Positions 1 through 64,000 of a stretch of 64,000 nucleotides of DNA are shown here, piece after piece (within the stretch, counting starts at the first letter, position 1; each line of letters opens with the position of its first letter). The notes under the pieces are model-generated. The model was not told the origin of the DNA. It saw only the letters and a list, made by a program, of their open reading frames with translations, and did no database searches. This DNA comes from a virus. The translations under genes were made by a program, and so were the position numbers. The stretch is taken from positions 1-64,000 of the IMG/VR virus record IMGVR_UViG_3300020057_000035. One strand, given 5' to 3'.

Positions 1-145
1 GGCGAGAGGGCGAGAGGGTGAGGGTGAGGGTGAGTGAGAGGGCAAGGGCGACCTGAGGGCGAGAGGGCGAGAGGGTGAGGGTGAGAGGGCGAGAGGGTGA
101 GGGTGAGAGGGCAAGGGCGACCTGAGGGCGAGAGGGTGAGAGAGT
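1..145. repeat. purine-rich short tandem repeat at the left edge
   Basis: The first 145 bases are an almost pure G/A array on the plus strand built from 6-7-base units such as GAGGGT, GAGGGC and GAGAGG, including a repeated AAGGGCGACCTGAGGGCGAG segment near 41-66 and 113-131. It carries no gene. It could be a genuine low-complexity block or an assembly edge. Confidence 0.7.
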
Positions 146-181
146 GGCCATACGTTATGGGCATATGCGATTCCGTTATTA

Positions 182-313
182 GAACTGACGTTCTATTTGA
201 CATAACGTACTTGACATGCCGTTATGGCATATCGGAACGGATGTTCGAATGTTTCACGTGAAACATTTCCTGGCTTAAATCGGAACGGATGTTCGAATGT
301 TTCACGTGAAACA
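182..313. promoter_or_regulatory. composite element 1: three GAAC-N4-GTTC boxes and two parS-like sites
   Basis: Boxes of the form GAAC-N4-GTTC lie at 182-193, 235-246 and 283-294. Perfect parS-type palindromes TGTTTCACGTGAAACA lie at 250-265 and 298-313, in a 48-bp direct repeat. The 16-mer matches the chromosomal ParB-binding site of many bacteria. The GAAC-N4-GTTC form is the LexA box of Firmicutes, Actinobacteria and Chloroflexi. Which protein binds here is inferred. Confidence 0.75.
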
Positions 314-669
314 TTTCCTGGCTTAAATCGGAAAAACCGTTTCAAATGATTAACTCGAAAAAACCGCGAAAAGTGCCCCTCGCGCGGCGCGCGACCGTAT
401 ATATGCTTTTATATGAAATCTGCGGAAAATCCGGTGGGTTGCGGCGCGCCGTCGCGCGACGGCGACGCGAGTGAAAAAAATACCCCACGCGGCGACGGGG
501 CCACGCAGGGTAAATTTAAGTGCGTTTTATTTAAGTTAAGTCGTTTGTTCTGCTGGGCGTCAATACGTGTCAGTCTTGATATTGGCGCGGTTACTTTACT
601 CTCAATCTTTGGCGTCTGTCTCGACTTGAATTTTGGTGACGAGTGCTACACGCTCTACTGTAGTATCCG
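314..669. other. noncoding part of composite element 1
   Basis: No convincing gene. The stretch has a CG-rich run (381-396), a TATATATGC/TATAT segment (397-417), and a block at about 470-545 (GAAAAAAATACCCC then AAATTTAAGTGCG) that recurs almost unchanged at 6521-6590 in element 2. Confidence 0.6.
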
Positions 670-876
670 CTAACGCATTCCGTCGATGTGGATTACCTTG
701 AAATTCTCAATGCGGCCACGCGGTTCGATGCATTCGCGGAGCAGGAGACGAGCGGCACGTAAGCGTGAATCGCACCAGTCGCGGCGATAGTGTCGGCCTT
801 GATCAGCACACCAATACCGTGCACCGAACGACGTTGGACTGCCCGGCATCCTGTAGGTTTCGATGGTCACTTTCAT
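670..876 (-). CDS. hypothetical 68-residue protein
   Basis: Leftward gene encoding a small basic protein that starts MKVTIETYRMPG. I do not recognise the family. The ATG at 876 is chosen because AAGGAAATGAGGGA lies just upstream and the promoter at 907-935 precedes it. A longer reading frame would translate the promoter itself. It is the only gene between the first parS element and its A+T-rich tract. Confidence 0.65.
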   Translation of the reverse strand: MKVTIETYRMPGSPTSFGARYWCADQGRHYRRDWCDSRLRAARLLLRECIEPRGRIENFKVIHIDGMR

Positions 877-906
877 CTGTTTGTCCCTCATTTCCTTGAT
901 GATGTC

Positions 907-935
907 ATCATAGCATGGGGATCGATTTGGGTCAA
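907..935 (-). promoter_or_regulatory. sigma-70 promoter
   Basis: -35 TTGACC at 930-935, 17-bp spacer, -10 TATGAT at 907-912, reading left into the 670-876 gene. Confidence 0.8.
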
Positions 936-1137
936 GCAAAGTGTTCGGCATTCGAACCAATATGTTCTGCTTTTTACTCTCGTCATTATTTTCTTGCGTG
1001 TTTATGCATAATACACTGTAAACATGCCCTGAATAGCGCCAGGAACAGAATCTAGTGGCATAGCGGCGAAAAAGCTAGTATAATAGCTCTTTGCTAAAAA
1101 CAGGCTCAGAATCGAATCCTACAGCATCTGAATGATC

Positions 1138-1235
1138 TGATGTTTCAAAATTCAGATTTTAAATTCTAAAATACAAATTTAATTTCTCAAATCTGAATCT
1201 TGAAACTTGAAACCTGAATTTAGGTTTTAGTACTT
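1138..1235. repeat. A+T-rich tract 1
   Basis: A run of TTTCAAAATTC/AATTTCTCAAATCTGAA-type words with no gene. Close relatives lie at 7190, 15482, 22930 and 36597, each about 0.81-0.89 kb right of a parS/box element. It is preceded by GAATCGAATCCTACAG, also found twice before tract 2. Confidence 0.7.
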
Positions 1236-1298
1236 AGAATCCTTGTTCCTCACCAAGAACCAAGAGATGGCGTTTCTTTTTCTTACTTTGGTGATACC

Positions 1299-1430
1299 AT
1301 TGTATCGCGATTTGGGATTTGGGTCAAGCGCCGCCCACGCTTGACATAACGCTACCAGCGAACTAACGGAGTTGCCACCCAAGCGCGTACTCTGTGATGC
1401 AATCATAGCATGGGAGTCGATTTGGGTCAA
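1299..1430 (-). promoter_or_regulatory. two tandem promoters without an evident gene
   Basis: Promoter A: TTGACC 1322-1327, -10 TACAAT 1299-1304. Promoter B: TTGACC 1425-1430, -10 TATGAT 1402-1407. No start codon with a ribosome-binding site follows either. The 100-bp interval contains a GTCAAGCG...CGCTTGAC inverted repeat. Confidence 0.65.
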
Positions 1431-1437
1431 CTCCCTG

Positions 1438-1638
1438 CTAGTCGTCCTGTCGATTGTCACGTGGCACGAATTCCCTGTATGCCTCTTCGGTGTCGTATTC
1501 AATCTGGGTGACGTTGAGAGCGTCCCTGTAGCGTTCTACCAGTTTCTCGCCGTTCATATGCATCTCGAAAATTTCGGTCACCTTGTACTCAGTGCCGTTG
1601 ACAGTTTCCAGTCGAGTACGCTTTACGCTGTCTTGCAA
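1438..1638 (-). CDS. hypothetical 66-residue protein
   Basis: Product of unknown function, acidic at its C terminus. A TTG start at 1638 is preferred because GAGGAACAAAGA sits 5' of it. The promoter is at 1667-1695. Upstream in-frame sequence is promoter DNA read as protein. Confidence 0.55.
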   Translation of the reverse strand: MQDSVKRTRLETVNGTEYKVTEIFEMHMNGEKLVERYRDALNVTQIEYDTEEAYREFVPRDNRQDD

Positions 1639-1666
1639 TCTTTGTTCCTCAATTCCTTGTGATGCT

Positions 1667-1695
1667 ATCATAGCATGGGGATCGATTTGGGTCAA
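1667..1695 (-). promoter_or_regulatory. sigma-70 promoter
   Basis: -35 TTGACC 1690-1695, -10 TATGAT 1667-1672, 17-bp spacer, for the 1438-1638 gene. Confidence 0.8.
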
Positions 1696-1705
1696 GGGGA
1701 ATCGC

Positions 1706-1894
1706 CTACCACTTTTCACCTTGCCGTCGCATCCCAAAATGCAGATTTGGGAATCGAACGCACTGCAGCATTGCGATCCCGCCTCGGATTTGAAATTTCA
1801 GTCCACCTTTGCATTGGCCACAATATGGAAATTCCGTGTGCAGGCTTTGCATCAGGGCCTGATCCTCATCCAACATATGCATAATGCCAGCCAT
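1706..1894 (-). CDS. small Cys-containing protein
   Basis: 62 residues starting MAGIMHML, with a CGQC pair and a further Cys, so possibly a weak zinc-binding fold. The start is supported by AAGGAAGTGAGGG upstream. The promoter is at 1922-1950 (TTGACA / TATGAT). Function unknown. Confidence 0.6.
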   Translation of the reverse strand: MAGIMHMLDEDQALMQSLHTEFPYCGQCKGGLKFQIRGGIAMLQCVRFPNLHFGMRRQGEKW

Positions 1895-1974
1895 CGGTTC
1901 CCTCACTTCCTTTGTGATGCTATCATAGCATGGGAGGCGATTTGTGTCAAACGCCGCTCTCGCGTGACATAAGG

Positions 1975-2148
1975 TTAGGTGCTGGCCTCTTCAAGGAATG
2001 TAGCTGGCGTGGGGTCGTTGCCATCATAGCAAAGTTGGCACTGGTATCCGGCGATCTGGTCGTCGTCGCGATACGTTAGTGGGTAACGCTCGCCAGCAAT
2101 GCGGCGCTCACACTTTAAGCAATGGGTTCTGAGGGATTCGGGGGTCAT
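1975..2148 (-). CDS. zinc-ribbon-like protein
   Basis: 57 residues beginning MTPESLRTHC. Two Cys pairs (CLKC near residue 10, CQLC near 38) suggest a zinc ribbon. GAAGGACGTGACCC upstream supports the start. The promoter is at 2176-2204 (TTGACC / TATGAT). After the stop, GTCACGCG...CGTTTGAC forms a hairpin whose 3' arm is the -35 of the next promoter. Role unknown. Confidence 0.65.
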   Translation of the reverse strand: MTPESLRTHCLKCERRIAGERYPLTYRDDDQIAGYQCQLCYDGNDPTPATFLEEAST

Positions 2149-2160
2149 GGGTCACGTCCT

Positions 2161-2355
2161 TCACTTGCTGATGCAATCATAGCACGTCGGGGGATTTGGG
2201 TCAAGGGGAGTCGTAAACGCGGCTCGGTAGGCACGAGCCTCGCGATCCCAGTCGTCGTCGATTTCCTCTTCATCGTCACGCCAGTCATCCGCGCCGTTGT
2301 GTTGCGCCTTATAGATTTCTTCATGATCTGTGTGATTTGCCCATCCGTAAGCCAT
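2161..2355 (-). CDS. acidic hypothetical protein
   Basis: 64 residues with a strongly acidic middle (DDEEEIDDD). The start follows GGAAGTGAGAAACC. The last 14 residues are encoded by the promoter of the following gene, so coding sequence and promoter overlap. Promoter at 2394-2422. Confidence 0.6.
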   Translation of the reverse strand: MAYGWANHTDHEEIYKAQHNGADDWRDDEEEIDDDWDREARAYRAAFTTPLDPNPPTCYDCISK

Positions 2356-2482
2356 GGCGGTTTCTCACTTCCAAAGTTTAACTCTGTGATGCAATCATAG
2401 CACGTCGGGGGATTTGGGTCAAGCGTCGTCGTCGGCGTGCTCTTACGATTTGGGTCAAACGCCGCTCTCGCGTGACATAAGG

Positions 2483-2491
2483 TTAGGGCAT
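2483..2491 (-). CDS. two-codon minigene ATG CCC TAA
   Basis: A full promoter (TTGACA 2542-2547, TATGAT 2519-2524) and the usual leader with AAGGACGTGACCC lead into ATG CCC TAA. It looks like a deletion remnant, since the sequence after the stop matches the 3' flank of the 1975-2148 gene. It could still act as a drop-off minigene, like the lambda bar minigenes. Confidence 0.35.
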   Translation of the reverse strand: MP

Positions 2492-2552
2492 GGGTCACGT
2501 CCTTCACTTGCTGATGCAATCATAGCACGTCGGGGGATTTGTGTCAAGTCCC

Positions 2553-2753
2553 TTAGATGAGAGTCTTGGCGTAAATCACCATCTTGTCGAACATATCTTC
2601 AGGGAAGATCATAACACCAACGATTTCGTCGGCGTCCGTGTCGCGGAGGCTGACGTGGTAAGCTTTGGTGGCAAGGTTCTGGCGGATTTCCGCAGCCACG
2701 GAGTAAAGATCGGATTTCAGAACTGAGATGAGTTCGTAAACAGCATTGGGCAT
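2553..2753 (-). CDS. hypothetical 66-residue protein
   Basis: Begins MPNAVYELIS. Amphipathic and Cys-free. Function unknown. The start follows AAGGACGTGACCC. Promoter at 2781-2809 (TTGACA / TATGAT). Confidence 0.65.
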   Translation of the reverse strand: MPNAVYELISVLKSDLYSVAAEIRQNLATKAYHVSLRDTDADEIVGVMIFPEDMFDKMVIYAKTLI

Positions 2754-2816
2754 GGGTCACGTCCTTCACTTGCTGATGTAATCATAGCACGTCGGGGGAT
2801 TTGTGTCAACTCCCGC

Positions 2817-2978
2817 TCAATTCTGGAGGAAGCACTTTCGCACGATAGTGGCTTGCCAATACCCGCCCGCATCATAGGAAGGGGATTTTACCCATTCTAC
2901 TTCGAATTGTGCGGCGCAATCGTCGCAAAGCAGGGTAGGGGTCAGGGTGTTACATTCAAGGCAGAATCCGAATTCCAT
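2817..2978 (-). CDS. zinc-ribbon-like protein, copy A
   Basis: 53 residues starting MEFGFCLECNT, with CLEC and CDDC pairs. Its first about 25 residues are shared with the genes at 3044-3184, 3250-3390 and 7293-7760, but its tail differs. Promoter at 3002-3030. Probably a small metal-binding protein of unknown partner. Confidence 0.65.
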   Translation of the reverse strand: MEFGFCLECNTLTPTLLCDDCAAQFEVEWVKSPSYDAGGYWQATIVRKCFLQN

Positions 2979-3001
2979 TGCGTTTCTCACTTCCTGATGT
3001 A

Positions 3002-3030
3002 ATCTTAGCACGTCGGGGGATTTGTGTCAA
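3002..3030 (-). promoter_or_regulatory. archetype of the repeated promoter family
   Basis: -35 TTGACA 3025-3030, 17-bp spacer, -10 TAAGAT 3002-3007, followed by the leader TACATCAGGAAGTGAG, which supplies the ribosome-binding site. Near-identical copies (start of -10 to end of -35) include 3208-3236, 3414-3442, 3710-3738, 4133-4161, 4987-5015, 5252-5280, 5961-5989, 6263-6291, 10914-10942, 11966-11994, 12828-12856, 13315-13343 and 21015-21043. Confidence 0.9.
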
Positions 3031-3043
3031 CTCCCGCTCAATT

Positions 3044-3184
3044 CTAGGATGTGCTTGCCGGGCACATATATTCGTGATAATCTTGTCCACAATCGGGGCA
3101 CGATTCGTCGAATTGTGCGGCGCAATCGTCGCAAAGCAGGGTAGGGGTCAGGGTGTTACATTCAAGGCAGAATCCGAATTCCAT
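3044..3184 (-). CDS. zinc-ribbon-like protein, copy B
   Basis: 46 residues with three Cys pairs (CLEC, CDDC, CPDC) plus a late Cys. The start follows GGAAGTGAGAAACGC. Promoter at 3208-3236. Identical to the next copy. Confidence 0.65.
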   Translation of the reverse strand: MEFGFCLECNTLTPTLLCDDCAAQFDESCPDCGQDYHEYMCPASTS

Positions 3185-3249
3185 TGCGTTTCTCACTTCC
3201 TGATGTAATCTTAGCACGTCGGGGGATTTGTGTCAACTCCCGCTCAATT

Positions 3250-3390
3250 CTAGGATGTGCTTGCCGGGCACATATATTCGTGATAATCTTGTCCACAATC
3301 GGGGCACGATTCGTCGAATTGTGCGGCGCAATCGTCGCAAAGCAGGGTAGGGGTCAGGGTGTTACATTCAAGGCAGAATCCGAATTCCAT
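3250..3390 (-). CDS. zinc-ribbon-like protein, copy C
   Basis: Exact tandem duplicate of the 3044-3184 gene with its own promoter at 3414-3442. Downstream of that promoter's -35 lies a GGGGA...TCCCC hairpin (3443-3463). Confidence 0.65.
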   Translation of the reverse strand: MEFGFCLECNTLTPTLLCDDCAAQFDESCPDCGQDYHEYMCPASTS

Positions 3391-3485
3391 TGCGTTTCTC
3401 ACTTCCTGATGTAATCTTAGCACGTCGGGGGATTTGTGTCAAGGGGAGTCGTCGAACATCCCCTCAGCACACTATGTGATTTGTG

Positions 3486-3683
3486 TCAACGAGACATCGC
3501 GAATTCGTGTTGCCGATCTCGCAATTCGTCAAGGTTGTCATTCTCTTCACACTGCTCACAATTGTCGCACTGCTCACAATCGCCGCAGAACTGACAATCG
3601 TGGTAATGTCCGCCTTGGGCTTCCCAGTCCTCTTCAGCGCGGAGTCGGTTGCCTTCGTCGCGGTCATCTTCGTTGTAGCTCAT
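3486..3683 (-). CDS. Cys-rich acidic protein
   Basis: 65 residues. The N terminus is acidic (SYNEDDRDEG), followed by a run of CxxC motifs (CQFC, CEQC, CDNC, CEQC). Paralog of the 11432-11665 gene. The tail of the 26219-26611 protein resembles the C-terminal part of this family. The ATG at 3683 follows GGAGAACCAC. Promoter at 3710-3738. Probably metal-binding. Confidence 0.7.
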   Translation of the reverse strand: MSYNEDDRDEGNRLRAEEDWEAQGGHYHDCQFCGDCEQCDNCEQCEENDNLDELRDRQHEFAMSR

Positions 3684-3773
3684 GTGGTTCTCCTTCACTT
3701 CCTGATGTAATCTTAGCACGTCGGGGGATTTGTGTCAACTCGATGATTTGCCTACCACACTTTGGGATTTGTG

Positions 3774-4103
3774 TCAAGCGCCACTCTCGCTTGACCAATA
3801 TATAGCACGGGAGTCGATTTGTGTCAACTCCCGCTTTAGTGCCGACGCTATTTCGTACCAGTCTACCACGCGAAGCGCGCTTAGTAGTAGATCCGAATAG
3901 ATCCCACTAGAAAGGTGTGGCATACTTTCATAATGGTGTTGTTCTAGCCTGGAGGTCAGATCGTATACGCTATCGCACATTCGCGCAGTCTCTGACCAAT
4001 ACTCCTGGCTACCCCGGTCGTTGTCGATCCATAGTTTCGCCGCCCAAGTTTCGTAGTTTGTCCACCCATTGTACTTGTTGGCATTCGGGGATTCGGGGGT
4101 CAT
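3774..4103 (-). CDS. DUF7249-like phage protein
   Basis: 109 residues containing the YNGWTNYETWAAKLWIDND block that I associate with DUF7249-type phage proteins. Paralog at 27717-28001. The last 18 residues are encoded by the following promoter sequence, so the natural C terminus has probably been extended. Promoter at 4133-4161. Function unknown. Confidence 0.7.
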   Translation of the reverse strand: MTPESPNANKYNGWTNYETWAAKLWIDNDRGSQEYWSETARMCDSVYDLTSRLEQHHYESMPHLSSGIYSDLLLSALRVVDWYEIASALKRELTQIDSRAIYWSSESGA

Positions 4104-4157
4104 TTGGGTCACGTCCTTCACTTGCTGATGTAATCTTAGCACGTCGGGGGATTTGTG

Positions 4158-4232
4158 TCAAGCGGCGGGCTGGCAATCGTTGCAGCCTGTGTCCTTGAAT
4201 AAACCGTAATAGAACAGCACCGCTTGACTTCT
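4158..4232 (-). ncRNA. candidate structured small RNA R1, copy a
   Basis: The promoter (4235-4263, TTGACA / TACATT) is followed by the leader GTAGAAGTCAAGCGG with no ribosome-binding site. GTCAAGCGG (4220-4228) pairs perfectly with CCGCTTGAC (4158-4166). Inside is a GGCTG...CAGCC hairpin. A GTG-started 20-codon frame exists, but its start is lost in copy c, which argues for RNA. Confidence 0.5.
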
Positions 4233-4234
4233 AC

Positions 4235-4263
4235 AATGTAGCACGTCGGGGGATTTGTGTCAA
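4235..4263 (-). promoter_or_regulatory. promoter of R1 copy a
   Basis: -35 TTGACA 4258-4263, -10 TACATT 4235-4240, 17-bp spacer. Confidence 0.75.
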
Positions 4264-4460
4264 CTACCCTTGTGGTCGATGTCCCATGTTTTCGCAGCAT
4301 CCCGCAAATCCCGTGTGGTAAGCAATCCAGCCGCTACCATTTCCAATGCCGCAGCCATCGCCCAATGTCGAGCATCATCAGGATTATCCCGATTATCGAA
4401 TGCCAGATTTACGTTTCGCATCGTATGCGTGTGCTCGATAGGACGGTTAAGAACAAGCAT
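4260..4460 (-). CDS. hypothetical 66-residue protein, copy 1
   Basis: Begins MLVLNRPIEHTH. Predicted mostly helical, unknown family. The ATG at 4460 follows AATTGAGGGAAACAAA. Promoter at 4489-4517 (TTGACA / TATGAT). The gene is repeated identically at 12853-13053, so it was copied about 8.6 kb away. Confidence 0.7.
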   Translation of the reverse strand: MLVLNRPIEHTHTMRNVNLAFDNRDNPDDARHWAMAAALEMVAAGLLTTRDLRDAAKTWDIDHKGS

Positions 4461-4517
4461 TTTGTTTCCCTCAATTCCTTCTGATGCTATCATAGCATCG
4501 GGGGCGATTTGTGTCAA

Positions 4518-4547
4518 CTACCCTACCCTTGTCCAAGACCAGGGCAT
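4518..4547 (-). CDS. nine-residue minigene MPWSWTRVG, copy 1
   Basis: ATG at 4547 after AAGGACGTGACCC. The TAG touches the next -35. The same peptide recurs at 13109-13138. Here the -35 of its promoter is damaged (TTTTCA instead of TTGACA, near 4598-4603), though -10 TAAGAT 4575-4580 is intact. Confidence 0.35.
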   Translation of the reverse strand: MPWSWTRVG

Positions 4548-4651
4548 GGGTCACGTCCTTCACTTGCTGATGTAATCTTAGCACGTCGGGGGATTTGTGA
4601 AAATTGCTTTTCTCACTTCCTGATGTAATCTTAGCACGTCGGGGGATTTGT

Positions 4652-4727
4652 GTCAAGCGGCGGGCTGGCAATCGTTGCAGCCTGTGTCCTTGAATAAACC
4701 GTAATAGAACAGCACCGCTTGACTTCT
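4652..4727 (-). ncRNA. candidate structured small RNA R1, copy b
   Basis: Near-identical to copy a. Arms CCGCTTGAC 4652-4660 and GTCAAGCGG 4715-4723 (read leftward). Promoter at 4730-4758. Confidence 0.5.
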
Positions 4728-4780
4728 ACAATGTAGCACGTCGGGGGATTTGTGTCAAGCGCCGCTCTCGCTTGACATTA

Positions 4781-4966
4781 TTAGATACGAATCAATGCAT
4801 CCTGAGCGTAGTCCACGGCTTCATCAGACGTGGTAAACGTGCGGCTGAAGTAAAGATCCTCTCCCTTGAACGTGTCGGCCTGATAGATTCCATCAGGCCG
4901 TAGGTGAACGTTGACCGAGTAACCAGCGTCGTATTCGATAGTCATGTTCGTGAGTGTTCGTTTCAT
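4781..4966 (-). CDS. hypothetical 61-residue protein
   Basis: Begins MKRTLTNMTIEYDAGY. The C-terminal DEAVDYAQDALIRI looks like a small alpha/beta phage protein. Its first 11 codons and leader are reused in the chimera at 20827-20994. Promoter at 4987-5015. Confidence 0.65.
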   Translation of the reverse strand: MKRTLTNMTIEYDAGYSVNVHLRPDGIYQADTFKGEDLYFSRTFTTSDEAVDYAQDALIRI

Positions 4967-5015
4967 GTCTTTCACTTCCTGATGTAATCTTAGCACGTCG
5001 GGGGATTTGTGTCAA

Positions 5016-5040
5016 GCGCCGCTCTCGCTTGACATAATGC
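5016..5040 (-). terminator. intergenic hairpin overlapping a promoter
   Basis: GTCAAGCG-AGAGCGG-CGCTTGAC forms an 8-bp stem with a 7-base loop. Its 3' arm contains the -35 (CTTGAC) of the promoter at 4987-5015. No U-run follows. Similar hairpins occur at about 1945-1970, 2455-2480, 4753-4775, 5656-5680, 5984-6010 and 20800-20822. Confidence 0.5.
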
Positions 5041-5222
5041 TACCCGTGAAGAAGCGAATACTTTCGCAATCTTTCGCGAGATTCTTCCAATCGCTCGGAG
5101 GCGAGTTTCGCGCGAAATTCCGCAGCAAACAAGTCACGGCGAGCATCTTCGTCACGCTCTTCGTGAATTTTAATCTCTGCGCGTAGTTCACGCTCGCCAT
5201 TTTGTTCTGATACCGATTGCAT
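5040..5222 (-). CDS. hypothetical charged helical protein, short form
   Basis: 60 residues starting MQSVSEQNGERE, very rich in Arg/Glu and probably a coiled coil. The sister copy at 6014-6241 has a 15-residue insertion after HEER. Promoter at 5252-5280. Confidence 0.65.
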   Translation of the reverse strand: MQSVSEQNGERELRAEIKIHEERDEDARRDLFAAEFRAKLASERLEESRERLRKYSLLHG

Positions 5223-5314
5223 TTCTTGTCTCCCTCTCACTTCCTGATGTAATCTTAGCACGTCGGGGGATTTGTGTCAAATCATCGATTTGACTACCAC
5301 ACTTTGGGATTTGG

Positions 5315-5455
5315 GTCAAGGAAGGTCTGACTTCTATTTATACCAGACTGTACCGGCGTCGTCCCGCCACTCATTCCCTAACCCCAACGCTACTAAGCGG
5401 ATCGGGACTGTGTTAGTTCTGTGGCGATGTCCGTTGTAGCTTCCTTAACTTCTAC
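5315..5455 (-). ncRNA. candidate structured small RNA R2
   Basis: The promoter (TTGACA 5479-5484, -10 TATATT 5456-5461) leads into GTAGAAGTTAAGGAAG. GTTAAGGAAG (5440-5449) pairs with CTTCCTTGAC (5315-5324), with a G-U where R1 has G-C. A GTCTG...CAGAC hairpin lies near the 3' end. No ribosome-binding site or good frame was seen. Confidence 0.45.
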
Positions 5456-5564
5456 AATATAGCACGTCGGGGAATTTGTGTCAACTCCCGTTCTGTGCTG
5501 CCAAAATTGCTTTTCTCACTTCCTGATGTAATCTTAGCACGTCGGGGGATTTGTGTCAAGCGGC

Positions 5565-5630
5565 GGGCTGGCAATCGTTGCAGCCTGTGTCCTTGAATAA
5601 ACCGTAATAGAACAGCGCCGCTTGACTTCT
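5565..5630 (-). ncRNA. candidate structured small RNA R1, copy c
   Basis: Same as R1 a/b with CCGCTTGAC 5565-5573 and GTCAAGCGG 5618-5626. A base change turns the GTG of the 20-codon frame to GCG while keeping the RNA helix. Promoter at 5633-5661. Confidence 0.5.
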
Positions 5631-5685
5631 ACAATGTAGCACGTCGGGGGATTTGTGTCAAGCGCCGCTCTCGCTTGACATAATG

Positions 5686-5940
5686 TTAGATTAGGCTCAA
5701 GGCCACGAGCCACGATGGTTGATCATGCGAACACGTTCCATCGGGTTCGATGCCACTACAGCCGTCTATGGCGCGTGCCACGCCGTCCATCATCCACCTT
5801 TCTAGGGTAGCATAGGTCGGCTGTTTTCCCTTCACGTTGGCGATTATGGCATCAGGGTAAGACGCCTGATATCTTTCAAGCGTAACGCCATCCCTGAGAG
5901 TCTTAAGACCGCGAGCTTCGCTGTAAACCTGGAGTGCCAT
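5686..5940 (-). CDS. hypothetical 84-residue protein
   Basis: Begins MALQVYSEARGLK, with two Cys near the C terminus (CSGIEPDGTC). Function not recognised. Promoter at 5961-5989 and ribosome-binding site AGGAAGTGAAAGAC. Confidence 0.65.
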   Translation of the reverse strand: MALQVYSEARGLKTLRDGVTLERYQASYPDAIIANVKGKQPTYATLERWMMDGVARAIDGCSGIEPDGTCSHDQPSWLVALSLI

Positions 5941-6013
5941 GTCTTTCACTTCCTGATGTAATCTTAGCACGTCGGGGGATTTGTGTCAAGCGCCGCTCTC
6001 GCTTGACATAATG

Positions 6014-6241
6014 CTACCCGTGAAGAAGCGAATACTTTCGCAATCTTTCGCGAGATTCTTCCAATCGCTCGGAGGCGAGTTTCGCGCGAAATTCCGCAGC
6101 AAACAAGTCACGGCGAGCATCTTCGTCACGCCTAACCTGCTTTGCGACGATTGCGTCGCACAATTCGACGAATCGCTCTTCATGAATTTTAATCTCTGCG
6201 CGTAGTTCACGCTCGCCATTTTGTTCTGATACCGATTGCAT
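6014..6241 (-). CDS. hypothetical charged helical protein, long form with inverted insert
   Basis: 75 residues, identical to the 60-residue protein of 5040-5222 except for 15 extra residues (FVELCDAIVAKQVR and one more). They come from a 45-bp insert at about 6131-6175. The insert is an inverted piece of the zinc-ribbon gene (compare 3104-3150). The insert keeps the frame. Promoter at 6263-6291. Confidence 0.65.
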   Translation of the reverse strand: MQSVSEQNGERELRAEIKIHEERFVELCDAIVAKQVRRDEDARRDLFAAEFRAKLASERLEESRERLRKYSLLHG

Positions 6242-6336
6242 TTCTTGTCACTTCCTGATGTAATCTTAGCACGTCGGGGGATTTGTGTCAACTCGATGAT
6301 TTGACTACCACACTTTGGGATTTGTGTCAAGTTCAG

Positions 6337-6590
6337 TGTTTCACGTGAAACATTCGCCCGCGTCTAGCACACTTTGGGATTTGTGTCAAGTCGAACATTT
6401 GTTCTAAACGTTATGTCAAGTCGGGATTACTGTCAACTTCTCGCGCGCGCGTGAGTATATATGCGTATATAAAAATCATGGGAAAATTCATACGAATTTT
6501 GGCGCGGACGCTGGCGCGAGTAAAAAAAATACCCCGCGCGGCGGACCACGAAGGGTAAAATTTAAGTGTGCTTTATTTTTAAGTTTGAAC
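6337..6590. promoter_or_regulatory. composite element 2: parS-like site, GAAC box, TATA-like block
   Basis: parS-type TGTTTCACGTGAAACA at 6337-6352 and GAAC-ATTT-GTTC at 6393-6404. A CGCGCGCG run is followed by TATATATGCGTATAT at 6455-6470 and AAAATCATGGG, then the block shared with element 1 (6521-6590). The segment is noncoding. Isolated TTGACA-CAAAT half-promoters lie on the minus strand. Confidence 0.75.
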
Positions 6591-6598
6591 ACTTTATG

Positions 6599-6934
6599 CT
6601 AGTAGGCTAGACCAGCTTTGGTCAACACACTAGCATATCTGTTCAATACGTTACCAGCATAGAGAAGTTGATCGATTGTCATCTCACCACGTACCAAATA
6701 ATCGGAGTATTCCGCGTCAGGCCATGAATTCGTATCCACACCACCACACACGGGCGAGTGCATGTACTGCCATGCAGCCGGTAGATTCTCACCGTCGGGA
6801 TAGAGTACGTCGTGATAGATTACGTCGGCAATGGCGAACATGTGTGACATTGTAGTACCCCATGGATCATTGTCACCGTATTCCATTCGTACCATTGACA
6901 TTGCTTCTTTTTTCTCTGTGACTGTCAATACCAT
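6599..6934 (-). CDS. hypothetical 111-residue protein
   Basis: Begins MVLTVTEKKEAMSM. Mixed composition, no recognised motif. Start after AAGGAACACAAA. The promoter at 6967-6995 (TTGACT / TATACT) has a different spacer from the main family. Confidence 0.7.
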   Translation of the reverse strand: MVLTVTEKKEAMSMVRMEYGDNDPWGTTMSHMFAIADVIYHDVLYPDGENLPAAWQYMHSPVCGGVDTNSWPDAEYSDYLVRGEMTIDQLLYAGNVLNRYASVLTKAGLAY

Positions 6935-7189
6935 TTTGTGTTCCTTGGTTTTTCTTGGATGTGCTTAGTATAGCATCGTTCGACATTTGAGTCAAGCAAA
7001 GGGGTATGTTATGTCTCTTCTTTGCCTTTTCTGCGTTGTTTTCTTGAGTGAAGCAAATAGCTAGCTACTACGGTAGCGTTTTTGATTGTTATACGCTTAA
7101 AGAATCGAATCCTACTGTGCCTGGGGGCATGTTTAGAGTGCTTAAAAATATGCTTAGAATCGAATCCTACAGTGTCTGAATGATCTGGA

Positions 7190-7275
7190 TGTTTCAAAAT
7201 TCAAATTTTAAATTCTAAAACGCAAATTCAATTTCTCAAATCTGAATTCTAAAATTTGAAATTTGAATCTCTAAA
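7190..7275. repeat. A+T-rich tract 2
   Basis: TTTCAAAATTCAAATTTTAAATT-type words, 853 bp right of the parS-like site at 6337. Preceded by two copies of AGAATCGAATCCTAC (about 7091 and 7151). Confidence 0.7.
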
Positions 7276-7292
7276 TAGCAGACTAGCGATCC

Positions 7293-7760
7293 CTAAGGAC
7301 TCGCCCAGAATCGTCTACGTCGCCAGTCGCAATCTTTGCGGTGTTCATCGGAATGGAAAGTCGGTTCGTTTGTTTCCTTGCCACAATACATACAAGTTAC
7401 CCTGTTTTTTCCTTCACTTCCTGATGTTAATCTTAGCACGAGAGTCATCAATGAAAGGGTGGATGGTTTCGAATTCACGATACCATTCTGGGATTTTACC
7501 CATTCTACTTTGAATCTGGCGGCGCAATCGTCGCAAAGCAGGTTAGGAGTCAGGGTGTTACATTCAATGCAGAATCCGAATTCCATTGCTCTTCCTGATG
7601 TTAATCTTAGCACGAGAGTCATCAATGAAAGGGTGGATGGTTTCGAATTCACGATACCATTCTGGGATTTTACCCATTCTACTTTGAATCTGGCGGCGCA
7701 ATCGTCGCAAAGCAGGTTAGGAGTCAGGGTGTTACATTCAAGGCAGAATCCGAATTCCAT
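7293..7760 (-). CDS. chimeric zinc-ribbon fusion protein
   Basis: 155 residues: two tandem zinc-ribbon copies (MEFGFCLECNT...), each followed by a piece of fic gene read in the wrong frame and by translated promoter remnants (LVLRLTSG). The protein ends in a separate C2HC-like unit (CMYCGKE...HSDEH...C) that probably began as its own gene (about 7293-7391). Promoter at 7784-7812. The internal promoter copies have lost their -35. Confidence 0.55.
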   Translation of the reverse strand: MEFGFCLECNTLTPNLLCDDCAARFKVEWVKSQNGIVNSKPSTLSLMTLVLRLTSGRAMEFGFCIECNTLTPNLLCDDCAARFKVEWVKSQNGIVNSKPSTLSLMTLVLRLTSGSEGKNRVTCMYCGKETNEPTFHSDEHRKDCDWRRRRFWASP

Positions 7761-7780
7761 TGCGTTTCTCACTTCCTGAT
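7440..7780. repeat. tandem fusion repeat of fic fragment and zinc-ribbon gene
   Basis: Two near-identical units of about 170 bp. Each joins a fic fragment (matching 7905-7945) to the zinc-ribbon gene start at a short shared GAATGG-type junction. Confidence 0.7.
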
Positions 7781-7813
7781 GTAATCTTAGCACGAGAGTC
7801 GATTTGTGTCAAC

Positions 7814-8242
7814 CTATCCCCAAAGTTGCGGAGGAGTGACGGGATGATCAACATTGCCCGCTAGGATATTCCAAACTATGGAACCCGTACGTCCGTTGCC
7901 ATCAATGAAAGGGTGGATGGTTTCGAATTCACGATACCATTCTAGGGCGTCTACGTTGGCGTTGGCGAGACTTTCCATGGCGCGCGGGATATTGCTAGGA
8001 TCAACTCCCTTGTCCCCACTGGCGAACATTCTGGTAACTTTGGCATACTCCGCTGAAGACGGTTTGCCTAACACCAAACCAGCAATAAACTTGATAGTCT
8101 CGGTGTGAGTCACGGAAGGAAAACTCTTTGCATGATCCCATGCACGCAACATGTAAGGAACGAACTCTGGTCCATCCCCCTGTCGCTTAACTTCTTCTGA
8201 TGCCCAGATAACTTCGTGCAGGGTGAACATTTGTTCTCTCAT
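7814..8242 (-). CDS. fic: Fic-domain protein
   Basis: 142 residues with the Fic signature HPFIDGNGRTG near residues 110-120. Fic enzymes transfer AMP or related groups from nucleotides to hydroxyls of target proteins. The second Arg of the classic motif is not obvious (GRTGSIV), so the reaction is uncertain. The start is at 8242, or at 8230 after GAGAGAACAA. The promoter (8255-8283) is overlapped by a 23-bp palindrome. Fragments of this gene are duplicated at 7440-7490 and 7610-7660. No inhibitory antitoxin helix gene is evident beside it. Confidence 0.8.
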   Translation of the reverse strand: MREQMFTLHEVIWASEEVKRQGDGPEFVPYMLRAWDHAKSFPSVTHTETIKFIAGLVLGKPSSAEYAKVTRMFASGDKGVDPSNIPRAMESLANANVDALEWYREFETIHPFIDGNGRTGSIVWNILAGNVDHPVTPPQLWG

Positions 8243-8249
8243 TTCTGTA

Positions 8250-8283
8250 ACTTAAGTATGGCATACTTAAGTATTTGTGTCAA
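8250..8283 (-). promoter_or_regulatory. promoter with 23-bp palindromic operator
   Basis: -35 TTGACA 8278-8283 and -10 CATACT 8255-8260. ACTTAAGTATG, one base, then its reverse complement occupy 8250-8272, covering the -10 and spacer. The same palindrome is at 10258-10280, which suggests a shared dimeric regulator. Confidence 0.75.
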
Positions 8284-8606
8284 GCGCCACACATTCCCTT
8301 CGTTGTTTCCATGTATTCTTTCACCGCTTCTTGCATTGCATCGTTTTTCATGTTCTTGGAATTCTCCAGAGTAATCTTCCCCCAGCATAAACTTGTCAGC
8401 ATTTTGGCAACTTCTTTTGCCGCCCATACCGTGGCATATCTTCCCGGGAGTTTTAAGCCAGTTACTTCGTGAGTGATTATCCACTTGCCGGATTCCTTTC
8501 CGGTAGTGTATTCTCGGTGAATAAAGAATTGATTAATCCTGTATCCACTGACTTTTACTTGGGCGGTTCCGTTGCTAGTTCCTGTAAGAATCTTTGCGGT
8601 TTGCAT
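8280..8606 (-). CDS. hypothetical 108-residue protein
   Basis: Starts MQTAKILTGTSNGTA, a module shared with the next gene upstream (8608-8811), and then diverges. Start after AGAGGAATTTCTAAG. It is the last gene of the 9730-8280 cluster. Confidence 0.65.
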   Translation of the reverse strand: MQTAKILTGTSNGTAQVKVSGYRINQFFIHREYTTGKESGKWIITHEVTGLKLPGRYATVWAAKEVAKMLTSLCWGKITLENSKNMKNDAMQEAVKEYMETTKGMCGA

Positions 8607-8607
8607 C

Positions 8608-8811
8608 TTAGAAATTCCTCTGGATATGCGTATCTATCAATCTTCCAGCTCCAACTGATGTGGCTGACTCATCTTCCCATCCACAAGTATCGCAACGTAC
8701 CAAGAAGGAGCGCCTCGACCACCGGACAGGACTACCGGCCTCGTGGATTTTGTTCTTACCCTTTCGGGCGGTTCCGTTGCTAGTTCCTGTGAGAATCTTT
8801 GCGGTTTGCAT
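8608..8811 (-). CDS. hypothetical protein with a CxxC motif
   Basis: 67 residues. The N-terminal module MQTAKILTGTSNGTA joins ARKGKNKIHEAGSPV (shared with 9823-10053) and a CDTCGWED unit. The ATG directly follows the stop of the preceding gene (TAAGATG), suggesting translational coupling. Confidence 0.6.
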   Translation of the reverse strand: MQTAKILTGTSNGTARKGKNKIHEAGSPVRWSRRSFLVRCDTCGWEDESATSVGAGRLIDTHIQRNF

Positions 8812-8812
8812 C

Positions 8813-9067
8813 TTATTTTGCATCAAGGAATTCTCGAATTGCCTTGTAGGTGTGAGGAATGCTAAAGTACTTGCAAGCATTCTTTACAGCTTTTCCGTCC
8901 TTATTGGCCGTTCCATTATCAAGGGAAAGCGTCATGCTGCGTGCGAGCGATGCTGGCGTAGTGATAGTGGCTGGATACATGTATTCGGGATCTTCTCGAA
9001 AGAGGCGAGTGTACTCTTCTTTCAAGTATTCGTAGAATGAATCTAGGTTTATTTGTGTGGCTTCCAT
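8813..9067 (-). CDS. hypothetical 84-residue protein
   Basis: Begins MEATQINLDSFYEYLK and ends HTYKAIREFLDAK. The tail resembles YTHKAIHAWLR of the 16543-16788 protein, so the two may be distant relatives. The start is set by GCGGAGAAAAC after a conserved leader hairpin. Confidence 0.6.
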   Translation of the reverse strand: MEATQINLDSFYEYLKEEYTRLFREDPEYMYPATITTPASLARSMTLSLDNGTANKDGKAVKNACKYFSIPHTYKAIREFLDAK

Positions 9068-9071
9068 TAGT

Positions 9072-9105
9072 TTTCTCCGCATCGCCCCGCGTGTCCGGGG
9101 TCGAT
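9072..9105 (-). promoter_or_regulatory. 5' leader hairpin, copy 1
   Basis: ATCGA-CCCCG ... CGGGG-CGAT stem immediately before GCGGAGAAAA and the ATG at 9067. Copies precede the next two upstream genes, at about 9395-9425 and 9735-9765. Confidence 0.6.
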
Positions 9106-9123
9106 AGATGAACCCTACCAGCA

Positions 9124-9387
9124 TTATGATGCTACAGCCTCAAAATTCATTTCATTAGCGCAATATGTCACCATATTTTGTGATGTATACTCGCCTAAAT
9201 ATGGATCATGAGCTGTTATTGCGATGGTAAGATCCCATGATTTAAGAATGCGATTCCATCGGCGATTGCGTTCAATAAATCGTGCGCCATGTTCAAATTT
9301 TACGGGCGATCCATATTTTGGCCAAAGGATAATGGTATTTATGGGCGTAAGAATCGGATATACAGTATGGACATCGTAGGCGTTCAT
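9124..9387 (-). CDS. hypothetical 87-residue protein
   Basis: Begins MNAYDVHTVYPILT. Not recognised. Start after GCGGAGAAAGTCAA and leader hairpin copy 2. Confidence 0.65.
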   Translation of the reverse strand: MNAYDVHTVYPILTPINTIILWPKYGSPVKFEHGARFIERNRRWNRILKSWDLTIAITAHDPYLGEYTSQNMVTYCANEMNFEAVAS

Positions 9388-9484
9388 TTGACTTTCTCCG
9401 CATCGCCCCGCGTGCTCCGGGGTCGATGTGATGACTCTAATTGATGTGGTCGACTCATCTTCCCATCACGCTATTTGATGGACT

Positions 9485-9730
9485 TTAATATCCCGGCTCA
9501 TCTGAAAGAATCCATAAAATAGCCTTATGGGGATCTTCTAGTTTCCAAGAGATAATAGGCATAAGGGATTGAATACCAATTCCCCTACGCGGAAGCCAAT
9601 GCCCAACAGAGCGTTCCTGAATAGCTCCTATCTCTTTTCCTTCACGCATTAAAGTAATGTTCTGATGGCCGTTTACATACGTTGTTTCATATGTAATTCC
9701 AGTAGTTATAACATCCCCTGTTGGCATCAT
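9485..9730 (-). CDS. hypothetical 81-residue protein
   Basis: Begins MMPTGDVITTGI. Not recognised. First gene of a short leftward cluster with promoter 9815-9843 and leader hairpin copy 3, whose stem has one mismatch. Confidence 0.65.
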   Translation of the reverse strand: MMPTGDVITTGITYETTYVNGHQNITLMREGKEIGAIQERSVGHWLPRRGIGIQSLMPIISWKLEDPHKAILWILSDEPGY

Positions 9731-9814
9731 CCCGTTTTCTCCGCATCGCCCCGCGTGTCCGTGGTCGATCGGACGGTTCCGTGCGTATCTATCATCTCTT
9801 ACCTCGCTGTAGCT

Positions 9815-9843
9815 ATCTTAGCCTAGAACTCGATTTGTGTCAA
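9815..9843 (-). promoter_or_regulatory. promoter of the 9730-8280 cluster
   Basis: -35 TTGACA 9838-9843, -10 TAAGAT 9815-9820. The -35/spacer lies inside the end of the 9823-10053 gene. Confidence 0.8.
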
Positions 9844-10053
9844 GGTTACATCGAAGTCTCGATCATTTGTAAGCGCCACCCATCGCTCTTTGCCTTGAAT
9901 ATCGTTATTCGGTCGAATAAAGATCCAAGGGCCACTCTTTGGGGAAAAGCTAACGGACTCCCTTTGATCAAGGATAATCCAAGAAACAGGACTATCGGCC
10001 TCGTGGATTTTGTTCTTACCCTTTCGGGTTTTGCCATTGAGTAAAATTCGCAT
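9823..10053 (-). CDS. hypothetical 76-residue protein
   Basis: Begins MRILLNGKTRKGKNKIHEA and shares the KGKNKIHEA-SPV segment with 8608-8811. Start after GAGGTAAGAA. The stop lies in the spacer of the following promoter. Its own promoter is 10073-10101 (TTGACG / TAAGAT). Confidence 0.6.
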   Translation of the reverse strand: MRILLNGKTRKGKNKIHEADSPVSWIILDQRESVSFSPKSGPWIFIRPNNDIQGKERWVALTNDRDFDVTLTQIEF

Positions 10054-10075
10054 TTCTTACCTCGCTGTAGCTATC

Positions 10076-10234
10076 TTAGCGTGTTTGACTATTTGCGTCA
10101 AGCATTCTTTTAGTCTTTACACGCATTTTGTCACAATCGCAGATATCTGTTCGCTGTCGAACATTGTCAGCTTGATTCACAAGAATTTGCTGAGCGATGA
10201 ATACGTTGGGATCTCTCGTTCCAATGATTCGCAT
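10076..10234 (-). CDS. hypothetical 52-residue protein
   Basis: Begins MRIIGTRDPNVFIAQQ and includes CDCDK. The ATG follows GGTTGAGGGAGACAAAAA. Its TAA is the first three bases of the next gene's -10 TAAGAT. Transcribed from the palindrome-covered promoter at 10263-10291. Confidence 0.6.
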   Translation of the reverse strand: MRIIGTRDPNVFIAQQILVNQADNVRQRTDICDCDKMRVKTKRMLDANSQTR

Positions 10235-10257
10235 TTTTTGTCTCCCTCAACCTTGTG

Positions 10258-10291
10258 ACTTAAGTATGCCATACTTAAGTATTTGCGTCAA
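10258..10291 (-). promoter_or_regulatory. promoter with 23-bp palindromic operator, second copy
   Basis: -35 TTGACG 10286-10291, -10 CATACT 10263-10268. The palindrome at 10258-10280 is identical to that at 8250-8272. Confidence 0.75.
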
Positions 10292-10319
10292 GAGGGTAGG
10301 GCGTCGGCGACGCGGCGCA

Positions 10320-10610
10320 TTACTTCACTCTGATAGTCACGAAGTAATGATGGTCACAATCATCATCTTCTGCACATTCACAAAGAAATACGTATTTCTT
10401 TGAGTATGCAGAAATATCGATCGTACTGGTATCGTAGCCTTGACATGCAAGCTGCTCACAGGCATCCTCTGCCGCTTCATGCTTACTCTGCCCAATACCT
10501 GTGGCAATGTCGTCAAAGTCCGTATAAGTCAGGCCAGCGCCGTGCCAGTATTGGCTGCTATCCCAGCATATTTCGATGTCGTACTCTGTAATTTCCATCG
10601 CGGGGGTCAT
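10320..10610 (-). CDS. paralogous acidic protein with CxC/DHH motif, copy 1
   Basis: 96 residues with a central DFDDIATGIGQS block and C-terminal CECAEDDDCDHHYFVTIRVK, possibly metal-binding. The paralog at 19297-19587 has the same length and C terminus. Start after AAGGACGTGACCC. Promoter 10639-10667. Confidence 0.7.
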   Translation of the reverse strand: MTPAMEITEYDIEICWDSSQYWHGAGLTYTDFDDIATGIGQSKHEAAEDACEQLACQGYDTSTIDISAYSKKYVFLCECAEDDDCDHHYFVTIRVK

Positions 10611-10663
10611 GGGTCACGTCCTTCACTTGTCTGATGCTATCATAGCATCAGACAGGATTTGTG

Positions 10664-10882
10664 TCAAGCGAACATGAGCGCTATCTCCCGTGCATTCTCC
10701 ACCCTGATACACGTCCCGCATACCAGCGATTGATCCGGCGACCAGTTCGCACCATTCGCCCGAATTGTTCGCCCGCATATCGCGCGATACGTAGGCGCAT
10801 CGTATCGATCGTCGTCATCTACCAGGTGTGTTGCACGCTCGCCATATAGGGATTGTGAAACGGGAACTAAATTCGTTATCAT
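10664..10882 (-). CDS. hypothetical protein with CGTC motif
   Basis: 72 residues starting MITNLVPVSQSLYG. Cys at CGRT and CGTC suggest a small zinc site. Start after GGAGAACCCC. Promoter 10914-10942. Confidence 0.65.
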   Translation of the reverse strand: MITNLVPVSQSLYGERATHLVDDDDRYDAPTYRAICGRTIRANGANWSPDQSLVCGTCIRVENAREIALMFA

Positions 10883-11042
10883 TGTTTGGGGTTCTCCTTC
10901 ACTTCCTGATGTAATCTTAGCACGTCGGGGGATTTGTGTCAAATCGATGATTTGCCTACCACACTTTGGGATTTGTGTCAAATCGATCCCTTCACTTCCT
11001 TTGTGATGCTATCATAGCACGCTGATGCGAATCTTTGGAATG

Positions 11043-11432
11043 TTATCGCGTAGCAATTTCCGTAACTCCTGCATCACAAAGATCATAAACAATCTGTTGA
11101 ACTGTATCACTATCTACAAATCCCGCCACACTGACACAACTGTGTTCATAATGCGGTTCAAATTTACTTACCCACTCAAAAGGCAAATCATGTGGACATA
11201 TTTTCGAGATTCCAACGTCGTCGGTGGGGGTTCTCCATATTGCTACTTCAAACTTAGTGTACGATTCTAGCGATAACCCTGTCACTTTTGGTTCGCAATA
11301 ATGATATTCACTAGCCTGAACACTTACCGTATGATTACCAGCACGAAAATTATTGAATCCCAACACATGAAAATTATTGAATCCCAAACTTTCTATCCGT
11401 GGCGTCATATGATCCCGAAATCCAATTGCCAT
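11043..11432 (-). CDS. hypothetical 129-residue protein
   Basis: Begins MAIGFRDHMTPRIES with an internal duplicated LGFNNF segment. Function unknown. Its ATG overlaps the stop of the upstream Cys-rich gene (TAATG), indicating coupling. Confidence 0.7.
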   Translation of the reverse strand: MAIGFRDHMTPRIESLGFNNFHVLGFNNFRAGNHTVSVQASEYHYCEPKVTGLSLESYTKFEVAIWRTPTDDVGISKICPHDLPFEWVSKFEPHYEHSCVSVAGFVDSDTVQQIVYDLCDAGVTEIATR

Positions 11433-11665
11433 TATATCCCCCTCGATGCTGCATATTCACGCTTTTGATCATTAAACATATTTTGCCATTCACCTTCCGC
11501 GCACTCTTCGCAATTGCCGCAGTTTTCACATTTACAGCAATTGCAATTGTTACAATCTGATTGACAGTATTCAGTGTGTTGCATGTGATAATGTCCGCCC
11601 ATATTTTCCCACGCCTCTTCGGCGTTTAGTCTTTTTCCTTCTTCGCGGTCATCGTCGTAGCTCAT
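11432..11665 (-). CDS. Cys-rich protein, paralog of 3486-3683
   Basis: 77 residues: acidic N terminus (SYDDDREEGK), dense Cys motifs (CQSDC, CNCCKCENC, CEEC), and an ECAEGEWQNMFNDQKREYAASRGI tail. A near copy of that tail is fused to the DUF6197-like protein at 26219-26611. The ATG at 11665 follows GACAAAA. The promoter upstream (11735-11740 -35) has lost the normal -10 spacing. Confidence 0.7.
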   Translation of the reverse strand: MSYDDDREEGKRLNAEEAWENMGGHYHMQHTEYCQSDCNNCNCCKCENCGNCEECAEGEWQNMFNDQKREYAASRGI

Positions 11666-11750
11666 TTTTGTCTGGCACACCATAGGTCGTGTAAGCTGAT
11701 GAATGGTATTTCACTGCCCATGTCGTTGGTCGATTTGGGTCAAGCCACTT

Positions 11751-11942
11751 TTACTCACAGTAGCAACGGTAGGGTTGCCCGCCCTCGTAATGAGTTGCCA
11801 CTACGATAGCAGCGGGATAACCACTACGGACGTAAACTACCTGAGAATCTTCTGCATTCTGAAGATTGCCCTCTTCTGAATAATTCACGGCGATCCTTTG
11901 TGAGTTCGGAATCCAGACTCCGAAACCATGATTAGTTGCCAT
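11751..11942 (-). CDS. hypothetical 63-residue protein
   Basis: Begins MATNHGFGVWIPNS and ends CYCE. Not recognised. Promoter 11966-11994, with a second promoter directly behind it at 12016-12044. Remnants of this 5' leader without the gene occur near 4605 and 5505. Confidence 0.65.
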   Translation of the reverse strand: MATNHGFGVWIPNSQRIAVNYSEEGNLQNAEDSQVVYVRSGYPAAIVVATHYEGGQPYRCYCE

Positions 11943-12039
11943 TGCTTTTCTCACTTCCTGATGTAATCTTAGCACGTCGGGGGATTTGTGTCAACTGCCC
12001 TCACTTCCTGATGTCATCATAGCATGGGGATCGATTTGG

Positions 12040-12170
12040 GTCAAGGTGGGTAGTTCGACGTTGCATTCTTGGCAGCCCGACCTTCATGAGCCTATTTCAG
12101 CCTGATATGGTCGCCGAACATCCCCGGTCAAACCCGTGGTCTAACTTCACGTAGCCACAACTTGACTTCT
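12040..12170 (-). ncRNA. candidate structured RNA R3, copy a
   Basis: Promoter 12173-12201 (TTGACC / TATATT) and leader GTAGAAGTCAAG. GTCAAG (12161-12166) can pair with CTTGAC (12040-12045). Internal helices are GTGG...CCAC and GTTCGGCG...CGTCGAAC. The second helix covaries with the related element at 19680-19966 (GTTCAGCG...CGCTGAAC). Confidence 0.5.
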
Positions 12171-12242
12171 ACAATATAGCACGGGAGTAGATTTGGGTCA
12201 AGGAAGGTCTGACTTTCTCACTTCCTCGGGAGGCCGAGTGTG

Positions 12243-12476
12243 TTATGCGCGCCAGGACCGATACTCACACTTGTCACACTCTGGAATGACCCCGTACCCA
12301 CTGCCGTAATTGTAATCCGTGATTAGGACGCCGCATCGCCCGCAGGCGCAGCCGAGCGCTGCCGAGCGGAGCGCCGCGCTTAGGCGATCTTCGTATGATT
12401 CTCGGCTCTCGAACCGAGCTTCAAGTGAGCGCCGTACCTTCGACGGGTCGAATATGCGGGAAGCGATCGTAAGCAT
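12243..12476 (-). CDS. zinc-ribbon-like protein
   Basis: 77 residues. Helical, Arg-rich N terminus, then CACGRC and CDKC pairs. Start at 12476 after AAGGGAGACACC. Promoter 12562-12590. A further TATACT lies near 12528-12535. Confidence 0.6.
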   Translation of the reverse strand: MLTIASRIFDPSKVRRSLEARFESRESYEDRLSAALRSAALGCACGRCGVLITDYNYGSGYGVIPECDKCEYRSWRA

Positions 12477-12597
12477 GGTGGGTGTCTCCCTTACCAGTGT
12501 CGGCGTTTCCCGACCACCTGATGTACTAAGTATAGAGTACGTTCCTTCACTTGCTGATGCAATCATATCACGCCGGAGGATTTGGGTCAAGTGATGC

Positions 12598-12807
12598 TTA
12601 TGATACCGTCCAATTGCCAGTAGCAAGTAGCATTTTAGCCTCGGCCTTCGTGCGTGCCGTGTAGCGATATCCAGCAGCATAGCCTATCTCGTCCTGCTGA
12701 ATGGTGAGTACGTCATAACTCTCACCATTAAGATCGCGAAACTCTATCGTTACGGGTCCAGCTTCACGAACGATATGGGTTCGAGTGACGATGAGAGGGT
12801 AGGGCAT
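12598..12807 (-). CDS. hypothetical 69-residue protein
   Basis: Begins MPYPLIVTRTHIV and ends YTARTKAEAKMLLATGNW, a common alpha/beta small phage protein layout. Promoter 12828-12856. Confidence 0.65.
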   Translation of the reverse strand: MPYPLIVTRTHIVREAGPVTIEFRDLNGESYDVLTIQQDEIGYAAGYRYTARTKAEAKMLLATGNWTVS

Positions 12808-12852
12808 TTCTTTCACTTCCTGATGTAATCTTAGCACGTCGGGGGATTTGTG

Positions 12853-13053
12853 TCAACTGCCCTTGTGGTCGATGTCCCATGTTTTCGCAGCATCCCGCAA
12901 ATCCCGTGTGGTAAGCAATCCAGCCGCTACCATTTCCAATGCCGCAGCCATCGCCCAATGTCGAGCATCATCAGGATTATCCCGATTATCGAATGCCAGA
13001 TTTACGTTTCGCATCGTATGCGTGTGCTCGATAGGACGGTTAAGAACAAGCAT
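12853..13053 (-). CDS. hypothetical 66-residue protein, copy 2
   Basis: Identical protein to 4260-4460. The shared DNA block runs from about 12850 to 13060. Promoter 13080-13108 differs from that of copy 1. Confidence 0.7.
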   Translation of the reverse strand: MLVLNRPIEHTHTMRNVNLAFDNRDNPDDARHWAMAAALEMVAAGLLTTRDLRDAAKTWDIDHKGS

Positions 13054-13108
13054 TTTGTTTCCCTCATTTCCTTGATGTAATCATAGCACGCTGGGCTATT
13101 TGTGTCAA

Positions 13109-13138
13109 CTACCCTACCCTTGTCCAAGACCAGGGCAT
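13109..13138 (-). CDS. nine-residue minigene MPWSWTRVG, copy 2
   Basis: Same peptide as 4518-4547, here with an intact promoter 13167-13195 (TTGACA / TACGAT). The leader GACGTGACCC precedes the ATG. Confidence 0.4.
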   Translation of the reverse strand: MPWSWTRVG

Positions 13139-13194
13139 GGGTCACGTCCCGTCACTTGGTAAGACCATCGTAGCACGTCGGGAGATTTGTGTCA

Positions 13195-13305
13195 AGGGAA
13201 GTCGCCTTCACATCCATATATGCCAGATGTGTCCATTTCCTAGGCCGGGTAAAAATAATTCCCCGCGCAGTGCAATATCACTACTTCTGGCGACTTCCTT
13301 CACTT
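13195..13305 (-). ncRNA. candidate structured RNA R4, copy a
   Basis: From promoter 13315-13343. AAGGAAGTCGCC (13289-13300) pairs with GGCGACTTCCCTT (13195-13206 region). Inside lie a CACATC...GATGTG hairpin and GGGG...CCC. No start codon in a useful position. Confidence 0.5.
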
Positions 13306-13364
13306 CCTGATGTAATCTTAGCACGGGAGTCGATTTGTGTCAACTCCCGTGCAGTGTTATTTGT

Positions 13365-13601
13365 TTACCATCGGCGATCGATGCTGGCGAAGGCGTACGC
13401 GCCTTTTTCTTCGGGATTGATCCAGAACGATAGCGGAGCATGGCCCGCGTATGTTTCGTTCCTATCGCCCGGCTGGTAAACGTGAAGCGCATAACCGTTC
13501 GTGCGAAGATAGTCGGCAGCATCGTCCACGTTCAATTCAACGCGAACCGTGCGACCTTCGCCGTTGCGAATTGCTATCGGGTACTCATAGGTGACTGGCA
13601 T
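13365..13601 (-). CDS. hypothetical 78-residue protein
   Basis: Begins MPVTYEYPIAIRNGEG. Mid-protein DDAADYLRTNGY and ALHVYQPGD. Function unknown. Start after GAGGAACACC. Promoter 13628-13656 (TTGACT / TATGAT). Confidence 0.65.
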   Translation of the reverse strand: MPVTYEYPIAIRNGEGRTVRVELNVDDAADYLRTNGYALHVYQPGDRNETYAGHAPLSFWINPEEKGAYAFASIDRRW

Positions 13602-13666
13602 GGTGTTCCTCAATTCCTTCTGATGCTATCATAGCATGGGGATCGATTTGAGTCAACCCGTCCTGC

Positions 13667-13876
13667 CTAGAATCGAGATCCTAGGCAATTGAGAGAGATC
13701 GCATCTCCAGCGATATCAATCCCGTTAGGCGGGTTAGATTCTACGTGTACCATAGCACCACAATTTTGACACTGCGCCCACGCCCACGCTGGCCAATGAT
13801 GGAATTGACCCATGCTATGCCCATGCCACGTGCAGGATTCGAGTGCAGATTTTCGGAGTGTCTTAACTGATGCCAT
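13667..13876 (-). CDS. zinc-binding-like protein
   Basis: 69 residues with CTWHGH, CQNCG and a late Cys, the spacing of a small zinc ribbon. Start after GGAAGTGAGAAACC. Promoter 13915-13943 has a mutated -35 (TCGACA). Confidence 0.65.
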   Translation of the reverse strand: MASVKTLRKSALESCTWHGHSMGQFHHWPAWAWAQCQNCGAMVHVESNPPNGIDIAGDAISLNCLGSRF

Positions 13877-13917
13877 GGTGGTTTCTCACTTCCAAAGTTT
13901 AACTTCCTGATGCAATC

Positions 13918-14139
13918 TTAGCACGTCGGGGGATTTGTGTCGAGTGCCCGCCATACGATGGCCCAGACTTTGCGAGCGGCGGCGTAGGCGTCAAGGTGGG
14001 CGGCGATGGCGGCGGTGTAGGCATCGTGTCGCTCGTCGCCACCCAGCGCATCGAACGCCTCACGGGCGGCGTCTGTCAATGCGTTGAGAGCGTCGGCTGA
14101 TGCAAACACTTCGCGGTAAACGGTGGCGTAAACAGGCAT
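13918..14139 (-). CDS. Ala-rich helical protein
   Basis: 73 residues, G+C-rich codons unlike most neighbours, suggesting recent transfer. The stop codon is inside the next gene's -10 (TAAGAT). Promoter 14167-14195. Confidence 0.65.
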   Translation of the reverse strand: MPVYATVYREVFASADALNALTDAAREAFDALGGDERHDAYTAAIAAHLDAYAAARKVWAIVWRALDTNPPTC

Positions 14140-14190
14140 GGGTCACGTCCTTCACTTGCTGATGCAATCTTAGCACGTCGGGAGATTTGT

Positions 14191-14300
14191 GTCAAGTCGC
14201 CTTCACATCCATATATGCCAGATGTGTCCATTTCCTAGGCCGGGTAAAAATAATTCCCCGCGCAGTGCAATATCACTACTTCTGGCGACTTCCTTCGACT
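14191..14300 (-). ncRNA. candidate structured RNA R4, copy b
   Basis: Near-identical core to R4a with a shortened closing helix AAGTCGCC (14284-14291) / GGCGACTT (14194-14201). Promoter 14311-14339. Confidence 0.5.
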
Positions 14301-14335
14301 TCCTGATGTAATCTTAGCACGGGAGTCGATTTGTG

Positions 14336-14506
14336 TCAACGACACTTGTCCGAGGCCCATCGCGGGCCGAATTCCTTGCATTTGGTAAAGGCGATCCTTC
14401 GTGCGTGTTTTCCCCAGTGCCTTGCAATGCATGTCGTATGGATCGGATGCATATCGAAGATGGGCATAAATTCTTTACCGCAACATCGGCAGATAATTGT
14501 TTCCAT
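14336..14506 (-). CDS. small zinc-finger-like protein
   Basis: 56 residues beginning METIICRCCGKEF. CRCC plus His and Cys (MHPIHTTC) suggest a metal site. Start after GTGAGAAACGCC. Promoter 14530-14558 (TTGACT / TAAGAT). Confidence 0.65.
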   Translation of the reverse strand: METIICRCCGKEFMPIFDMHPIHTTCIARHWGKHARRIAFTKCKEFGPRWASDKCR

Positions 14507-14559
14507 GGCGTTTCTCACTTCCTGATGCAATCTTAGCACGCTGGGAGATTTGAGTCAAG

Positions 14560-14770
14560 TTATCGACGGTCTCGATTGTGCTTACCACATTTCTGCATTT
14601 GTGTCAAATCGAACAAATGATAAGGCTGGTGATCTGATATTTATTACGATCCCCAATGTTTCACGTGAAACACTTTTTCACGATTTTTTCGATTTAATTG
14701 AAAAAAAAAAACGATTTGGGGGTCGCACGCATTATATATGCGTATATTAAAAAATCACGGAAAAATCCCC
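14560..14770. promoter_or_regulatory. composite element 3
   Basis: parS-type TGTTTCACGTGAAACA at 14657-14672. A poly-A/T stretch is followed by TATATATGCGTATAT (about 14731-14745) and AAAAATCACGG. Only a decayed GAAC-N4 half box (about 14610) is present. No gene. Confidence 0.7.
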
Positions 14771-15154
14771 CTAACCATGCGCATTACATTTTTCATTTTT
14801 CAAATTGCTCTTTACTATAGATTCAAAAACCCAATTTCTTAGAAAAGGAAATTCAAGTCTTATCTCTTCTAAGTAATTCTTTCCTCCGCATTCAATAAAT
14901 CCTTCCGCCCACTGCTTAATTTGAAAATTAAGGTTGACTTTGCCCTGTAATGCGGAGAATAACAACCTGGGATGCTTAGTTGAAGCCCTTTCCCCATTCT
15001 CCCACTTCAAAAATGCTTTATTAGCTGAATAACCATTATTTTCTTTCTTAATTATGGGATTACTCCCGTTAGTAGGGGGAATGAAGCTTTTATCCCATAA
15101 TCTGTACCATTTTACATATATCCAGAAATCAGGATGTATTTTTTCATTTTTCAA
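14771..15154 (-). CDS. hypothetical 127-residue protein
   Basis: Begins MKNEKIHPDFWIYVKW. A+T-rich codons. The NLKNEK segment recurs at its end through a short DNA duplication (14786-14803 and 15136-15153). No good ribosome-binding site, so the start is uncertain. Confidence 0.5.
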   Translation of the reverse strand: MKNEKIHPDFWIYVKWYRLWDKSFIPPTNGSNPIIKKENNGYSANKAFLKWENGERASTKHPRLLFSALQGKVNLNFQIKQWAEGFIECGGKNYLEEIRLEFPFLRNWVFESIVKSNLKNEKCNAHG

Positions 15155-15248
15155 ATTATTTCTACTTTAAATTAAGCCTCCTCTTTTACTGCCCTTCTAT
15201 CTCGGAACCTAAACCACCAAATAATTCTACGTGCGGTGTGCGACCCTA

Positions 15249-15437
15249 TCATATCACCAGCATTTCTGTTGCAAATGCACGGAACGACTGGTCCTCCGTT
15301 CCCGCGCCACATGTTTGCACGTGCTTTGTGATCGCCGCGTTCGCCGCGATCTCGTCCCGGAACATTGCACGACCTACTGAGCACGCACATTGAACGGCTA
15401 TCCAGCCTCGATCAGAAGACACTAGAACTTCGAACAT
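15249..15437 (-). CDS. hypothetical Cys-containing protein
   Basis: 62 residues from MFEVLVSSDRGW, with CACS and a HVQTC end. ATG 15437 is 7 nt after AAGGAG. G+C-rich. Function unknown. Confidence 0.55.
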   Translation of the reverse strand: MFEVLVSSDRGWIAVQCACSVGRAMFRDEIAANAAITKHVQTCGAGTEDQSFRAFATEMLVI

Positions 15438-15481
15438 GACCATTCTCCTTGAAATAGAGCTGCATGGCGATCTATTCGCCA

Positions 15482-15548
15482 TATTTCAAAATTCAAATTC
15501 TAGATTTCAATTTCTAAATATAAAATCTAGTTTCTGAAATCTTTAATG
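15482..15548. repeat. A+T-rich tract 3
   Basis: ATTTCAAAATTCAAATTCTAGATTTC-type words, 825 bp right of the parS-like site at 14657. Confidence 0.65.
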
Positions 15549-15549
15549 T

Positions 15550-15741
15550 CTAATCTATATGTGCGAGATACGGATCTCTATCTGATAGTTGTGTACCAAT
15601 ATACTCGTATGAAATTAGATTCAATTTGACCATTTCATCAATGATCCTCATTGCCCACGCTCGGGATTCTATTTTTTTGTTCACGTTGAGGTAAGCGATT
15701 GATTTGCTTAGTGCTCTGTTGATCTCTGTTCTATCTGTCAT
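15550..15741 (-). CDS. hypothetical helical protein
   Basis: 63 residues beginning MTDRTEINRALSK. The promoter 15748-15776 has its -10 (TAATCT) only 6 nt before the ATG, so the message would be leaderless. Confidence 0.6.
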   Translation of the reverse strand: MTDRTEINRALSKSIAYLNVNKKIESRAWAMRIIDEMVKLNLISYEYIGTQLSDRDPYLAHID

Positions 15742-15743
15742 AT

Positions 15744-16022
15744 TTACAGATTACCACTCTGTGAGATTTGTGTCAAGTCTATCTGTTTCTCTTTAACTCT
15801 TCGACTTACGTTTCGTTTATTGTACTCTGTTTTTCGTGTGTTTGCTTCTCTTGAGGTTTCGTGCTCCCATACTGGAGTACCAGTGCTGTCAATGTAGTTC
15901 GGACGTGCATATTTGATGCGGGGATCATCGTCACCATGATATTGTACGTCTTTACGTCCTAGATCAATCCATCTCTTTGGATCATAGACTTCTCGTCCTT
16001 TGCGCCCTATTAGTTCGGCCAT
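15744..16022 (-). CDS. hypothetical basic protein
   Basis: 92 residues from MAELIGRKGREVYDPKRW. The start at 16022 overlaps the upstream gene by 13 nt. The stop lies inside the leaderless promoter of the next gene. Unknown family. Confidence 0.55.
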   Translation of the reverse strand: MAELIGRKGREVYDPKRWIDLGRKDVQYHGDDDPRIKYARPNYIDSTGTPVWEHETSREANTRKTEYNKRNVSRRVKEKQIDLTQISQSGNL

Positions 16023-16213
16023 GCTGTATTGTGTACCTCTTCCTCTATTTTGTTTTGTTCTTCTTGGTGTTCTTCTGCTTGTGCTTGTGCATCCGACCAA
16101 TCACTACTAGATCCTACGGAATCATTACAGTCATAGCAGAAAGCGACGTATCCACTATAGGGATGATCGTCACAGCATCCCCCACGGTCTGAGACACTTA
16201 CTTCGTGTTCCAT
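16010..16213 (-). CDS. hypothetical Cys/acidic protein
   Basis: 67 residues from MEHEVSVSDRGGCCDDH, with CYDC and an acidic Gln/Glu-rich tail. Possibly zinc-binding. A TTG start at 16252 is an alternative. Confidence 0.5.
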   Translation of the reverse strand: MEHEVSVSDRGGCCDDHPYSGYVAFCYDCNDSVGSSSDWSDAQAQAEEHQEEQNKIEEEVHNTAWPN

Positions 16214-16273
16214 TACTCTATGAACAATCCCGCAATCGCGAAAGTGAAACAAAGAGTAGCGAAGAAGAATAAT

Positions 16274-16438
16274 TCAAACATTTACTTTTTCCTTCAACGT
16301 AATTGTGTTTTTTAATATGCCCTCAATACTGAACCCAAGTGCTCCAATCTCACAAAGATTGCTGCAATAGGTCAGCCGTAGGCTTGATGTGCTCTTAGAC
16401 GTTGTGTATATCGTCTTGCATCGCTCACAAACTTTCAT
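16274..16438 (-). CDS. small zinc-ribbon-like protein
   Basis: 54 residues starting MKVCERCKTIYTT, with a second Cys pair (CSNLC). Start after AAAGGTGGACACG. Promoter 16473-16501 (TTGACA / TACACT). Confidence 0.6.
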   Translation of the reverse strand: MKVCERCKTIYTTSKSTSSLRLTYCSNLCEIGALGFSIEGILKNTITLKEKVNV

Positions 16439-16542
16439 CGTGTCCACCTTTGTATTGTTTCTAACTACTCACAGTGTATCATCAAAGGGCATTTGTGTCA
16501 ATAAGCATAATAATGAGTGCTCTTTCCCTAAACCTGTCAAAC

Positions 16543-16788
16543 CTAGATATTTGGGGTACGTAACCATGCGTGAATCGCTTTGTGTGTATATTCAATTTCT
16601 ATGATATCCAGGACTTGAGGAAAGAACTGTTGAGTAGGGGAGAAACGTCCATTGCGAAGAGAAAAAGCCAATTGATCCATATTTTTGATTTCTAGCTTTT
16701 CATCACTTTCGCTTTGTATTCTTTCATACAAATCAATAAACAATTCCATCTTATCTTCATTCAGTGTACTCGAAAACCAACTAGTCAT
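16543..16788 (-). CDS. hypothetical 81-residue protein
   Basis: Begins MTSWFSSTLNED and ends IEYTHKAIHAWLRT, resembling the 8813-9067 protein at its C terminus. Start after AGGAGAAACTAT. Confidence 0.6.
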   Translation of the reverse strand: MTSWFSSTLNEDKMELFIDLYERIQSESDEKLEIKNMDQLAFSLRNGRFSPTQQFFPQVLDIIEIEYTHKAIHAWLRTPNI

Positions 16789-17029
16789 ATAGTTTCTCCT
16801 GTAGTGTGGCGCACTTTTCTGCATCATCATCTGGGGCCGCCCGCGTTGGCCTTGTGACGTTGCCCGCCCAAAATGTGAGCAACGTCACGCTCGTCGGGTA
16901 TGCCGGTCGCTGGTTGTTGCGGCCCACCTTCACGAGATCAGTCATCATAGGGGCCAATCCGCTAGCAGGTCCCATGCGTTTGCCACAAGTTCGCAGGTGG
17001 CGGCGGGCATCAATCTTCGTTAGGATCAT
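16781..17029 (-). CDS. hypothetical G+C-rich protein
   Basis: 82 residues. The end overlaps the start of 16543-16788 and the start lies inside the end of 17010-17339, which suggests a coupled cluster. An internal start (MTDLVKVGRNN) is possible. Unknown. Confidence 0.4.
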   Translation of the reverse strand: MILTKIDARRHLRTCGKRMGPASGLAPMMTDLVKVGRNNQRPAYPTSVTLLTFWAGNVTRPTRAAPDDDAEKCATLQEKLYD

Positions 17030-17339
17030 CGTCGAAAAATACGTGCATCGAAACTACTCGACCCTCTCGATTCTTCTCTACATATACGGGATAAAATCCA
17101 TCACCGTAGCCTGTTTCCACTGCTACAGCATAACCGCTGTCTAGGTCACCTGAACGTTCCTTAGAATTTGATGCTTGACAAGCGCCCTCGTAGCTATATG
17201 CGTATGGCAGCTTACAATCCTCTGGCTCTAAATTAAGATTGTTTCCATGTGTAACAAACCGATCAAGATAGCAGGGATCGCCTACCATCACCTGACCAGA
17301 ATCTACCATCACTTTGCCCACAAGTTCCATTATGTCCAT
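17010..17339 (-). CDS. hypothetical protein with DSGQVMVGDPCYL motif
   Basis: 109 residues. The N-terminal VDSGQVMVGDPCYLDRF block is common in small phage and bacterial proteins of unknown role (DUF4241-like). Start at 17339 or at ATG 17330. The promoter 17364-17392 (TTGACA / TATATT) overlaps a decayed version of the ACTTAAGTATG palindrome. Confidence 0.65.
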   Translation of the reverse strand: MDIMELVGKVMVDSGQVMVGDPCYLDRFVTHGNNLNLEPEDCKLPYAYSYEGACQASNSKERSGDLDSGYAVAVETGYGDGFYPVYVEKNREGRVVSMHVFFDDDPNED

Positions 17340-17375
17340 CCTTCTTTTTTCCTCTGTGTACTTAATATACCAGAC

Positions 17376-17588
17376 TTAGGTATTTGTGTCAACTCCCGTT
17401 CTGTACTGCCACGGGACTGCTCGCCATGCGGCATCTTCCGCCTTTGCTGTTTCATACCACGCTTCATCTTCGATGGGCATAGGGTGGGAAGATTTGCGCC
17501 TCCAACTACTCGCCATCCTTGCAGTGCTTTCTGCCTTTGCAGATTCACGCCATATGGCGTAGGCTATGTCGAAAGTATTTATTGACAC
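17376..17588 (-). CDS. hypothetical Trp/Ala-rich protein
   Basis: 70 residues from a GTG at 17588 after GAGGAACAAAGAA. Loose internal repeat (SAKAESTARMASSW / TAKAEDAAWRAVPW). The stop lies in the next promoter. Promoter 17616-17644. Confidence 0.55.
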   Translation of the reverse strand: MSINTFDIAYAIWRESAKAESTARMASSWRRKSSHPMPIEDEAWYETAKAEDAAWRAVPWQYRTGVDTNT

Positions 17589-17640
17589 TTCTTTGTTCCT
17601 CATTTCCTTGATGTAATCATAGCACGCTGGGAGATTTGTG

Positions 17641-17793
17641 TCAAATTATCTTTGTGCGCGCAAAGTCGATCATCCAACGAATACCAGAAAGAGTATCTGC
17701 TTTAACATAACCATAGTCTGGTACTAGGGCGGAATACATGTCTGAGTGCTCAATACGATCAACGGTTATTCCATGATAGGTGCGTAGTTTCAT
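17641..17793 (-). CDS. hypothetical 50-residue protein
   Basis: Begins MKLRTYHGITVDRIEH. Same layout as 24014-24205 (MKTTIYRGVAIEEHD), so probably a related small fold. Its TGA sits on the following -35. Promoter 17820-17848 (TTGACA / TACAAT). Confidence 0.6.
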   Translation of the reverse strand: MKLRTYHGITVDRIEHSDMYSALVPDYGYVKADTLSGIRWMIDFARTKII

Positions 17794-17867
17794 GTTTGTT
17801 CCTTTTCCTTGGTGCGTTTATTGTAGCAGCAGAACCTATTTGTGTCAAGTGACACGTTGTGTCAATC

Positions 17868-18251
17868 TTAGAAAGGCACATATACCCTGAATAGTGGGGG
17901 ATGCACCCGCCACATTTCCATGCGATCCGCCGCACTTAATTCATAGCCCTCTCCGGTTCCCATAATTCCTTCGCCTTCGATATGATTCAGCCAAAGGCAA
18001 TGACCGACTTCGTGTGTAATAATCTTCTGTTGAAGCTGAGCAGGATATGTTTGCCATACTGGTGGTACCCAGATTACACAACTGCCTTCAGCAACATAAG
18101 TCCATGCGGCCCAAATGCGTTCATATTCGCGAAAATCTACATTATCACTAGTAGACGAATCATGTACCTGAATATCAGGTACAGTAAACATGGAACCAAG
18201 GGCACTCCATAATGCAAGGGCAATCATCACCATTGTTTGTACTAATCCCAT
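17868..18251 (-). CDS. predicted exported zincin-like metallopeptidase
   Basis: 127 residues. A hydrophobic N terminus (MGLVQTMVMIALALWSALGS) looks like a signal or anchor. HEVGHCLWLNH gives the zinc-peptidase pattern HExxHxxxxxH, with Trp where metzincins carry Gly. An IMGTGEGYELSAAD stretch follows. It would cleave proteins outside the cytoplasmic membrane. Start after GGAGATTAGAT. It directly follows the 18254-18574 gene. Confidence 0.7.
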   Translation of the reverse strand: MGLVQTMVMIALALWSALGSMFTVPDIQVHDSSTSDNVDFREYERIWAAWTYVAEGSCVIWVPPVWQTYPAQLQQKIITHEVGHCLWLNHIEGEGIMGTGEGYELSAADRMEMWRVHPPLFRVYVPF

Positions 18252-18253
18252 AT

Positions 18254-18574
18254 CTAATCTCCGTCTCCGTAGATTGATTTGTATGCCACCGTATGCCACC
18301 GTCGAGCGGTGCTATGTGCGATCGCAACATCGTCGGAAGAAAAGTATTGGGGGAAAGTGAGAGCAACGATTGACCAATCGCAATCCTCTTCGTAGATACC
18401 TTCTTCTATACTCCACCTGGAATCAATCTCGGCGTTCCTACGCTTGCCTAGAATGTAGCCGCCGTGTGACGGAGTTTCGTACCTGATGATACCAGGGCCA
18501 TAGGTACGAGCGGTCTCCGACGTACCCCACGGGGTGCTGCGCTTGACATATCGTGCTTCTGGTTCTGTGTACAT
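18254..18574 (-). CDS. DUF7007-like protein
   Basis: 106 residues with HGGYILGKRR and YEEDCDWSIVALTFP blocks, similar to the DUF7007-type proteins I know from bacteria and phages. Function unknown. Promoter 18603-18631. Confidence 0.55.
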   Translation of the reverse strand: MYTEPEARYVKRSTPWGTSETARTYGPGIIRYETPSHGGYILGKRRNAEIDSRWSIEEGIYEEDCDWSIVALTFPQYFSSDDVAIAHSTARRWHTVAYKSIYGDGD

Positions 18575-18627
18575 GTTCTTTCCTCACTTGCTTGATGATG
18601 TAATCTTAGCACTGAAAGGTATTTGTG

Positions 18628-18924
18628 TCAACCACCCATAAGGTTGGAAGCATCAGATGTATACCACCTATAGATGGCATCTAGTGCTATACGTGCTGGC
18701 CTGTCTCCACCGTGCTCAAATTCTTTTACTGTGAGATTGGCGAGTAGGTTGTATGCAAATGCGATTGCCAATTGTGGATAGAATGGTGCGGCATTCTTCG
18801 CTGCCTGTTTTGTACCATATGGACACGCCCATCCATAATCCAGAATCACATCGTACAGCGTCTCAGGGACTGCTATACACGCTTCCGCTCCGCCATAGTG
18901 TGCATGAAACAATTTGTCTTTCAT
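18628..18924 (-). CDS. hypothetical 98-residue protein
   Basis: Begins MKDKLFHAHYGGAEAC. Not recognised. Promoter 18954-18982 (TTGACA / TAAGAT). Confidence 0.65.
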   Translation of the reverse strand: MKDKLFHAHYGGAEACIAVPETLYDVILDYGWACPYGTKQAAKNAAPFYPQLAIAFAYNLLANLTVKEFEHGGDRPARIALDAIYRWYTSDASNLMGG

Positions 18925-18956
18925 TTTGCTTTCCTCGACTGTTCTGTGATGTAATC

Positions 18957-19217
18957 TTAGCCTAGATTGAGGTTTGTGTCAAGGTGCTTACACCCAAACT
19001 TAGATCCACCGTACCAATGCCCTTCCCACATAGTTCCACTAAGAATATACTGCTGGATATTGTTCCTATGTGGGGAAAAAGGATCTTGTTGTGCAATCCT
19101 AGCAAAGACATTCAATACCTTGATCTTTTCTCTGATAGTAAGCTCATGGAAAGTACGTGCCGCTACAATGTATGCCCTATTATTACCGAAGGACAACGGA
19201 ATTACGGTTGCTTTCAT
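18957..19217 (-). CDS. hypothetical 86-residue protein
   Basis: Begins MKATVIPLSFGNNRAY. Not recognised. Start after GAGGAAAAGAAA. The stop is inside the next promoter. Promoter 19253-19281. Confidence 0.65.
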   Translation of the reverse strand: MKATVIPLSFGNNRAYIVAARTFHELTIREKIKVLNVFARIAQQDPFSPHRNNIQQYILSGTMWEGHWYGGSKFGCKHLDTNLNLG

Positions 19218-19296
19218 TTTCTTTTCCTCATTCGCTTTTTCTTGTTGATGTAATCTTAGCACGATAGGGGATTTGTGTCAAACAGGCTTCGGTAGT

Positions 19297-19587
19297 TCAC
19301 TTTACCCTGATGGTTACGAAGTAATGATGGTCACAATCATCATCTTCTGAGCACTCACACAATTGTGTGTAGTTCCCTGAGTATGCGGAAGTATCGATCG
19401 TACTGGTATCGTAACCTTGATGTGTAATCTGCTCACAAGCGTCCTCTGCCGCATCACGCTCGCTTTGACCAATACCTGTAGCAAGGTCGTCGAAGTCCAT
19501 ATAAGACTGACGCCAAAGATTGAGAGTAAAGTATTGGCTATGATCGTAGGATATCTCGATGTCGTATTGTTGAATCTTCCTCAACAT
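19297..19587 (-). CDS. paralogous acidic protein with CxC/DHH motif, copy 2
   Basis: 96 residues. Shares DFDDLATGIGQSERDAAEDAC and the CECSEDDDCDHHYFVTIRVK end with 10320-10610. Promoter 19645-19673 (TTGACA / TACTAT). Confidence 0.7.
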   Translation of the reverse strand: MLRKIQQYDIEISYDHSQYFTLNLWRQSYMDFDDLATGIGQSERDAAEDACEQITHQGYDTSTIDTSAYSGNYTQLCECSEDDDCDHHYFVTIRVK

Positions 19588-19679
19588 TTATTTTATCCTT
19601 TCAAGAATTTTCCATCTTTGTTTCCTCGATTGCTTGATGTACCTATAGTATCATCGCTCTTGATTTGTGTCAAGTAAGT

Positions 19680-19966
19680 AGTTCAGCGTTGCACTATCGG
19701 CGGATGTATCTTCCTCATCCCGATTAAGCCTGTGTAGTGATCGCTGAACATCCTAAGTACTACCACTACATGATAACCGTCAGTAGCCAAAGGCATAGAT
19801 CCCCTACCTCTTCAATGAGCCGATAGGGGTAACTACCTTCTATGAAGGCGCACGGTTGTTTTACCCGTGCCTCATCCTGCGCCTACAGGGCAGACTTCTG
19901 TCGTCAAAAATACAGGTACCGGGATTCTTTACGAATTAGGAACCCATACGCATTTTTGACTTCTTA
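19680..19966 (-). ncRNA. candidate long structured RNA R3, copy b
   Basis: Promoter 19967-19995 (TTGACA / TAGTAT). Near-perfect helices: GTCAAAAAT...ATTTTTGAC, GCACGG...CCGTGC, CCCCTA...TAGGGG and GTTCAGCG...CGCTGAAC. About 285 nt without a credible gene. The 3' third matches R3a in sequence and structure. Confidence 0.55.
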
Positions 19967-19999
19967 ATACTAACACCCTAGAGCATTAGTGTCAAGTCT

Positions 20000-20272
20000 G
20001 AATAATTGTTATTTAACCATAATAACTAAGGTGTCTTTGTGTTCTTGCACTTTGCTTTAACTTTAGTGCGTCTTGATGTTTTAATTGCCCTCTTATTAAC
20101 CGCATGAGGGCTAAGCGTTGCCGTCTATTTCGTGCTGTCACTCTACTCGTTGCCCGCAAGGTAGATGCCGGTTTGATGTCGCAACGGTCTGGGCTTTGGT
20201 ACTCACCAGACTGTATTTCGATACCCGCTGTTGCAACAGATAGGGTTTGAATAGCGTTGCTTCAACTCATTA
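20000..20272 (-). ncRNA. candidate structured RNA R5a
   Basis: Promoter 20273-20301 (TTGACA / TATTCT). Hairpins GCCCTC...GAGGGC, GCACT...AGTGC and a CAGTCTGG...CCAGAC-type stem. No credible frame. Part of its 5' end recurs at 24750-24800. Confidence 0.45.
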
Positions 20273-20301
20273 AGAATAGCACACTGGCTAATTTGTGTCA
20301 A

Positions 20302-20420
20302 GTGGTCTGACTCACAAACCAGACTGTACGATTATTTATCACCAATCAACCTACACACGGGTTGCGTAGGCCACTCCCACTTCGTCAGTGAACGCGGTTT
20401 CGATAGCACTTGACTTCTTA
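20302..20420 (-). ncRNA. candidate structured RNA R5b
   Basis: Promoter 20421-20449 (TTGACA / TATACT), leader AAGAAGTCAAGTG. GTCAAGTG pairs with CACTTGAC, which is also the -35 region of the R5a promoter. A GTCTG...CAGAC hairpin lies near the end. Confidence 0.45.
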
Positions 20421-20476
20421 AGTATACCTTAAATAGGTATTTGTGTCAACTTCCTCATGGAATTGCCACACAGAAA

Positions 20477-20734
20477 TTAAGACGAAATTTCTCGCAGCTT
20501 TGCACCGTCCCAAATTGCCCCTTCGGCAAGAATGGCGCGCGATTCGTGAGCGCGACCGCCCCGATGGGCGGTCATAACGGACATTACCACATCTGCCAAC
20601 TCGGCGCTTGATAGCTTGTCGAAAAGTGTGGGCTTGATATCCGCTATTACTGCTGCCCATGTCGCCTGTCCGGTGTGATAACCGGCCTGCTGGACGGTAC
20701 ACAGCGCCCGGTTAATTTTGACTGAATGATTCAT
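20477..20734 (-). CDS. hypothetical 85-residue protein
   Basis: Begins MNHSVKINRALCTVQQAG. Not recognised. Start after TTGGGAGAGAATC. Promoter 20777-20805 (TTGACA / TAAGAT). Confidence 0.65.
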   Translation of the reverse strand: MNHSVKINRALCTVQQAGYHTGQATWAAVIADIKPTLFDKLSSAELADVVMSVMTAHRGGRAHESRAILAEGAIWDGAKLREISS

Positions 20735-20826
20735 GATTCTCTCCCAAAAAAAGTTAGCTGTGATTTCATTAAGACTATCTTAGCTTAAGTTTGGATTTGT
20801 GTCAAGCGCCGCTCTCGCTTGACATG

Positions 20827-20994
20827 CTACCCGTGAAGCAGAAAATACTTTCGCAGTCTTTCGCGAGATTCTTCCAATCGCTCGGCAGCGAGTTTCGCGC
20901 GAAATTCCGCAGCAAACAAGTCACGGCGAGCATCTTCGTCACGCTCTTCGTGAATTTTCATCTCGATAGTCATGTTCGTGAGTGTTCGTTTCAT
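20827..20994 (-). CDS. chimeric early protein
   Basis: 55 residues. The leader and first 11 codons (MKRTLTNMTIE) come from the 4781-4966 gene, and the rest (MKIHEERDEDARRDL...) from the 5040-5222 gene, joined in frame. Promoter 21015-21043. Confidence 0.6.
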   Translation of the reverse strand: MKRTLTNMTIEMKIHEERDEDARRDLFAAEFRAKLAAERLEESRERLRKYFLLHG

Positions 20995-21103
20995 GTCTTT
21001 CACTTCCTGATGTAATCTTAGCACGTCGGGGGATTTGTGTCAAGGGCGATCTGACTTGTCGATACCAGATAGTACGTATACTACTTCGTAGCGTCCCTGA
21101 CTG

Positions 21104-21418
21104 TTAGCTCTTTACTTTTACGAGCTTGCCAAAGAGCGTCTTAAAGACCGGTACACCATTGACGATAGTGTAATCAAGGTGACTGAACGATTCAGCCGCA
21201 ATGCTCACAAGACGCGCCTTAGCAGTCTCTGCCTTCTGTTCTGCCGTGAACGACGGTCGCCCACGGGGGTTAGGTGGATTGGCAAGACGTTCAGCCGCCT
21301 TGGCCTCTGCACGCTCAGCCTTGATGGCCTCAGTAAGTGGAGGGCGTCCTCGTCCACGCTTACCCTTGCCGACCTCAGTCGGAGCTTCTGATTCCCGAAT
21401 AATTTCAAGTGTCGCCAT
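21104..21418 (-). CDS. AT-hook DNA-binding protein
   Basis: 104 residues with two AT-hook cores (KRGRGRPPL near 20-28 and NPRGRPSF near 49-56) that bind the minor groove of A+T-rich DNA. Between and after them is an Ala/Lys/Glu helix. It may act on the A+T-rich tracts or phage DNA. Promoter 21479-21507 (TTGACA / TATATT). Confidence 0.75.
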   Translation of the reverse strand: MATLEIIRESEAPTEVGKGKRGRGRPPLTEAIKAERAEAKAAERLANPPNPRGRPSFTAEQKAETAKARLVSIAAESFSHLDYTIVNGVPVFKTLFGKLVKVKS

Positions 21419-21510
21419 TGATTTGCCTCTTTCCTTTGTTTGCCACGTCAGATGTTGTGTTTTGTTCCTGACTCACTTAATATAAGTCAGATTTGCTTTT
21501 GTGTCAAGGG

Positions 21511-21786
21511 TTAATTTGACCTTTTTGAGAATTCCTTGAGGGTATTCTTGAGATTCCTGACGAGCGCCTTGGCGTCATATTCGGAGATCCACAGATCATA
21601 GCCCATATTGTCTTCCCAGAACGAAATACAGATAGGCGTATGGGCCTCTGCACTATCGAGCGTGAAGGTAGTCGAGTCAAATCTACTGTCAGTCAGCTCG
21701 ATCGTAGGGACGGGATCATGTGGGTTCTGATTTGAGATACTATTTCGTTTGATGACTTTTTCCTTGTTGTAAGGCGTTTCCCTCAT
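21511..21786 (-). CDS. hypothetical 91-residue protein
   Basis: Begins MRETPYNKEKVIKRN. Ends with DAKALVRNLKNTLKEF. ATG 21786 lies only 10 nt after -10 TATTAT (promoter 21797-21825), so the leader is very short. Confidence 0.55.
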   Translation of the reverse strand: MRETPYNKEKVIKRNSISNQNPHDPVPTIELTDSRFDSTTFTLDSAEAHTPICISFWEDNMGYDLWISEYDAKALVRNLKNTLKEFSKRSN

Positions 21787-21825
21787 CAACAATGCAATAA
21801 TAGCACGCTGGTCGATTTGCGTCAA

Positions 21826-22008
21826 CTATTTTCTTAGGGCATAGCCCTTATTCGTTAACACCATATTGATGTCGCACCACAGTCCGCAAGGTAGCATAGC
21901 TAATCCTTGGTCAGCAGTAGCATCACACCCCAAACATCGAATTTGGGGTTCTTCCCCATCTCGCCCACAATTAGAGCAAGTGTAATGTACTCCGAATCCG
22001 TGTTTCAT
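21826..22008 (-). CDS. zinc-ribbon protein
   Basis: 60 residues with CSNC, CLGC and CGLWC. Start after GGAAAGAAAAA. Promoter 22047-22075 (TTGACC / TATGAT). Confidence 0.65.
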   Translation of the reverse strand: MKHGFGVHYTCSNCGRDGEEPQIRCLGCDATADQGLAMLPCGLWCDINMVLTNKGYALRK

Positions 22009-22078
22009 TTTTTCTTTCCTCAATTCCAGAGTAACTCTGTGATGCTATCATAGCATGCTGGTCGATTTGGGTCAAGTA

Positions 22079-22260
22079 GAACACTTGTTCTAATGTTTCA
22101 CGTGAAACAGTCGTCTACTATTTGTGTCAACCTACCCCACGTTATGTCAAGTGATTATGTTGATTAGAACATGGGTTCTACTTTTTTTTAATGGCTTCGC
22201 GCGCCTATATATGTATATAGTAAAATCACGGGGAAAAATCTCAGTGAAATTTAAAGCGTA
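22079..22260. promoter_or_regulatory. composite element 4
   Basis: GAAC-ACTT-GTTC 22079-22090, parS-type TGTTTCACGTGAAACA 22094-22109, GAAC-ATGG-GTTC 22167-22178, TATATATGTATATAG about 22207-22221, then AAAATCACGGGG. The boxes and the parS-like site are only 3 bp apart here. No gene. Confidence 0.75.
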
Positions 22261-22363
22261 GCCCAATGGTTTATTTTTCACAAATACAACAATAAACTCC
22301 TGATACGCTAATACAGTGCCCATATTGTTTGCATGTTAAAAAAAGATAATTGATGTTCTTTTA

Positions 22364-22549
22364 TTAGAATACTTCTCTTTTTCGTTCTATTGCGCTATTG
22401 GCTTTGTGTACTCTGCGCTGGTCAATTCGCTCTGCTCTATCTGCTTCTGCTCTTTGGATTGTAAAAAGACTTCTACCACTCATATTCATCTTCTTATTCT
22501 TTTGCCTTTTTGCGTCTCTTGATGTCGCGTGTTTGTCGTGAGTTTCCAT
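22364..22549 (-). CDS. small basic protein
   Basis: 61 residues, about one third Lys/Arg, starting METHDKHATSRDAK. Possibly nucleic-acid-binding. Start after AAGGAATAAAATA. Promoter 22585-22613 (TTGACA / TATACT). Confidence 0.55.
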   Translation of the reverse strand: METHDKHATSRDAKRQKNKKMNMSGRSLFTIQRAEADRAERIDQRRVHKANSAIERKREVF

Positions 22550-22636
22550 TATTTTATTCCTTGTTCTGCTTTCTTAGTATAATAAGTATAGCATCCTTGA
22601 TAATTTGTGTCAAGATTTTTATGCTATCTAATTTAC

Positions 22637-22918
22637 TCAAATCTTTGCATTTTGTCTACATAGACAATCACTACCATCATAACCAGAAACTTCACCACAG
22701 TCAGGGCATTCATCAGAAAACGCTACATCTGGTGTCATTCCGTGAATAGCTTTACCTAAAGCTATTGCTTGTTTTCTGATACTTTCCCGCCACGCTCGAT
22801 CATTAGTTTCTTGAAAAACTTCTATATCAAGACCTGTATTGATATCTAATTCGGGCCAAGACAATCCATTGGAATAACCACTCCAAAATAAATTGATTAC
22901 TAACTTATTGTTTTTCAT
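22637..22918 (-). CDS. hypothetical protein with C-terminal Cys motif
   Basis: 93 residues. C-terminal CPDCGEVSGYDGSDCLC suggests a zinc ribbon. Begins MKNNKLVINLFWSGY. Confidence 0.6.
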   Translation of the reverse strand: MKNNKLVINLFWSGYSNGLSWPELDINTGLDIEVFQETNDRAWRESIRKQAIALGKAIHGMTPDVAFSDECPDCGEVSGYDGSDCLCRQNAKI

Positions 22919-22929
22919 TTGATGTTTTC

Positions 22930-23040
22930 TTTCTGACTTGATTTATTAAAAATGAAGTTATGAAATCAAAATTATAAAATCAAAATCTATTTTTTGAGAT
23001 CTGAATTTGAAATTATAAATTTAGTTCTTTATTTTGCGTT
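22930..23040. repeat. A+T-rich tract 4
   Basis: ATGAAATCAAAATTATAAAATC-type words, about 0.83 kb right of the parS-like site at 22094. Confidence 0.6.
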
Positions 23041-23063
23041 TTAGGTTGTACAAGAGATTAAAT

Positions 23064-23204
23064 TTAAGAGCAGTCATTTCTTGGTAATTTAATCGCACTT
23101 AGATCGTAAAGAAACGATGATTTCTTATTTAACCATTGAATATGACATTTATTACAGAAACGATTAGTCATATATGTATTTGTTCCGCAGTATTCACACT
23201 TCAT
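23064..23204 (-). CDS. small zinc-ribbon protein
   Basis: 46 residues beginning MKCEYCGTNTYMTNRFCNKC, two clear Cys pairs. Start after AAGGAATTG. It follows the 23206-23412 gene in the cluster. Confidence 0.65.
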   Translation of the reverse strand: MKCEYCGTNTYMTNRFCNKCHIQWLNKKSSFLYDLSAIKLPRNDCS

Positions 23205-23205
23205 T

Positions 23206-23412
23206 TTACAATTCCTTTTTCGTGAAGAACTTGGTTTTTACAAAACTAAAAACACTATTACTGTACTCAAAAACACAATACCCTAAGTACAGTAAAACAG
23301 GAATACCCCATAGTGAGACACTAAGACTTACTATAGGATCTGTAATATCTAAAAAGACAATCACTACTGTATAGCAAACTAATCCCAATACTAACCAAAG
23401 TCTCATTCTCAT
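23206..23412 (-). CDS. small membrane protein
   Basis: 68 residues with two hydrophobic segments (about 4-20 and 28-47) and a Lys-rich C terminus. Start after AGAGGAGATTGGC. Its ATG overlaps the stop of 23409-23693 (ATGA). Confidence 0.65.
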   Translation of the reverse strand: MRMRLWLVLGLVCYTVVIVFLDITDPIVSLSVSLWGIPVLLYLGYCVFEYSNSVFSFVKTKFFTKKEL

Positions 23413-23693
23413 GCCAATCTCCTCTGTTTTCCGTTGGTATCTAGTTCTGGTGAGTACACCTTGATGTGGCTACCAAGAACTTTTACTATCCTCTTTGCCA
23501 ATTGTATTTCTGTCATAGAAGAATGATCCCACTCTCTATCTTCTACTGCGTTTACTGCAATAGAGTCTGGAAATTGCTCAGCAACATCTCCTTGGATCTG
23601 ACCCCACCATTTACCATTCTGTTTCCATAAATAGAATTTTTGGTCTGGTTCAATTATTGCGTTTGTAATGCTGATAATAGCGTCTTCTAACAT
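23409..23693 (-). CDS. hypothetical 94-residue protein
   Basis: Begins MLEDAIISITNAIIE. Not recognised. Coupled to the membrane-protein gene by a 4-nt overlap. Confidence 0.65.
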   Translation of the reverse strand: MLEDAIISITNAIIEPDQKFYLWKQNGKWWGQIQGDVAEQFPDSIAVNAVEDREWDHSSMTEIQLAKRIVKVLGSHIKVYSPELDTNGKQRRLA

Positions 23694-23696
23694 TAT

Positions 23697-23936
23697 TTAT
23701 TGCTTGAAGTATTTTTGGGCGCGGTCATAGACAGAAAAATAAGTGTTTACTAGAGAGTATGGGAGTCTTTCTACGAGTTCTATTAGATTGTATTCTTCTG
23801 CTCTGCCGATTGCAATTTTTATAGCGAGTTTCTTACTAAACAAATGCGCATCGTCTTTCCTACAAAGAGCATATCCAAATTTGTCTGGCCCAATTGCTAC
23901 CACTACACCGCGTGGACTAAAATCTTTGTTCCTCAA
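23697..23936 (-). CDS. hypothetical 79-residue protein
   Basis: Reads GVVVAIGPDKFGYALC then KLAIKIAIGRAEEYN. Not recognised. The start codon (TTG 23936 or another) is uncertain. Promoter 23990-24018 lies upstream. Confidence 0.55.
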   Translation of the reverse strand: MRNKDFSPRGVVVAIGPDKFGYALCRKDDAHLFSKKLAIKIAIGRAEEYNLIELVERLPYSLVNTYFSVYDRAQKYFKQ

Positions 23937-24013
23937 GTATTGAATTAGAATTTTCTTACCTCTTTCTTTTGTGTTTCATTCTATGCTTATAGTAGCATAC
24001 TTGCGCTTTTGTG

Positions 24014-24205
24014 TCAAGCTACTTTGTATTTAGTTTGCTCAAATCTAATGAATTCTTTAGCATCTTCATATACTCCAAAGATATGAAGTCCTGTGTAGAC
24101 ACTGATAACGTGCCAAGACGACCTGACCTGAGAGCTGGTCACACCAAGAGCGTAATGAGAGTCGTGCTCCTCAATAGCAACACCGCGATAGATAGTAGTT
24201 TTCAT
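24014..24205 (-). CDS. hypothetical 63-residue protein
   Basis: Begins MKTTIYRGVAIEEHD. Similar layout to 17641-17793. TAATG overlap with the upstream gene. Its stop sits on the -35 of promoter 23990-24018. Confidence 0.6.
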   Translation of the reverse strand: MKTTIYRGVAIEEHDSHYALGVTSSQVRSSWHVISVYTGLHIFGVYEDAKEFIRFEQTKYKVA

Positions 24206-24381
24206 TAACTTGTTCTTTTTCTTCCTGCTTCTGATGCAGCTCGTCCAATAATTTCAACAGCTAATTCGTTTTGTTTGATTCTTTCAACATGTCGTAATAC
24301 CGCTGCATTACTTGTGCATTGTGATGGTTGTATATGATAGTAATCAACTAAAGCCTTTATTTCTGGCCTGAGATTAACCAC
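24205..24381 (-). CDS. hypothetical small protein
   Basis: From GTG 24381, which overlaps the upstream stop. VVNLRPEIKALVDYYHIQPSQ is reminiscent of ribbon-helix-helix or similar regulators, but this is not firm. A TTG start at 24396 is possible. Confidence 0.5.
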   Translation of the reverse strand: MVNLRPEIKALVDYYHIQPSQCTSNAAVLRHVERIKQNELAVEIIGRAASEAGRKRTS

Positions 24382-24601
24382 GATGTATTCTCGCAAATTG
24401 ATGTTCAGATACTTTTACTTCTATAGTAAGATCTCCAACATCATTACATGTATAGTCTCGATAGTGTTCTTTTACTTCAGTATTTTCTGCCATTTGTATA
24501 TTACGTAATGATACCTTCATTACCGCTTCATCGACAGTTTCTGCTTCTACTTCGTAAGTTACATCCCAGATTTCAGGCACTGTGATTCTAAATGTCTTCA
24601 T
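24374..24601 (-). CDS. hypothetical 75-residue protein
   Basis: Begins MKTFRITVPEIWDVTYEVEAE. Alpha/beta small phage protein layout. Start after AAAGGAGAAAAGG. Promoter 24624-24652 (TTGACA / TATACT). Confidence 0.65.
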   Translation of the reverse strand: MKTFRITVPEIWDVTYEVEAETVDEAVMKVSLRNIQMAENTEVKEHYRDYTCNDVGDLTIEVKVSEHQFARIHRG

Positions 24602-24776
24602 CCTTTTCTCCTTTGATATCTCTAGTATATCAGTTTAGATGATTTGTGTCAAGCTCAAAGATGATGTACACCTATGTCATTTAATTCTTTCTGGTGTATA
24701 TTGTGTTTGCTTCTTAAAGTCTTTCGCCCAACCTTTGTCTCTCAACGTAGCGTTGCTTCAACTCAAGAATAGCACA

Positions 24777-24968
24777 CTAGCTAATCTGTGTCAAGTGGTC
24801 TGACTCACAATCCATTGACATGGAGGATACCATTCGGTGCATTGAGAACAGCCCTTCGGCCATGGCGATGTGGACGTCGATCTCCGCCTTTGTGAGACCT
24901 GCATCCTCCAAGATTAACCGTTCGTCGATGGGAATGGTTAGAGTTCCTGAACTCTGCCATTCCTTCAA
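24777..24968 (-). CDS. hypothetical protein or displaced C-terminal fragment
   Basis: The frame reads TIPIDERLILEDAGLTKAEIDVHIAMAEGLF, which looks like genuine protein. It overlaps the next entry in another frame, so a frameshift may separate them. TTG start at 24968. Confidence 0.4.
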   Translation of the reverse strand: MKEWQSSGTLTIPIDERLILEDAGLTKAEIDVHIAMAEGLFSMHRMVSSMSMDCESDHLTQIS

Positions 24969-25113
24969 ACTCCGGTGAAGCTCTTCTATTATCGCTTAGA
25001 TACAGCAGCTTCAATAGCATGGCGTGATCCATCGACTGACTATCGTTCAACCGTATCAGGAGAATCGCCGCGTCTGTCGCCTTGCTCTCATCAAAGATGA
25101 ATCTCATAGTCAT
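24805..25113 (-). pseudogene. truncated Panacea/SocA-like (DUF4065) gene
   Basis: The N-terminal about 50 residues (KATDAAILLIRLNDS...LLKLLYLSDNR) match the start of Panacea-domain (SocA-like) antitoxins. The rest is basic junk, consistent with a frameshift or fusion. Promoter 25134-25162 (TTGACA / TATAAT) contains TTGACACA-A-TGTGTCAA. Confidence 0.5.
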
Positions 25114-25133
25114 TCTTCGTCCTCTTCTTTTTC

Positions 25134-25162
25134 ATTATAGTACTCTTGACACAATGTGTCAA
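25134..25162 (-). promoter_or_regulatory. promoter containing a perfect TTGACACA-A-TGTGTCAA palindrome
   Basis: -35 TTGACA 25157-25162, -10 TATAAT 25134-25139. The 17-bp palindrome at 25146-25162 shows the extended -35 (TTGACACA) as one half of a symmetric site. Confidence 0.75.
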
Positions 25163-25383
25163 GGTGTAATGTGGCAGTTTTTAGTCTGACTGCCAACAGA
25201 TCGAGACGGTCATCAGTCGTCTCTTGCTCAATTGAATTCAGGTAGAGCTTCCAATAGGGACGGTCATCACGCGCCCCACACAAAGGAGGAGTAGGTTCTT
25301 AACGATACCTACAAACGCTTAGCAGCCACGACACTGCTTCTCAATTATATTACTTACTCTTCCGCTGGGCCGTGCAGATTGTG

Positions 25384-25827
25384 TCATTGTGCGCGCCCCC
25401 ATGCTGGACCAGGGAGCAGTTCCTCGATAGGGCCGAAGTCCTTACCGAGACCGCTGGTCGTCCAGCCGAAGGAAAGGGCAATGCCTAGGGGTTTGGTGAG
25501 GGCCGCGCGGTCGAACAGCGCGAGAACATCCTTATGACTATGGGTGTCGTTGTATCTGCTGACCGCGCCGACATCACCGATCATTAAGCGCCACCCATCG
25601 CCCGGAGGCAGAGCAGAGCGAAGAGTGTCTACAGCAGCTTCAATAGCATGGCGTGATCCATCGACTGAACCGGCCAAGCCAACCATTCGACTGGTACCGA
25701 CCGCCATAGAGACAGCCTGAACTGTACAGAGCATGCGTGGCGATTGGGGTGCCTTCCCATCCCACCAATCTTCGCGATTCTCGATAAGTTGCCGCGCGGC
25801 TTTCAGGATCTCGATTGTGTCATTCAT
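25384..25827 (-). CDS. DUF6197-like protein, paralog 1
   Basis: 147 residues beginning MNDTIEILKAARQLIENRE, with a conserved YNDTHSHKDVLALFDRA block, the layout of DUF6197 proteins. The C-terminal tail (GIALSFGWTTSG...) is unique. The start overlaps the stop of paralog 2. Function unknown. Confidence 0.7.
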   Translation of the reverse strand: MNDTIEILKAARQLIENREDWWDGKAPQSPRMLCTVQAVSMAVGTSRMVGLAGSVDGSRHAIEAAVDTLRSALPPGDGWRLMIGDVGAVSRYNDTHSHKDVLALFDRAALTKPLGIALSFGWTTSGLGKDFGPIEELLPGPAWGRAQ

Positions 25828-26143
25828 CCTCCGCACACTCTGTCTGCATAATGGCGCGGTCGAACAGCGCGAGAACATCCTCATGACTATGGGTATCGTT
25901 GTACGTGGCGAGACCGTGCCGACGCAATGTTGGTGGAAGCGCATTGAGAAGTTCGCCATAACATTCTTCCCACGCCGTGGGATAGTCAGCGCGTTTGAGT
26001 TCATGAAAATCCTTCGCCAAGGCCTGCATCACGCAAAACGTCCCGGCAGGCTGTGCCCACCAGTCCCTCCTGCCATCCCACCAGTCCTCGCGCTTCTCGA
26101 TAAGTTGCCGCGCGGCCTTCAGGATCTCGATTGTGTCATTCAT
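25820..26143 (-). CDS. DUF6197-like protein, paralog 2
   Basis: 107 residues with the same ends (MNDTIEILKAARQLIEKRE; YNDTHSHEDVLALFDRA). Ends TECAEDE, a cut-down version of the tail in paralog 3. Start after GAGGTAAACGA. Confidence 0.7.
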   Translation of the reverse strand: MNDTIEILKAARQLIEKREDWWDGRRDWWAQPAGTFCVMQALAKDFHELKRADYPTAWEECYGELLNALPPTLRRHGLATYNDTHSHEDVLALFDRAIMQTECAEDE

Positions 26144-26144
26144 T

Positions 26145-26345
26145 CGTTTACCTCTGTCGCCGCAATGGCGCGGTCGAATAGGGGCGAGAACGTCCTCATG
26201 GCTATGGGTGTTCCTACACTACTTATCAAGCCAGTCATATATCCCCCTCGATGCTGCATATTCACGCCTTTGATCGTCAAGTGTATTTTGCCATTCATCC
26301 TCCGCACACTCTGTCGCCGCAATGGCGCGGTCGAACAGCGCGAGA
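26145..26345 (-). pseudogene. partial DUF6197 gene duplication
   Basis: A fragment between paralogs 2 and 3 repeats the ALFDRAIAATE region (26158-26200 and 26312-26345) in a frame fused to unrelated sequence, indicating incomplete duplication. Confidence 0.4.
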
Positions 26346-26611
26346 ACATCCTTATGACTATGGGTGTCGTTGTATCTGCTGACCGCGCCGACATCGTCGG
26401 TCATTTTCGCGCCCGGAGGCAGGGCGGCAAACAGAGCGTCCAAAGTAAACCAACCGGCCAAGCCACCCCTTGACTGATACTGAATGCGGGCCGTGGAGAC
26501 AGCCTGCACCGCACAGAGCCGCTGTTCTACGCCCCCGCTGCCATCCCACCAATCCTCGCGCTTCTCGATAAGTTGCCGCGCGGCTTTCAGGATCTCGATT
26601 GTGTCATTCAT
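26219..26611 (-). CDS. DUF6197-like protein, paralog 3 with Cys-rich-family tail
   Basis: 130 residues. DUF6197-like body plus an ECAEDEWQNTLDDQRREYAASRGI tail nearly identical to the C terminus of the 11432-11665 protein: a fusion. Start after GGAGAAAGAAAGAAA. Confidence 0.7.
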   Translation of the reverse strand: MNDTIEILKAARQLIEKREDWWDGSGGVEQRLCAVQAVSTARIQYQSRGGLAGWFTLDALFAALPPGAKMTDDVGAVSRYNDTHSHKDVLALFDRAIAATECAEDEWQNTLDDQRREYAASRGIYDWLDK

Positions 26612-26635
26612 TTTCTTTCTTTCTCCTAGTAAAGT

Positions 26636-26711
26636 TGGTGCCCGTGGTCAGATTCGAACTGACACTACAATCGTTTTAAGCGATTTCACTCTGCCGTTGG
26701 TGTACACGGGC
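26636..26711 (-). tRNA. tRNA-Leu(UAA), atypical short variable arm
   Basis: 76 nt with a 7-bp acceptor GCCCGTG/CACGGGC, anticodon stem AATCG/CGATT, loop CTTAAAA (anticodon UAA), T-stem GTCAG/CTGAC and encoded CCA. Leucine tRNAs normally have a long variable arm. This one has about 5 nt. Confidence 0.8.
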
Positions 26712-26736
26712 AACAAGTTTTCATTCATCTGTTTCT

Positions 26737-26877
26737 TCAAGTAGTATACGTACTATCTTCTCGAACAGACCAACTGTTATAGTCGAAATTGTCAAACGTG
26801 GAACCATATGTTCGATCTACTTCTTCTCCCTCGCCCTCACACACTAGACGCCGAGCGTCATCCTCATATTTCTTCAT
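26737..26877 (-). CDS. hypothetical acidic 46-residue protein
   Basis: Begins MKKYEDDARRLVCEGEGEE. Start after GTGAGGCAATTAAAAA. It lies between the promoter 27068-27096 and the tRNA. Confidence 0.5.
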   Translation of the reverse strand: MKKYEDDARRLVCEGEGEEVDRTYGSTFDNFDYNSWSVREDSTYTT

Positions 26878-26889
26878 TTTTTAATTGCC

Positions 26890-26970
26890 TCACTTGGCGG
26901 CGCAAGCCTTTGTGATTACAAACAATACACCTGCGATAATCATTGTCAGTGTGCCTCTTTGCACAGGCAT
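26890..26970 (-). CDS. possible small membrane peptide
   Basis: 26 residues, one hydrophobic segment (TMIIAGVLFVITKACAA). No ribosome-binding site, and the ATG follows a GGTTGAAT-GAAA-ATTCAACC hairpin (26974-26993). Confidence 0.3.
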   Translation of the reverse strand: MPVQRGTLTMIIAGVLFVITKACAAK

Positions 26971-27067
26971 TATGGTTGAATTTTCATTCAACCAATCTTT
27001 AAGTCGTGTGTCTGATTGATTCTGTCGATTTCGATTGTAGCTCTGTCGTTTGTTATTCACTAGGGGT

Positions 27068-27096
27068 ATTATATCTCACTTTCGCCTTTGTGTCAA
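27068..27096 (-). promoter_or_regulatory. consensus promoter of the tRNA/DUF6197 unit
   Basis: -35 TTGACA 27091-27096, -10 TATAAT 27068-27073, 17-bp spacer. A perfect sigma-70 match. Confidence 0.8.
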
Positions 27097-27121
27097 GTGG
27101 TTGCGAAAAAAATAAATTAAA

Positions 27122-27733
27122 TCAAGCTGTAATGCGGATTTTGTCAACAATTTTATCAATATCTAAGTATGCACTTTTTGCATCTTCGTATCGAAAATAC
27201 TCGTTACAAACGTACATAGCGTCCACCACCCGTGTAAATAGTTCGTCGTCGCCCAGTGCTTCTAGTGCGCTGTTTGTCTCTTCGTTATCGCCCAGATGTT
27301 CACGTAGTGCTTGTCTCACATCAGATGCGATACAATAATCCCAACACACCTTTTGTATTTCTTTTTCAAGCTCGGATAGATCCTCTGCATCAATCAAAGG
27401 ATAATCTTTTAAGGCAAGGAAGACTTCACGCATTTCTTCCGTAACACAATCTGCACGAATAACTACGCCCTCGCTGTCGTAGCTACCAATTACATGCATT
27501 ACACCTTCAATTTCACCAAATTCTCGAAGAAATACACGACAGTTGGAGCGTGTAACATGGTCACCACTATAATCTCCCCATATCAGATTATGCGGAATAT
27601 AGAATCGCGGTTCACTGCTAGGCGTCCACGATTCTACGCTACTGTAGGAATCCATATCCCAAAAATAGTGCCATCCACTAAATACGTACAGTTCACCTAG
27701 AGGATCGTTCACGCGATCATGCCATGCGATCAT
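27122..27733 (-). CDS. hypothetical 203-residue protein
   Basis: Begins MIAWHDRVNDPLGELY, a start shared with 27991-28242 through a 33-bp DNA repeat. Contains WHYFWDMDSYSS. Acidic C-terminal half. Family not recognised. The start overlaps the end of the DUF7249-like gene. Confidence 0.65.
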   Translation of the reverse strand: MIAWHDRVNDPLGELYVFSGWHYFWDMDSYSSVESWTPSSEPRFYIPHNLIWGDYSGDHVTRSNCRVFLREFGEIEGVMHVIGSYDSEGVVIRADCVTEEMREVFLALKDYPLIDAEDLSELEKEIQKVCWDYCIASDVRQALREHLGDNEETNSALEALGDDELFTRVVDAMYVCNEYFRYEDAKSAYLDIDKIVDKIRITA

Positions 27734-28001
27734 ATTGTGACACTCCGAATTTCAGTGCCAACGCTATCTGATACCAGTCTACCACGCGAAGCGCACTGTT
27801 CAGTAGATCCGAATAGATCCCGTTAGGAAGATCGGGCATACTCTCTGAGTGATGCCGTTCTAGCTTGTGCGTCAGATCGTGTACGTTGTCACACATTCGC
27901 GCTGTCTCTGCCCAATACTCCTGGCTACCTTGGTCGTTGTCGATCCACAATTTCGCCGCCCAAGTTTCGTAGTTCGCCCAACCGTTGTATTTACCGTCCA
28001 T
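27717..28001 (-). CDS. DUF7249-like phage protein, second copy
   Basis: 94 residues beginning MDGKYNGWANYETWAAKLW. Paralog of 3774-4103 with a different C terminus. Overlaps its neighbours at both ends. Confidence 0.7.
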   Translation of the reverse strand: MDGKYNGWANYETWAAKLWIDNDQGSQEYWAETARMCDNVHDLTHKLERHHSESMPDLPNGIYSDLLNSALRVVDWYQIALALKFGVSQYDRMA

Positions 28002-28242
28002 ATCTACGGATCATCCTTTCGTCCACTCTGTCGGCGCGTTCGCCATTATCTAACGCTAGTTCTATAGCGTATCTCTCCTCAGAACTAAGCGCCGAACATT
28101 CGACACCTAGCCATGCGGAACGATGAAGCTTTACCCTATACCCTTCGTTCTGTTCTTGGAATACGCTAGGGTAAACTCCCGTCAACGTTTCAATCGCGCG
28201 CGCCAAGCGTAGACTGTATCGGCGATCATGCCATGCGATCAT
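27991..28242 (-). CDS. hypothetical 83-residue protein
   Basis: Shares MIAWHDR with 27122-27733. The remainder (LTGVYPSVFQEQNEGYRVKLH) is different. Unknown. Confidence 0.6.
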   Translation of the reverse strand: MIAWHDRRYSLRLARAIETLTGVYPSVFQEQNEGYRVKLHRSAWLGVECSALSSEERYAIELALDNGERADRVDERMIRRYGR

Positions 28243-28469
28243 ATTGTGACACTCCGATCCATCAATTCAGGGCGGAATGGCATGCTGATGCGCGAAGTGT
28301 GTTCTATGCAATACAGGAATATATTGCCATATGCGGATATGTAAGCAGATACAGCGGGCAGTGTGCATGCGCCGAATCGACAATCAGTCTGTTGTAGATA
28401 GTACGCGGTTAAGCGTGCGTAAGTTTGTTCGGATCGTTCATCAGTCGTTTGTTTCGTGATCGTGATCAT
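28239..28469 (-). CDS. hypothetical 76-residue protein
   Basis: Begins MITITKQTTDERSEQ, with CRFGAC. Start after GGGGAAGAGTAGAAACA. A -35 at 28513-28518 is clear, the -10 weak. Confidence 0.6.
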   Translation of the reverse strand: MITITKQTTDERSEQTYARLTAYYLQQTDCRFGACTLPAVSAYISAYGNIFLYCIEHTSRISMPFRPELMDRSVTI

Positions 28470-28539
28470 TGTTTCTACTCTTCCCCTAGTGCGTTTAGTT
28501 TTCCTTTTTTTGCATTGTGTCAAATAGTGGGACGAATAT

Positions 28540-28779
28540 AGGGCGCGGATTTTATCCCGTCTTTATAAAAATTCCCTATACTCAATGCATGACGTGATCA
28601 GCGTCTACACTTAAAGCCGTCGCTTCATCCCATAATTAAATTAGATTCCGATACTGTTCGATTTCTTTTGATCTATATGGATACAACGTACAAGGTTCTG
28701 ATTTGACCAGAACGCTCAGGGACGGATACTCTATAGACTAAGTGTGTGTCACCAGTGGAATATCTAACTTAACTTCCTG
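28540..28779 (-). ncRNA. transcribed stretch without gene, possible RNA
   Basis: Promoter 28780-28808 (TTGACA / TAAGAT) leads into 240 nt with no credible frame but a GTTCTG...CAGAAC hairpin (about 28693-28711). Whether it is a functional RNA is unclear. Confidence 0.3.
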
Positions 28780-28784
28780 TATCT

Positions 28785-28808
28785 TACCACCTAAGGTGGT
28801 TTGTGTCA
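28785..28808 (-). promoter_or_regulatory. promoter spacer palindrome ACCACCTTAGGTGGT
   Basis: A palindrome fills the spacer of this promoter. A one-base variant fills the spacer of the next promoter (28904-28932), suggesting a shared operator. Confidence 0.55.
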
Positions 28809-28883
28809 AGCAGGAATTTCCAAAAAAGCTGAACCTTCCGTCTCAACATAATCAAAAAAATCTTCGTTGACTTTTAACTTCAT
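28806..28883 (-). CDS. 25-residue acidic peptide
   Basis: MKLKVNEDFFDYVETEG... Start after AAAGGAAAGAAA. Promoter 28904-28932. Stop on the next -35. Unknown. Confidence 0.5.
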   Translation of the reverse strand: MKLKVNEDFFDYVETEGSAFLEIPA

Positions 28884-28938
28884 TTTCTTTCCTTTGTGTT
28901 CTTATCTTACTACCTAAGGTGGTTTGTGTCAAGTACCT

Positions 28939-29157
28939 TTAGAAAATTAACACCTCTTTCTTTTCCACAAAAGGAAACCAATGGGTAATGTGCTTACACC
29001 TATCATTTCTGTAGACAAAATCAGGACAACTACACTTAGCTACACTGATTGGATCAGTGTAGATAAAGTAATTATTAGTCTCTCCTATAATTTCCCACAC
29101 ATTATTCCTAATTTTACGAAGTGGGAATCTACCTTCTGTCCAATCATCAGGTTTCAT
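28939..29157 (-). CDS. SWIM zinc-finger protein
   Basis: 72 residues with CSCPDFVYRNDRCKHI, the SWIM pattern CxC...CxH, preceded by the usual beta-strands (YFIYTDPISVAK). SWIM domains bind DNA or proteins. Start after AAAAAGGAAAAGCAA. Confidence 0.75.
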   Translation of the reverse strand: MKPDDWTEGRFPLRKIRNNVWEIIGETNNYFIYTDPISVAKCSCPDFVYRNDRCKHITHWFPFVEKKEVLIF

Positions 29158-29181
29158 TTGCTTTTCCTTTTTGCCGCTTCT

Positions 29182-29274
29182 TTATAGTCTAGGAGATCTG
29201 ATTCTAAAGATTGTCTGCTTATCCCCGCAAGAGTATTGTCGATAAGCTTCTTTAATCCAAACCTTGTATTTCAA
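29182..29274 (-). CDS. possible 30-residue basic peptide
   Basis: TTG start overlapping the upstream TGA. Reads MKYKVWIKEAYRQYSCGDKQ. Weak evidence. Confidence 0.3.
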   Translation of the reverse strand: MKYKVWIKEAYRQYSCGDKQTIFRIRSPRL

Positions 29275-29450
29275 AGTTCTTGTCCTATCTCTTCGTTATA
29301 TGTTTCGAATGCTCTATCTAATAGGTTTTGAAGCCTGAGTGTAAGATATGAGACGGTATTGGCGTTTGGTTGATTATGTGAAGCACGAACGAATCCGATA
29401 ACTTCACTAATGATTTGAATGTTCTGTTTGTATTGTTCTAGGTTAGTCAT
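29271..29450 (-). CDS. hypothetical 59-residue protein
   Basis: Begins MTNLEQYKQNIQIISE. Helical. -10 TAGACT lies 6 nt before the ATG (promoter 29457-29485), so it may be leaderless, although AGGAGG overlaps the promoter spacer. Confidence 0.55.
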   Translation of the reverse strand: MTNLEQYKQNIQIISEVIGFVRASHNQPNANTVSYLTLRLQNLLDRAFETYNEEIGQEL

Positions 29451-29516
29451 ATCTATAGTCTACCTCCTTTTGCGTTTTGTGTCAAGAGGTATACCAATAT
29501 ATCTTTTGCCTCTCTC

Positions 29517-30035
29517 TCATCGTCCTACATAGCCATAAGCAATACCTTCGGCAGACGATTCCCTCAAAGCACGCCGGAGACGCTTCCGCCAAATTGATGC
29601 TAATTCACTATGAGTAATATCAAGAAATAAACTCAAGGAATACCACGGATTCTTCTCATAATCAACATGAAGGTTATATTTCTTGATCATATCTATAGCC
29701 GTTTTGTTTAATCTAATGTAATCTTCTTTTTCTGCTACTCTGATAATACTCCAACTCATTCTTTTTCTATCCCTTTCTTCACTTCTTTTCTTTATTGCCT
29801 CGGCAGTTCCGTGTGGTGTACCATCTAATCTATCATTATTACAAATATAATGTGTTAGTCGTAGATTGGTATATGCGTTTGAGCCACCACTACTTCTAGC
29901 AAGAATGTGATCTAGTGTTGCTCCCATTTTATGCATTTTTCCGGCTATACACTTAATAGATGGATCAATTGGATTCATACATATCTGACAAACCCAACCA
30001 AATTCTTTAATTAACCTAATCTTAATTTTTTTTCT
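29517..30035 (-). CDS. HNH endonuclease
   Basis: CQIC, then TLDHILARSSGGSN and LTHYICNNDR give an HNH fold. The frame stays open upstream of ATG 29978 through KEFGWVCQIC, so the true start is probably a non-ATG codon near 30035. Likely a selfish endonuclease. Confidence 0.65.
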   Translation of the reverse strand, partial: RKKIKIRLIKEFGWVCQICMNPIDPSIKCIAGKMHKMGATLDHILARSSGGSNAYTNLRLTHYICNNDRLDGTPHGTAEAIKKRSEERDRKRMSWSIIRVAEKEDYIRLNKTAIDMIKKYNLHVDYEKNPWYSLSLFLDITHSELASIWRKRLRRALRESSAEGIAYGYVGR

Positions 30036-30042
30036 TTGTCTA

Positions 30043-30237
30043 CTATTTATTTTTATACCCTATTGTCATGTATACCTGATTGGCGCGTTTCACGTCTACA
30101 TGTAGATTAGCTTGAGTTAGTCTTTGTGTCAACAGTGTGTCACTTTTTATTTCGTGTCTGAGGAACTGTAGGAACACGTTTTCAGCCTCTTTTAGAAAAA
30201 AGTAGTAGTTAGGTAGCTCTTCGTCCCTCAATGCCAC
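30043..30237 (-). CDS. hypothetical 64-residue protein
   Basis: GTG start at 30237 after GTAGGAACGCC. Reads MALRDEELPNYYFFLK. No clear promoter. Confidence 0.45.
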   Translation of the reverse strand: MALRDEELPNYYFFLKEAENVFLQFLRHEIKSDTLLTQRLTQANLHVDVKRANQVYMTIGYKNK

Positions 30238-30502
30238 CTGTGGGCGTTCCTACGGCTTCTCAGAGGTATTGTAGGTATAGTCCGCTAGGGATGTTAGACC
30301 GCTCTGAAGACTTTCTTGTTTCTTATGCCCAAAGTAAAGACAAGGTAAAGATTTTGCTCTTTTCAAAAGTTTTGTCCACAGATCTGGCTCAACCTCTGTA
30401 TTATATAGGATACCAGTTTTATTCCTTGTGTTGTTTATTTCGTCAATTAAACTTTAGGTAGAAAATTAGAAGATGATACTTGATTTTGAGTAACCAAGCC
30501 CG
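30238..30502. other. no gene recognised
   Basis: A+T-rich spacer. TATAAT near 30402 on the minus strand lacks a -35. I see no protein or RNA I can support. Confidence 0.5.
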
Positions 30503-30525
30503 CTCGACTTGGTTCTCGTTTTCGA
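30500..30525 (-). terminator. hairpin after the DUF932 gene
   Basis: AACCAAG-TCGAGCGGG-CTTGGTT (read leftward) right after the stop at 30526. No U-run, so it may be an RNA-stability hairpin instead. Confidence 0.5.
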
Positions 30526-31536
30526 CTACTTTACACCTGCCATCAGGTGCTTAAACGCCTTTGACCTGAGATCAAAGCCGGGACCGTCCAGATTATACAA
30601 AGCACGACGGGTTTGTGAATCTGCGTTCTTGCTGTTTGTATTCATTCCCTTGACTTGCATATCGTGAGACACCCACTGAGTGACGGCGTTGTACCATCCA
30701 TAGGCAGTATCTCGTTCCACAGTCTCGGATTTCTGAAAGACCGACCACAAGCGCAGACGTTCCTCTTGCGCAGAACGAATAACACGGTCTGTAATATCTT
30801 TACCAGTAGGAATCGGAATAAGAAAATCAATCATGCTTTCAAATTCTTCTGGGTTTTTCCTAGTATTGGCAAGAATCTCAAAACGTTTTGCTTGTTCGAT
30901 CATCCTTTTGCTCTGAAGATTGAGTGCCTTAATCATTTCTGAAACTCGCGCTTCTACAGTGCTAAGGTGCTTGATGGATGCTTTCACTGTGCGTTTGCTT
31001 TCACCCAAGGATACACTCATAGTATTCTGGCAAACAACCCGAGTAGAAACATCCGCAAGATGTACACCAGTCTTACCGTCGTGACCGACAATAAGCAAGA
31101 CATAGGGGCGGATAGGGTCAACACCACCGACTAGAATATCCTCGTCCAAGCGAACGAGTACCCAAGTTTTGCCATCATTGAGTACACCAATAGTCTCAAT
31201 AGCCAATGGTCGATCTTTAAGTGCTTCTGTAAGTGCTAAGATGCCAGTCATATTCTGATAGATAGTATAGGCACCTTTTACTTGCCCGAAAACTTTACCA
31301 TCACTAACTCGTCTAATGTTGTAGATGTTTGGCACCTCACGATATTCATCATTAAAGAGATGATAGGTTGGTGTCTTCTCTACTTCAAAGTCAGCTCCCG
31401 CTTTGTGTGCTAATTCTTCGGTATTATATGTGTCAATCTCTGACATAGCGATACCAAGCCCATGCCACGGGGTACCAGTTGCTTCACGATAAGCCATCGC
31501 TGCTATACCGTCTTGTCTAATTTCTAGATTGTGCAT
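30526..31536 (-). CDS. DUF932 phage/plasmid-like protein
   Basis: 336 residues. N-terminal TGTPWHGLG and the CQNTM-centred region (VVCQNTMSVSLGE) are typical of the phage/plasmid-like TIGR03299/DUF932 family, whose biochemical role is unclear. Start after AAGGGAAGGCAAA. Promoter 31576-31604. It is next to an AAA+ gene, a pairing common on plasmids and phages. Confidence 0.85.
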   Translation of the reverse strand: MHNLEIRQDGIAAMAYREATGTPWHGLGIAMSEIDTYNTEELAHKAGADFEVEKTPTYHLFNDEYREVPNIYNIRRVSDGKVFGQVKGAYTIYQNMTGILALTEALKDRPLAIETIGVLNDGKTWVLVRLDEDILVGGVDPIRPYVLLIVGHDGKTGVHLADVSTRVVCQNTMSVSLGESKRTVKASIKHLSTVEARVSEMIKALNLQSKRMIEQAKRFEILANTRKNPEEFESMIDFLIPIPTGKDITDRVIRSAQEERLRLWSVFQKSETVERDTAYGWYNAVTQWVSHDMQVKGMNTNSKNADSQTRRALYNLDGPGFDLRSKAFKHLMAGVK

Positions 31537-31612
31537 TTTGCCTTCCCTTTGACTCTGTGAGTCTTTGATAAATTAAGAGTACATCAGCTTTGTCTTTGTG
31601 TCAAGTCGTCTC

Positions 31613-31651
31613 TTGACTTTTCTTTTATGTGAGGTTATAATTATAAGTATG
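31613..31651 (+). promoter_or_regulatory. leaderless promoter of the HNH gene
   Basis: TTGACT 31613-31618, 17-bp spacer, TATAAT 31636-31641, then 7 nt to ATG 31649. Divergent from the DUF932 promoter, whose -35 ends only 9 bp away. Confidence 0.75.
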
Positions 31652-32215
31652 AAACTATTAAAACATTGTTTATATTGCGAAAAAGAAACATTTAATCCAA
31701 AATATTGCTCACGATCTTGTACAGCTAAAGTAAATGGTAAATCTAAATTATCTATAGAAGAGCGATTCTGGTCTAAAGTAAATAAAACCAATACTTGTTG
31801 GATTTGGACAGGGGCTTCTGATAAAGGGTACGGTAGACTTAAGATAAATGGTAAATCCATAGGTGCACATAGGATTTCTTATGAGTTACATAAAGGTATA
31901 ATTCCAGAAGGATTACAAATAGATCATTTATGTAGAAATAGAATATGTGTAAACTATGATCATTTGGAGGCAGTAACTCTCAGAGAAAATATTCAAAGAG
32001 GATTATCAGGATCTAATATGCGAAATAAAACACATTGCTCACAGGGACATCCCTATGTCGGAAACAATCTATATATACAACATGTTAGTTTTGGTAATGG
32101 AATACGTAGAAAGTGTCGTACATGTATATCAATACAGAAAAAAGAATACTATTATGTGAAAAGTAAGGGGATTCCGCCATCCCATAACACACTAGGCAGT
32201 GAGAGCGTAGAGTGA
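31649..32215 (+). CDS. HNH homing endonuclease
   Basis: 188 residues. N-terminal zinc ribbon (CLYC, CSRSC), a WIWTGASDKGYGRL segment, then IDHLCRNRICVNYDHLEAV (HNH core) and a CRTC end. It is inserted on the opposite strand between the DUF932 and AAA+ genes, consistent with a mobile intergenic endonuclease. Its 3' end overlaps that of the AAA+ gene. Confidence 0.85.
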   Translation: MKLLKHCLYCEKETFNPKYCSRSCTAKVNGKSKLSIEERFWSKVNKTNTCWIWTGASDKGYGRLKINGKSIGAHRISYELHKGIIPEGLQIDHLCRNRICVNYDHLEAVTLRENIQRGLSGSNMRNKTHCSQGHPYVGNNLYIQHVSFGNGIRRKCRTCISIQKKEYYYVKSKGIPPSHNTLGSESVE

Positions 32216-33157
32216 GAGATTACGCCACTCGGGATTGCCACTAGCTCTGATTTTAGCCGTGATTAACAAAGAGCGAAAATTCAATGTAGTAATCACCTCT
32301 TGTTTTTGCTTAAGGAAACTTAAAGCATCACGCTTAATTTCCAGAGACAGTTCAGGCAAGACACTTTCCAGCACCGTTTCCATTCGTTCAATTTTCTCTG
32401 AATTTGACATAGAGAGATCAACAGTAATTGCCCGAGTACGAATTGGTGGTGGAATTGAGTATTGCGGCTTGTTACTGATGAATACAATACCACCAGTAAA
32501 GTTGAAACTAGAAGCATATCCTACTGCTGGCCTACCCGATACCCAAGAAACAGTTCTAGTCTCATAGCTATCAAGCGCGGCCTTAAGAAGATTGATTGTA
32601 GTTTGATTTTCCAACACGCTATCACAGTCATCAAATACAATAATCTTATCGTAATTGTCGTGCATAGTCTCATACAAACCTAGTGGAGTAGTGAATCCAC
32701 TAATAGGTAAGTATCCTGATTGATCACCCTCAATCATGTTCGATTCAAGACCGATAGATCGAAGCGTATCAAAGACCGTGTATGTCTTACCCAGACCGGA
32801 TTCACCAGTAACAATCAAACTAGGCAGTTTGCGTTCTGCTACCATAGTAGTGAATTCTTCCAAGTACTTGAAGCGTTCATTGATAGTGAAGCTAGGGGTG
32901 ATAGTCTTGGGTGCATACGTCTGAGTGACTGTACGAGACGTGTCAGAGCGAGTGCCTTTGGCCATTGAAGCATAGCCCTCGCCTACTTCTACAGCGGTCA
33001 CGCCCATCTTGAAAGCCTTGACGTTCTCGCCATTTTCTATGCGCCGAATGATTTGCTGCTTACCATTCTCACCCGTGCCCGTGCCAAGAGTGATGCCAGA
33101 ATAAGTACATACCCACTTTTGTCTTGCTATGTCGAATCTGAGCGATGCAGTTTTCAC
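32192..33157 (-). CDS. AAA+ ATPase
   Basis: 321 residues. Walker A GESGLGKT near 117, Walker B IIVFDDCDS near 172, IPPPIRTRAITVDLS as the arginine-finger region. Similar to ATPases found with DUF932 genes. The substrate is unknown. Promoter 33219-33247 (TTGACC / TATATT) with an ACTTAAATATAGCTTAAGT-like palindrome. Confidence 0.8.
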   Translation of the reverse strand: MKTASLRFDIARQKWVCTYSGITLGTGTGENGKQQIIRRIENGENVKAFKMGVTAVEVGEGYASMAKGTRSDTSRTVTQTYAPKTITPSFTINERFKYLEEFTTMVAERKLPSLIVTGESGLGKTYTVFDTLRSIGLESNMIEGDQSGYLPISGFTTPLGLYETMHDNYDKIIVFDDCDSVLENQTTINLLKAALDSYETRTVSWVSGRPAVGYASSFNFTGGIVFISNKPQYSIPPPIRTRAITVDLSMSNSEKIERMETVLESVLPELSLEIKRDALSFLKQKQEVITTLNFRSLLITAKIRASGNPEWRNLSLYALTA

Positions 33158-33294
33158 GATGCCTTACCTTTGCGTTCCCGCCGTCATCAAGCTTATGCTC
33201 GTGCGGCTGATGTACTTAAATATAGCTTAAGTCTGGGTTTGGGTCAAGCCACTGGAATAGATGTATCCTATCTCAGCTATAGACCAGATGCTAC

Positions 33295-33323
33295 TTGACA
33301 CAAAAGCTGTTAGGAGGTAAGAT
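33295..33323 (+). promoter_or_regulatory. first rightward promoter
   Basis: TTGACA 33295-33300, 17-bp spacer, TAAGAT 33318-33323. Marks the switch to plus-strand transcription. Confidence 0.8.
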
Positions 33324-33346
33324 ACAGTAAGTTGAAAGGATACCTA

Positions 33347-33604
33347 ATGAACACTGACACAGATTACAGCTTGATTCGTCCCAACATTCGAGAATCCCTC
33401 GATAATTATGTGAATTTTGGCTATCATCCGGGCGGATTTCTAACCGCAGTATTGGAAAACAATCTCTCTGAGGCTATTGCGCGCGCAGATTTACAAAATC
33501 TTGAAACACTGCCTGCCCTCGTCTCATATGTCTACAATGAGATGCCCCGCAATTGTTGGGGTAATCCTAAGTTTGTTACACACTGGCTTAATAGTCATGC
33601 TTGA
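33347..33604 (+). CDS. conserved hypothetical phage protein
   Basis: 85 residues. SLIRPNIRESLDNYV, HPGGFLTAVLENNL and SYVYNEMPRNCWG match a widespread small phage protein of unknown role. Start after GAAAGGATACCTA. The TGA lies in the next promoter (33601-33629). Confidence 0.75.
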   Translation: MNTDTDYSLIRPNIRESLDNYVNFGYHPGGFLTAVLENNLSEAIARADLQNLETLPALVSYVYNEMPRNCWGNPKFVTHWLNSHA

Positions 33605-33667
33605 CACAAACGTCTAGGTATGCTAAGTTATAAATGTTGAGTGAAGAGAATATCTGATCTCTTTTAT

Positions 33668-33735
33668 GCCGGGATGGTGCAATGGCTTTAAGTCCCGTCC
33701 CTCCTTAAGCAAGAGGTTGCTCGCTCCCGGTACCA
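33668..33735 (+). tRNA. degenerate tRNA-like gene
   Basis: 68 nt: acceptor GCCGGGA/TCCCGGT with ACCA, but no normal T-arm and an imperfect anticodon arm (CCTC-loop-GAGG). Probably a decayed or deleted tRNA gene. Confidence 0.45.
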
Positions 33736-33872
33736 TAGGATATTACTCGGTAGTAATACTGGGTTTTAGGGTCTTCGTCCGGCAAGAAACAATACATAAA
33801 TAGTTGCCCTGTTCTATTTATGCTAGTCTCAATAATTGCCCAGCGAAACATTAACAGGGCAAAAATCACCAC

Positions 33873-33937
33873 TTGACACAACGTGTCGTTGACACAAACG
33901 CAAAACGCTTGACACAGTAGAAAAAGTATGATACAAT
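33873..33937 (+). promoter_or_regulatory. tRNA promoter with GACAC-N3-GTGTC operator
   Basis: TTGACACAACGTGTC at 33873-33887, then promoter TTGACA 33909-33914 / TACAAT 33932-33937. Confidence 0.75.
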
Positions 33938-33943
33938 AGTCCT

Positions 33944-34021
33944 GCACAGATAATTCAAAGGAAGAATCTTAGTCTTATATACTAATGGGTGGTTTGGGTT
34001 CGAGTCCCCCTCTGTGTACCA
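33944..34021 (+). tRNA. tRNA-Ile(UAU)
   Basis: 78 nt. Acceptor GCACAGA/TCTGTGT, D-stem ATTC/GAAT, anticodon stem TTAGT/ACTAA with loop CTTATAT (UAU), GGG-TTCGAGT-CCC T-arm, ACCA. Confidence 0.8.
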
Positions 34022-34033
34022 TACAAATTAAGT

Positions 34034-34107
34034 CGCGTGATGGTGTAAAAGTAACACATGGCGCTCATAACGTTAGGTTCTAAGTGAGATTCTTAGTCAC
34101 GCTACCA
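34034..34107 (+). tRNA. tRNA-Met(CAU) or tRNA-Ile(CAU)
   Basis: 74 nt. Anticodon loop CTCATAA, T-stem CTAAG/CTTAG, acceptor CGCGTGA/TCACGCT with a C-U mismatch at the first pair, ACCA. Initiator, elongator or lysidine-Ile type cannot be told. Confidence 0.7.
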
Positions 34108-34155
34108 GTTATTTAAAGTAAAAAGTTTTGCTGGTTTAAAACGTGAAAACCAGAA

Positions 34156-34233
34156 GTTGACACAACGTGTCGTTGACACAACGTGTCGTTGACACAACGT
34201 GTCGTTGACACAAATACAAAACTGTGTTAAGAT
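34156..34233 (+). promoter_or_regulatory. operator array and promoter
   Basis: Three exact 16-bp repeats GTTGACACAACGTGTC at 34156-34171, 34172-34187 and 34188-34203, followed by promoter TTGACA 34205-34210 / TAAGAT 34228-34233. Confidence 0.75.
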
Positions 34234-34272
34234 AGATTCACATGTGACTATAGTGTGTTTTATTTTACTCGT

Positions 34273-34336
34273 GCGCTTGTAGCTCAATGGACAGAATACT
34301 GCGCTTCTCGCTCCGGTATGCCGCCACGGTTCTAGA
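34273..34336 (+). pseudogene. tRNA gene interrupted in its T-arm
   Basis: GCGCTTGTAGCTCAATGG is a clear tRNA 5' half, continuing to CACGGTTCTAGA. It then runs into the end of the HNH gene. No 3' acceptor half is found. Confidence 0.6.
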
Positions 34337-34994
34337 ATTTAATATTCAAAATACCGTTATCAAATTCCCAATGACAATTTGGACATAATTGAACTACGTT
34401 AGAGGGATCATTTATTTCTCCTACTGTAGTAGTAAGGGGATAAGTAGATACAGCTTTAATATGAGCTAACTCCACATGTTTAATATAACCACAAACATAA
34501 CATGGAAGTAGACAGAGATCACGGTTCCATGATCTACAGAAGTTTCTGACTGCTACATTGGCCCATGAAGGGTGTTTATCTACTACATTATTTTTTGTGC
34601 GATACTCTTCAATTGTTAAATTTTTATAATAAGCAGTCTTGTCTGCACCAGTACAGGGTTTACATTTGGTTCTTTTATAGGTTACTATATTTCCGCACTT
34701 GTTAATACATTGTTTTTTATGATTCTCTTGCCAAATTTTAACTTTTTGACTTTTTGTTAATTTAGTATATTCTAATTGCTGTGGTGTGCTTCTATTAACA
34801 GGGTCTCTAGCAGTCGTGCAAGCATCACAAATTATTCTTCGATAACTAAGTATTTTAGTAGAATCACAACAGTATTTGCATACTCGCATAATTTTTTCTC
34901 TCTTTGGAGATAATGTATTGTTGACTATGGTGGCGCACGATCTAGAACAAAATTTTGGATTCTTAGTTTCCACTTGACAACTAAAACACTTCAT
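34332..34994 (-). CDS. HNH endonuclease inserted in the tRNA cluster
   Basis: 220 residues. N-terminal CFSC/CSRSC zinc ribbon like that of the 31649 gene, several CxxC units (CKYC, CDAC, CKPC), C-terminal CYVCGY...ELAHIKAVS...LCPNCHWEFDNG HNH core. It lies against the strand of the tRNAs and truncates one. Confidence 0.85.
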   Translation of the reverse strand: MKCFSCQVETKNPKFCSRSCATIVNNTLSPKREKIMRVCKYCCDSTKILSYRRIICDACTTARDPVNRSTPQQLEYTKLTKSQKVKIWQENHKKQCINKCGNIVTYKRTKCKPCTGADKTAYYKNLTIEEYRTKNNVVDKHPSWANVAVRNFCRSWNRDLCLLPCYVCGYIKHVELAHIKAVSTYPLTTTVGEINDPSNVVQLCPNCHWEFDNGILNIKF

Positions 34995-35011
34995 GGTATA
35001 CTTCTCTCTAC

Positions 35012-35087
35012 GGCCCTATGGTGTAACGAAAAACATAATTCTCTTCTAAAGAATAGATTCTAGGTTTGATTCCTAGTAGGGCTACCA
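35012..35087 (+). tRNA. tRNA-Arg(UCU)
   Basis: 76 nt. Acceptor GGCCCTA/TAGGGCT, anticodon stem ATTCT/AGAAT, loop CTTCTAA (UCU), T-arm CTAGG-TTTGATT-CCTAG, ACCA. Reads AGA, common in A+T-rich genes. Confidence 0.85.
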
Positions 35088-35130
35088 ATCTATTATAACA
35101 TGCTTTTTATGAAAAGGAGAAAGCTAATTG

Positions 35131-35164
35131 GATTCATGCAGGTTCGAGTCCTGTCCGGAGTTCC
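35131..35164 (+). pseudogene. 3' tRNA fragment
   Basis: GCAGG-TTCGAGT-CCTGT T-arm, CCGGAGT and TCCA are intact, but the 5' half is missing. Confidence 0.55.
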
Positions 35165-35330
35165 ATTTTCTATTTATCAGGATTATCATGTTCCCAATGA
35201 CAATTAGGACATAATTGAGAGAGGTTTTATATGTAATTATTAATTCCGTTTGTAACTCAGTAAGTAAAGTAGGAAGCTTTTTGTCCAAATTTAATTCAAC
35301 GTGGTCTTTCGCCCAAACCACTTGACACAT
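35165..35330 (-). pseudogene. decayed HNH endonuclease remnant
   Basis: One frame reads LSQLCPNCHWEHDN, close to the end of the 34332-34994 protein. The upstream part is in another frame. It abuts the tRNA fragment, suggesting a second invasion. Confidence 0.55.
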
Positions 35331-35348
35331 ATCAACAGATAAACACGT

Positions 35349-35426
35349 GCTCTCGTAGCTTAGCCTGGTTAAAGCAAAAAACTTTTAATTTTGAGATCGA
35401 AAGTTCAAATCTTTCCGAGAGTACCA
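35349..35426 (+). tRNA. tRNA-Lys(UUU)
   Basis: 78 nt. Acceptor GCTCTCG/CGAGAGT, D-stem GCTT/AAGC, loop CTTTTAA (UUU), T-arm GAAAG-TTCAAAT-CTTTC, ACCA. Confidence 0.8.
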
Positions 35427-35541
35427 CCTAACTTTGCCGTAAATCACCTACTAGAGAAGCCACGAATCGAAATAAGTGGTTAGTATGTTTAGTGGAGTTT
35501 AGCTCATAAACCACTAACTAAAATAAATAGGGAGATAAATT

Positions 35542-35637
35542 ATGATTAGTTTTGGATTACAAATAGGAAGTTATATTGCTGTTCTTCTTTTGACTGGCTT
35601 TGGTGCTTTTCTTGAGTGGATGTTTGGTTGGTTTTAA
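35542..35637 (+). CDS. small membrane peptide
   Basis: 31 residues with one hydrophobic segment (SYIAVLLLTGFGAFLEWMF). Start after AGGGAGATAAATT. A 23-bp internal piece is repeated at 35711-35733. Confidence 0.5.
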   Translation: MISFGLQIGSYIAVLLLTGFGAFLEWMFGWF

Positions 35638-35655
35638 TTACTATTTTTGCGCCCC

Positions 35656-35684
35656 TTGACACAAATCAAACTATGTAGTAAAGT
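35656..35684 (+). promoter_or_regulatory. promoter before a 10-codon frame
   Basis: TTGACA 35656-35661 / TAAAGT 35679-35684, then AAGAGGAGGAAAAAC and ATG 35708 (MNCCSSFDWR), a frame made from the repeated piece of the membrane-peptide gene. Confidence 0.6.
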
Positions 35685-35785
35685 AAGCTGACAAGAGGAG
35701 GAAAAACATGAATTGCTGTTCTTCTTTTGACTGGAGGTAGAGAAGCAAAGTAAAGTTTTTCTACCTCTCAGAATTATGTTAAGTA

Positions 35786-36005
35786 GAACAAGTGTTCTGG
35801 AAAATTATTATGTCAAGTTTTATTTCTATATATACAGTTTTTAAAAATCCCACGAAATTCTTTATATATGGCGAACAAAAACCCCCACGTAATTTTCTAT
35901 ATATGGCGAACAAAAAAATCCCACGTAATTCTTTATATGGATTTTTAAAAAAACCGGCGGAATTCTTTATATATAGAGTGAAGAAATCCCACGAAGTTTT
36001 AAAAT
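35786..36005. repeat. composite element 5: GAAC box and CCCACGTAATTC repeats
   Basis: GAAC-AAGT-GTTC at 35786-35797, then four imperfect units of the form TATATATGG...AATCCCACG(A/T)AATT(C/T) between 35822 and 36005. No parS-like site here. No gene. Confidence 0.65.
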
Positions 36006-36065
36006 AGATAGTACGCCCTTTTCTTCTTTCCTTCTAGAGTTAACTCTGTGTTGGCGCACTACCTA

Positions 36066-36134
36066 GATGCAATGCCCTCTCATACCTACGAGTATTCTTT
36101 TATGAAGAAGTTAGGTTCCTGTGAGGGCATTGCT
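36066..36134 (+). other. long-stem hairpin
   Basis: GCAATGCCCTC (36069-36079) pairs with GAGGGCATTGC (36123-36133), with an inner ACCTA/TAGGT helix. Possible small RNA or terminator just before the next promoter. Confidence 0.5.
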
Positions 36135-36135
36135 A

Positions 36136-36164
36136 TTGACATATCCCCAAAAGTGTGATATCTT
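36136..36164 (+). promoter_or_regulatory. leaderless promoter
   Basis: TTGACA 36136-36141, TATCTT 36159-36164, then 6 nt to ATG 36171. Confidence 0.7.
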
Positions 36165-36170
36165 GAGCAT

Positions 36171-36621
36171 ATGAACAAAGGATTCTGTATAAAAGAAACC
36201 CGTAGAGCTAGACCTAATGATGTTGATGTTACAAACATGGTTAAAGTCTATAAATATGTATTAAATTGTACTAATTCTTATCTTAATATTCCTTTTCCAA
36301 ACTATTTTGATATTAGGTGGTTGCGTACTTTATTTACTAAATTAGAACTTAATATAGATAATATATTAAGAACCGAGGATATCCCTAAAGCAAATAAAAG
36401 CTATTCTGAAAATATATTACTAGACTTATTAGAATAAGATGTAAGATGGAAAATAAATAGTATAAATACTTATGCTGCTATAAATAAATTTATTAATATT
36501 CATCCTTTTATTGATGCAAATAAAAGAATAGCAAACTTAATACTCAATAGTATATGTGGTACTCTTGAGCACCCTATAACAATTGAAAGACTAAAATCTC
36601 AAATGTTAAATTTCAAATATT
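36171..36621 (+). pseudogene. Doc-like Fic gene with in-frame stop
   Basis: The first 88 codons end in TAA (36435-36437). The same frame continues as DVRWKINSINTYAAINKF...HPFIDANKRIANLIL, a Doc-type Fic motif. Without the stop it would be about 149 residues. Probably inactivated, unless the stop is read through. Confidence 0.65.
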
Positions 36622-36750
36622 AAAATAGAAATCTGAAATTATAAAAATCAAAATGTAAATCTGAAGTTTTAAATTCTAAAAATGAAAATATAAAATTAAA
36701 ATCTCCAAATATAAATTATAAAATCAAAATCTGAAATTATAAAAATCATA
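36597..36750. repeat. A+T-rich tract 5
   Basis: AAATTTCAAATATTAAAATAG / ATCAAAATCTGAAATTATAAAA words repeated several times, 811 bp right of the GAAC box at 35786. Confidence 0.65.
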
Positions 36751-36791
36751 CGCAATGTGTCTAAATGAATTACTTTGGTATAAATTAAAAT

Positions 36792-37025
36792 ATGATAATA
36801 CAGATACAATCTAAAAAAAGCATAGAAGCAATACAATATGATGGAACAAACGAAAGAGAGATAATTGACTGGGCTAAACCAAAATCAAGTTATATAAAAT
36901 CTGGTGGAGTGAATAGATTCGAATTTGAAGGAATAACAATACATAAAACTGATTGGTTTATAAACTTAAATCTAACCATGATAGTTTGTACTAATGAACA
37001 ATTCACAGATACCTATGATACATAA
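36792..37025 (+). CDS. conserved small phage protein
   Basis: 77 residues. AIQYDGTNEREIIDWAK, IHKTDWFINLN and a FTDTYDT end match the common phage family with a GDWI...G-F-P-IF-Y layout. Function unknown. A relative is at 38171-38482. Confidence 0.65.
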   Translation: MIIQIQSKKSIEAIQYDGTNEREIIDWAKPKSSYIKSGGVNRFEFEGITIHKTDWFINLNLTMIVCTNEQFTDTYDT

Positions 37026-37518
37026 TTGCTTAAATTTAATTTCTTTAATTTTGGTTGTTTCGCACCCATAACACCGCTGCTATCCATATAGCTGCTGAAC
37101 CGTTCCACACTCACTACAGCACTAAAAAAGAAACGCTAATATAAATTACAACAGAAATACCAGTACTAAAGACTGGGGATAAGATTTAAAAAGAATGTTA
37201 GTAGAAACTTAATGAAGTATCCAAGTAAATTTAATTACTTTTCTTTTAATTTGCCATTTTTGGTCTCATAATCTTAATTTTATCTGCTTTTATGGTTCAG
37301 TCGGTCTTTATATTATTCACCGGTGATTCAGGGCATTAGGATTAAGAAAAATCCACAGGTAAGAAACATAATTCTTCATAAGTATGAAAGGTTAAATAGA
37401 TATTACTTAACCAATTATTCGAAGAGAACTACCTAATCTAACATAACTATGTACGCTGCCTGCATACTATTAGATTGATATCTATGTCTTAATTATACCA
37501 CAGAATCTAAGAAAAGAA
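37026..37518. other. no gene recognised
   Basis: A+T-rich spacer with many stops in all frames. I see no motif or structure I can support. Confidence 0.5.
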
Positions 37519-37671
37519 ATGAATTATATTTACAAACTATTACCACATTTAACAAGAGGTTTTATATATTTCTCTACTTTAGAAAAGGCAAAAGAATACG
37601 CAAATGAATCTAAAGATTGGGAGTATAAACATTTTAACAAAAGAATATGGATAGCTAAATTCGGTATCTAA
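37519..37671 (+). CDS. hypothetical 50-residue protein
   Basis: Begins MNYIYKLLPHLTRGF, with FSTLEKAKEYANESKDWEYK. Basic. Ribosome-binding site weak. Confidence 0.5.
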   Translation: MNYIYKLLPHLTRGFIYFSTLEKAKEYANESKDWEYKHFNKRIWIAKFGI

Positions 37672-37734
37672 CAGAAGAAGAAATAGACCACATCTACAGT
37701 AATACCACCAGACATTAAGAGCAACTTCATATCT

Positions 37735-37945
37735 GATAGGCGATATTACTAGATTTTGCTTTTTATTATGGACACACAGTCACCTAACTAGATTTTGCTT
37801 TTTATTATGGACACACAACTGCCTAAGATGGATAATCTAAGTGTTTTGGGGTTTTCAGATGGATAATCTAAGTGTTTTCAGGTGTTCTCAGATGTTTTGG
37901 TGTTTTCAGGTGTTCTCAGATGGATAATCTAAGTGTTTTGCTACT
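37735..37945. repeat. direct-repeat block
   Basis: Two copies of an about 45-bp unit (ACTAGATTTTGCTTTTTATT...GACACACA), then three copies of GATGGATAATCTAAGTGTTTT and two of TTTTCAGGTGTTCTCAGATG. No gene. Confidence 0.7.
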
Positions 37946-38170
37946 AAATAGGGGGGTTTTGGATCGGGTTCGAGTAAATTTTTATATTCTTATTAGCTTC
38001 TTACTATTAGTAGGCTCTATTTTAATGATTTATATATAAAGTATATTATTATTTGTTATCCTGATTTTTGTATTTTATACCTATACCAAATGTTAAGTTC
38101 TAACATTCTTTACTTTTCATAACTACATATATAGTATTACCTAATTTTCCTTTTTTGCGCCCTTGGGTTT

Positions 38171-38482
38171 TTGAGGCGGTACATAATCAATATTGGAAGG
38201 ATTATTCGTATAATAATTAAATCAGATATTAAGTTATTAAATGTCACGATCTACACTACTACTGTAGATTTAAGTTTATTTTGCGGTTCTAAGTATGAGA
38301 TTGATGTTGATCCACTGGATATCTCAAAATCAATCATGTTAGTTATTGATCATTCTATTAATAGGATTATTCATGTTAGACCTACAGATTGGTTGTTTTC
38401 TAATTCTAATTGCGACTTTCTTATAGTTTTTCATGAAGATGAATTTAATAATATATTTGAAGTAGCGTCAATTACTCACTAA
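38171..38482 (+). CDS. hypothetical 103-residue protein
   Basis: The C-terminal RPTDWLFSNSNCDFLIVFHEDEFNNIFE follows the same pattern as the 36792-37025 protein. TTG start at 38171 is uncertain. Confidence 0.5.
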   Translation: MRRYIINIGRIIRIIIKSDIKLLNVTIYTTTVDLSLFCGSKYEIDVDPLDISKSIMLVIDHSINRIIHVRPTDWLFSNSNCDFLIVFHEDEFNNIFEVASITH

Positions 38483-38489
38483 TTAATTA

Positions 38490-39137
38490 ATGCTAAAAGT
38501 GGAAATGTTGCCACTTGACAAGTACAGACGAAGCTGGTATACTGAAGCTATGAAACCATATAATATTCAATCAGAAAACGAACAATATCTTTTTAGTCTT
38601 TATGCCCAGCCTCATAGGTATTACCATACAAGGGAGCATATTTTCAATATGCTTTCTGGACTTAGTGATTTTGTATATTGTTCTTATTTAACTCAAAAAG
38701 AAGTAGATCTATTAACTATAGCTATTTGTTATCATGACGCTATTTATGATCCACAAGCGAGTGATAATGAACTTAATAGTGTTGCATTAATGATGTTACA
38801 TTATAATAATATTTTGCCCTTAGAGGATATTAAAACTGTTACTCATTTGATTATGGCTACTAAAGATCACATCAGTTATGATCTATTAAGTAGTATTATT
38901 ATTGATCTTGATCTTTGCGTTTTTGGATCTTCTGAGAAAAAGTATAAGAAATATGCAAAGAGCATTAGAAAAGAATATGGTCATGTATCACAAGAAGACT
39001 ATGTTAAAGGTAGAACTGATGTATTGAATTCTTTTCTCAATAAAGAAAATATATATTCTAATGATTTCTTTGGAAACTTATATGAGAAGAAAGCAAGAAC
39101 AAACATCAAATCAGAAATATATTTATTGGAGAGATAG
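38490..39137 (+). CDS. HD-domain phosphohydrolase
   Basis: RRYYHTREHI-like start (HRYYHTREHIFNML), ICYHDAIYDP and IIDLDLCVFG match the predicted metal-dependent HD hydrolase family. The family N terminus (LDKYRRSWYTEAM) favours a start at 38490-38505. A promoter inside this region (38515-38543) would instead give a leaderless ATG at 38550. Confidence 0.75.
   Translation: MLKVEMLPLDKYRRSWYTEAMKPYNIQSENEQYLFSLYAQPHRYYHTREHIFNMLSGLSDFVYCSYLTQKEVDLLTIAICYHDAIYDPQASDNELNSVALMMLHYNNILPLEDIKTVTHLIMATKDHISYDLLSSIIIDLDLCVFGSSEKKYKKYAKSIRKEYGHVSQEDYVKGRTDVLNSFLNKENIYSNDFFGNLYEKKARTNIKSEIYLLER
38515..38543 (+). promoter_or_regulatory. promoter, possibly leaderless
   Basis: TTGACA 38515-38520, 17-bp spacer, TATACT 38538-38543, 6 nt to ATG 38550. 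It lies within the longer HD reading frame. Confidence 0.6.
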
Positions 39138-39139
39138 TT

Positions 39140-39240
39140 AACAGGCAGTAACCAAAGAATTAAGGTCTTTAGGGCACGAAGCATACTCTTGTGATTTACG
39201 ACCTTGTTCTGGTGGTCACTCAGAATGACATTTACAATGT
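39140..39240 (+). pseudogene. fragment of a phage gene reading SLGHEAYSCDLRPCSGGH
   Basis: This motif is typical near the N terminus of a phage protein often annotated as a methyltransferase-like hypothetical. A stop follows directly. Remnant only. Confidence 0.45.
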
Positions 39241-39490
39241 GATGTATAATAAATATTATTTAAATCTAAAACAACATTTATTTTGTAGGTTTTTCCACAA
39301 AGAAGATCTCTGTTTTGGTGGTCAACTTAAATACTGGCACTGTATGAGATGTAATTTTTGTAGTGAAAAGTCATTTTTGTAGTGAAAAATTTGATTTTTC
39401 ACATGAACTGGACAATTAGTTTAGATGATCTAAACTCGGCATTAGGAGACGCTTTCTATTCTTAATGCTCACATCGCGTTAATAGAATTC
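39241..39490. other. no gene supported
   Basis: Short frames only (for example ATG 39402, 20 codons, MNWTISLDDLNSALGD). Possibly decayed genes. Confidence 0.4.
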
Positions 39491-39643
39491 ATGAAAAAGA
39501 GCAATCATCTTGATCGCTGTGCAATTTTATTTTCAACACACCCGTTTGAACCCGATGATTGCGATTGTGGTTTAACTTCACTGAAGGAGAAATTTAAAAA
39601 ATGGAATATTATGTATTTAGACTTATATTTTGTATGGGATTAA
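39491..39643 (+). CDS. hypothetical 50-residue protein
   Basis: MKKSNHLDRCAILFSTHPFEPDDCDCG... Its end overlaps the next gene by 43 nt in another frame. Confidence 0.4.
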   Translation: MKKSNHLDRCAILFSTHPFEPDDCDCGLTSLKEKFKKWNIMYLDLYFVWD

Positions 39644-39768
39644 TTAGTTTAATTTTTGCTGAAATACATATCAAAGATGTGAATGTTTTTCTACAAATAT
39701 TGTGGGTTGGTTTTTCTTTATTCTTAATTGGCATGTCTTTAGATGAAATGTATGGTAATAAAAATTAA
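39601..39768 (+). CDS. small membrane protein
   Basis: 55 residues with two hydrophobic segments. Start after GAAGGAGAAATTT. Overlaps both neighbours. Confidence 0.6.
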   Translation: MEYYVFRLIFCMGLISLIFAEIHIKDVNVFLQILWVGFSLFLIGMSLDEMYGNKN

Positions 39769-39853
39769 TGAGAATTTATTGAAACAAGCGTCGTATATTG
39801 GAAATTCAATCATTGCAGAAATTCGTAAATTAAAAGAAGGGCTTCTTAACTAA
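39752..39853 (+). CDS. small helical peptide
   Basis: 33 residues, MVIKINENLLKQASYIGNS... Overlaps the preceding gene by 17 nt. Confidence 0.4.
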   Translation: MVIKINENLLKQASYIGNSIIAEIRKLKEGLLN

Positions 39854-39854
39854 T

Positions 39855-39995
39855 ATGAGAGAAATAGGAATGTGGATATTAAGTGCCTTTATACTCATGC
39901 AAACATTTAGTAATTACGTACAAAGGGCAGATATAAATAAAAACACTAAAGACATTAAAAAATTACAGATATTTAATTGGAAATTAAATGAGTAA
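39855..39995 (+). CDS. small single-pass membrane protein
   Basis: 46 residues, MREIGMWILSAFILMQTF then a polar, Lys/Asn-rich tail. Its end overlaps the next start (ATGAGTAA). Confidence 0.5.
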   Translation: MREIGMWILSAFILMQTFSNYVQRADINKNTKDIKKLQIFNWKLNE

Positions 39996-40278
39996 AGCGT
40001 CAAATAAAGTTGCTTTAAGTCAACAAACTAAAATCCTAATAGTACTACAAGATACTGGATTAGAGTTAATTAGTTGGAATACTGATATGGATTTTTCAGT
40101 ATTTGAGACAGAGAAACCCCATATTAGACACGATATATATAGTCAACTTGCAGTCGTACTAAAGAGATTTAGTGCTGCTGAAAAAGCATGTAGGGTATTT
40201 GACGAATTGGGTTATGGTTCGGCTGAATTAGATGATTGGAGAGTACTGGCAAAAGGAAGACCAATACAAAATGAGTAA
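39988..40278 (+). CDS. hypothetical 96-residue protein
   Basis: Begins MSKASNKVALSQQTK. Unknown. Part of the overlapping gene series. Confidence 0.6.
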   Translation: MSKASNKVALSQQTKILIVLQDTGLELISWNTDMDFSVFETEKPHIRHDIYSQLAVVLKRFSAAEKACRVFDELGYGSAELDDWRVLAKGRPIQNE

Positions 40279-40336
40279 TATAATAGAACAATGTTTAAAA
40301 TGTAAGAAATGGAGATATAATGAGTATTTTATCTAA
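40271..40336 (+). CDS. 21-residue CxxC peptide
   Basis: MSNIIEQCLKCKKWRYNEYFI, overlapping both neighbours. A zinc knuckle or a remnant. Confidence 0.35.
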   Translation: MSNIIEQCLKCKKWRYNEYFI

Positions 40337-40670
40337 TAAAAATCTACCAGTAGTAACTTTAGCCTCTTGGGAAGGCGTAATAACAAACACAAAAGAACAA
40401 GGGTATACAGACTCTGTTTCTATTCCTCCGTGGTTAGACATATGTGGATATGATCTTTCTTCTTGTATAGAATTTAATGCGGCTCCATTTTCTATTACTG
40501 ATATTGTTGAAGTTATGTTGCTTAAAGAAGGAGAGCGTGATAGTGGTGCTTGGGAGTGGATTATTACACTAAATAATCGCGATAAATATTTTATCCAAGG
40601 ATCGTGTGATTATACTGGTTGGGATTGTCAAAGTGGTGCAAGTTACGTAAGACTACCTCGTGAACGATAA
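40320..40670 (+). CDS. hypothetical 116-residue protein
   Basis: Contains GAWEWIITLNNRDKYFIQGSCDYTGWDCQS. Similar proteins are common in phages, with no assigned role. Start after GGAGATATA. Confidence 0.65.
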   Translation: MSILSNKNLPVVTLASWEGVITNTKEQGYTDSVSIPPWLDICGYDLSSCIEFNAAPFSITDIVEVMLLKEGERDSGAWEWIITLNNRDKYFIQGSCDYTGWDCQSGASYVRLPRER

Positions 40671-41076
40671 CTCTTGCATGTGTACTCATACAAACGAGAA
40701 GTATTTCTTTAGTCTAGATGGGAAAGAATATGTTGATGAAGAATTAGCTTTAGTTAGATTACTTAGTGATGGTATTTTATTTTCTAACTCTCGCGATTAT
40801 TCTCTTACTTTAGATGGAAACCTTGTTAATGCCGGTCACACTATAGTTCTTTTTGTATCCTGTAACGATATTTTTTATTGGGGAACAGCAGATGGAGAAA
40901 ATATAAGTCATGATGAAATTGGTTCATTATTAAAAATGCATTTAGATGATCCAGAGTGGGGTAGTATAAAATGGTGTTGTAAAAAGCGTAATCTACAACC
41001 ACAAGTACCAGTTAAACTAGATATGATTACTGCTGGTGCGTGGGAAGAGTGGATGAATCAACTACCAGAACGATAA
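40660..41076 (+). CDS. conserved hypothetical phage protein
   Basis: 138 residues from GTG 40660. The FYWGTADGENISHDEIGSL...WGSIKWCCKKRNLQPQ block is a recurrent phage family. Function unknown. Confidence 0.65.
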   Translation: MNDNSCMCTHTNEKYFFSLDGKEYVDEELALVRLLSDGILFSNSRDYSLTLDGNLVNAGHTIVLFVSCNDIFYWGTADGENISHDEIGSLLKMHLDDPEWGSIKWCCKKRNLQPQVPVKLDMITAGAWEEWMNQLPER

Positions 41077-41125
41077 TAATAAAGAAATTAATTAGTGAGT
41101 AGTTCATGAGGTAGAAAGCTGTCTC

Positions 41126-41154
41126 TTGACAAGCAGATGAAGTAGTGTTACGAT
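41126..41154 (+). promoter_or_regulatory. promoter for the Gln/Ile tRNAs
   Basis: TTGACA 41126-41131, TACGAT 41149-41154, 17-bp spacer. Confidence 0.75.
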
Positions 41155-41171
41155 ATAAACAAGACTTAATT

Positions 41172-41245
41172 TCCGGGGTAGAACAGTGGTAGTTCGGTGA
41201 TCTTTGGAATCACACACGAGAGTTCGATTCTTTCCCCCGGAACCA
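41172..41245 (+). tRNA. tRNA-Gln(UUG)
   Basis: 74 nt. Acceptor TCCGGGG/CCCCGGA, anticodon stem GTGAT/ATCAC, loop CTTTGGA (UUG), TTCGATT T-loop, ACCA. Confidence 0.85.
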
Positions 41246-41251
41246 AATAGT

Positions 41252-41306
41252 GGCGCACTAGAATAGTAGAAGTTCGTAAGAGTCCAAATCTCCCCAAGAG
41301 TACTAT
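41252..41306 (+). pseudogene. tRNA-like remnant
   Basis: GTGGCGCACTAGAATAG...GAGTCCAAATCTC looks like a decayed D-arm and T-arm between two intact tRNAs. Confidence 0.35.
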
Positions 41307-41309
41307 TTT

Positions 41310-41383
41310 ACCACTATCGTTCAACGACAGGACATGTGACTGATATTCACATAATCTAAGTTTAATTCTTAGTAGTGGTACCA
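41310..41383 (+). tRNA. tRNA-Ile(GAU)
   Basis: 74 nt. Acceptor ACCACTA/TAGTGGT, anticodon stem TGTGA/TCACA, loop CTGATAT (GAU), T-arm CTAAG-TTTAATT-CTTAG, ACCA. Confidence 0.8.
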
Positions 41384-41406
41384 ACTATAATAAGGAAATA
41401 TAAATA

Positions 41407-41799
41407 ATGATTGATTTTTTTAATTATGTAGAGAGTGAAGAGTTTTGTTTTTCTCAGAAAGCGCTGTCTATTTTAGATGCAAAAATAGACAGAATATATG
41501 AAGTAGAAGAAGAGTGGTCTAATAAACAGATATTAAATAACTCTCTAATGTGTGATAGAGCAGAAATGCTACTGACACTAAATCATAGAATGCCGGATAA
41601 TTTCGTAGATCCACATGACGAGGCGCTATTATGTTATTTAATACTAATGGGTTATTATAATGATGAAAAATTTATTAATTTGTGTAAATTAATTAGTAGA
41701 AATTATCCTAATTATAAGTTTTCTGTATTGTATTGCGATAGAGTATTACTTAGAAAACTAACTGATTTGATTAGAGAAAAAGATAGGTTATTAAGTTAA
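41407..41799 (+). CDS. hypothetical 130-residue protein
   Basis: Begins MIDFFNYVESEEFCF. Acidic, helical. Not recognised. Directly before RNA ligase. Confidence 0.6.
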   Translation: MIDFFNYVESEEFCFSQKALSILDAKIDRIYEVEEEWSNKQILNNSLMCDRAEMLLTLNHRMPDNFVDPHDEALLCYLILMGYYNDEKFINLCKLISRNYPNYKFSVLYCDRVLLRKLTDLIREKDRLLS

Positions 41800-41800
41800 C

Positions 41801-42898
41801 ATGAGCAATATGCGAAGCAAAGAAGAATCTGGTCTTAAAAGATTAAAAGTACCAACACATGTAGATCTGGAATTATTCAATAAATTAAAAGAAGAAGATT
41901 TATTAAGATCTCAAAAACACCCAATATATCCAATATCTATATGGAACTATACACAAAAAGTACAATTTGAAAAATTATGGACAGAAGAGACAATGATGGC
42001 TCGTGGTTTAGTTTTAGATAATATTACTGGTGAGATTTTAGCTAGACCATTTAAGAAGTTTTTTAATTTTGAGGAGCACTTCGGCCCACTTCCAGACGGA
42101 CCTTTCGACGTATGGGAGAAAAAAGATGGATCTTTGTTTATTTTGTTTCATTGGAGTGGTGGATGGATTGGGGCTACTAAAGGATCATTTGCTTCTGAAC
42201 AAGCCGTTGAAGGTATGAAAATTCTTATTGAAAAATATTCTGATACAATAGAAAAATTAAATAAAAAATCTACTTTTCTATTTGAAATTATATATCCAGA
42301 AAACAGAATAGTGCTTGATTATGGTAGTGTTAGAGATTTAATATTTCTTGCGGAAATAGAAACTAAAAGTGGTTTAGAATTAGGACCAGATACTTATTAT
42401 GGTTTTCCTATACCAGAATTCTTTGGTAAATTAGGAAGTAAAGAAAACCCATTAGATTTAAAGCTATTAGAAGTACCAAACAAAGAAGGCTTTGTTATTA
42501 AGTATACTTCCGGCCTAAGATTGAAACTTAAATTTGACGAGTACATTAGATTACACAAAGTAATGACAGGATTTACTGAGCGTAATGTTTGGGAATCTTT
42601 AATGCGTGGCGGCAGAGAAGAGTTAAATAGAGTTATTGATAGAGTACCGGACGAATTTTTCCTCTGGATAAATGAAGTGGCAACAAAATTAGAAATAAAA
42701 TTTAATGAAATAGAATCTACATCAATAAAAGATATGGTATTCATGCCAGAAGACACACGAGCAATACAGGCTGCATATATTAAAGACACAAAGTATCCAC
42801 GTATATTATTTGCTATGTTAGACTCAAAACCATACGCAGAAGGAATTTGGAAAATGATTCGACCTGTCTCCACGGAAGTTTTTCGCCTTGTGATATAA
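41801..42898 (+). CDS. RNA ligase, T4 Rnl1-like
   Basis: 365 residues. Nucleotidyl motif WEKKDGSLFI with the AMP-accepting Lys (near 105), RGLVLDNITGEILARPFKKFFN before it, KEGFVIKY and the LKLKF motif after. It joins 5'-phosphate and 3'-hydroxyl RNA ends. Near tRNA genes it may repair host-cleaved tRNAs. No polynucleotide kinase was seen in the window. Confidence 0.85.
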   Translation: MSNMRSKEESGLKRLKVPTHVDLELFNKLKEEDLLRSQKHPIYPISIWNYTQKVQFEKLWTEETMMARGLVLDNITGEILARPFKKFFNFEEHFGPLPDGPFDVWEKKDGSLFILFHWSGGWIGATKGSFASEQAVEGMKILIEKYSDTIEKLNKKSTFLFEIIYPENRIVLDYGSVRDLIFLAEIETKSGLELGPDTYYGFPIPEFFGKLGSKENPLDLKLLEVPNKEGFVIKYTSGLRLKLKFDEYIRLHKVMTGFTERNVWESLMRGGREELNRVIDRVPDEFFLWINEVATKLEIKFNEIESTSIKDMVFMPEDTRAIQAAYIKDTKYPRILFAMLDSKPYAEGIWKMIRPVSTEVFRLVI

Positions 42899-42906
42899 TA
42901 AAATAA

Positions 42907-43779
42907 AAGACCAAGAAGGTATATATTAATAGAAGATGGACTACTCACACATCTTTATTAAAACAAAATAAACACCATTCTATTATTCTTCAAAGGGCTT
43001 ATAATAAATATGGTGGAGAAAATTTTAAGTTAGAAATAATTGAAGAGTGCACAAAAGAAGAACTAAAAGACAGAGAACAAGAGTATTTAAACTACCAGAT
43101 TGGTAAATATAATATTTCTATTGATGCAGGTAACGGAATGAGGGGCAGACATCATTCAGATGAAACAAAAGCTAAAATAGGTAAAGCACATGCTGGTAAA
43201 ATTATGTCAGAGGATGCGCGAGAAAAAATAAGTAAGGCGGGTATTGGCAGACTAATATCAGAGGAAACACGGGAAAAATTAAGAAACAGAATAATCACAG
43301 AGGAAACACGGGAAAAATTAAGAATGGCAGGTATTGGGAGAGTGTGGACAGAAGAATCTAAAGCACTAATGAGTAAAAACTGCTGGCGCGGACCCCGCAC
43401 AGAAGAAGCTAAAGAAAAAATAAAAATAGCACAAACCGGTAAAACACGCACAGAGGAATGCAAGGCTAACATAAGTAAGGCAAATACTGGTAACATACAT
43501 ACAGAAGAAACTAAAGCTAAAATGAGAGGTAGAGTTGTCTCAGAAGAAACACGAGAAAAAATAAGAAAAAGTCTTCTTGGTAAACCACACACTGAGGAAA
43601 GAAAACTAAATATAAGTAAAAGTAAAAAAGGCATGTTGCTTACGGAAGAACATAAAGAAAAACTAAGTGCGTCCTGCTTAGGTAAGATTCATACAGACGA
43701 AGCTAAAGCAAAAATGAGCAAAAGTAAAAGAATAAGACGCTTATTAGAAATAAAAAATATTCCTTATCAAGAAAAGTAG
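42907..43779 (+). pseudogene. GIY-YIG homing endonuclease, N-terminally truncated
   Basis: The open frame starts after a stop with KKVYINRRWTTHTSLLK...HHSIILQRAYNKYGGENF, a GIY-YIG domain lacking its first half. About ten NUMOD3-type repeats (G..HSEETKAKI) follow to the end. The first in-frame ATG is 43138, inside the repeats. Confidence 0.75.
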
Positions 43780-43789
43780 AGAATTAAAA

Positions 43790-44074
43790 GTGGAATTTTA
43801 CTGGAAAAGAAAAGAATGGTCTATATTAAAAACTAATTTAGTAAATATTTTAGTTGCTCCAGATAATAGATATTTATTAATTGTTGATAAAGATACTGAA
43901 ATTGCATGGCTTCCAACATATCTTAATATCCAAAAAGAAATAATAGAACTATTCGTACAACGCGAAAAAGATCCAAAAACTTTCTCAAAAGAACAAAGCG
44001 ATAAACTTTTAGAATTTGCGAAATATACATTACTTTGTACAAATTTACCTCTTTACAACGAGAAAGAAATGTGA
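43790..44074 (+). CDS. hypothetical 94-residue protein
   Basis: GTG start. VNILVAPDNRYLLIVDKDTEIAW. A 50-bp piece (IELFVQREKDPKTFSKEQS) is copied into the next gene. Confidence 0.55.
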   Translation: MEFYWKRKEWSILKTNLVNILVAPDNRYLLIVDKDTEIAWLPTYLNIQKEIIELFVQREKDPKTFSKEQSDKLLEFAKYTLLCTNLPLYNEKEM

Positions 44075-44197
44075 TACAATAAATAAACAATCTAACTGTG
44101 ATGTAGAGGTAATATATTTGCTTTGGGCGCAAACAGGCGTTGCCTTTAGTAGTGGAAGCAATTCACACAGTTCCATAAAGTTTAATGGAAATCAAAA

Positions 44198-44437
44198 ATG
44201 AAAACTTTTCTTTTCAATATATATAAAACGACAGCAGAAGTAGCTGAAACAGAAGTTAAAGCAAAAGACGAAAATGAGGCTTGGGAAATTTTTGTTTCGC
44301 AAGATTTAGGAACATTTACATGGAAGCTATTAAATACAGAAATAGAACTATTCGTACAACGCGAAAAAGATCCAAAAACTTTTTCAAAAGAACAAAGCGA
44401 GATCAAAAATGAAAACTTTTCTTTTCAATATATATAG
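44198..44437 (+). CDS. chimeric duplicate gene
   Basis: The first 49 residues match the 44409-44585 protein, then ELFVQREKDPKTFSKEQS from the 43790 gene, then out-of-frame sequence of the next copy. A recombinant duplicate. Confidence 0.5.
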   Translation: MKTFLFNIYKTTAEVAETEVKAKDENEAWEIFVSQDLGTFTWKLLNTEIELFVQREKDPKTFSKEQSEIKNENFSFQYI

Positions 44438-44585
44438 GACAACAACAGAAGTAGCTGAAACAGAAGTTGAAGCAAAAGACGAAGATGAGGCTTGGGAAAT
44501 TTTTGTTTCCCAAGATGTAGGAACATTTACATGGAAGCTATTAAATACAGAAATAGATAGAGAAGAGATCATAGATGAATACTAA
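44409..44585 (+). CDS. hypothetical 58-residue protein
   Basis: MKTFLFNIYRTTTEVAETEVEAKDEDEAWEIF: small alpha/beta phage protein, the intact copy of the duplicated pair. Its TAA abuts the thioredoxin ATG. Confidence 0.6.
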   Translation: MKTFLFNIYRTTTEVAETEVEAKDEDEAWEIFVSQDVGTFTWKLLNTEIDREEIIDEY

Positions 44586-44888
44586 ATGGTAATAGAAGAT
44601 ATCGTAAAGTTAAATGATTTAGTTATGGTAGATTTTTGGGCACCTTGGTGTGGGCCTTGTAAAACAATAAGTCCAATATTAGATGAAATAGAAAAAGAAA
44701 ACAGTAATATTACAGTAGTAAAAATAAATATAGATGAAAATTCAGAAATGCCAACAAAATTTGGCATAAGATCTTTACCATCAGTAATATTTTTCAAAAG
44801 AGGTAGTATAGATCCAATCGCTATGATGAGTGGAGCACAACCAAAAGCAAAGTTTTTGAATAAAATAACTTCAATATTATATGCTTAG
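44586..44888 (+). CDS. trxA: thioredoxin
   Basis: 100 residues with MVDFWAPWCGPCKTISP (redox-active CGPC) and the cis-Pro region IRSLPSVIFF. It reduces disulfides and is a natural electron donor for the class II ribonucleotide reductase 3 kb downstream. Confidence 0.9.
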   Translation: MVIEDIVKLNDLVMVDFWAPWCGPCKTISPILDEIEKENSNITVVKINIDENSEMPTKFGIRSLPSVIFFKRGSIDPIAMMSGAQPKAKFLNKITSILYA

Positions 44889-44979
44889 TATAGGAACTAC
44901 TTTTAGTGGTATTGGTGCTCCAGAGCAGGCATATAAACAGCTAGGAAGTACTATGACCCGGTTGGGCAGGGCAAGTTAG
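44881..44979 (+). pseudogene. truncated C5 cytosine methyltransferase start
   Basis: MLSIGTTFSGIGAPEQAYKQLG is the SAM-binding start of Dcm-type enzymes. After about 24 residues it is cut by a G+C-rich insert. Overlaps the thioredoxin stop. Confidence 0.65.
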
Positions 44980-45245
44980 ACTTGGGATAGGGGTGATTAG
45001 CTCAGTCGGCTAGAGCACCTCCTTTACACGGAGGGGGTCGGGGGTTCGAGTCCCTCATCGCCCACCAGACTCCCTCAATTGGCGTAGGCCGGACGTTCGA
45101 GCTTGCCTCGGTGCTCGCTGCCTTCTCGGCGGAAGTAGTCGCGCCAGGCCCGCACGCTGGACCAAACACCGGTGCTGACCAGCGGAATCGGTGCGTGGAG
45201 CGTCAGCCCCAGTCGTTCCGCATTCGCGAACGCCCGCATTACGCA
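44953..45245. mobile_element. G+C-rich host-like segment with tRNA-Val
   Basis: About 290 bp of high G+C DNA in A+T-rich surroundings. It carries a canonical tRNA and, on the minus strand (45075-45239), the apparent C terminus of a chromosomal protein (ending RRAGKLERPAYAN-like, RREGSEHRGKLERPAYAN). It looks like captured bacterial DNA. Confidence 0.65.
44991..45067 (+). tRNA. tRNA-Val(UAC)
   Basis: 77 nt, perfect cloverleaf. Acceptor GGGTGAT/ATCGCCC, CCTCC-TTTACAC-GGAGG anticodon arm, GGGGGTTCGAGTCCCTC T-arm, encoded CCA. Bacterial chromosomal style, unlike the A+T-rich phage tRNAs. Confidence 0.9.
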
Positions 45246-45366
45246 ATGTTGATGTGGTTGCTGGAGTAGATGATATTTATTGTGGATTAAGCACAAAAGT
45301 AGAAACATATGATAATGGAGATGTACTTCCTGCTTATGTTCACTATTTAGAAGAGCAGTGGAAATC
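45246..45366 (+). pseudogene. 3' remnant of an unknown phage gene
   Basis: The frame VDVVAGVDDIYCGLSTKVETYDNGD... ends at about 45368 and has no start. It was cut by the host-like insert. Confidence 0.4.
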
Positions 45367-45411
45367 TTGACAAAGACTGATGTTTTTGGTACACTACGTT
45401 TAGAGATAAGC

Positions 45412-45510
45412 ATGAATAGAGAAAAAGTTTTAGTTTGGATAAAAACATTAGAGAGTGAAAAATATACACAAATAGATTTAATAAAAAGAAAAAATCTATC
45501 GAAAAAATAA
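45412..45510 (+). CDS. 32-residue protein, probably truncated
   Basis: MNREKVLVWIKTLESEKYTQ resembles the start of a common phage protein. Promoter 45367-45395 (TTGACA / TACACT). The frame after the stop (AFGEKSTI) hints at a frameshift. Confidence 0.45.
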   Translation: MNREKVLVWIKTLESEKYTQIDLIKRKNLSKK

Positions 45511-45660
45511 AAGCCTTCGGAGAAAAATCCACTATTTAATATTATAAATATTAAACAAGATGTTTCGATGATAAGGAGAAAAACACATAGCAGTAAATGA
45601 TGCAATTAGACAAGCTGTTATGGTACAAGAGGCAATGACATATTTAAGGAAGATTAGAAA

Positions 45661-46134
45661 GTGAACACTATACCAAAAATAGATATTCCGAAAAAAGAAA
45701 AGTATGAATGGAATGAAGAATCAATAGCTACAGATAAATTAATGATAGCTAATATAATTTCTGAATTTACTCTAAAAGGAGATTTCACTTTATCTAATGG
45801 TGGAACCTCTGATACATATATAGATTTAAGAGCAGCTATTTTAACACACCCAAGATTTATAGGAAAATATATGAATTACATGGTTGGACCAGATAGTTAT
45901 CCAGTAGGAACAGGGGCTGGTGGGGCATTACTTCTTGGAGTAATGCAAAGAGAGGGGTTTTTATGGAATCCTAAGCCACATGGTATTGAGTGGAGTCCGC
46001 AACCTAAAGAAGGAATGAAAGTAGTTCTAGTAGACGATGTTCACACAACAGGTAATACAATAAAAAACCTTAGAGAAGCGTGTAAGAAACAGAAACTTAA
46101 TGTGATAAAAGAAATTGTACTTTACAGACGGTAG
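45661..46134 (+). CDS. pyrE: orotate phosphoribosyltransferase-like protein
   Basis: 157 residues from GTG. FTLSNGGTSDTYIDLR and the PRPP-binding VVLVDDVHTTGNT are OPRT features. It would make OMP from orotate and PRPP for pyrimidine supply. Slightly short versus cellular PyrE. Confidence 0.8.
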   Translation: MNTIPKIDIPKKEKYEWNEESIATDKLMIANIISEFTLKGDFTLSNGGTSDTYIDLRAAILTHPRFIGKYMNYMVGPDSYPVGTGAGGALLLGVMQREGFLWNPKPHGIEWSPQPKEGMKVVLVDDVHTTGNTIKNLREACKKQKLNVIKEIVLYRR

Positions 46135-46230
46135 AGAATTCAATACATTATATAGACAACAGTGCTTCACAAGAAGGGATGGAATGATATACTGTAAGTA
46201 CATAATATTTAATTCACTGGTTAATAAGTG

Positions 46231-46428
46231 ATGTCAGAATCAGGGTGGTTTTGGTTTATTATAACTTCCGCATTCATTGTTTGGTTAGAAAATATAAGTA
46301 TATATTTTGAAAATCGTCAATGTAATGAATGCAGAAGTTACAGAACTGAAGAATTAAATACAGAATTAAAGTGTTGGAATTGCGGTTCCACAAGAGAAAG
46401 AGGAAAAAGTAAATGGTTGAATTGGTAA
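46231..46428 (+). CDS. membrane-anchored zinc-ribbon protein
   Basis: 65 residues. N-terminal hydrophobic segment (GWFWFIITSAFIVWL), then CNEC and CWNC. Unknown. Confidence 0.55.
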   Translation: MSESGWFWFIITSAFIVWLENISIYFENRQCNECRSYRTEELNTELKCWNCGSTRERGKSKWLNW

Positions 46429-46583
46429 GAGAAGAAATAATTCTTGATCGTAGAATAAGTCCTGTAACAAGAGAATCTATTATCGAAATAAAACGCCCCA
46501 TAGAGCATGAAATACTATCTACATTGGTTGTTTGCATAGTGAGTTTTATTACAGGTGTAGTTTCAGGTGTATTTTTCTTTTAG
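46413..46583 (+). CDS. small C-terminally anchored membrane protein
   Basis: 56 residues, charged N terminus, hydrophobic LSTLVVCIVSFITGVVSGVF tail. Overlaps the preceding gene. Confidence 0.5.
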   Translation: MVELVREEIILDRRISPVTRESIIEIKRPIEHEILSTLVVCIVSFITGVVSGVFFF

Positions 46584-46632
46584 GGACTCTCAGCGCGTTC
46601 CTACTGCGTTCTAGAGGCATTCTAAGAGCAGC

Positions 46633-47448
46633 ATGACTATAAAGGTGGAGCTTCTTGATAGTATGGGGACAGACCTTGATCTTGTAAACTCAGCAAGAGT
46701 TTCTTATAACAAAGAATCTACTATGAATTTAGATTCTAGTTGGGAATTTCTTAAAGACATTGATTCCAGGTATCTTAATTGGGATGCTGTATTTAGAGAT
46801 TATGGCTCATTAACAAAAAGAGATATAGGGATATCTAATTCATTATCTGCTAATGGTCACACTAGTCCCTCTGAACAAATAGAGTTTAGATTTAGAATAG
46901 AATGTCCTATTAGTGTAGCTAGAGAGATATTTAGAACTAGAATTGCTGAATACAATGAGATTAGTGCTAGATATACTAAAATGCCTAATGAATTTTATTT
47001 GCCTTTACCTGAGCATGTAAGAAGACAGACAGGTAAAGCGATGTCTTATACATTCGAATCAGTAGATAGTGAAAAAGCGGAAAGATTTATTGAAGAACTT
47101 GACAACATGTATAAGATAATGTATACTTTCTATGAACGATGGACAGAGGAAGAAGGATTAGCTAAAGAGTTAGTTCGTAATGTTTTACCTGTTGGTATGA
47201 TGACTAAATTTATCATGAAACTTAATTTACATAGTTTATTTAATTTTCTAGATTTGCGCTCTTCTGATCTAAATAGTGATTCTGGAGTAACTAATGCTTC
47301 TCAAGCTTTGTTGGAAATACGAATGGTAGCTGATGAAATGGAAAAACTAGCTACACCTATTGCTCCTATAGCGTTTGCTGGTTGGAGGAAAAGAAAAGCG
47401 CAATGGAATGAATTTTTAGAATGGAAAAAATCACAAGTAAATGTATAA
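46633..47448 (+). CDS. thyX: flavin-dependent thymidylate synthase
   Basis: 271 residues. ThyX signature region RTRIAEYNEISARYTKM (family RHRxxSxNExSxRY) and EQIEFRFRIECP. It converts dUMP to dTMP using methylene-tetrahydrofolate and FAD. Its end overlaps the nuclease gene. Confidence 0.9.
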   Translation: MTIKVELLDSMGTDLDLVNSARVSYNKESTMNLDSSWEFLKDIDSRYLNWDAVFRDYGSLTKRDIGISNSLSANGHTSPSEQIEFRFRIECPISVAREIFRTRIAEYNEISARYTKMPNEFYLPLPEHVRRQTGKAMSYTFESVDSEKAERFIEELDNMYKIMYTFYERWTEEEGLAKELVRNVLPVGMMTKFIMKLNLHSLFNFLDLRSSDLNSDSGVTNASQALLEIRMVADEMEKLATPIAPIAFAGWRKRKAQWNEFLEWKKSQVNV

Positions 47449-47776
47449 TTATAAAGCAGAGATATTGAGAGTTGTCGATGCCGACACCCTTCGTATCCGG
47501 TGCGATCTTGGGTTAAATATATTCACAGATGTTACTGTAAGATTATGGGGTATTGATGCTCCAGAACTATCTACAGTAGATGGAAAAGCAGCTAAGGCAT
47601 TTGTAGAATCTATGTGTCCTGTAGGATCTATTGTAGAAATAGAAACTATTAAAGACAAAAGAGAGAAATACGGACGGTATCTAGTGCGGGTTTACGTTCA
47701 ACCTGCGTTATTTTCTAAGTCGTTGAATACTATTTTAGTAGATAATGGACATGCGATTTATAGAAATTTTAAATAA
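47441..47776 (+). CDS. staphylococcal-type (SNase-like) nuclease
   Basis: 111 residues. VVDADTLRIRCD, VRLWGIDAPEL, GKAAKAF, DKREKYGRYLVRV are SNase-fold motifs with the catalytic Arg/Glu-type positions. It may degrade host DNA or RNA. No signal peptide. Confidence 0.85.
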   Translation: MYNYKAEILRVVDADTLRIRCDLGLNIFTDVTVRLWGIDAPELSTVDGKAAKAFVESMCPVGSIVEIETIKDKREKYGRYLVRVYVQPALFSKSLNTILVDNGHAIYRNFK

Positions 47777-47856
47777 GTAAATATATACAACAACAATAAT
47801 ATATATTACTAAAAAGAGACAATAATAAAGCTATTTTAGATGTAAAATTAAGTAAT

Positions 47857-47877
47857 GGCCCGCGATATCGGGCCAAT
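47857..47877 (+). terminator. G+C-rich hairpin before the reductase
   Basis: TGGCCCG-CGATAT-CGGGCCA, a 7-bp stem in A+T-rich sequence, 27 bp before the reductase ATG. No U-run follows directly (AATTTAG). It could be a terminator, an attenuator or an RNA-processing site. Confidence 0.5.
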
Positions 47878-47903
47878 TTAGATCAGATTAATAAGGAAAA
47901 TAA

Positions 47904-50900
47904 ATGAAAACTGTAGATATTAAGTTAGGTGATTTTGAAAAAAAGGGAATATCAGCTCCAGATAGTTGGAGTGAAAAAGCAATAGGAATTGCAGCTAGAA
48001 TATATATGACACCAGATGAATATTCTATATATGATTTAATTGATAGAGTAGTAAATAGAATAGTAGAAACTGGTGAAAGATTAAATTATTTTCCTCAAGT
48101 CATCAAAAAAGAAGAGTTTAAATATAAATTAAGAGACATATTATTAGATCAAAAAGCAGCGTTTAATACACCAGTATGGTGTAACGTTGGTGTTCCACAC
48201 AGAGATGAACAATCATGGGCTTGTATTCAATATGATACTAGAATGCTCACTAATAGGGGACTGGAGAAAATAGGAGAAATAGAAAACCTAAATAGACTGT
48301 TTTATACTCCTAATGGATGGTCCGATGGTTTTTCTTGGAAAACAGGTACTAAAAAAACAATAAATATATCCTTATCTAACGGAATGAATATTACTACCAC
48401 ACTAGATCATAAGTTTGTAGTAGGAGAAGCATTAGAAGAAGCGCAGTTTTTAAATAATTTTAAACTTGAGCCTTTTTTAGGAAAAGGAAATTGGATTAAT
48501 GGAAACGATTTAGATTTGTCTTTCATAGAATTAACTAAATTGGGATACATACAAGGAGACGGATGCGTTAGTAATGAGGGGTGGGTTGGTTATTTCGGAG
48601 AGAAAGACAACGACGTTAGGGACTTTTTCGGAAACGAAGAAGGAACAATAAGATCATCTCAAGAAACTGGAATTTATTTTGGAAAATATACATCTCTCAA
48701 TAAAGCGGCGGATTTATTAGGTTTAGAAAGAGTCTCGTTGCCAAATAGAGATCTTCCTAAAAATTCTTTTACTTTAACACCAGAAGGCATGGCTGCTTTT
48801 CTTAGAGGACTATATAGCGCTAATGGATACGTGTTGGTTGATAAGAAAAATGCATCTAGGATATCCCTTAAGACGACTTCTATTTCTCTCGCTATAAACA
48901 CTCAAAGAATGTTATTAGCCTTGGGAATTAGATCTTCTGTAAATTCAAAGAAATCAAAAAATATAATTTGGAAAAACGGAGAATATATATCTAAAAAAGC
49001 TTACGAGCTTAATATTTTATCTAATGAATATAAGGAAAAATTTCAAGAATTAATTGGATTTATTCATGAATATAAAAATAATAAAATAAATACTGCTTTA
49101 TCCACTACTAAGAGAGAATCACGATATATTAAAATACCAGTAGTTATAAATATCGAAGAGATGGAAGAACAAGAGGTTTACGATTTTAACGTAAAGGATA
49201 ATTCTCATGTTGGGTGGGCAAATGGGTTTGCTGTTCATAACTGCCTGATCCTTGATGTAAAGGATAGTATGAAATCTATCGAAGAAGGGTGGCTTATAGA
49301 ATCTAAAACATTTCAAGGTGGAAGTGGAAGCGGTGTGAATGTTAGTAAGATTAGAGCAGATGGAGAACCTATAGTAGGTGGTGGATATGGAAGTGGACCT
49401 ATTTCACTATGGATGCGCCCCACAGACTCTATAGCTGGTGTAGTAAAATCTGGCGGGAAGTGTCTTGCTGGAAATCAAAAAGTCTATACAAATAATGGTC
49501 CAAAAGAAGTTAAAGAATTAGCAGATTCTAATGAGAAATTTATTGTTTTATCTTATGATCCTCCAGCTAAAAGATATAAAGCTAAATGGGCTTCGGCATG
49601 GAAAAGTGGACAAAAAGAAGTAATAAGAATAACTACAGATAAAGGATATTTTGATCTTTCTTATGATCATCCTATACGTTTATCTGATACTACAGTAGTT
49701 AAAACAGAAGATTTAGTAGTTGGGCAATCTTTATTTGCTTGTTCTATAGATGAATCAGAAGGATATGTTCGTGTTCATTTAAGGGATGGAAAAAAAGGAA
49801 AAGAAAAACTACATAGATTATTAGCTAAAGATATATTAAATGAAAAAATTGATGGAATGTCAGTTCATCATTTAGATTGTAATAAAACAAATAATTCTTT
49901 ACATAATATCGCAGTTCTTACTCAAAAGGAACATTCTGCAATACACGCTACTATGCAAGTAGAAAATAATTCTCATGTTTTTCAAATATCTACTTTTTCT
50001 CATGCAGGAATAGATAATGGAATGCATTCTTCAGGAACTTTTTGGAGCAATGAAGAAAAAGCTAAAGAATTTAGAAAGAAAAAATCTGAAGAGCTACTAA
50101 CTAGGGGTGATGCTGCTAATATGCAAAAAACAGCAGTTAAACAAAAAATGATTAATACTGGATTTAAATTAATTAATTTAGGTTGTGATATATCTACATT
50201 TGATAGCTATGTTTCTGCTAGAAAAACTAATATTGGACCATTAGGGTGTTCCACTAAAAAAATAGAAGAAAAATTTATAAATCAATTCGGAGGATACAAT
50301 AATTATATAAAAGAATTATCCAACCTTAATCATAGAGTAGTTTCTATAGAGTCTCTTGGTATTATGGATGTTTATAGTGTTGAAGTAGAGTGTCCAACTT
50401 TAGACGATAAAACATCTGAGTCTGGGCATAATTTCGTTATTTGGTCTAATGCTTCTGATAGTGTTTATGGAAGTGGAATAGTTGTATTTAATACACGTAG
50501 AGCTGCCAAATTAATTTGTATGGATGTTGATCATCCAGAAATAATGGATTTTATTAAATTAAAAGCAAAAGCAGAAAAAATGGCTAGAGATTTACTTAAT
50601 CTTGATTATGATATTTCGATGACTGGTAAAGACTCAGCTAATATACCGTTTCAAAATGCAAATAATAGCGTCAGAGTAACTGATAAATTTATGAATGCAG
50701 TAGAAAATGACTTAGATTGGGAAACCACATATAGAACAACAGGCGAGGTAGCGAAGACATATAAAGCGAGAGATTTATGGTATGAAATAGCAAAAGCTTC
50801 GTGGGACTGCGGTGATCCAGGACTCCAGTTTCATGATACTACTAACGCTATGAATAGTTGTTTGAATGACGGAGAAATAGTAGCAAGTAACCCGTGCGTT

Positions 50901-53852
50901 ACTGCTGACACGTTAGTTTCTACTGAAAAAGGGCTTATTAAGATAATTGATTTAATAAATCAAGATATTAAAATAACAGGAGCAGATGGTGAATTACATC
51001 ATATGTCTCGTGCTTGGAAAACAGGTACAAAAGAAATATTTAAACTTACTACTAAGAGTGGTTTTTCTATTAAATTAACATCTGATCATAAGGTTCTTAC
51101 TTCTTCTGGAGACATTAAAGCAAAGGATCTTACTTCTGATATGAAAATTAAACTTAATAGATTTAATTTTGGTAAAGAACACTTAGATATTAGAATTGCT
51201 GAATTTATTGGACTAGCTGTTGGTGATGGATGTAAAACAACAGATGGAGCAATAACAATTACTCTTTCTCCAGAAGAATATACAATGGCTAAACGAATAC
51301 ATGACAATCTTTCTTCTTTTAAATTAGAATTCTCAGAAGATAATTTAGGAAAAAGAAAAACAAGTATTCATCAGCCTCAAAAAACCCTAAGAATAACATG
51401 TAATACAAAATTAATTAATTCTATTTCAGATAAATTTGCTATATTAAATGAAAAATCTGATAAGAAATTATTTACTGATTCTATTTATTCTTTAGATCAA
51501 GAATCAGTAGCTTCTTTATTAAGAGGGCTTTTTTCTGCTGATGCTACAGTAGCAAATTATGGACAAAAATCACAATATATTTCTCTTGATTCTACTTCTT
51601 TAATTCTTCTAGAACAAGTTCAACTTCTTCTTTTGGGGTTTGGAATTAAAGCTAAATTATATAAAAATAGAAAACTAGCTGGTTTTTCTTTACTTCCTGA
51701 TGGAAAAGGTGGGCAAAAAAAGTATCCCACTAACTGTTTGAGAATTTCTAAAGCAGGAAGAAGATTATTTCAAGAGCACATAGGGTTTTTAGAGGGAAGT
51801 AAAAAGAACCTACAACTTAATGATATGAACTCTACCATTTCTTCATATAGTGAACCATTAGAAGATAATTTTTCTTCACTAGAATATATTGGAGAAGAAG
51901 ATGTATATGATTTAACTGAGGGAAGTACTAATCATTTTGTTGCTAATGGGCTAATAGTACATAATTGCAACGAGTATGTCTGGCATAATAATACAGTTTG
52001 TAATCTGGCTTCAATTAATTTAATAAAATATCTTAAAAATGATAATAGTTTTGATACTGAGACGTTTCTAAACGACTGTAAAATAATGATTATAGCCATG
52101 GATATACTTGTAGATTTGAGTTCATATCCAACAAAAACAATAGAAAAAACCTCCAAAAGATATAGAACATTAGGATTAGGTTTTACTAATCTTGGTGCAT
52201 TACTTATGTCTTTAGGAATAGCTTACGATAGTGATGAAGGTAGAGATATAGCAACATCAATTATGTCTGCTATGCAAGTAGCAGCTATTAATCAAAGTCA
52301 AACTTTAGGTGAAGTATTGGGGTCTTATCCAGCATTAAAAAACAATGTAGATCATCAAGCTTCCGTATTACTGAAGCATTATAATTCGTGGAAAACTAAG
52401 AGTTCTATTTATTCTCTCTCTCAAGATATAGATGAGATTTCCTCATCAGAATGGGGAAACGTTATGCCATACAGTCCACGAAGAAATGCTCAATTAAGCG
52501 TGATAGCCCCGACTGGCACGATATCGTTTTTGATGGATTGCGAAACAACAGGAATTGAACCAGTATTAGCTGTTAATGCTAAAAAAGATTTAGTTAACGG
52601 CGGTACATTAGACGTTGGTGTAGATGAATGTGTAAAAGCAGGGATCAATAGCATTAGAAATAATACAATTAATGGAAAAACACTATCTGATCAATATATT
52701 TTGAATTCATACACAAAAATATTTCAAACTAGTCTTGGTGATAATTCTGTCAGCCCAGAAGGACACGTCAAAATGTTAGCTGCTGTGCAGCCTTTTGTGT
52801 CTGGTAGTATTAGTAAAACCTGTAACGTACCAGCAGAGTCCACAATAGAAGATATAGAAAATATCCATATGTTAGCTTGGAAACTAGGAGTTAAAAATAT
52901 TGCTATATTCAGGGATGGAAGCAAGACATATCAACCAGTTAATCAAATTAAAAAAGAAGAAAAACTTACAAGTGAGGCTACCAACGAAATGCACAAGCTC
53001 ATAGAGGCCGCACGCGGAATCAAGATGTCCGCCGAGGAGAAAGAGCGGCAACGGCGGAGTTTCGCCTATGGCAACACTCACGCTGAGAACGAAAAGATAA
53101 CCCGAGCGACAATAGATGATGCGGCTGACAGGCTGACTAATGCACAAGTTATTAGTGTTACACCTACATTAGATTGGAGTGCAATTACCAACACTACAAA
53201 TACTTCTTCTCATGCCTCTATGGTTATTTCTAGTGTTGCTATTTTCCCTGAACCAAAGGGAACAGTAAGAAGAAAACCAAATGGAACAAGAGTAGGAGAT
53301 ACGCATAAGTTCAATATAGCAGAAGATGAATATTACTTAACTATGAACTATTATGAGGATGGGCTACCTTGTGAGATATTCCTGAGAAATAATAAACACG
53401 GTTCTAATATCGGTGGTTGGGTTGATGCTTTTTCTATTGCAATTAGTTTTGGACTCCAACATGGTGTGCCTATAGAAAAATTCATAGAGCAATTTAGAAG
53501 AAGTAACTTCTTACCTAGTGGTTTAGTAGAAAGCGACTCCAGTATTAAAATGGCAGATAGTCCATTAGACTATGTGGTAAGATGGATAGAGCACAAACTA
53601 CAACACAATAAAGAAGACAAGAGATTTAACAAGAATGTGACACAATTAGATACTAGTACAGTATCCGTAGTCCCTACTTATGTCTCTTCTTATTCTCATG
53701 AACCTGATATTTATCCTAGTTTAAAAACTAATACTAGATTAAGATCTGGAGCACCAACAGAGTGTCCTTTCTGTGCTAGTGATGATATTAGAGATACAGG
53801 AACTTGTTTCACTTGTGGTACTTGCGGAGAGTCTATAGGAGGATGCGCTTAG
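47904..53852 (+). CDS. nrdJ: class II (B12-dependent) ribonucleotide reductase with three inteins
   Basis: 1982 residues, about 941 after splicing. Extein motifs: FNTPVWCNVG, FQGGSGSGVNVS, KTRRAAKLICMDVDHPEI, ASNP|CNEY, TGTISFLMDC, SKTCNVP, then a TSCPD-like region (GSNIGGWVDAF) and a C-terminal CPFC/CFTCGTCG ribbon. It reduces ribonucleotides to deoxyribonucleotides using adenosylcobalamin. A G+C-rich insert occupies about 52975-53145. SD is weak, start AAGGAAAATAA-ATG. Confidence 0.92.
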   Translation: MKTVDIKLGDFEKKGISAPDSWSEKAIGIAARIYMTPDEYSIYDLIDRVVNRIVETGERLNYFPQVIKKEEFKYKLRDILLDQKAAFNTPVWCNVGVPHRDEQSWACIQYDTRMLTNRGLEKIGEIENLNRLFYTPNGWSDGFSWKTGTKKTINISLSNGMNITTTLDHKFVVGEALEEAQFLNNFKLEPFLGKGNWINGNDLDLSFIELTKLGYIQGDGCVSNEGWVGYFGEKDNDVRDFFGNEEGTIRSSQETGIYFGKYTSLNKAADLLGLERVSLPNRDLPKNSFTLTPEGMAAFLRGLYSANGYVLVDKKNASRISLKTTSISLAINTQRMLLALGIRSSVNSKKSKNIIWKNGEYISKKAYELNILSNEYKEKFQELIGFIHEYKNNKINTALSTTKRESRYIKIPVVINIEEMEEQEVYDFNVKDNSHVGWANGFAVHNCLILDVKDSMKSIEEGWLIESKTFQGGSGSGVNVSKIRADGEPIVGGGYGSGPISLWMRPTDSIAGVVKSGGKCLAGNQKVYTNNGPKEVKELADSNEKFIVLSYDPPAKRYKAKWASAWKSGQKEVIRITTDKGYFDLSYDHPIRLSDTTVVKTEDLVVGQSLFACSIDESEGYVRVHLRDGKKGKEKLHRLLAKDILNEKIDGMSVHHLDCNKTNNSLHNIAVLTQKEHSAIHATMQVENNSHVFQISTFSHAGIDNGMHSSGTFWSNEEKAKEFRKKKSEELLTRGDAANMQKTAVKQKMINTGFKLINLGCDISTFDSYVSARKTNIGPLGCSTKKIEEKFINQFGGYNNYIKELSNLNHRVVSIESLGIMDVYSVEVECPTLDDKTSESGHNFVIWSNASDSVYGSGIVVFNTRRAAKLICMDVDHPEIMDFIKLKAKAEKMARDLLNLDYDISMTGKDSANIPFQNANNSVRVTDKFMNAVENDLDWETTYRTTGEVAKTYKARDLWYEIAKASWDCGDPGLQFHDTTNAMNSCLNDGEIVASNPCVTADTLVSTEKGLIKIIDLINQDIKITGADGELHHMSRAWKTGTKEIFKLTTKSGFSIKLTSDHKVLTSSGDIKAKDLTSDMKIKLNRFNFGKEHLDIRIAEFIGLAVGDGCKTTDGAITITLSPEEYTMAKRIHDNLSSFKLEFSEDNLGKRKTSIHQPQKTLRITCNTKLINSISDKFAILNEKSDKKLFTDSIYSLDQESVASLLRGLFSADATVANYGQKSQYISLDSTSLILLEQVQLLLLGFGIKAKLYKNRKLAGFSLLPDGKGGQKKYPTNCLRISKAGRRLFQEHIGFLEGSKKNLQLNDMNSTISSYSEPLEDNFSSLEYIGEEDVYDLTEGSTNHFVANGLIVHNCNEYVWHNNTVCNLASINLIKYLKNDNSFDTETFLNDCKIMIIAMDILVDLSSYPTKTIEKTSKRYRTLGLGFTNLGALLMSLGIAYDSDEGRDIATSIMSAMQVAAINQSQTLGEVLGSYPALKNNVDHQASVLLKHYNSWKTKSSIYSLSQDIDEISSSEWGNVMPYSPRRNAQLSVIAPTGTISFLMDCETTGIEPVLAVNAKKDLVNGGTLDVGVDECVKAGINSIRNNTINGKTLSDQYILNSYTKIFQTSLGDNSVSPEGHVKMLAAVQPFVSGSISKTCNVPAESTIEDIENIHMLAWKLGVKNIAIFRDGSKTYQPVNQIKKEEKLTSEATNEMHKLIEAARGIKMSAEEKERQRRSFAYGNTHAENEKITRATIDDAADRLTNAQVISVTPTLDWSAITNTTNTSSHASMVISSVAIFPEPKGTVRRKPNGTRVGDTHKFNIAEDEYYLTMNYYEDGLPCEIFLRNNKHGSNIGGWVDAFSIAISFGLQHGVPIEKFIEQFRRSNFLPSGLVESDSSIKMADSPLDYVVRWIEHKLQHNKEDKRFNKNVTQLDTSTVSVVPTYVSSYSHEPDIYPSLKTNTRLRSGAPTECPFCASDDIRDTGTCFTCGTCGESIGGCA
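48222..49241 (+). other. intein 1 of the reductase
   Basis: 340 residues from Cys 107 (CIQYDTRMLTNRG) to GFAVHN before extein CLILDV. It has DOD/LAGLIDADG-like blocks (YIQGDGCV, FLRGLYSANG) and block B TTTLDHKF, so probably a homing intein. Confidence 0.85.
49461..50492 (+). other. intein 2 of the reductase (HNH type)
   Basis: 344 residues from CLAGNQKVYTNNG to GIVVFN before extein TRRAAK. Block B FDLSYDHPIRLS. HNH core VHHLDCNKTNNSLHNI. The penultimate residue is Phe rather than His, and the +1 extein residue is Thr. Confidence 0.85.
50895..51965 (+). other. intein 3 of the reductase
   Basis: 357 residues from CVTADTLVSTEKG to GLIVHN, inserted in the active-site loop ASNP|CNEY. LAGLIDADG-like blocks IGLAVGDGC and LLRGLFSADA. 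Confidence 0.85.
52975..53145 (+). other. G+C-rich domain insert within the reductase
   Basis: Encodes NEMHKLIEAARGIKMSAEEK and RRSFAYGNTHAENEKITRAT, reminiscent of a small stand-alone protein of proteobacteria and their phages. Codon use is strikingly different from the flanking A+T-rich sequence, pointing to recent in-frame insertion in the linker before the C-terminal domains. Confidence 0.7.
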
Positions 53853-53853
53853 T

Positions 53854-53952
53854 ATGATGGACCAAAAACTAATTCAGTGGTATTACTATTTGTACGATTC
53901 ACAGATTGTTGACTTATTAGTAAAACTTGACAAAGAAAATAAAAAGAAGTAA
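53854..53952 (+). CDS. 32-residue hypothetical protein
   Basis: MMDQKLIQWYYYLYDSQIVDLL and a Lys-rich tail, starting 2 nt after the reductase stop. Promoter 53927-53955 (TTGACA / TAATAT) lies at its end. Confidence 0.4.
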   Translation: MMDQKLIQWYYYLYDSQIVDLLVKLDKENKKK

Positions 53953-54022
53953 TATAACAAACACATACATTATGATGTCTAAAAAAATTAATAAAATGAC
54001 GATATGAAAATTTTGAGGAAAA

Positions 54023-54280
54023 ATGATAGAAGAAGAAACTGTTAAATATTTAAATACAATTATTAAATGTGCAGAGTGTACAGGAGTAATACTTGTAGAA
54101 GAGTGCAACGTTTTGTTTCAACAACGAACATTACATATGAGATGTTTACCTGTTAAAAGACCATCGTGGATTGTGTATACATGTAAACACAGTTTAAATT
54201 GTCATGATAGACCTGTAAATAGAGAAATTGAAAAAGCAAGATCAAATAGAGAAGATGATTCTCGGAAAGTACCAGCATGA
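54023..54280 (+). CDS. Cys-rich hypothetical protein
   Basis: 85 residues with CAEC, C, C, CKH...NCH, suggesting metal binding. Start after GAGGAAAA. Its end overlaps the next gene (ATGA). Confidence 0.65.
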   Translation: MIEEETVKYLNTIIKCAECTGVILVEECNVLFQQRTLHMRCLPVKRPSWIVYTCKHSLNCHDRPVNREIEKARSNREDDSRKVPA

Positions 54281-54477
54281 GATTAGTAGATTACATAGTA
54301 TCAATAGGGTATATATTTATATTTATTATTTGCGCTATAGCATTAGTAAATCCAGATATTTTGCCATTATTTATAAGAATAGGATTAGCAATAGGATTAT
54401 GTATACCAGCATTAGGGAACTTAATGTTCATGATAAATAATGGAAAAAATAAAGAAACTAACACAGATAGTAGCTGA
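54277..54477 (+). CDS. small two-segment membrane protein
   Basis: 66 residues with hydrophobic stretches about 6-24 and 28-52. Position just before packaging genes makes a holin possible, but nothing proves it. Confidence 0.6.
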   Translation: MRLVDYIVSIGYIFIFIICAIALVNPDILPLFIRIGLAIGLCIPALGNLMFMINNGKNKETNTDSS

Positions 54478-54637
54478 ATTAGGTTTAGATATTAAAGAGA
54501 TAAACGCCTTAATAATTAATCTTGAATACTTTATTCCACAATTTGAGAACTACATTCAAGATACAAATACACAAATAGAAATATTGAGAAAAGAAAAACA
54601 GATGATAGAAATGTACCTTCATGTCCAAAGAAATTAA
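54440..54637 (+). CDS. coiled-coil protein
   Basis: 65 residues, MEKIKKLTQIVAELGLDIKE..., heptad-like Ile/Leu spacing. Overlaps both neighbours. Confidence 0.6.
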   Translation: MEKIKKLTQIVAELGLDIKEINALIINLEYFIPQFENYIQDTNTQIEILRKEKQMIEMYLHVQRN

Positions 54638-54776
54638 GGGTCCATTTATTCCAAAAGAGATATGCTCTTGTTCTTCTCCTAAAATAGAAAGCTATATAGA
54701 TTTACTAGTTGGTTGGGGAAGAAGATGGTGTGTTTACTGCAACAAGCACTATAAGTGGGGAGTCAAGGATGTTTAG
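54621..54776 (+). CDS. small zinc-binding-like protein
   Basis: 51 residues with CSC and CVYCNKHY. Overlaps both neighbours. Unknown. Confidence 0.5.
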   Translation: MSKEIKGPFIPKEICSCSSPKIESYIDLLVGWGRRWCVYCNKHYKWGVKDV

Positions 54777-54981
54777 AAGAGACGAAATCGCAAAAGGCAC
54801 TAATAAAATGCCTTGGGTAGAAAGAGTACCGAACGATCTACTTAAGCAAAAACCAAAAACAATAGAAAAATGGTATAATAGAGATAGTACTATTAAATGC
54901 TTTATTTGTGCATTATCTATAGGTACACTAATTAAAGTTAAAGACGGGATTTATACGCATAAAAATTGTCAAGTGAATTAA
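54769..54981 (+). CDS. hypothetical protein with C-terminal zinc motif
   Basis: 70 residues from MFRRDEIAKG, start overlapping the preceding stop. Ends CFIC...HKNC. Its end overlaps the terminase start. Confidence 0.6.
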   Translation: MFRRDEIAKGTNKMPWVERVPNDLLKQKPKTIEKWYNRDSTIKCFICALSIGTLIKVKDGIYTHKNCQVN

Positions 54982-57473
54982 GTCCAATTGACGCCATAAA
55001 ACAAATGGCGAAAGACAACTTAGCAATATACATTAGTTTAGTTCATAAAACAGATAGTGGAGGAATGGCAATTCCTCCAGCGCATATCTTAAATAAAATA
55101 ATTCCAGTACTAGAAGACGAAACTAACGGACATACACTAATTATTGCTCCTCCCGGTAGTGCAAAAACCAATACAATGATCGCTTACTGTTGTTGGTTAT
55201 TAGGCAAAAATCCTAATTTACATATTGGGTATTTGAGTTCTACTTCTACTCAAGCAACACAAAGATCTGTTGCTATTAGAGATATTATAGATTTAAGTAA
55301 AGAATATAGAGATATATTTCCTTTAACTTTGCCTGATAAAAGTAGAGGATGGGCAGAAGCAGAATGGTTCGTTAAGAGAGCAGATGTAGGGGATAAAAAT
55401 GCCTCTATGATTATATCTGGTACTCCGGGAAACATTCTTGGTTCTAGATTAGACTTAATTGTGTTGGATGACATAGCGGATGAAGAAAATATGGCAACTG
55501 CTTTACAAAGAGCAAAGGTTATTAACTTTCTGCAAAAAACAGTAGATACAAGACTAACTCCATTAGGTAGAATAGTACTAATCTGTGTTACTGGAGACAG
55601 TAAAGTATCTACTAATAAAGGACCAATAGAAATAAAGGATATAAAAATTGGAGATCTAGTTTGGTCTTTAAATGAAAATAAACAATTTGAATTACAAAAA
55701 GTAACAGATCAATTTTCAACTGGGATAAATAAAGTATTTAAAGTATCTACTAGATTGAAAGAAGTAAAGGCCACTGCATATCATCCATTTCTTTGTATTG
55801 AAGATGATGGATCTTTAGTATATAAAAAAGTAGAAGATCTTAAGAAAAGAGATAAATTAGTAGTTGAGCATGAATTACCTGAATATGGAACACCATATGA
55901 ATTATCAGATGGAACATTTACAGACTCTGATTTTATGTGGTTATTTGGGTTTTTAACTGGAGACGGGTGGGTAACTGCTAGAAATAGAGCCGCCAAATGG
56001 CTTGTTTGTATGGCAAAAGGTGTGCATAAAGAAGTTAATGATAAAGCTTTTTCTCTGTTTACTAAATTCGGAAAAAAAGAACCATCCTATACTAGATTTG
56101 GGTATTGGAGATTAGATGATGCCCCTACTGGTAGATACGGATTCAAGAGAAACTTAGGACAGATACTAATAGATGCAGAATTTCAACAAGGAGCATGTAA
56201 TAAATCTGTTCCTGATTGGATTTACACATTACCTAATGATCAACGTAAGGCTTTTATTCTTGGTCTTTTAGCGGCGGACGGACATAAAGGCACTTATTCT
56301 AATAATTCATATATATTATCCTCAGTAAGTAAGTGTTTAGTTGAGAAAACAAGACTGTTAGCTATGACGTGTGGGATTACACCAGCTAAATTACGAGAAA
56401 GCACTAGAATAATACAAGCACCGCACTCTAAAGCCCCGTCTCTTCACACAGAATTCTCTTGTTCTTTTAATTTTGATTATAATGTAAAAAAGAACCATAT
56501 TATTCATAATAATGGTTTACATTATGAGTTTGTTAAAGAAATTGAGTATTCAGGAGAGGAAGAAACTTTCGATATTACAGTAGAAAACACACATAACTTT
56601 GTTGTAGACGGTATGACAACCGCAAATTGTACGAGATGGTCAGAATCTGATCCAGCAGATTGGGCAATGAAGCAAGGCTGGAAAAAAGTACATATTAAAG
56701 CAATAGATGAAGAGGGCAGAGCTTACTGGCCTGATTATTGGCCTATTGAGAGATTAGCTTGTCCTGATAACATACATGGTAAGATTTTATTAACTGATGG
56801 GGGGAACGCATGCTACATGCAACCACTGCCTTCTGGTGGATTTAGACCAATTAACTGCAAGAAAAGAGCAGGTTCTGTTGCTTTTGCTCAACAGTATCAA
56901 GGTGAAGTATTTGACGAAGAAAGCAGTATAATCAAAAGAAGCTGGTGGAAATCATATGAAAAACTACCAGAAAGTACAATAGAAAAACCAATAGATTTAA
57001 TAGGCGGTATCTTTATTGATACTGCACATACAGAAAAAACATATTCTGATTACTCTGTAGCAACTGTCATGTATACAGATGGTAATAAGTTTTATATAGA
57101 AAACTTAATGAGAAAAAAATTAGAATTCCCTAGACTAAAAGATGAAATTAAAATTATTAAATCAAGATATGACTTACCGCTCTATATTGAGTCAAGTGTT
57201 GGTTCCTTAGCTTTAATTTCTGAACTTAAACAAGATTTTCCAGACGTAATAGCGTGGGAAAATAAAGGAAAAAGTAAAATGACCAGAGTACAATCTATTA
57301 TAGGTAAAATAGAAGGCAATGGTGTGTATCTAAAACAAGATTCTCCTTGGGTAGAGGACTTTATATCAGAATGTGAAGCTTTTCCACACGGAAGACACGA
57401 TGATCAAGTAGACGCTTTGTCTATGGGTTTAATGATTCTTGGTCCAAGTAAGATTGTTTGGACTACGATCTAA
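54966..57473 (+). CDS. terL: terminase large subunit with intein
   Basis: 835 residues, about 487 spliced. Walker A LIIAPPGSAKT, Walker B LDLIVLDDIADEE, coupling motif CTRW split by the intein, then a nuclease domain (GGIFIDTAHTEKTYSDYS, HDDQVDALSMG). It powers DNA packaging into heads. TTG start at 54966 overlapping the previous gene. Confidence 0.92.
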   Translation: MSSELSPIDAIKQMAKDNLAIYISLVHKTDSGGMAIPPAHILNKIIPVLEDETNGHTLIIAPPGSAKTNTMIAYCCWLLGKNPNLHIGYLSSTSTQATQRSVAIRDIIDLSKEYRDIFPLTLPDKSRGWAEAEWFVKRADVGDKNASMIISGTPGNILGSRLDLIVLDDIADEENMATALQRAKVINFLQKTVDTRLTPLGRIVLICVTGDSKVSTNKGPIEIKDIKIGDLVWSLNENKQFELQKVTDQFSTGINKVFKVSTRLKEVKATAYHPFLCIEDDGSLVYKKVEDLKKRDKLVVEHELPEYGTPYELSDGTFTDSDFMWLFGFLTGDGWVTARNRAAKWLVCMAKGVHKEVNDKAFSLFTKFGKKEPSYTRFGYWRLDDAPTGRYGFKRNLGQILIDAEFQQGACNKSVPDWIYTLPNDQRKAFILGLLAADGHKGTYSNNSYILSSVSKCLVEKTRLLAMTCGITPAKLRESTRIIQAPHSKAPSLHTEFSCSFNFDYNVKKNHIIHNNGLHYEFVKEIEYSGEEETFDITVENTHNFVVDGMTTANCTRWSESDPADWAMKQGWKKVHIKAIDEEGRAYWPDYWPIERLACPDNIHGKILLTDGGNACYMQPLPSGGFRPINCKKRAGSVAFAQQYQGEVFDEESSIIKRSWWKSYEKLPESTIEKPIDLIGGIFIDTAHTEKTYSDYSVATVMYTDGNKFYIENLMRKKLEFPRLKDEIKIIKSRYDLPLYIESSVGSLALISELKQDFPDVIAWENKGKSKMTRVQSIIGKIEGNGVYLKQDSPWVEDFISECEAFPHGRHDDQVDALSMGLMILGPSKIVWTTI
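55584..56627 (+). other. intein of the terminase (LAGLIDADG type)
   Basis: 348 residues from CVTGDSKVSTNKG to VDGMTTAN before extein CTRW. Block B KATAYHPFL. Endonuclease blocks LFGFLTGDGW and LGLLAADGH. The last residue is Asn, preceded by Ala instead of His. Confidence 0.88.
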
Positions 57474-57908
57474 ATGTCTTTTCCTATTTACGTGCGCTCT
57501 GGTAGCATTTCTATACGAGATATTCAATCACAAGATCTTATTCAATCTGTTGATCCGGCTTATATATTAGGAATAACAACTAAACTAATTGATAAACTGT
57601 ATGTTGGATTAAATAAAACAATAAGAATAACAACAGAAAACAATCAAATAGTTGTATCAGAAAATCAATTAATACTAACAACAGAATTTAATCCTATATT
57701 AGAAATAAAACACTATATTCTTAAAAAAATAACAGACTTATTATCTGGTGATGAGATTATTTGTATAGACATAGAAAACAAAATAACTGAACAAATAATA
57801 GAAGAAATTACACCAAATAAAATAGAGGAAACGTTTGATATAATAGTAGAAAGGAATAGATTATTTGTTTTGAATGAATTTGTTTTTTCAAATGAGGAAA
57901 TAGAATAA
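57474..57908 (+). CDS. free-standing Hint-like (mini-intein-like) protein
   Basis: 144 residues that follow intein block order: VRSGSISIRDIQSQDLI (block A-like, no Cys1), NKTIRITTENNQIVVSENQLIL (block B-like), EETFDIIVERNRLFVLNEFVFSNEE (blocks F/G-like, no HN). Directly after the terminase. Probably a decayed or repurposed Hint domain. Confidence 0.6.
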   Translation: MSFPIYVRSGSISIRDIQSQDLIQSVDPAYILGITTKLIDKLYVGLNKTIRITTENNQIVVSENQLILTTEFNPILEIKHYILKKITDLLSGDEIICIDIENKITEQIIEEITPNKIEETFDIIVERNRLFVLNEFVFSNEEIE

Positions 57909-57909
57909 T

Positions 57910-58239
57910 ATGAGTAATGACAGCAAACACAGCATTCCTTGTCCGGGTGTAGCACCTATTTTCGGTCATACTATTCCATGTAATAAAATATATCAACATA
58001 ATGGAGCATGTTTAAATTATGAGTTAGTATCATATTGGTGTTGGCCGTGTGAGAGTTTTGGATGTGAACACTTAAGTTCAGAAGAAATTGTTTTTAACAT
58101 AGATCAACAACTAACAACAAGTATGTACACATATATGGTAAATGAACGAGAGAGACAATCAAGAGAGAATATGTTGAATTCTTTCACAAAGACATTAGAG
58201 AAACTAGGAACTACACTTGACAATGAGCTTGAGATATAG
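57910..58239 (+). CDS. hypothetical protein with Cys/His-rich N terminus
   Basis: 109 residues. CPG...CNK...CLNYELVSYWCWPCESFGCEH, then a helical tail. Possibly zinc-binding. Confidence 0.6.
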   Translation: MSNDSKHSIPCPGVAPIFGHTIPCNKIYQHNGACLNYELVSYWCWPCESFGCEHLSSEEIVFNIDQQLTTSMYTYMVNERERQSRENMLNSFTKTLEKLGTTLDNELEI

Positions 58240-58245
58240 TATGCT
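58217..58245 (+). promoter_or_regulatory. promoter
   Basis: TTGACA 58217-58222, TATGCT 58240-58245, 17-bp spacer, for the 58272 gene cluster. Confidence 0.65.
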
Positions 58246-58271
58246 TGTGAAAACTAACGAAACAGGGTGTC

Positions 58272-58646
58272 ATGAGTAGTAAGGATATAGTCGGTTGGGT
58301 GGAAAAGGGGTGGCTCAATTATTGTAATGATTGCGAAAGAAATAAAGAACCAATCTCTTTATATTTTGTAAAATCATCAGATATAAGTAGAAATCCCATG
58401 ATAAGGTATAAGTCTAATCAATTTACAGAGCTACACAAATGTAATGAAATTAGACCTATTTATATTAAACAAATCCAAGAAGTTGTAAAACAGAAATATC
58501 TTAAAGAAGGCAGTAAAGTTAAAATGAAAACTTCTGGTATAGAGGCAGTAGTACATAGAATATTTGCTAGTGGAAGTGTAACATTAAAGGTAGCTGGTCA
58601 AGCAGGTGTTTTAAGAGTAAGAAAGAACGAATTGGAATTAATTTGA
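58272..58646 (+). CDS. hypothetical 124-residue protein
   Basis: N-terminal CNDCERN. C-terminal EGSKVKMKTSGIEAVVHRIFASGSVTLKV looks like a KOW/SH3-like barrel. Unknown. Confidence 0.6.
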   Translation: MSSKDIVGWVEKGWLNYCNDCERNKEPISLYFVKSSDISRNPMIRYKSNQFTELHKCNEIRPIYIKQIQEVVKQKYLKEGSKVKMKTSGIEAVVHRIFASGSVTLKVAGQAGVLRVRKNELELI

Positions 58647-58825
58647 AGAAATCACTAGAAGAAATATGGGCAGAAAAAACATACAAACTACTAAAGAAAT
58701 ACGAATGGGTAAATGACCACGAGTGTCTTACGTTTTGTATGAGTGGGTATTTAAGTAGTCATGTTCTTAAACATTCTGAAAAATGTGAACTAAATTCTTT
58801 ATTAAAAGAATGGGAAAATGAATAA
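58643..58825 (+). CDS. hypothetical 60-residue protein
   Basis: TTG start overlapping the previous stop. Ends HSEKCELNSLLKEWENE. Unknown. Confidence 0.5.
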   Translation: MKKSLEEIWAEKTYKLLKKYEWVNDHECLTFCMSGYLSSHVLKHSEKCELNSLLKEWENE

Positions 58826-59231
58826 TTTGGAAGAACGAGAACCAGAGATAAAAGAATCAGGACATTATGATCCTAGTAATAAATTAAAAGAAGACACACC
58901 AGATAGTATTTTTCATAGAGCACAAATCTTATTAAAGAATGAAAGCAAATGGTGTCAAAACTCTGTAGCTATAAACAGAAACGGAGAAAAAGTAAGTGCT
59001 TTACATAAAGATGCAGTAGCTTGGGATATCTACGGTGCTATTATGAAAACATGTAACCAGTATAGACCAGATCTTCTTATAAAAACATTAGACTATTTAG
59101 AGACATTAAATCTAGGAAAGTTTAGTTCCATTATAGATCTAAATGATTATGGTACTCATAGTGATGTTTATTGGTTATTGTCAAAAGCGGCAATAGATTA
59201 TAAATTGTGGAAAAAACGTGTTAATTCTTAG
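58818..59231 (+). CDS. DUF6197-like protein
   Basis: 137 residues. WCQNSVAINRNGEKVSALHK, AWDIYGAI and NDYGTHSDVYWLLSKAA follow the DUF6197 pattern seen in the 25-26.6 kb paralogs. Unknown role. Confidence 0.6.
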   Translation: MNNLEEREPEIKESGHYDPSNKLKEDTPDSIFHRAQILLKNESKWCQNSVAINRNGEKVSALHKDAVAWDIYGAIMKTCNQYRPDLLIKTLDYLETLNLGKFSSIIDLNDYGTHSDVYWLLSKAAIDYKLWKKRVNS

Positions 59232-59310
59232 TTGGCAAATTTGGCTTGTTGTTTTGTTCATAGTTTTGTTTTTTCTTATTTTAAATGGGATTCGTAATGA
59301 CAGACATTGA
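59218..59310 (+). CDS. small membrane peptide
   Basis: 30 residues from GTG, WQIWLVVLFIVLFFLILNG core. Overlaps its neighbours. Confidence 0.4.
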   Translation: MLILSWQIWLVVLFIVLFFLILNGIRNDRH

Positions 59311-59464
59311 ATTAAATTTCGAGGGTTATTGTGAGATATGTGATGTTGCCCTCAGAGAAGATGCTATTAGAAAAGGTGAAAGTCTTTGTATAGAATGTGC
59401 ATCAAGAAGAAAGAAATCGCAAAAAACTAAAAGAGAAAAAGATCCTTGGCCGGAGAAGTATTAA
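59297..59464 (+). CDS. zinc-ribbon protein
   Basis: 55 residues, MTDIELNFEGYCEICDVALR...CIEC, Lys/Arg tail. Two Cys pairs. Confidence 0.6.
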   Translation: MTDIELNFEGYCEICDVALREDAIRKGESLCIECASRRKKSQKTKREKDPWPEKY

Positions 59465-59759
59465 TATTAAAAGATCTATTGTTTTAGATGTTCTAGTTAC
59501 TTACCAAAAAGAAATAGAAAAACGTAAACAAGAAGCAGTAGGGTATGAAACTTTATTAAAAGAGATAAAATTAAAAATAGGAAAAGTTTCTATTATGATA
59601 GCTGGCCCTTTACATTTAGCAGATAATTGTGTACAGTGTCAAGACGACATTATAGAGGCAAAACTAAATTTAAATTCTGCGTGGGCACTCTTGACAAATC
59701 ATCAAAACAGTGGTCCGCTAGACTCAGACAAAGAAGATACTAGAATCGAACAGCATTAA
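59397..59759 (+). CDS. hypothetical helical protein
   Basis: Up to 120 residues. The true start may be near 59460, since the first part overlaps the zinc-ribbon gene. VTYQKEIEKRKQEAV...CVQC. Coiled coil likely. Confidence 0.5.
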   Translation: MHQEERNRKKLKEKKILGRRSINIKRSIVLDVLVTYQKEIEKRKQEAVGYETLLKEIKLKIGKVSIMIAGPLHLADNCVQCQDDIIEAKLNLNSAWALLTNHQNSGPLDSDKEDTRIEQH

Positions 59760-59831
59760 GAGATTTACAAAATAGCGTAAGTGGACTTAGTTTGTATGTT
59801 GATCAAATACATTCGGGGATTAGGATTAACA

Positions 59832-60077
59832 ATGATTGAAAAAATAGCTAAAATAGAAAAAACACAACTTGGAATTATGAAAAAGAAAGATTTATTACAT
59901 TTAGCTGCGGAACTACTTCAGGGTAGGGGTTGGGACTACGACGACTCAGATGAAACTGTATATTGTCTTAATTGTTTAGGGGAAAAATATATTCACACTG
60001 ATACATGTGAGTTAAAGAAATTTCAAGATCAATTTTTACTTAAATACCCAGATTCTTCCATTACTTTTTATAGATAA
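59832..60077 (+). CDS. hypothetical protein with zinc motif
   Basis: 81 residues from MIEKIAKIEKTQLG. YCLNC...HTDTC. A longer start at 59781 is less likely. Confidence 0.55.
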   Translation: MIEKIAKIEKTQLGIMKKKDLLHLAAELLQGRGWDYDDSDETVYCLNCLGEKYIHTDTCELKKFQDQFLLKYPDSSITFYR

Positions 60078-60244
60078 TGATAAAAGAAAAATTCATGTGG
60101 GAAAAAGTTAATGAAAGAGTTTCTATAATAGAGGATTTAGCTCAATGGTACAAAGAAACAGAAAATAAGTTTTTAACTGGTGAAAATGTGAATAGACTAA
60201 CAGAACTATGCGAAAGGGCACAAAAATTAGTAAATGTTAAATAA
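60077..60244 (+). CDS. hypothetical 55-residue helical protein
   Basis: MIKEKFMWEKVNERVSIIED... TAATG overlap with the preceding gene. Confidence 0.5.
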   Translation: MIKEKFMWEKVNERVSIIEDLAQWYKETENKFLTGENVNRLTELCERAQKLVNVK

Positions 60245-60277
60245 AATAACTATTTATATTCCTGAGGGGAAAGCTTA

Positions 60278-60583
60278 ATGAGTGCAGAAGAAGGATCAAT
60301 ATGTCTTACATATATTGGTCAAGTAACATGCTACGGATCAGAAGAGTGTTTATTACCGCCTACTTTTAGATTAGATATTGGTGAGTACTCTGATTGGAAT
60401 GGTGGGGTATACTTGTGTCATGCCCATGCCACTATCGCAATAGAGGAAGCAATTAAAAATAGGTATCAATGGCTTGATTTAGATTATTATAATAAACTTA
60501 ACAAAGAAACAATAGATGGATTCAAACTAGAGCGAGATAATTTTTACTCTGCTGTTAATATAGAGTTGGAAAAAGGAAAGTAA
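60278..60583 (+). CDS. hypothetical 101-residue protein
   Basis: CLTYIGQVTC, ECLLPP, YLCHAHATIAIEEA: Cys/His set suggests a zinc site. Start after GAGGGGAAAGCTTA. Confidence 0.6.
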   Translation: MSAEEGSICLTYIGQVTCYGSEECLLPPTFRLDIGEYSDWNGGVYLCHAHATIAIEEAIKNRYQWLDLDYYNKLNKETIDGFKLERDNFYSAVNIELEKGK

Positions 60584-60659
60584 GTATAATGATGGCTTTA
60601 TTAAATGGTCCTTTTAATTGAAATGCAGAAAATACTACGTGCGATAAATGTAATGAATA

Positions 60660-60857
60660 GTGTACGAGTGCTTTCACTTTTCGACGGAATGTCTGTCGCA
60701 TACACAAGTCCGTAAACTAACTCCTATAGAGTGTGAGAGACTTCAAGGACTTGAGGACAATTTCACAAAAGGTGTTTCAAATACTCAACGTTATAAAATG
60801 TTGGGTAACGCATTTAATGCAGATATAATAGCACATATACTTTCGAATATTAAATAA
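60660..60857 (+). pseudogene. cytosine methyltransferase remnant
   Basis: One frame starts VRVLSLFDGMS (enzyme N terminus). A shifted frame ends KLTPIECERLQGLEDNFTKG...RYKMLGNAFN (target-recognition end). The catalytic middle is deleted. A second remnant is at 44881. Confidence 0.7.
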
Positions 60858-60865
60858 GGAAAATA

Positions 60866-61534
60866 ATGATTGATTTTGAGTACAAAGAATATACACTAAC
60901 AGAAGTGACAATAAATGAAGGTGGTATAGATCTTAGATTTGGGTGGTCTTTTTTTGCAGAAGAAAACAGAGATAATATAACTCCAGAAGTTGGAGATACT
61001 GTTCGTATTTATGGAAAAGGAATTGGTTTCTCTGTTCGTGGTGTAGAAATTGTAAATAAAGGGTTTCTTTTCTATAGAACAAAAGATCAGGAAGAAGGAA
61101 AAAGAGATCTCGAACAGCAAGAACGTATACAAGAAAAAGAAGATAATTTAACTAAAACCATGGAAATAAGAAACTTAAATTGGTCTAAGCTTCCATATTC
61201 TTTTCAAGAGCGTAAAAAAAGATTTGAAAAGAATAATCCAAACTGGAGAAGAGACCACGAAGAGTATGAATTATTTGTGTGTCAAGAAGCATTTAATTTT
61301 AGTAATCATTTTTCTACCTCTGCTGATCTATTAAGATGGCAAAAGCTACCCTACGAAAAACAACAAGAAGCTTTTACATTTAGTGATTCTCATTCTGGAA
61401 ATACTTTCGAAGCTTCTTGTTTCTTTGCTTCTTTATTTTTAGAAGAAAAAGAAGTAGAATTAGTTGCACAACATGGCTCTATTTGTCCATTAGTTGGGTG
61501 TATTGAGTATGGGTGTGTGAAAACAGATAATTAA
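60866..61534 (+). CDS. hypothetical 222-residue phage protein
   Basis: N-terminal beta-rich part (VGDTVRIYGKGIGFSVRGVEI), charged helix, C-terminal CPLVGCIEYGC. Similar beta-domains occur in small phage proteins. No function known. Confidence 0.65.
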   Translation: MIDFEYKEYTLTEVTINEGGIDLRFGWSFFAEENRDNITPEVGDTVRIYGKGIGFSVRGVEIVNKGFLFYRTKDQEEGKRDLEQQERIQEKEDNLTKTMEIRNLNWSKLPYSFQERKKRFEKNNPNWRRDHEEYELFVCQEAFNFSNHFSTSADLLRWQKLPYEKQQEAFTFSDSHSGNTFEASCFFASLFLEEKEVELVAQHGSICPLVGCIEYGCVKTDN

Positions 61535-61757
61535 CTCTACAGAAAAATTATATGTAATATTGGTATAGGATATCCTATACAACAAGAAGAAGAAGAGCGC
61601 GTTCGTAAGAACATATATAACACTGAATTTCATTCTATTATGTTAAAGGATATTTAAGCGATTGATAATGTTATTAAATTAATTGAAAAAACACTTGACA
61701 TATAGACAGAAACAAAGTAAGATTAAATAAAAAAGAGTAATAATAGGTTCTAATAAA
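61535..61757. other. decayed sequence and promoter
   Basis: Short frames only. Promoter TTGACA 61695-61700 / TAAGAT 61718-61723 for the kinase gene. Confidence 0.65.
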
Positions 61758-62282
61758 ATGAAGATAGCATTTGTAGGTCCAATTTTCAGTGGTAAAACCC
61801 GTACAGCACTAGCATTAGGCTATGTTACTAAAATAGAAACACTGGCTTTTGGTGATTTAGTTAAAGAAGAAGTTGCTAGGGCAGTTTCAGATAATGATCC
61901 AATAGAAAGATCTAGAGTACTACATGAAATGCACACCCCAGAACTAAAATACAAATGGAGAGAAATACTTCAAGTGTGGGGTACTGAAGTTAGACGTAGA
62001 CATTATGGTGATGATTATTGGGTTAAAAAAATGGAAAATGAGTTACTTGATTTCTCTTCCATTATAGTAGATGATTGTAGATTTTGGAATGAATATGACA
62101 TGCTTAAAGAGCATGATTTTTGGTTTGTAAGATGTATGCCAAAAGAGGCAAATACTTCATTAACAGCACTGCATGAGAGCGAAATGTATTGGGCACAGTT
62201 TCCAGTAGATTTAACTTTAGAGTGGAAACCAGTCGAGAAAAGAGTTAAAGATATAATTAAGAAGTTTAATTATCACATATAA
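61758..62282 (+). CDS. deoxynucleoside monophosphate kinase
   Basis: 174 residues. P-loop GPIFSGKT, LQVWGTEVRRRHYGDDYW and VDDCRFWNEYD fit the T4 gp1-like dNMP kinase family. It phosphorylates dNMPs with ATP, completing the dNTP route with NrdJ and ThyX. Confidence 0.75.
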   Translation: MKIAFVGPIFSGKTRTALALGYVTKIETLAFGDLVKEEVARAVSDNDPIERSRVLHEMHTPELKYKWREILQVWGTEVRRRHYGDDYWVKKMENELLDFSSIIVDDCRFWNEYDMLKEHDFWFVRCMPKEANTSLTALHESEMYWAQFPVDLTLEWKPVEKRVKDIIKKFNYHI

Positions 62283-62312
62283 AGCAACTGACTGTTTTAT
62301 AGAAAAGTGTGA

Positions 62313-62327
62313 TATAATAAACATATG
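62313..62327 (+). promoter_or_regulatory. extended -10, leaderless start of tnpB
   Basis: TGATATAATAAACATATG: TG-n-TATAAT at 62313-62318 with 6 nt to ATG 62325. -35 weak. Confidence 0.55.
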
Positions 62328-63473
62328 CCAAATAAAATAAAAACAAGAAAGCATATGATAAAAACATACCAATATAGATTACAAACAAGAAAAAATACAG
62401 AAGAGAAATTATTATTCACTCTTGAGCAGTGTAGATTGCTTTACAATAAGATATTAGAAACAAAAATTAAATATTATGAAATAGAAATTAAATCATTATC
62501 TATGTTTGATTGTAATAATTTAATTAAAACTTGGGAAATAAAAAATGTTAATGCTCAAGTATTGCAAAATGTTTCAGCAAGAGTAGATAATGCATTTAAA
62601 GGCTTTTTCAGAAGACTAAAAACAAAAGAAAAAAAAGCTGGTTTTCCTAGATTTAGGGGATTTAATAGATATGATTCTTTTACCTTTCCTCAATATGGAT
62701 TTAAATTGAATGGAAAATATCTCAAACTACAAAATATTGGAATTGTTAAAGTAATTTTACATAGACCAATTGAAGGTAGAATTAAAACATGTACAATTAA
62801 ACGAAATGGATTAAATCAATGGTTTGTTAGTTTTGTTTGTGAAATAGATAAAGAAATAATTATTAGTGATAATAAAAAAGCAATAGGTATTGATGTTGGG
62901 TGTAATAAATTTGCAGTAACAAGTGATAATACAATAATTGAGCACCCACATTATTACAGACAATCAGAAAAAAAACTAAAAGAACTTCAATCAAACTTTA
63001 ATGAAGTAATCAATTTATCAAATGATAATAAAAAGAAAATAAATATAAGGAAAAAACTAACAAGAACACATATTAAAGTAAAGAATCAAAGAAAAGATTT
63101 CTTACACAAAACAAGTAGAAGTATAGTAAATGAAAATGGTATTATTTGTGTAGAAAAACTAAATATTAAGAAAATGACTTCTGATAACTGGAAGTCACTA
63201 AACAAAAGCATGCTTGATGGTGGTTGGTATAACTTCAAACAAATGCTAACTTACAAGGCAGAATGGGCCGGTAAGAAAGTAGTTGAAGTAAATCCAGCAT
63301 TCACCAGTCAAACATGTAGTAAATGTGGAAATATTAAAAAGAAAGAATTAAATGAAAGAGTACATAATTGTTCATTTTGTGGATTAATATGTGATCGAGA
63401 TTTTAATGCTTCTTTAAATATATTAAGAGTTGGGATGAACTCTTTGAGTAGAAATATTCTAAATGCTGTTTAA
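62325..63473 (+). CDS. tnpB: TnpB RNA-guided nuclease (IS200/IS605 type)
   Basis: 382 residues. N-terminal YQYRLQTRKNTEEKLLFTLE, RuvC motifs GIDVGCNKFAV (Asp), ICVEKLNIKKM (Glu) and CDRDFNASLNIL (Asp), four-Cys ribbon CSKCGN...CSFCG. No TnpA nearby, so it is not self-mobile. A guide RNA would be expected from its 3' end (about 63400-63600). Confidence 0.88.
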   Translation: MPNKIKTRKHMIKTYQYRLQTRKNTEEKLLFTLEQCRLLYNKILETKIKYYEIEIKSLSMFDCNNLIKTWEIKNVNAQVLQNVSARVDNAFKGFFRRLKTKEKKAGFPRFRGFNRYDSFTFPQYGFKLNGKYLKLQNIGIVKVILHRPIEGRIKTCTIKRNGLNQWFVSFVCEIDKEIIISDNKKAIGIDVGCNKFAVTSDNTIIEHPHYYRQSEKKLKELQSNFNEVINLSNDNKKKINIRKKLTRTHIKVKNQRKDFLHKTSRSIVNENGIICVEKLNIKKMTSDNWKSLNKSMLDGGWYNFKQMLTYKAEWAGKKVVEVNPAFTSQTCSKCGNIKKKELNERVHNCSFCGLICDRDFNASLNILRVGMNSLSRNILNAV

Positions 63474-63828
63474 TAAACAAGCGCATTCGTACAGACGAAT
63501 AATAGAAACGTTTGGTTACGAAATATTATTCTGGAGAGAATTTGGAATATTACAAGGAGATAGTTTTGTTCTTTTAAAAAAAGATTCTGATTTTGGATAT
63601 TTAGTCATTGGTTGGGGCAGTTGTTTGGGGTGTGATGTGTTGATGAGAACTACTACAGCGAAAGAATTTATAGAATTAGAAAATATCTTACAAAATAAGA
63701 TATTTTGGGGAACTGCAAGTGGAATCATCAAACATATTGCAGAAGACTGTTATGATTGGTACCTTTATGAGGAAGATTTTGTTGATCTATTTAAAGAGGC
63801 AGTTGAAATAATTAAGGAAAATATCTGA
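63463..63828 (+). CDS. conserved hypothetical phage protein
   Basis: 121 residues. LQGDSFVLLKKDSDFGYLVIGWGSCLGCD is a known phage family motif of unknown role. The start overlaps the end of tnpB, so the transposon end may lie within this gene's 5' part. Confidence 0.7.
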   Translation: MLFNKQAHSYRRIIETFGYEILFWREFGILQGDSFVLLKKDSDFGYLVIGWGSCLGCDVLMRTTTAKEFIELENILQNKIFWGTASGIIKHIAEDCYDWYLYEEDFVDLFKEAVEIIKENI

Positions 63829-64000
63829 TTCTACTGCCACAATGCCGCTGAGAAGCTGTAGGAACGCGCTGAGACAGCTTTGTGGTTAAAAAGCTGTCTA
63901 ACTACTACTTTTCTAAATGAGGGCGGAAAACGTGTTTCTGCTATACTTAGTATATCGGAGTATACAATTATTTATACAGATTGTGTTGGAATGTCGGGGG
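63829..64000. other. noncoding tail of the window
   Basis: Contains an AAGCTGT...ACAGCTT hairpin (63853-63893) and TGTAGGAACGCGCTGAGA, which partly matches the spacer before thyX (46586-46610, inverted). No gene. Confidence 0.45.

Follow-up and report, generated by a model that had tools for sequence, protein, structure and literature searches.

The minus-strand units R1, R2, R5, and R6, together with the 3′-UTR copy R7, are probably genes of small, stable noncoding phage RNAs belonging to an undescribed family, as judged from the sequence. The predicted fold is a three-way junction of the form P1–GC–P2(UA...UA)–CA–P3(GUCUGGU/GUCAGAC)–C–P1′, with different helices in R1. In R1, R2, R5, R6, and R7, the closing helix P1 lies flush with the GC on its 5′ side and the C on its 3′ side and is free in sequence but paired. 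In the consensus, P2 opens with a U-A and an A-U pair and contains between a few and ~100 nt; P3 is nearly fixed, with 7 bp including two adjacent G·U pairs—exact in R2 and R6 and compensated in R5, R7, and R1—and carries a GNRA-type loop in several members. R1 (three copies) and R2 had been proposed in the earlier note as promoter-driven units, which is confirmed, all of them on the minus strand, and more such units occur at 12.2 kb and at 20.0–20.45 kb. The window, that is, the whole 64-kb stretch of DNA analyzed here, comprises positions 1 to 64,000 of a virus record of 111,848 bp (G000) and contains the following members of the family:

4235–4263, minus strand, promoter of R1a, TTGACA-N17-TACATT, predicted +1 at 4228
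4157–4228, minus strand, R1a RNA, 72 nt, P1 GUCAAGCGGU/GCCGCUUGAC
4652–4723, minus strand, R1b RNA, 72 nt, same sequence as R1a, promoter at 4730–4758
5555–5626, minus strand, R1c RNA, 72 nt, U10C, promoter at 5633–5661
5315–5449, minus strand, R2 RNA, 135 nt, P1 GUUAAGGAA/UUCCUUGAC, promoter at 5456–5484
20177–20266, minus strand, R5 RNA domain, P1 GCAAC/GUUGC, GCUA...UACA, and P3, promoter at 20273–20301
20297–20414, minus strand, R6 RNA, 118 nt, P1 GUCAAGU/ACUUGAC, own promoter at 20421–20449
21039–21101, minus strand, R7, same fold, no promoter of its own, directly after a stop codon

The left ~33 kb of the window consists of an array of small minus-strand units with one promoter each, of the approximate form TTGACACAAATC-N9-TGC-TAAGAT. 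R1a–c and R2 are each preceded by TTGACA-N17-TACATT or TTGACA-N17-TATATT, and the extended pattern TTGACA-N17-TAnnnT-nTAGAAGT occurs 14 times at ≤3 mismatches, compared with 1.4 expected occurrences and a maximum of four in shuffled sequence. The G+C content changes sharply from 43 to 49% at positions 1–33000 to 31 to 34% across 33000–111848, and the same promoter type persists beyond this change to about 35.7 kb. Copies of GTTTCACGTGAAAC, the central motif of the classical parS site to which ParB binds, lie within the promoter-array region at 250–330, 6345, 14656, and 22095. Elsewhere, the record carries a SufB-like iron–sulfur assembly gene (G000 78492–80981, corresponding to L014:14492–16981, minus strand), which is ~60% identical to versions from Staphylococcus and Listeria phage records and features an interrupting stretch resembling an intein; similar interruptions by inteins seem to occur in the reading frames of the ribonucleotide reductase and the terminase. 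No relative of this genome was found among annotated phages by DNA comparison, searches with a small neighboring gene and with the gene of the polymerase gave none either, and the exact promoter patterns gave only unrelated matches in viral contigs.

The predicted +1, taken at standard spacing as the seventh base after the −10, is the G of GTCAAG or GTTAAG in all eight R units and opens the closing helix P1 in R1, R2, and R6. In the 12 mRNA units checked, the predicted +1 is an A, and these units begin at or near a Shine–Dalgarno-like stretch such as AGGAAGTGA. The common start (G)TAGAAGT(C/T)AAG described previously is thereby divided: GTCAAG/GTTAAG begins the R units, but GTAGAA occupies −6 to −1 of the promoter and lies outside the RNA, since the predicted +1 falls on the following G. 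The R units have no ribosome-binding site, which bears out the earlier statement for R1 and R2. An intrinsic terminator, that is, a G+C-rich hairpin with a U run, was not found at the ends of the units; the bases after P1′ are instead ACAAATC or CCAAATC, which belong to the next promoter.

In R1a, P1′ includes the TTGAC of the following −35 (4156–4161), and the closing helix GUCAAGCGGU/GCCGCUUGAC has 10 bp, or 11 if the junction G and C pair as well. The closing helix of R2 has 9 bp, with one G-U pair among them, and terminates with the TTGAC of the following −35. The arms of R1 (GUCAAGCGGU/GCCGCUUGAC) and R2 (GUUAAGGAA/UUCCUUGAC) thus differ in sequence with pairing kept, including the one G-U, as had been noted. 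When the closing helices were compared with shuffled upstream sequence, R1 alone stood out, being reached by 0 to 4 of 200 shuffles, because the first ~6 pairs are already given by the common GTCAAG and TTGAC. In addition, short hairpins mostly at the ends of mRNAs have a −35 in the same position:

3772–3795, minus strand, short hairpin GTCA[AC]GCG..CG[CT]TTGAC with a −35 as its 3′ arm, one of nine
1345, 1968, 2476, 4776, 5033, 5679, 6007, and 20823, starts of the other eight short −35 hairpins

A closing helix with the next −35, previously proposed as a property of R1 and R2, is present in both but is not specific to this class, as the nine short hairpins have it too; with TTGAC fixed, such a helix by itself is weak evidence. 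Beyond its fixed part, the evidence lies in the variable parts of the arms and in the relatives. The overlap with the −35 is compact packing and not a defining feature, because P1 is free in sequence and abuts the following promoter. The second class of transcription unit suggested before, yielding structured RNAs of ~70 to 140 nt, is well supported as a prediction, but its hallmark is the three-way junction rather than the helix with the −35.

R1 is a divergent member of the family. It features different helices from the other members around an identical junction: J12 GC, P2 UGUUCU/AGGACA, J23 CA, P3 GGCUG/CAGCC, and J31 C in R1a. The adjacent G·U pairs of P3 are missing, with compensating changes. 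R1c differs from R1a and R1b by the single base U10C, which replaces a U·G pair in the closing helix by C-G and, at the same time, changes a possible GTG start to GCG—in agreement with the earlier observation that this copy loses its possible start codon and keeps its fold. Against a covariance model built without sequences of the window, R1 reaches a marginal 19.4 bits with filters off and with every pair intact, which corresponds to E = 2e-5 over 121 bases and to about 0.02 at genome scale. A scan for the structure alone across both strands of the left 33.5 kb returned only R1a–c and R2, compared with one match in 12 minus-strand shuffles.

The remaining members share more of their sequence. 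R2 contains GCUA, a long P2, UACA, and the P3 GUCUGGU/GUCAGAC, and has the hairpin ACAGUCUGGU...GUCAGACC immediately 5′ of the closing-helix 3′ arm in common with R6. R6 has the R2-type fold, and its 3′ end falls inside the −35 of the R5 promoter. R5 and R7 carry altered forms of this hairpin with pairing kept; in R7, P3 is compensatorily changed to AUCUG/CAGAU, and P1′ GCCCUUGAC extends into the next −35. A short basic ORF lies downstream of the R5 RNA domain, so R5 may be the 5′ leader of a small ORF. With R5 possibly a leader and R7 a 3′-UTR element, not every copy would be a free RNA. Three further minus-strand loci of the array belong with these units:

12040–12166, minus strand, R3, same promoter type, start with GUCAAG, and a 3′ domain with homology to its R4 counterpart
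19669–19960, minus strand, R4, promoter of this type again, a hairpin GUCAAAAAU/AUUUUUGAC at the 5′ end, and a body with strong folding
24740–24840, minus strand, degenerate copy spanning the 3′ end of R6, the promoter of R5, and the 5′ start of R5, GAGTCAGACCACTTGACACAGATTAGC...GTTGAAGCAACGCTA

The degenerate copy suggests that R units get duplicated and lost. R3 and R4 are similar units in promoter and start but have a different fold and stand outside the three-way-junction family; with filters off, the family covariance model did not recover them (R3 ≤7.5 bits, R4 ≤4.1 bits). Their folded 3′ domain (12040–12130 in R3 and 19669–19760 in R4) shows paired changes, for example, GUUCAGCG/CGCUGAAC versus GUUCGGCG/CGUCGAAC, and may represent another RNA family of the phage. 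The sole match to a pattern of this domain (L026) reads as coding-type sequence rich in G+C and was attributed to chance.

Relatives in other viruses were found with a search pattern derived from the R2/R6 hairpin, written as DNA ACAGTCTGGTN{4,20}GTCAGACC. This pattern matched 25 viral contigs in IMG/VR, some of the matches being coding. In 16 of the 25, the hairpin is accompanied by GCUA, UAC, and a flush P1 of 3 to 12 bp, all of which lie outside the pattern, a combination that sets these contigs apart from the remaining matches. The anatomy common to these contigs is P1, GCUA, a variable stretch, and UACAG..., with P1′ directly after GACC. The conservation of P3 and J23 in the viral relatives is partly set by the pattern, so the independent evidence consists of P1, the GC, and the UA...UA closing pairs. 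Two loci with the hairpin (L029 and L052) were rejected, as the full junction is missing or the model score is weak. A further candidate (L022), with a promoter and AGAAGTCAAG and a GTCAAGG hairpin, seemed related, but its record holds no family member, and the resemblance was attributed to chance; this locus (3181–3420) lies in a phage tRNA region and contains, besides the promoter and the GTCAAGG/CCTTGAC hairpin, repeated strongly folded units (CCAAGGAAAATCCAG...) with no Rfam match. In the GTDB genomes (257 Gb of cellular sequence), the strict hairpin matched twice, with one true member in a Saprospiraceae bin; a covariance-model search of 150 genomes of the order of this bin did not recover even the known positive. 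BLAST of the isolated hairpins and eight members against 50,697 phage records gave nothing convincing, and one match across the hairpin was rejected because it lies inside coding sequence.

Covariation was assessed in an alignment of 19 sequences (A1), which includes some close relatives. For the covariation counts and the models, the P2 interiors were excised in most rows, because a full-length MAFFT alignment broke down over the variable P2. In this alignment, 92% of the cells pair, compared with 27 to 38% when the partner is slid; each of the nine P1 pairs has substitutions in both strands, and the observed score was reached by none of 500 shuffles. The covariation persists in the 14 sequences from other viruses, with the window excluded. 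A covariance model free of window sequences, run over the 112-kb genome, returned as its top four hits R6 (1.6e-7), R2 and R7 (8e-6), and R5 (1e-4). R5 and R7 are the freer test in this hold-out, as the virus-finding pattern had been derived from R2 and R6. The check by covariance model that the earlier note had called for is hence positive, both in the covariation of P1 and in the recovery of R2, R5, R6, and R7.

The relatives occur in various contexts. Several lie directly after ORFs or between tRNAs. One record (G004) has two copies within a tRNA array, between tRNA-Ile and tRNA-Thr, and also two Pistol ribozymes; another copy lies a few nucleotides upstream of tRNA-Leu (G011), and a further one upstream of tRNA-Asn and a manA RNA (G008). 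In four loci (L034, L039, L040, and L051), a conserved stretch TTGAACCGGTGAAACAAT...GCGTTGACTA.GG.AAGCAA is found immediately upstream of the junction motif and could be another undescribed RNA. The phage G013 (105 kb) carries 31 promoters on a single strand and an Lsr2-like gene beside its family copy. A dedicated promoter, TTGACA-N17-TAAGTT, precedes this copy, and at the other end the P1′ GGGCAAC borders directly on the TTGACA of the promoter that follows, although whether it overlaps or only touches this −35 depends on the exact start and is uncertain. G013, with a one-strand early promoter array of the actinobacteriophage type, likewise features many TTGACA-N17-TAnnnT promoters, one of which drives the same RNA, but its spacer and −10 sequences differ from those of the window, and no relationship between the two phages is known. 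The arrangement of the unit in the window is thus repeated in another phage.

Besides tRNAs, only a small number of small-RNA families are known from phages. Rfam 15 gave no credible match, by gathering threshold and E-value, over the members in the window or nine viral loci, and the literature searched contained no description of such a three-way-junction RNA. Y RNAs (YrlA) are small RNAs that are also known from phages. Like YrlA (RF02553), the members of the family are small RNAs whose two ends pair in a closing helix. In bacteria, Y RNAs act with Rsr/Ro60, and YrlA carries a tRNA-like domain (PMC7790460). The RF02553 model does not match across the family members, and an Rsr/TROVE protein is absent from G000 and present among the nine records only in G013, where the Rsr gene and a weak YrlA-like match near it lie about 30 kb from the three-way-junction RNA. 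An identity with YrlA or TROVE-associated Y RNAs was therefore rejected, given the lack of both a model match and a TROVE gene in G000. The phage Rsr/TROVE gene of G013 (L088, 37934–39676) has weak YrlA-like matches and several tRNAs nearby. The manA RNA (RF01745) and the Pistol ribozyme (RF02679) are likewise structured RNAs of phage tRNA regions and occur in the same contigs as members, but they differ from the family in sequence and fold, and neither model matches the members. With tRNAs, the family shares the short length, the end-to-end helix, and a hairpin beside the 3′ strand, and members are co-located with tRNAs in three contigs; however, the members have no cloverleaf, and neither ARAGORN nor Rfam calls a tRNA at them. 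The three-way-junction RNAs are hence most likely a new family of structured small phage RNAs, a classification based on sequence comparison.

In the proposed mechanism, each of the units R1, R2, R5, and R6 would be transcribed from its sigma-70-type promoter, and the RNA would end at P1′, where the following promoter starts. P1 would have evolved to pair with the fixed TTGAC: since P1 is free in sequence, a gene that extends into the following promoter can recruit TTGAC for the 3′ side of the helix, which would account for the GUCAAG starts. The 5′ end, buried in a helix, would give a long-lived RNA, and in tRNA arrays, processing of the adjacent tRNAs would free it. A cis-acting processing, stability, or regulatory element of phage transcripts—a 3′-UTR stabilizer, a leader element, or a spacer between tRNAs—whose promoter-driven copies are by-products of modular shuffling is an unlikely alternative to such RNA genes. 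R7 after a stop codon, R5 before a small ORF, the several relatives after ORFs or between tRNAs, and the simpler −35-overlapping hairpins at mRNA ends would fit such an element, but R1a–c, R2, R6, and the G013 copy fill entire units from +1 to the next promoter, and these stand-alone units leave nothing to act on in cis. The same property makes a new self-cleaving nucleolytic ribozyme in phage RNA arrays improbable: its compact junction (GC, CA, C) with fixed unpaired bases, the P3 with adjacent G·U pairs, the free P1, and the neighboring Pistol ribozymes and tRNAs are in keeping with such an activity, but self-cleavage has no obvious use in units that contain the motif only, as there is nothing else to cleave.

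That the units are terminators or debris of the promoter array, as inverted repeats that lie between tandem early promoters and lack any RNA function, appears very improbable; although the region is rich in duplicated promoters and in short hairpins containing a −35, the same junction occurs with unrelated P1 sequences in phages without such promoters, no U tract lies downstream, and the covariation is strong. Small protein genes are the least credible explanation. A frame of 20 codons is open in R1a and R1b from GTG to the TGA of the closing helix, but open frames of this length are common by chance, the frame lacks a ribosome-binding site, its start is lost in R1c while the helix improves, and R2, R5, and R6 have the fold but not the R1 frame in common.

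For the small noncoding RNAs of this family, a mode of action can be suggested tentatively. The junction and P3 might bind a host component that different bacteria share, titrating or redirecting it during infection, with P2 varying between copies. That the junction and P3 stay fixed in phages with different hosts suggests one conserved partner, and the context of tRNA arrays leads to the guess of a target linked to translation or tRNA. That the family forms a class of trans-acting RNAs, binding one conserved host machine via the junction and P3 in phages of very different hosts, is a possibility that we consider less likely than not; docking on a host component, most likely of translation or tRNA metabolism, is a slightly more doubtful guess. 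The hosts implied are those of actinobacteriophage-like records, of contigs also found in a Bacteroidota bin, and of the phage of the window.

The family, which occurs in unrelated phages and is absent from Rfam, combines a sharply defined junction with a closing helix that covaries freely. In two phages, the RNA makes up a whole predicted transcription unit from +1 to the next promoter, and its exact predicted ends make it a small, testable object. The layout of these genes is compact, with the 3′ strand of the RNA doubling as the next −35. If the trans-acting role holds, the family would represent a general RNA-based factor of host takeover or tRNA protection, supplied in several copies from strong promoters.

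Follow-up and report, generated by a model that had tools for sequence, protein, structure and literature searches.

The window analysed here comprises bases 1 to 64,000 of a 111,848-bp IMG/VR virus record from an uncultured phage. Its left arm (about 1 to 28 kb) has a GC content of 34 to 52%, versus 29 to 36% beyond 34 kb, and is packed with small minus-strand genes. Between or before these genes lie about 49 promoter-RBS cassettes (TTGACACAAATCCCCCGACGTGCTAAGATTACATCAGGAAGTGA and variants), all in a single orientation. By its motifs, the cassette is a predicted sigma-70-type promoter (TTGACA, 17 bp, TAAGAT), closely followed by a Shine-Dalgarno-like AGGAAG. One of these cassettes (about 6246 to 6292, minus strand) precedes the minus-strand gene at 6014 to 6241, whose 75-aa product has no named family or recognised domain in PHROG or Pfam and is charged and probably helical. 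Tandem GTGTCAACGACACGTT repeats at about 34157 to 34216 resemble a site at 17837 to 17865 and are possible operators; they also resemble the -35 region of the cassettes.

The gene at 6014 to 6241 contains the 60 codons of a sister gene at 5040 to 5222 (minus strand, 60 aa) plus 45 bp, which add 15 codons (FVELCDAIVAKQVRR). The two are duplicates, promoter and 3′ flank included: over 316 aligned nt they differ by one synonymous substitution, one 8-bp deletion in the leader and the 45-bp insert. The substitution, C to T, lies about 6 nt from the insert junction. Such near-identity marks 6014-6241 as a recent duplicate of 5040-5222. A third paralog, at 20827 to 20991 (minus strand), also lacks the 45 bp. 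It shares its N-terminus (MKRTLTNMTIE) and its promoter with the gene at 4781 to 4970 and the body of its sequence with the 5040 gene, and is thus itself a chimera; in a self-comparison, 4935-5016 is identical to 20963-21044 (100%). Since this third paralog is without the 45 bp, the difference between the two duplicates is an insertion in 6014-6241 rather than a deletion in 5040-5222.

The insert occupies 6131 to 6175 (minus strand). Read in the plus direction, it carries the codons P N L L C D D C V A Q F D E S of a zinc-ribbon gene, which lies on the minus strand at 3044 to 3184, with an identical copy at 3250 to 3390 and variants at 2817 to 2978, about 7490 to 7587 and about 7664 to 7761. 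This gene has a weak Pfam DZR match, below the cut-off. The insert, read on the gene strand, is identical at 43 of 45 positions to plus-strand segment 3101-3145, the closest donor segment; it thus matches the reverse complement of the zinc-ribbon gene there and equally at 3307-3351. The variants at 2895, 7503 and 7677 are less similar. As inverted-repeat arms, 3101-3148 and 6128-6175 are 94% complementary over 48 nt. The 32-nt core of the match occurs 4 times in the 64,000-nt window and in none of 100 dinucleotide shuffles, and the pair is the top inverted match in a self-comparison of the whole 111,848-bp record (E of about 1e-12). The original prediction of an inverted, in-frame zinc-ribbon fragment, and of one gene equalling the other plus 45 bp, is therefore borne out, coordinates included. 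The insert-free paralog at 20827-20991, together with the five zinc-ribbon copies, identifies the zinc-ribbon gene as the source and 6014-6241 as the recipient. However, no zinc-ribbon copy is identical to the insert. Two positions differ from the 3101 and 3307 copies, and the A at position 20 is unique to the insert. The insert is a mosaic, with a left part of the 3101 type, a GGTTAGG end as in the 7503 and 7677 copies and one private base. An ancestral or unsampled zinc-ribbon copy as donor, or later changes within the insert, must therefore be assumed from this comparison.

The junctions can be read base by base. The empty site is GAAGAGCG^TGACGAAG (in the sister gene, GAAGAGCG^TGACG), and the filled site reads GAAGAG-CGATTCG...TTAGG-CGTGACGAAG. 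The donor shares 2 bp (CG) with the recipient at the left junction and 1 bp (G) at the right, GCG flanks the insert on both sides and none of the recipient bases was lost. Microhomology of 1 to 2 bp is close to the level expected by chance. The insertion had also been described as precise; ends with only 1 to 2 bp of microhomology and without a site motif do not support precision of the kind that a dedicated recombinase would give.

Within the insert, 6142 to 6159 (minus strand) form a hairpin with a perfect 7-bp stem, TGCGACG-CAAT-CGTCGCA. The donors have one mismatch (TGCGGCG), and it is the private base that makes the stem perfect; only 2 of the 135 possible single changes give a perfect stem of at least 7 bp. 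Quasipalindrome mutations are known to make a repeat perfect in this way (PMC6357072). A second hairpin, GTCAAATC-GAT-GATTTGAC at 5276 to 5294 (minus strand), stands ahead of the sister gene's promoter. Four copies of it lie before promoters (3714, 10918, 6267 and 5256). Three have the loop ATC, and the 5256 copy has the inverted loop GAT together with a perfected arm. The 3′ half of the 5256 copy and the 5′ half of the 6267 copy are exact reverse complements, and a single event thus accounts for the three substitutions of the 5256 copy. Spacer inversion with arm homogenisation has been reported as a signature of polymerase template switching (PMC8604942). When 71 paralogous alignments were scanned for substitution clusters of this kind, the 5256 locus was the only one to emerge.

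A second inverted patch, of 30 nt, lies at 19504 to 19533 (minus strand) inside the gene at 19297 to 19587 and has one mismatch to plus-strand positions 592 to 621, its partner in a transfer that may have run either way. About 24 nt of it replace 18 nt of the paralog at 10320-10610, in frame and with homology to the paralog on both flanks, and its end homology is about 2 to 4 bp. Direct copying also occurs: 44 bp of a Fic gene (7900-7943) recur at 7446 to 7489 (minus strand), where they are read in a different frame as the tail of a zinc-ribbon ORF, and again at 7620-7663. Very recent duplications span 335 bp (100%, 2902-3236 and 3108-3442), 194 bp (100%, 4964-5157 and 5938-6131) and 179 bp (99%, 4600-4778 and 5503-5681). 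Another shuffling hot spot, at 25001 to 26612, is a cluster of partly duplicated ORF pieces of 39 to 139 bp with 86 to 100% identity. Altogether, 28.5 kb here contained 632 direct ectopic pairs, mostly promoter cassettes, and 7 inverted ones, comprising the two independent patches and one short palindromic repeat. The control phages, Lactococcus phage 949, T4, Shrew and Minnie, a small set without close relatives of this phage, gave no inverted pairs and at most 6 direct ones in 50-kb stretches under identical settings.

We consider it about 70% probable that a double template switch left the insert behind while phage DNA was being replicated or repaired. From the insert's homology, orientation, polarity, junctions, frame and recency we infer the following course at the level of the polymerase. 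While the duplicated gene was being copied, the 3′ end of the nascent strand would have left its template at ...GAAGAGCG and annealed, through about 2 bp, to the complementary strand of a zinc-ribbon gene a few kb away. The polymerase would then have copied about 44 nt of the opposite strand, which would explain why the piece is inverted, before a match of 1 to 2 bp took it back to the position that it had left on the first template; this would account for the GCG on either side. The 45 bp are a multiple of three and brought in no stop codon, so the reading frame stayed open and the predicted protein grew by 15 residues. Events of the same type probably gave rise to the second inverted patch and to the inversion of the hairpin spacer.

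Template switching should leave an inverted copy of an identifiable template, and the 45-bp block is such a copy of the zinc-ribbon gene. It should also perfect arms or invert spacers at imperfect hairpins, as seen in the loop and arm at 5276-5294 and in the stem of the insert. The intact recipient sequence and the insert-free third paralog agree with this explanation, and the CG and G microhomologies are compatible with it at a level not above chance. Moreover, the lone substitution between the duplicates (1 over 308 nt) lies near the junction, as error-prone switching would give, a coincidence with a chance of about 5% by our estimate. The palindrome and near-junction arguments are post hoc, having been raised after the data were seen. 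Against a double switch, no extant copy is the donor, and an unsampled or ancestral variant or several later changes are needed; end joining at a double-strand break could also give a similar scar.

On that view, a break in the recipient gene, for example a homing endonuclease cut, would have taken up a short loose piece of DNA or a stretch filled in from a template. The insert ends almost without homology, the GCG on both sides could be a filled-in overhang of 2 to 3 nt, and HNH and LAGLIDADG endonuclease domains are encoded. However, the inversion of the hairpin spacer and the sequence-replacing patch at 19504-19533 would go unexplained, and the record contains no PF02735 match, hence no sign of insertion through a phage-encoded Ku, though host factors could act. 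We therefore regard this route as unlikely. Still less likely is an artefact, in which a chimeric read or an inverted chimera from multiple displacement amplification (MDA) made the junctions. The record is a metagenome virus contig, the region is repeat-rich and MDA chimeras are mostly inverted, with 2 to 21 nt of priming homology (PMC1855051). Yet a chimera would equal its source, whereas the insert differs from every zinc-ribbon copy in the assembly and has one unique base, which argues against an assembly error. An artefact would further need two junctions that return to the same base, and the ORF remains open; MDA chimeras are, moreover, mostly inversions with intervening deletions (PMC1855051). 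The sole second assembly found does not reach the insert. It emerged from a ThyX search as one independent, near-identical contig, IMGVR_UViG_3300020192_000074 (25.6 kb), which is 99.976% identical to window positions 36783-57445 and matches there only, outside the insert region. At this level of identity, nearly the same phage has been assembled elsewhere.

A check for other insertions in related phages, proposed earlier, yielded none to compare: the region had no match in the phages collection, and the promoter cassette had none in viral_contigs or genome_contigs. The 75-aa protein and the RecA-like protein were likewise without a match in viral_contigs.

The original prediction also raised selection for new coding combinations, which the in-frame state of the insert hardly supports. 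When random 20- to 70-bp inserts, taken from the zinc-ribbon gene or from the whole left arm, were placed in the recipient ORF in simulation, the ORF stayed open in 18 to 22% of trials, and in 56 to 67% when the length was a multiple of three. Since about one in five random inserts keeps the ORF open, frame survival is weak evidence for selection, and we rejected it as a sign of it. The same survival rate weighs against a system dedicated to diversification, whether DGR-like, retron, integron-like or based on a phage recombinase, that would shuffle small-gene pieces under selection for new proteins. Very many duplicated pieces do lie under identical promoters, several coding chimeras exist (6014, 19297, 20827 and 7446) and a RecA-like gene is encoded. 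On the other hand, the inserts have no common boundary or length, and generic mechanisms are enough. A DGR or retron was rejected, as the record, possibly incomplete, holds no PF00078 reverse transcriptase match. We thus consider a dedicated system very improbable. The suspicion of an active recombination process stands in part: the direct pairs, the 194- and 335-bp duplications at 100%, the second inverted patch and the inverted hairpin spacer show a region that is actively rearranging, but no special system is needed, as template switching suffices.

A phage recombinase had been suggested as worth looking for, and the record does encode a RecA-like protein and an exonuclease (phrog_284), besides a Pol I-type polymerase, a DnaB-like helicase, a primase, HNH endonucleases and inteins. 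These generic replication and recombination functions suffice for the insertion. An intein lies in the 1982-aa ribonucleotide reductase ORF at 47904-53852, with LAGLIDADG and HNH domains, and another in the large terminase ORF at 54966-57473. A TnpB/OrfB-like gene (IS605 family, with a Cas12f-like TNB domain) is present at 62325-63473; related segments of about 50 to 104 bp, one downstream at 63839-63939 and two far off at 30170-30272 and at 101966-102014 of the record, are perhaps element ends or a guide-RNA scaffold. Five perfect copies of TGTTTCACGTGAAACA, identical to the bacterial parS consensus, lie at 250, 298, 6337, 14657 and 22094, all within the left 22 kb. The record has no match to a ParB or ParB_N domain, and these sites are possibly bound by the host ParB.

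Short-range template switching and quasipalindrome mutation, as studied in E. coli reporters (PMC6357072, PMC7202029), yeast coding genes (PMC8604942) and great apes (PMC7954356), resemble the present case: a copied segment is inverted, homology at the junctions is tiny, spacers are inverted with homogenised arms and several nucleotides change together within coding sequence. In those systems the template is nearby or is the other hairpin arm, whereas in the phage a different gene, about 3 kb distant, supplies the donor type, and 15 codons were gained. The MMBIR/FoSTeS insertions (PMC2621351, PMC8421209) are also short, templated from another locus and made by switching at microhomology; they come from human and cancer genomes, and the phage case has no visible break or large rearrangement. 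The mobile regulatory cassettes of T4-type phages, or PeSLs, in which an early promoter is fused to a stem-loop terminator, are likewise repeated between small genes and offer homology for shuffling (Arbiol 2010 and Comeau 2014, as cited in PMC4503421). We rejected this identity for our cassettes: a strong hairpin overlaps the -35 box in only 5 of 49, and the inverted insert lies outside any cassette. In archaeal viruses, conserved strong early promoters precede anti-defence genes (PMC11065993). There too, many small genes each stand behind the same regulatory sequence, but the phage promoters are predicted to be of the bacterial sigma-70 type, and the likeness is one of layout.

The insertion is real, recent, inverted, in frame and between genes, its surroundings are an array of small early-type genes that duplicates strongly, and a double template switch explains it best. 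Its mechanism is already known; the value of the case lies in having a clear donor type, an empty site and a filled site in one phage genome. Since the third paralog also sets the polarity, the descent of an antisense-derived coding segment can be followed at the level of single bases. The setting, with about 49 same-strand cassettes driving duplicated small genes, is more unusual than the insertion itself. Rather speculatively, the left arm could serve as a gene nursery, where the near-identical cassettes would express any short ORF, frequent duplication and direct or inverted template switching would build new small proteins out of parts of older ones and inverted patches would offer antisense-derived segments for selection. 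The origins of the many orphan small genes of phages are poorly understood. A single such jump is a known kind of mutation, and the locus captures, in nature, one way in which viruses reshape their small genes. Should related phages bear this out, the share of template switching in new phage proteins could be measured in this region.

Follow-up and report, generated by a model that had tools for sequence, protein, structure and literature searches.

To our knowledge, few structured RNAs coded by phages are known, and several of these are without a function. The putL and putR RNAs of phage HK022, of about 70 nt, are small RNAs of two stem-loops that lie behind an early phage promoter (PMC9378689). 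Phage T4 codes for the small stable RNAs rnaC and rnaD (species 1 and 2) within its tRNA cluster (annotation), GOLLD and ROOL are phage RNAs with no known function that are often located near tRNA islands (PMC12286853), and the HDV-like theta ribozymes are small and adjoin phage tRNAs (PMC10879173).

Here we analyze a 64,000-nucleotide stretch (the window), positions 1 to 64,000 of the 111,848-nt record IMGVR_UViG_3300020057_000035, from a phage known from metagenomes only. Its early region contains two elements, R3a and R3b, and seven copies of a second kind of predicted RNA, defined here as family X. In its predicted layout, R3a resembles the HK022 put RNAs (PMC9378689) as a two-stem-loop small RNA behind an early phage promoter; R3a is longer, at about 125 nt. 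R3b differs from put by a domain between its stems, and family X forms a three-way junction instead. T4 rnaC has a tRNA-like T arm at its end, as read from its sequence, whereas family X lacks one. GOLLD and ROOL are far larger, and at curated thresholds Rfam matched neither in the window nor in 14 loci retrieved by pattern. The theta ribozymes are nested double pseudoknots, in contrast with the open three-way junction of X (PMC10879173).

Predicted structure of R3a and R3b

Each predicted RNA begins directly 3' of its sigma-70-type promoter with the common leader AGAAGUCAA, and a GUCAA/UUGAC hairpin opens both (Table 1). R3a (12170-12040) and R3b (19964-19674), both read on the minus strand, have a 3' domain of 83-85 nt in common. 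The sequence alignment that the earlier note had pointed out was borne out: the two 3' domains align with a score of 33, compared with a mean of 15.9 and a maximum of 26 in 2000 shuffles, a similarity that exceeds chance. The three further helices that the same note had placed in R3b were located as well, with 11 bp (19960-19950/19913-19903), 8 bp (19829-19822/19808-19801), and 6 bp (19870-19865/19855-19850). The two 5' hairpins are likewise counterparts of each other, so R3b has the appearance of an R3a into which a middle domain was inserted.

Table 1. Positions of the R3 elements, their promoters, and the family X copies in the window
Feature	Position	Strand	Remarks
R3a promoter, sigma-70-type	12173..12201	-	TTGACC-17-TATATT, TG before -10
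R3a RNA	12040..12170	-	leader AGAAGUCAAG, 5' hairpin, 3' domain
R3a 5' hairpin	12127..12166	-	GUCAAGUUGUGG/CCACGGGUUUGAC; 8 pairs (computed), then one bulge and four more (read off the sequence)
R3a 3' domain	12046..12128	-	helix arms GTTCGGCG (12119-12112) and CGTCGAAC (12060-12053), plus outer 3 bp
R3b promoter	19967..19995	-	TTGACA-17-TAGTAT
R3b RNA	19674..19964	-	leader AGAAGUCAA, 5' hairpin, middle domain, 3' domain
R3b 5' hairpin	19903..19960	-	GUCAAAAAUGC/GUAUUUUUGAC
R3b middle domain, ~144 nt	19759..19902	-	no counterpart in R3a; contains the 8-bp and 6-bp helices
R3b 3' domain	19674..19758	-	helix arms GTTCAGCG (19749-19742) and CGCTGAAC (19688-19681)
Family X copy A1, 72 nt	4157..4228	-	behind promoter 4263
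Family X copy A2	4652..4723	-	behind promoter 4758
Family X copy A3	5555..5626	-	behind promoter 5661
Family X copy B	5315..5449	-	behind promoter 5484
Family X copy E	20297..20414	-	behind promoter 20449
Family X copy (T20301)	20181..20260	-	behind promoter 20301; P3 irregular
Family X copy	21042..21098	-	behind reading frame, before promoter 21043; P3 AUCUG/CAGAU

The earlier note had also reported compensating changes in an 8-bp helix. Indeed, between R3a and R3b one pair of this helix is changed on both sides with pairing kept (G-C to A-U) and one on a single side (G.U to G-C). The outer 3-bp helix, which lies across a conserved AU/UA internal loop, contributes one further change of each kind, so that both RNAs retain all 11 pairs, two of them changed on both sides and two on one. 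In controls where the helix was slid, 25-50% of the cells paired. Shuffling within columns reached the observed value in 128 of 500 trials, a control that cannot be significant because there are only two sequences. The 8-bp helix alone is not beyond chance, such helices occurring 9.3 times per kb in the window.

Folding of R3b compared with shuffles gave z values of -3.1 for the minus strand and -3.8 for the plus strand, and thus gives no pointer to the strand. R3a alone gave -1.0 (minus) and -1.7 (plus), with many shuffles folding as well. The RNA strand is most likely the minus strand because of the promoters. Among frames of at least 12 codons, a Shine-Dalgarno-like start was flagged in the RNAs only for one frame of 37 codons in R3b; this frame has GAGG upstream and is absent from R3a.

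The known members of R3 are two, both in one genome. A pattern scan of viral_contigs gave three stretches, all chance as judged by eye, and blastn against 50,697 phage records found no homolog. A model of R3 (R2, built on two seeds only) matched 2 of 37 records, namely its own, at the two seeds only, and one (G037) at 16.5 bits, where most of the helix is missing and the match lies inside a reading frame; 23 further loci gave no match. Near relatives of the phage were not found by megablast, by a promoter pattern, or in two protein scans. An RNA-ligase alignment gave 79 loci, with one identical fragment (L018) that stops short of the early region and others 38-44% identical; two RNA patterns were each found in 0 of 45 of these 79 records. 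The interpretation in the earlier note is partly supported. For a conserved RNA helix, the two two-sided changes between paralogs, the own promoters, and the lack of a good reading frame stand in its favor, and conservation beyond the paralogs was not found: with no homolog of the R3 3' domain in these searches, its covariation comes from one pair of sequences. The covariation evidence is stronger in the neighboring family X.

Promoters and borders in the early region

Positions 1-20000 of the window contain 87 promoter-like sites compared with 31.2 +/- 5.8 in shuffles, the strong ones lying mostly on the minus strand. The R3 promoters at 12201 and 19995 have an early location as in HK022 put, where "early" is taken from the gene layout. 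The leader AGAAGT[CT]AA occurs at 15 sites in the whole record, seven of them directly behind sigma-70-type promoters (A1-A3, B, R3a, R3b, and E), so that seven promoter-driven predicted transcripts begin with it, five of which are family X copies. In viral_contigs the leader pattern gave 75 stretches, by eye ordinary promoters or coding sequence, and none was kept.

The predicted 5' ends are paired almost from the first nucleotide. At the other end, the 3' border of R3a, R3b, A1-A3, E, and the copy at 21042 coincides exactly with the promoter of the next transcript; R3a ends at the -35 element of the following promoter (12044), and the -35 element following R3b is at 19673. The TTGAC at this boundary may be a trace of DNA cassettes joined at promoters. 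A repeat of 103 nt, exact in both copies, is present at 13199/14194. Terminator-like sites show no enrichment (23 versus 18.9 +/- 3.7), so each RNA may form the 5' portion of a longer mRNA instead of being free.

Family X in this and other phages

Family X has the architecture P1-C-P2-CA-P3-P1', with no base between P3' and P1'. The junction letters and P3 are nearly fixed, and P1 and P2 are variable. In positions 1-34000 of the window, the top seven matches of the family X model R1 are exactly the seven copies, those of A1-A3 scoring weakly (E 0.026-0.1). With filters off, R1 gave no match up to E 10 at the positions of R3a and R3b, which would place both outside family X as judged by the model.

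Family X is present in other metagenomic phages. Twelve of 45 non-redundant hits picked by P3 sequence alone have a P1 score of at least 6 followed by CUA, where 300 permutations gave 0.86 on average and 4 at most. In an alignment of 27 distinct rows, pairing is seen in 96.2% of cells, and two-sided changes occur in 77 cells versus 23.6 in shuffles. The P1 counts on alignment A4 are biased, since the model that found its rows rewards P1 and some rows (L242 and L244-L247) are probably chance. P1 of family X is strongly covarying. In the first alignment (A2), MAFFT had put the A copies and T20301 in the wrong place, and A2 was discarded for that reason; the seed alignment (named A3) omits them as well as the duplicate L232.

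The first X pattern gave two stretches, of which L173 is true and L172 was judged chance; the relaxed pattern gave 60 viral and 7 genome stretches, many dropped as coding. X was matched in 17 of 39 records, all being the phage itself or records picked for holding the pattern. At E up to 0.5, R1 gave no match in 743,718 bases from 94 loci not selected by the P3 pattern. At the same limit, X was matched in three of six pattern-hit bacterial genomes, strongly only in G068. In the class of G068, one of 274 genomes was positive, namely the one that gave L241; in that of G069, the one of 198 (G435) was coding as judged by eye, and G069 itself, the source of L243, was missed under the stricter filters. 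Among 36 further records one matched weakly (G556), with none in T4 or three Stanwilliamsviridae. When four X RNAs and a flank were compared by blastn with named phages, four short weak alignments were listed, and none was a true match.

Of 24 X loci, nine have a sigma-70-like promoter just upstream, where 1.2 would be expected, and six of the nine are copies from this phage; none was seen just upstream in the other 15. In L206 (two copies), L232, L221, and L241, a tRNA gene is found at a distance of 4-84 nt from X, a location also seen for other phage RNAs without assigned function. In other phages, copies also sit behind genes, and the neighboring genes vary among loci.

Comparison with known RNA classes

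The sites were compared with known RNAs using Rfam 15. At curated thresholds, only tRNAs were found in the window, and the 14 pattern loci gave one hammerhead (L184), 3.6 kb off the motif, and one tRNA beside the motif. In permissive scans of R3a, R3b, the X copies, and four X loci, whatever matched over the RNAs was at the level of chance. At R3 and X sites in the window, neither ARAGORN nor the Rfam tRNA model gave a tRNA or tmRNA match, and no Rfam hammerhead match was found there or in the 14 loci. The hairpin ribozyme was dropped: its letters, ACAGUC and AGAA, fit, and the pairing does not. For an HDV-like identity, no nested pseudoknot of that kind was seen in X. The T4 RNAs rnaC and rnaD were dropped, R1 matching nothing in T4, as were tmRNA and permuted hammerheads (PMC10085705 for the latter), the hammerhead core being CUGANGA and GAAA around three stems (PMC10085705). 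No description of X or R3 was recognized in the available portions of the literature searched, PMC12197685 included.

Possible functions

The reading that we tentatively prefer is that R3a and R3b are paralogous structured early noncoding RNAs with their own promoters, belonging to a suite of nine elements and probably stable and acting in trans. The phage would be a tailed one that transcribes both noncoding RNAs from strong sigma-70-type promoters of their own on the minus strand, and the two would form this early-region suite together with the seven X copies. Each RNA would be a closed fold, in most copies with the R3 5' hairpin or the P1 of X starting a few nucleotides from the predicted start, and in most with the 3' border at the TTGAC of the next promoter. 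Such RNA would be stable, made in quantity as infection starts, and would act in trans, a host or phage factor possibly being bound through the conserved 3' domain of R3 or through the junction and P3 of X.

The main rival is antitermination in cis, where nascent R3 or X would bind the transcribing polymerase, as in HK022 put, and allow read-through of pauses or terminators along the long early region with its tandem layout. The stem-loops of R3a, one nucleotide apart behind an early promoter, come near the putL layout (PMC9378689), and early transcripts apparently do not end between genes. However, 144 nt separate the two hairpins of R3b, X has the form of a three-way junction, and X copies in other phages lie behind genes and beside tRNAs. 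Moreover, most genes have their own promoter, which leaves little need for read-through, and terminator-like sites are not enriched. We consider this mechanism unlikely.

It appears rather improbable that the elements are 5' (or 3') untranslated regions, whose folds would shield the mRNA of the following gene or control it through stability, translation, or sensing. This would agree with the lack of a clear terminator from the RNAs to the next gene and with a predicted 5' end that is paired almost at once. The promoter found exactly at the 3' border of R3a, R3b, A1-A3, E, and 21042 argues against it, since with its own promoter there the next transcript would have a long leader only as an option; the genes beside X also differ from locus to locus.

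For family X, it is very unlikely that the motif cleaves itself as a ribozyme or otherwise serves in the processing of polycistronic or tRNA transcripts. A small three-way junction with a nearly fixed junction and P3, beside tRNA genes in four records, would suit this role, and phage theta ribozymes likewise adjoin tRNAs (PMC10879173). Against this, the motif has no Rfam ribozyme match at curated thresholds, the hammerhead in L184 being 3.6 kb distant, several X copies are driven by their own promoters, and a nested pseudoknot of the HDV kind was not seen. We give as little weight to the idea that the elements are leftovers at the DNA level, fortuitous inverted repeats in recombining TTGAC...TTGAC promoter cassettes with no RNA function: promoters are repeated, borders are shared, and there is the 103-nt exact repeat, but both R3 and X carry two-sided changes, and X occurs in phages where such a promoter array was not seen. 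Finally, short peptide genes are highly improbable, since the frame that ATGTTC[G/A]GCGA[C/T]CA opens in R3a and R3b, although its changes at GAY and CAY are synonymous as read from the sequences and R3b has the 37-codon frame with GAGG upstream, ends after 9 codons in R3a, fits no Shine-Dalgarno spacing, and has a pairing partner arm that changes in step.

Returning to the set of early structured RNAs acting in trans, a further possibility, which we regard as doubtful, is that X is an undescribed phage family of small three-way-junction RNAs, multiplied here to seven copies along with the larger R3 pair, and that all are expressed as immediate-early RNAs that would sequester or imitate a component of the host, for example RNA polymerase, an enzyme that handles tRNAs, or a defense factor. 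An early RNA set with no match in the catalogue searched, of which a neighboring kind occurs in other phages, suggests that phages may use an RNA tool that is as yet undescribed. A compact fold that recurs in distantly related phages, beside tRNA genes or downstream of strong promoters, and is multiplied in one of them offers a testable handle on the roles of RNA in early infection.

Pairing in the two R3 copies

R3a (12170-12040) and R3b (19964-19674) are paralogous, predicted minus-strand RNAs with a common 3' domain. The earlier note had claimed that the copies align and that changes on both strands of a helix keep its pairing; alignment, arms and changes were all confirmed, with positions read on the minus strand. 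The local alignment scores 33, against a maximum of 26 among 2000 shuffles, and the helix, 11 pairs long with its outer 3 bp, retains every pair in both copies, two being altered on both sides and two on one side. Slid-helix controls gave only 25-50% pairing. Pairing kept through changes in just two sequences is suggestive and is no proof; 8-bp helices of this span are frequent, at 9.3 per kb of the window. Compared with shuffles, R3b has the better fold on both strands (z −3.1 and −3.8), whereas any advantage of R3a is weak (z −1.0 and −1.7).

The leader AGAAGUCAA of both RNAs starts 3 nt after the −10 box, and their 3' border coincides with the TTGAC of the promoter that follows (R3a, 12044; R3b, 19673). 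One nucleotide separates the 5' hairpin from the 3' domain in R3a; in R3b, the two are separated by a 144-nt domain, which holds its other strong helices. Among the listed frames of at least 12 codons, none in R3a was flagged as having a Shine-Dalgarno-like sequence at its start; in R3b, a single frame of 37 codons is preceded by GAGG.

Promoters and 5' hairpins of the R3 RNAs
Feature	Position	Strand	Source
R3a promoter	12201	minus	promoter search
R3b promoter	19995	minus	promoter search
R3a 5' hairpin, GUCAA opening/UUGAC closing	12166-12127	minus	
R3b 5' hairpin, GUCAA opening/UUGAC closing	19960-19903	minus	

The phage and its early region

The record (111,848 nt, the window being its bases 1-64000) is a tailed phage, with terminase, ribonucleotide reductase, RNA ligase, ThyX and 7-8 tRNAs. 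The ligase is ∼39% identical to those of Streptomyces phages of Stanwilliamsviridae, and ThyX at most 38% identical to ThyX of various phages. A search for near relatives found none apart from a fragment with an identical ligase, which stops short of the early region. At ∼1-33 kb, short minus-strand genes lie mostly behind promoters of the type TTGACACAAATC-n-TGCTAAGAT, a layout from which we infer that this region is early. In window 1-20000, promoter-like sites number 87 versus 31.2 in shuffles, and terminator-like sites 23 versus 18.9.

Gene direction and GC skew switch together at ∼33 kb. The window also contains an exact 103-nt direct repeat (13199-13301 and 14194-14296), a Fic-domain protein in the early region (7814-8242), intein-like interruptions in the ribonucleotide reductase and terminase frames (47904-53852 and 54966-57473), and a TnpB/IS605 OrfB gene (62325-63473). 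One compared locus, L012, encodes a matrixin-like (M10) peptidase (8430-9329) and a phage-coded SufB (Fe-S cluster assembly) with a LAGLIDADG intein (14492-16981, minus; record 78492-80981).

A suite of predicted promoter-linked RNAs

The leader AGAAGT[CT]AA occurs at 15 sites in the record, 8 of them not directly behind such promoters. The seven that are belong to R3a, R3b and A1-A3, B and E, the last five being copies of family X, a three-way junction (P1-C-P2-CA-P3-P1') present in seven minus-strand copies (4157-5626, 20181-20414 and 21042-21098). A1-A3 are near-identical 72-nt RNAs. In a search for 5' arms able to pair with a TTGAC further downstream, A1-A3 pair over 11 bp, B over 10 bp and E over 8 bp; the hairpins of R3 also came up, as did two weaker cases. 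The hairpin adjoining the closing stem is common to A, B and E (ACAGUCUG..CAGAC, with the variant ACAGGCUG..CAGCC in A).

With filters off in window 1-34000, the family X model R1 placed the seven copies first (E 2.4e-9 to 0.1), followed by an eighth match at E 0.45, and R3a and R3b were not members by this test. They nevertheless have the promoter type, leader and border found in X within this phage. In our reading, they form a second RNA pair of the same suite, one specific to this phage.

Family X in other phages

A strict pattern for the P3 hairpin retrieved a true homolog from another phage (record of 104,982 nt), flanked by two promoter-like sites, with a 12-bp closing stem and a fold z of −4.3. 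A relaxed pattern returned 60 stretches from viruses and 7 from genomes, and several of these have the full P1-C-P2-CA-P3-P1' order. P1 scoring at least 6 and followed by CUA was found in 12 of the 45 non-redundant hits selected on P3 alone, versus a mean of 0.86 and a maximum of 4 when downstream flanks were permuted 300 times. The X descriptor gave 17 hits in 1.68 Mb of loci and 2 in the reversed control.

Nine sequences went into R1, which had 29 matches at E ≤1 across 33 sources; its E values, like those of the R3 3'-domain model R2, are rough. On 27 distinct rows, 96.2% of cells were paired, 6 of 7 P1 pairs had two-sided changes, and cells with such changes numbered 77 versus 23.6 in shuffles; the P1 counts carry a selection bias, and rows L242 and L244-L247 are probably chance. 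The P1 arms of this phage are partly fixed by promoter sequence, so independent support for P1 comes mostly from other phages. R1 found no match at E ≤0.5 in 94 other viral loci (743,718 bases), and a search of T4 and three Stanwilliamsviridae did not find X. Among 472 sampled bacterial genomes, two had a match, one judged chance. The evidence is all computational, and the records used come from metagenomes and could be fragments.

Of 24 X loci, 9 have a promoter-like site whose end lies 2-30 nt upstream (expected, 1.2), and six of those loci are from this phage. Same-strand tRNA genes lie 14 nt before and 84 nt after two copies in L206 (5826-5882 and 6360-6416), 4 nt after L232:1234-1290, 23 nt after L221:4718-4763 and 24 nt before L241:6796-6880; as the L206 and L232 motifs are near-identical, about three of these cases are independent. 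The X copies of L209 and L236 are each situated between two genes. Directly 5' of X, four related phages (L202, L213, L215 and L240) carry a structured-looking element, GUCAAG..UUGAACCGGUGAAACAAU..GUUGAC. One phage contig matches a Type III hammerhead ribozyme with a score that exceeds the curated threshold (L184:5936-5990, minus), 3.6 kb from its X motif.

Relation to known RNAs and possible function

No match to R3 or X was found among Rfam 15 families at curated thresholds, permissive scans gave nothing beyond chance-level matches over these RNAs, and the open-access literature searched held no recognized description of either. The nearest known kinds are functionally uncharacterized phage RNAs close to tRNAs: GOLLD and ROOL, as described in PMC12286853, and, from annotation, T4 rnaC and rnaD.

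R3 might act in cis as an antitermination RNA. The layout of R3a, two stem-loops with 1 nt between them behind a promoter, resembles HK022 putL as presented in PMC9378689, which makes this the chief alternative. Less weight goes to readings as a ribozyme, an untranslated region, a peptide or a DNA remnant. Because most copies in this phage are complete units with a promoter on either side, one RNA is triplicated, and relatives occur in tRNA neighborhoods, our tentative first choice, possible rather than probable, is that R3 would be a stable RNA acting in trans.
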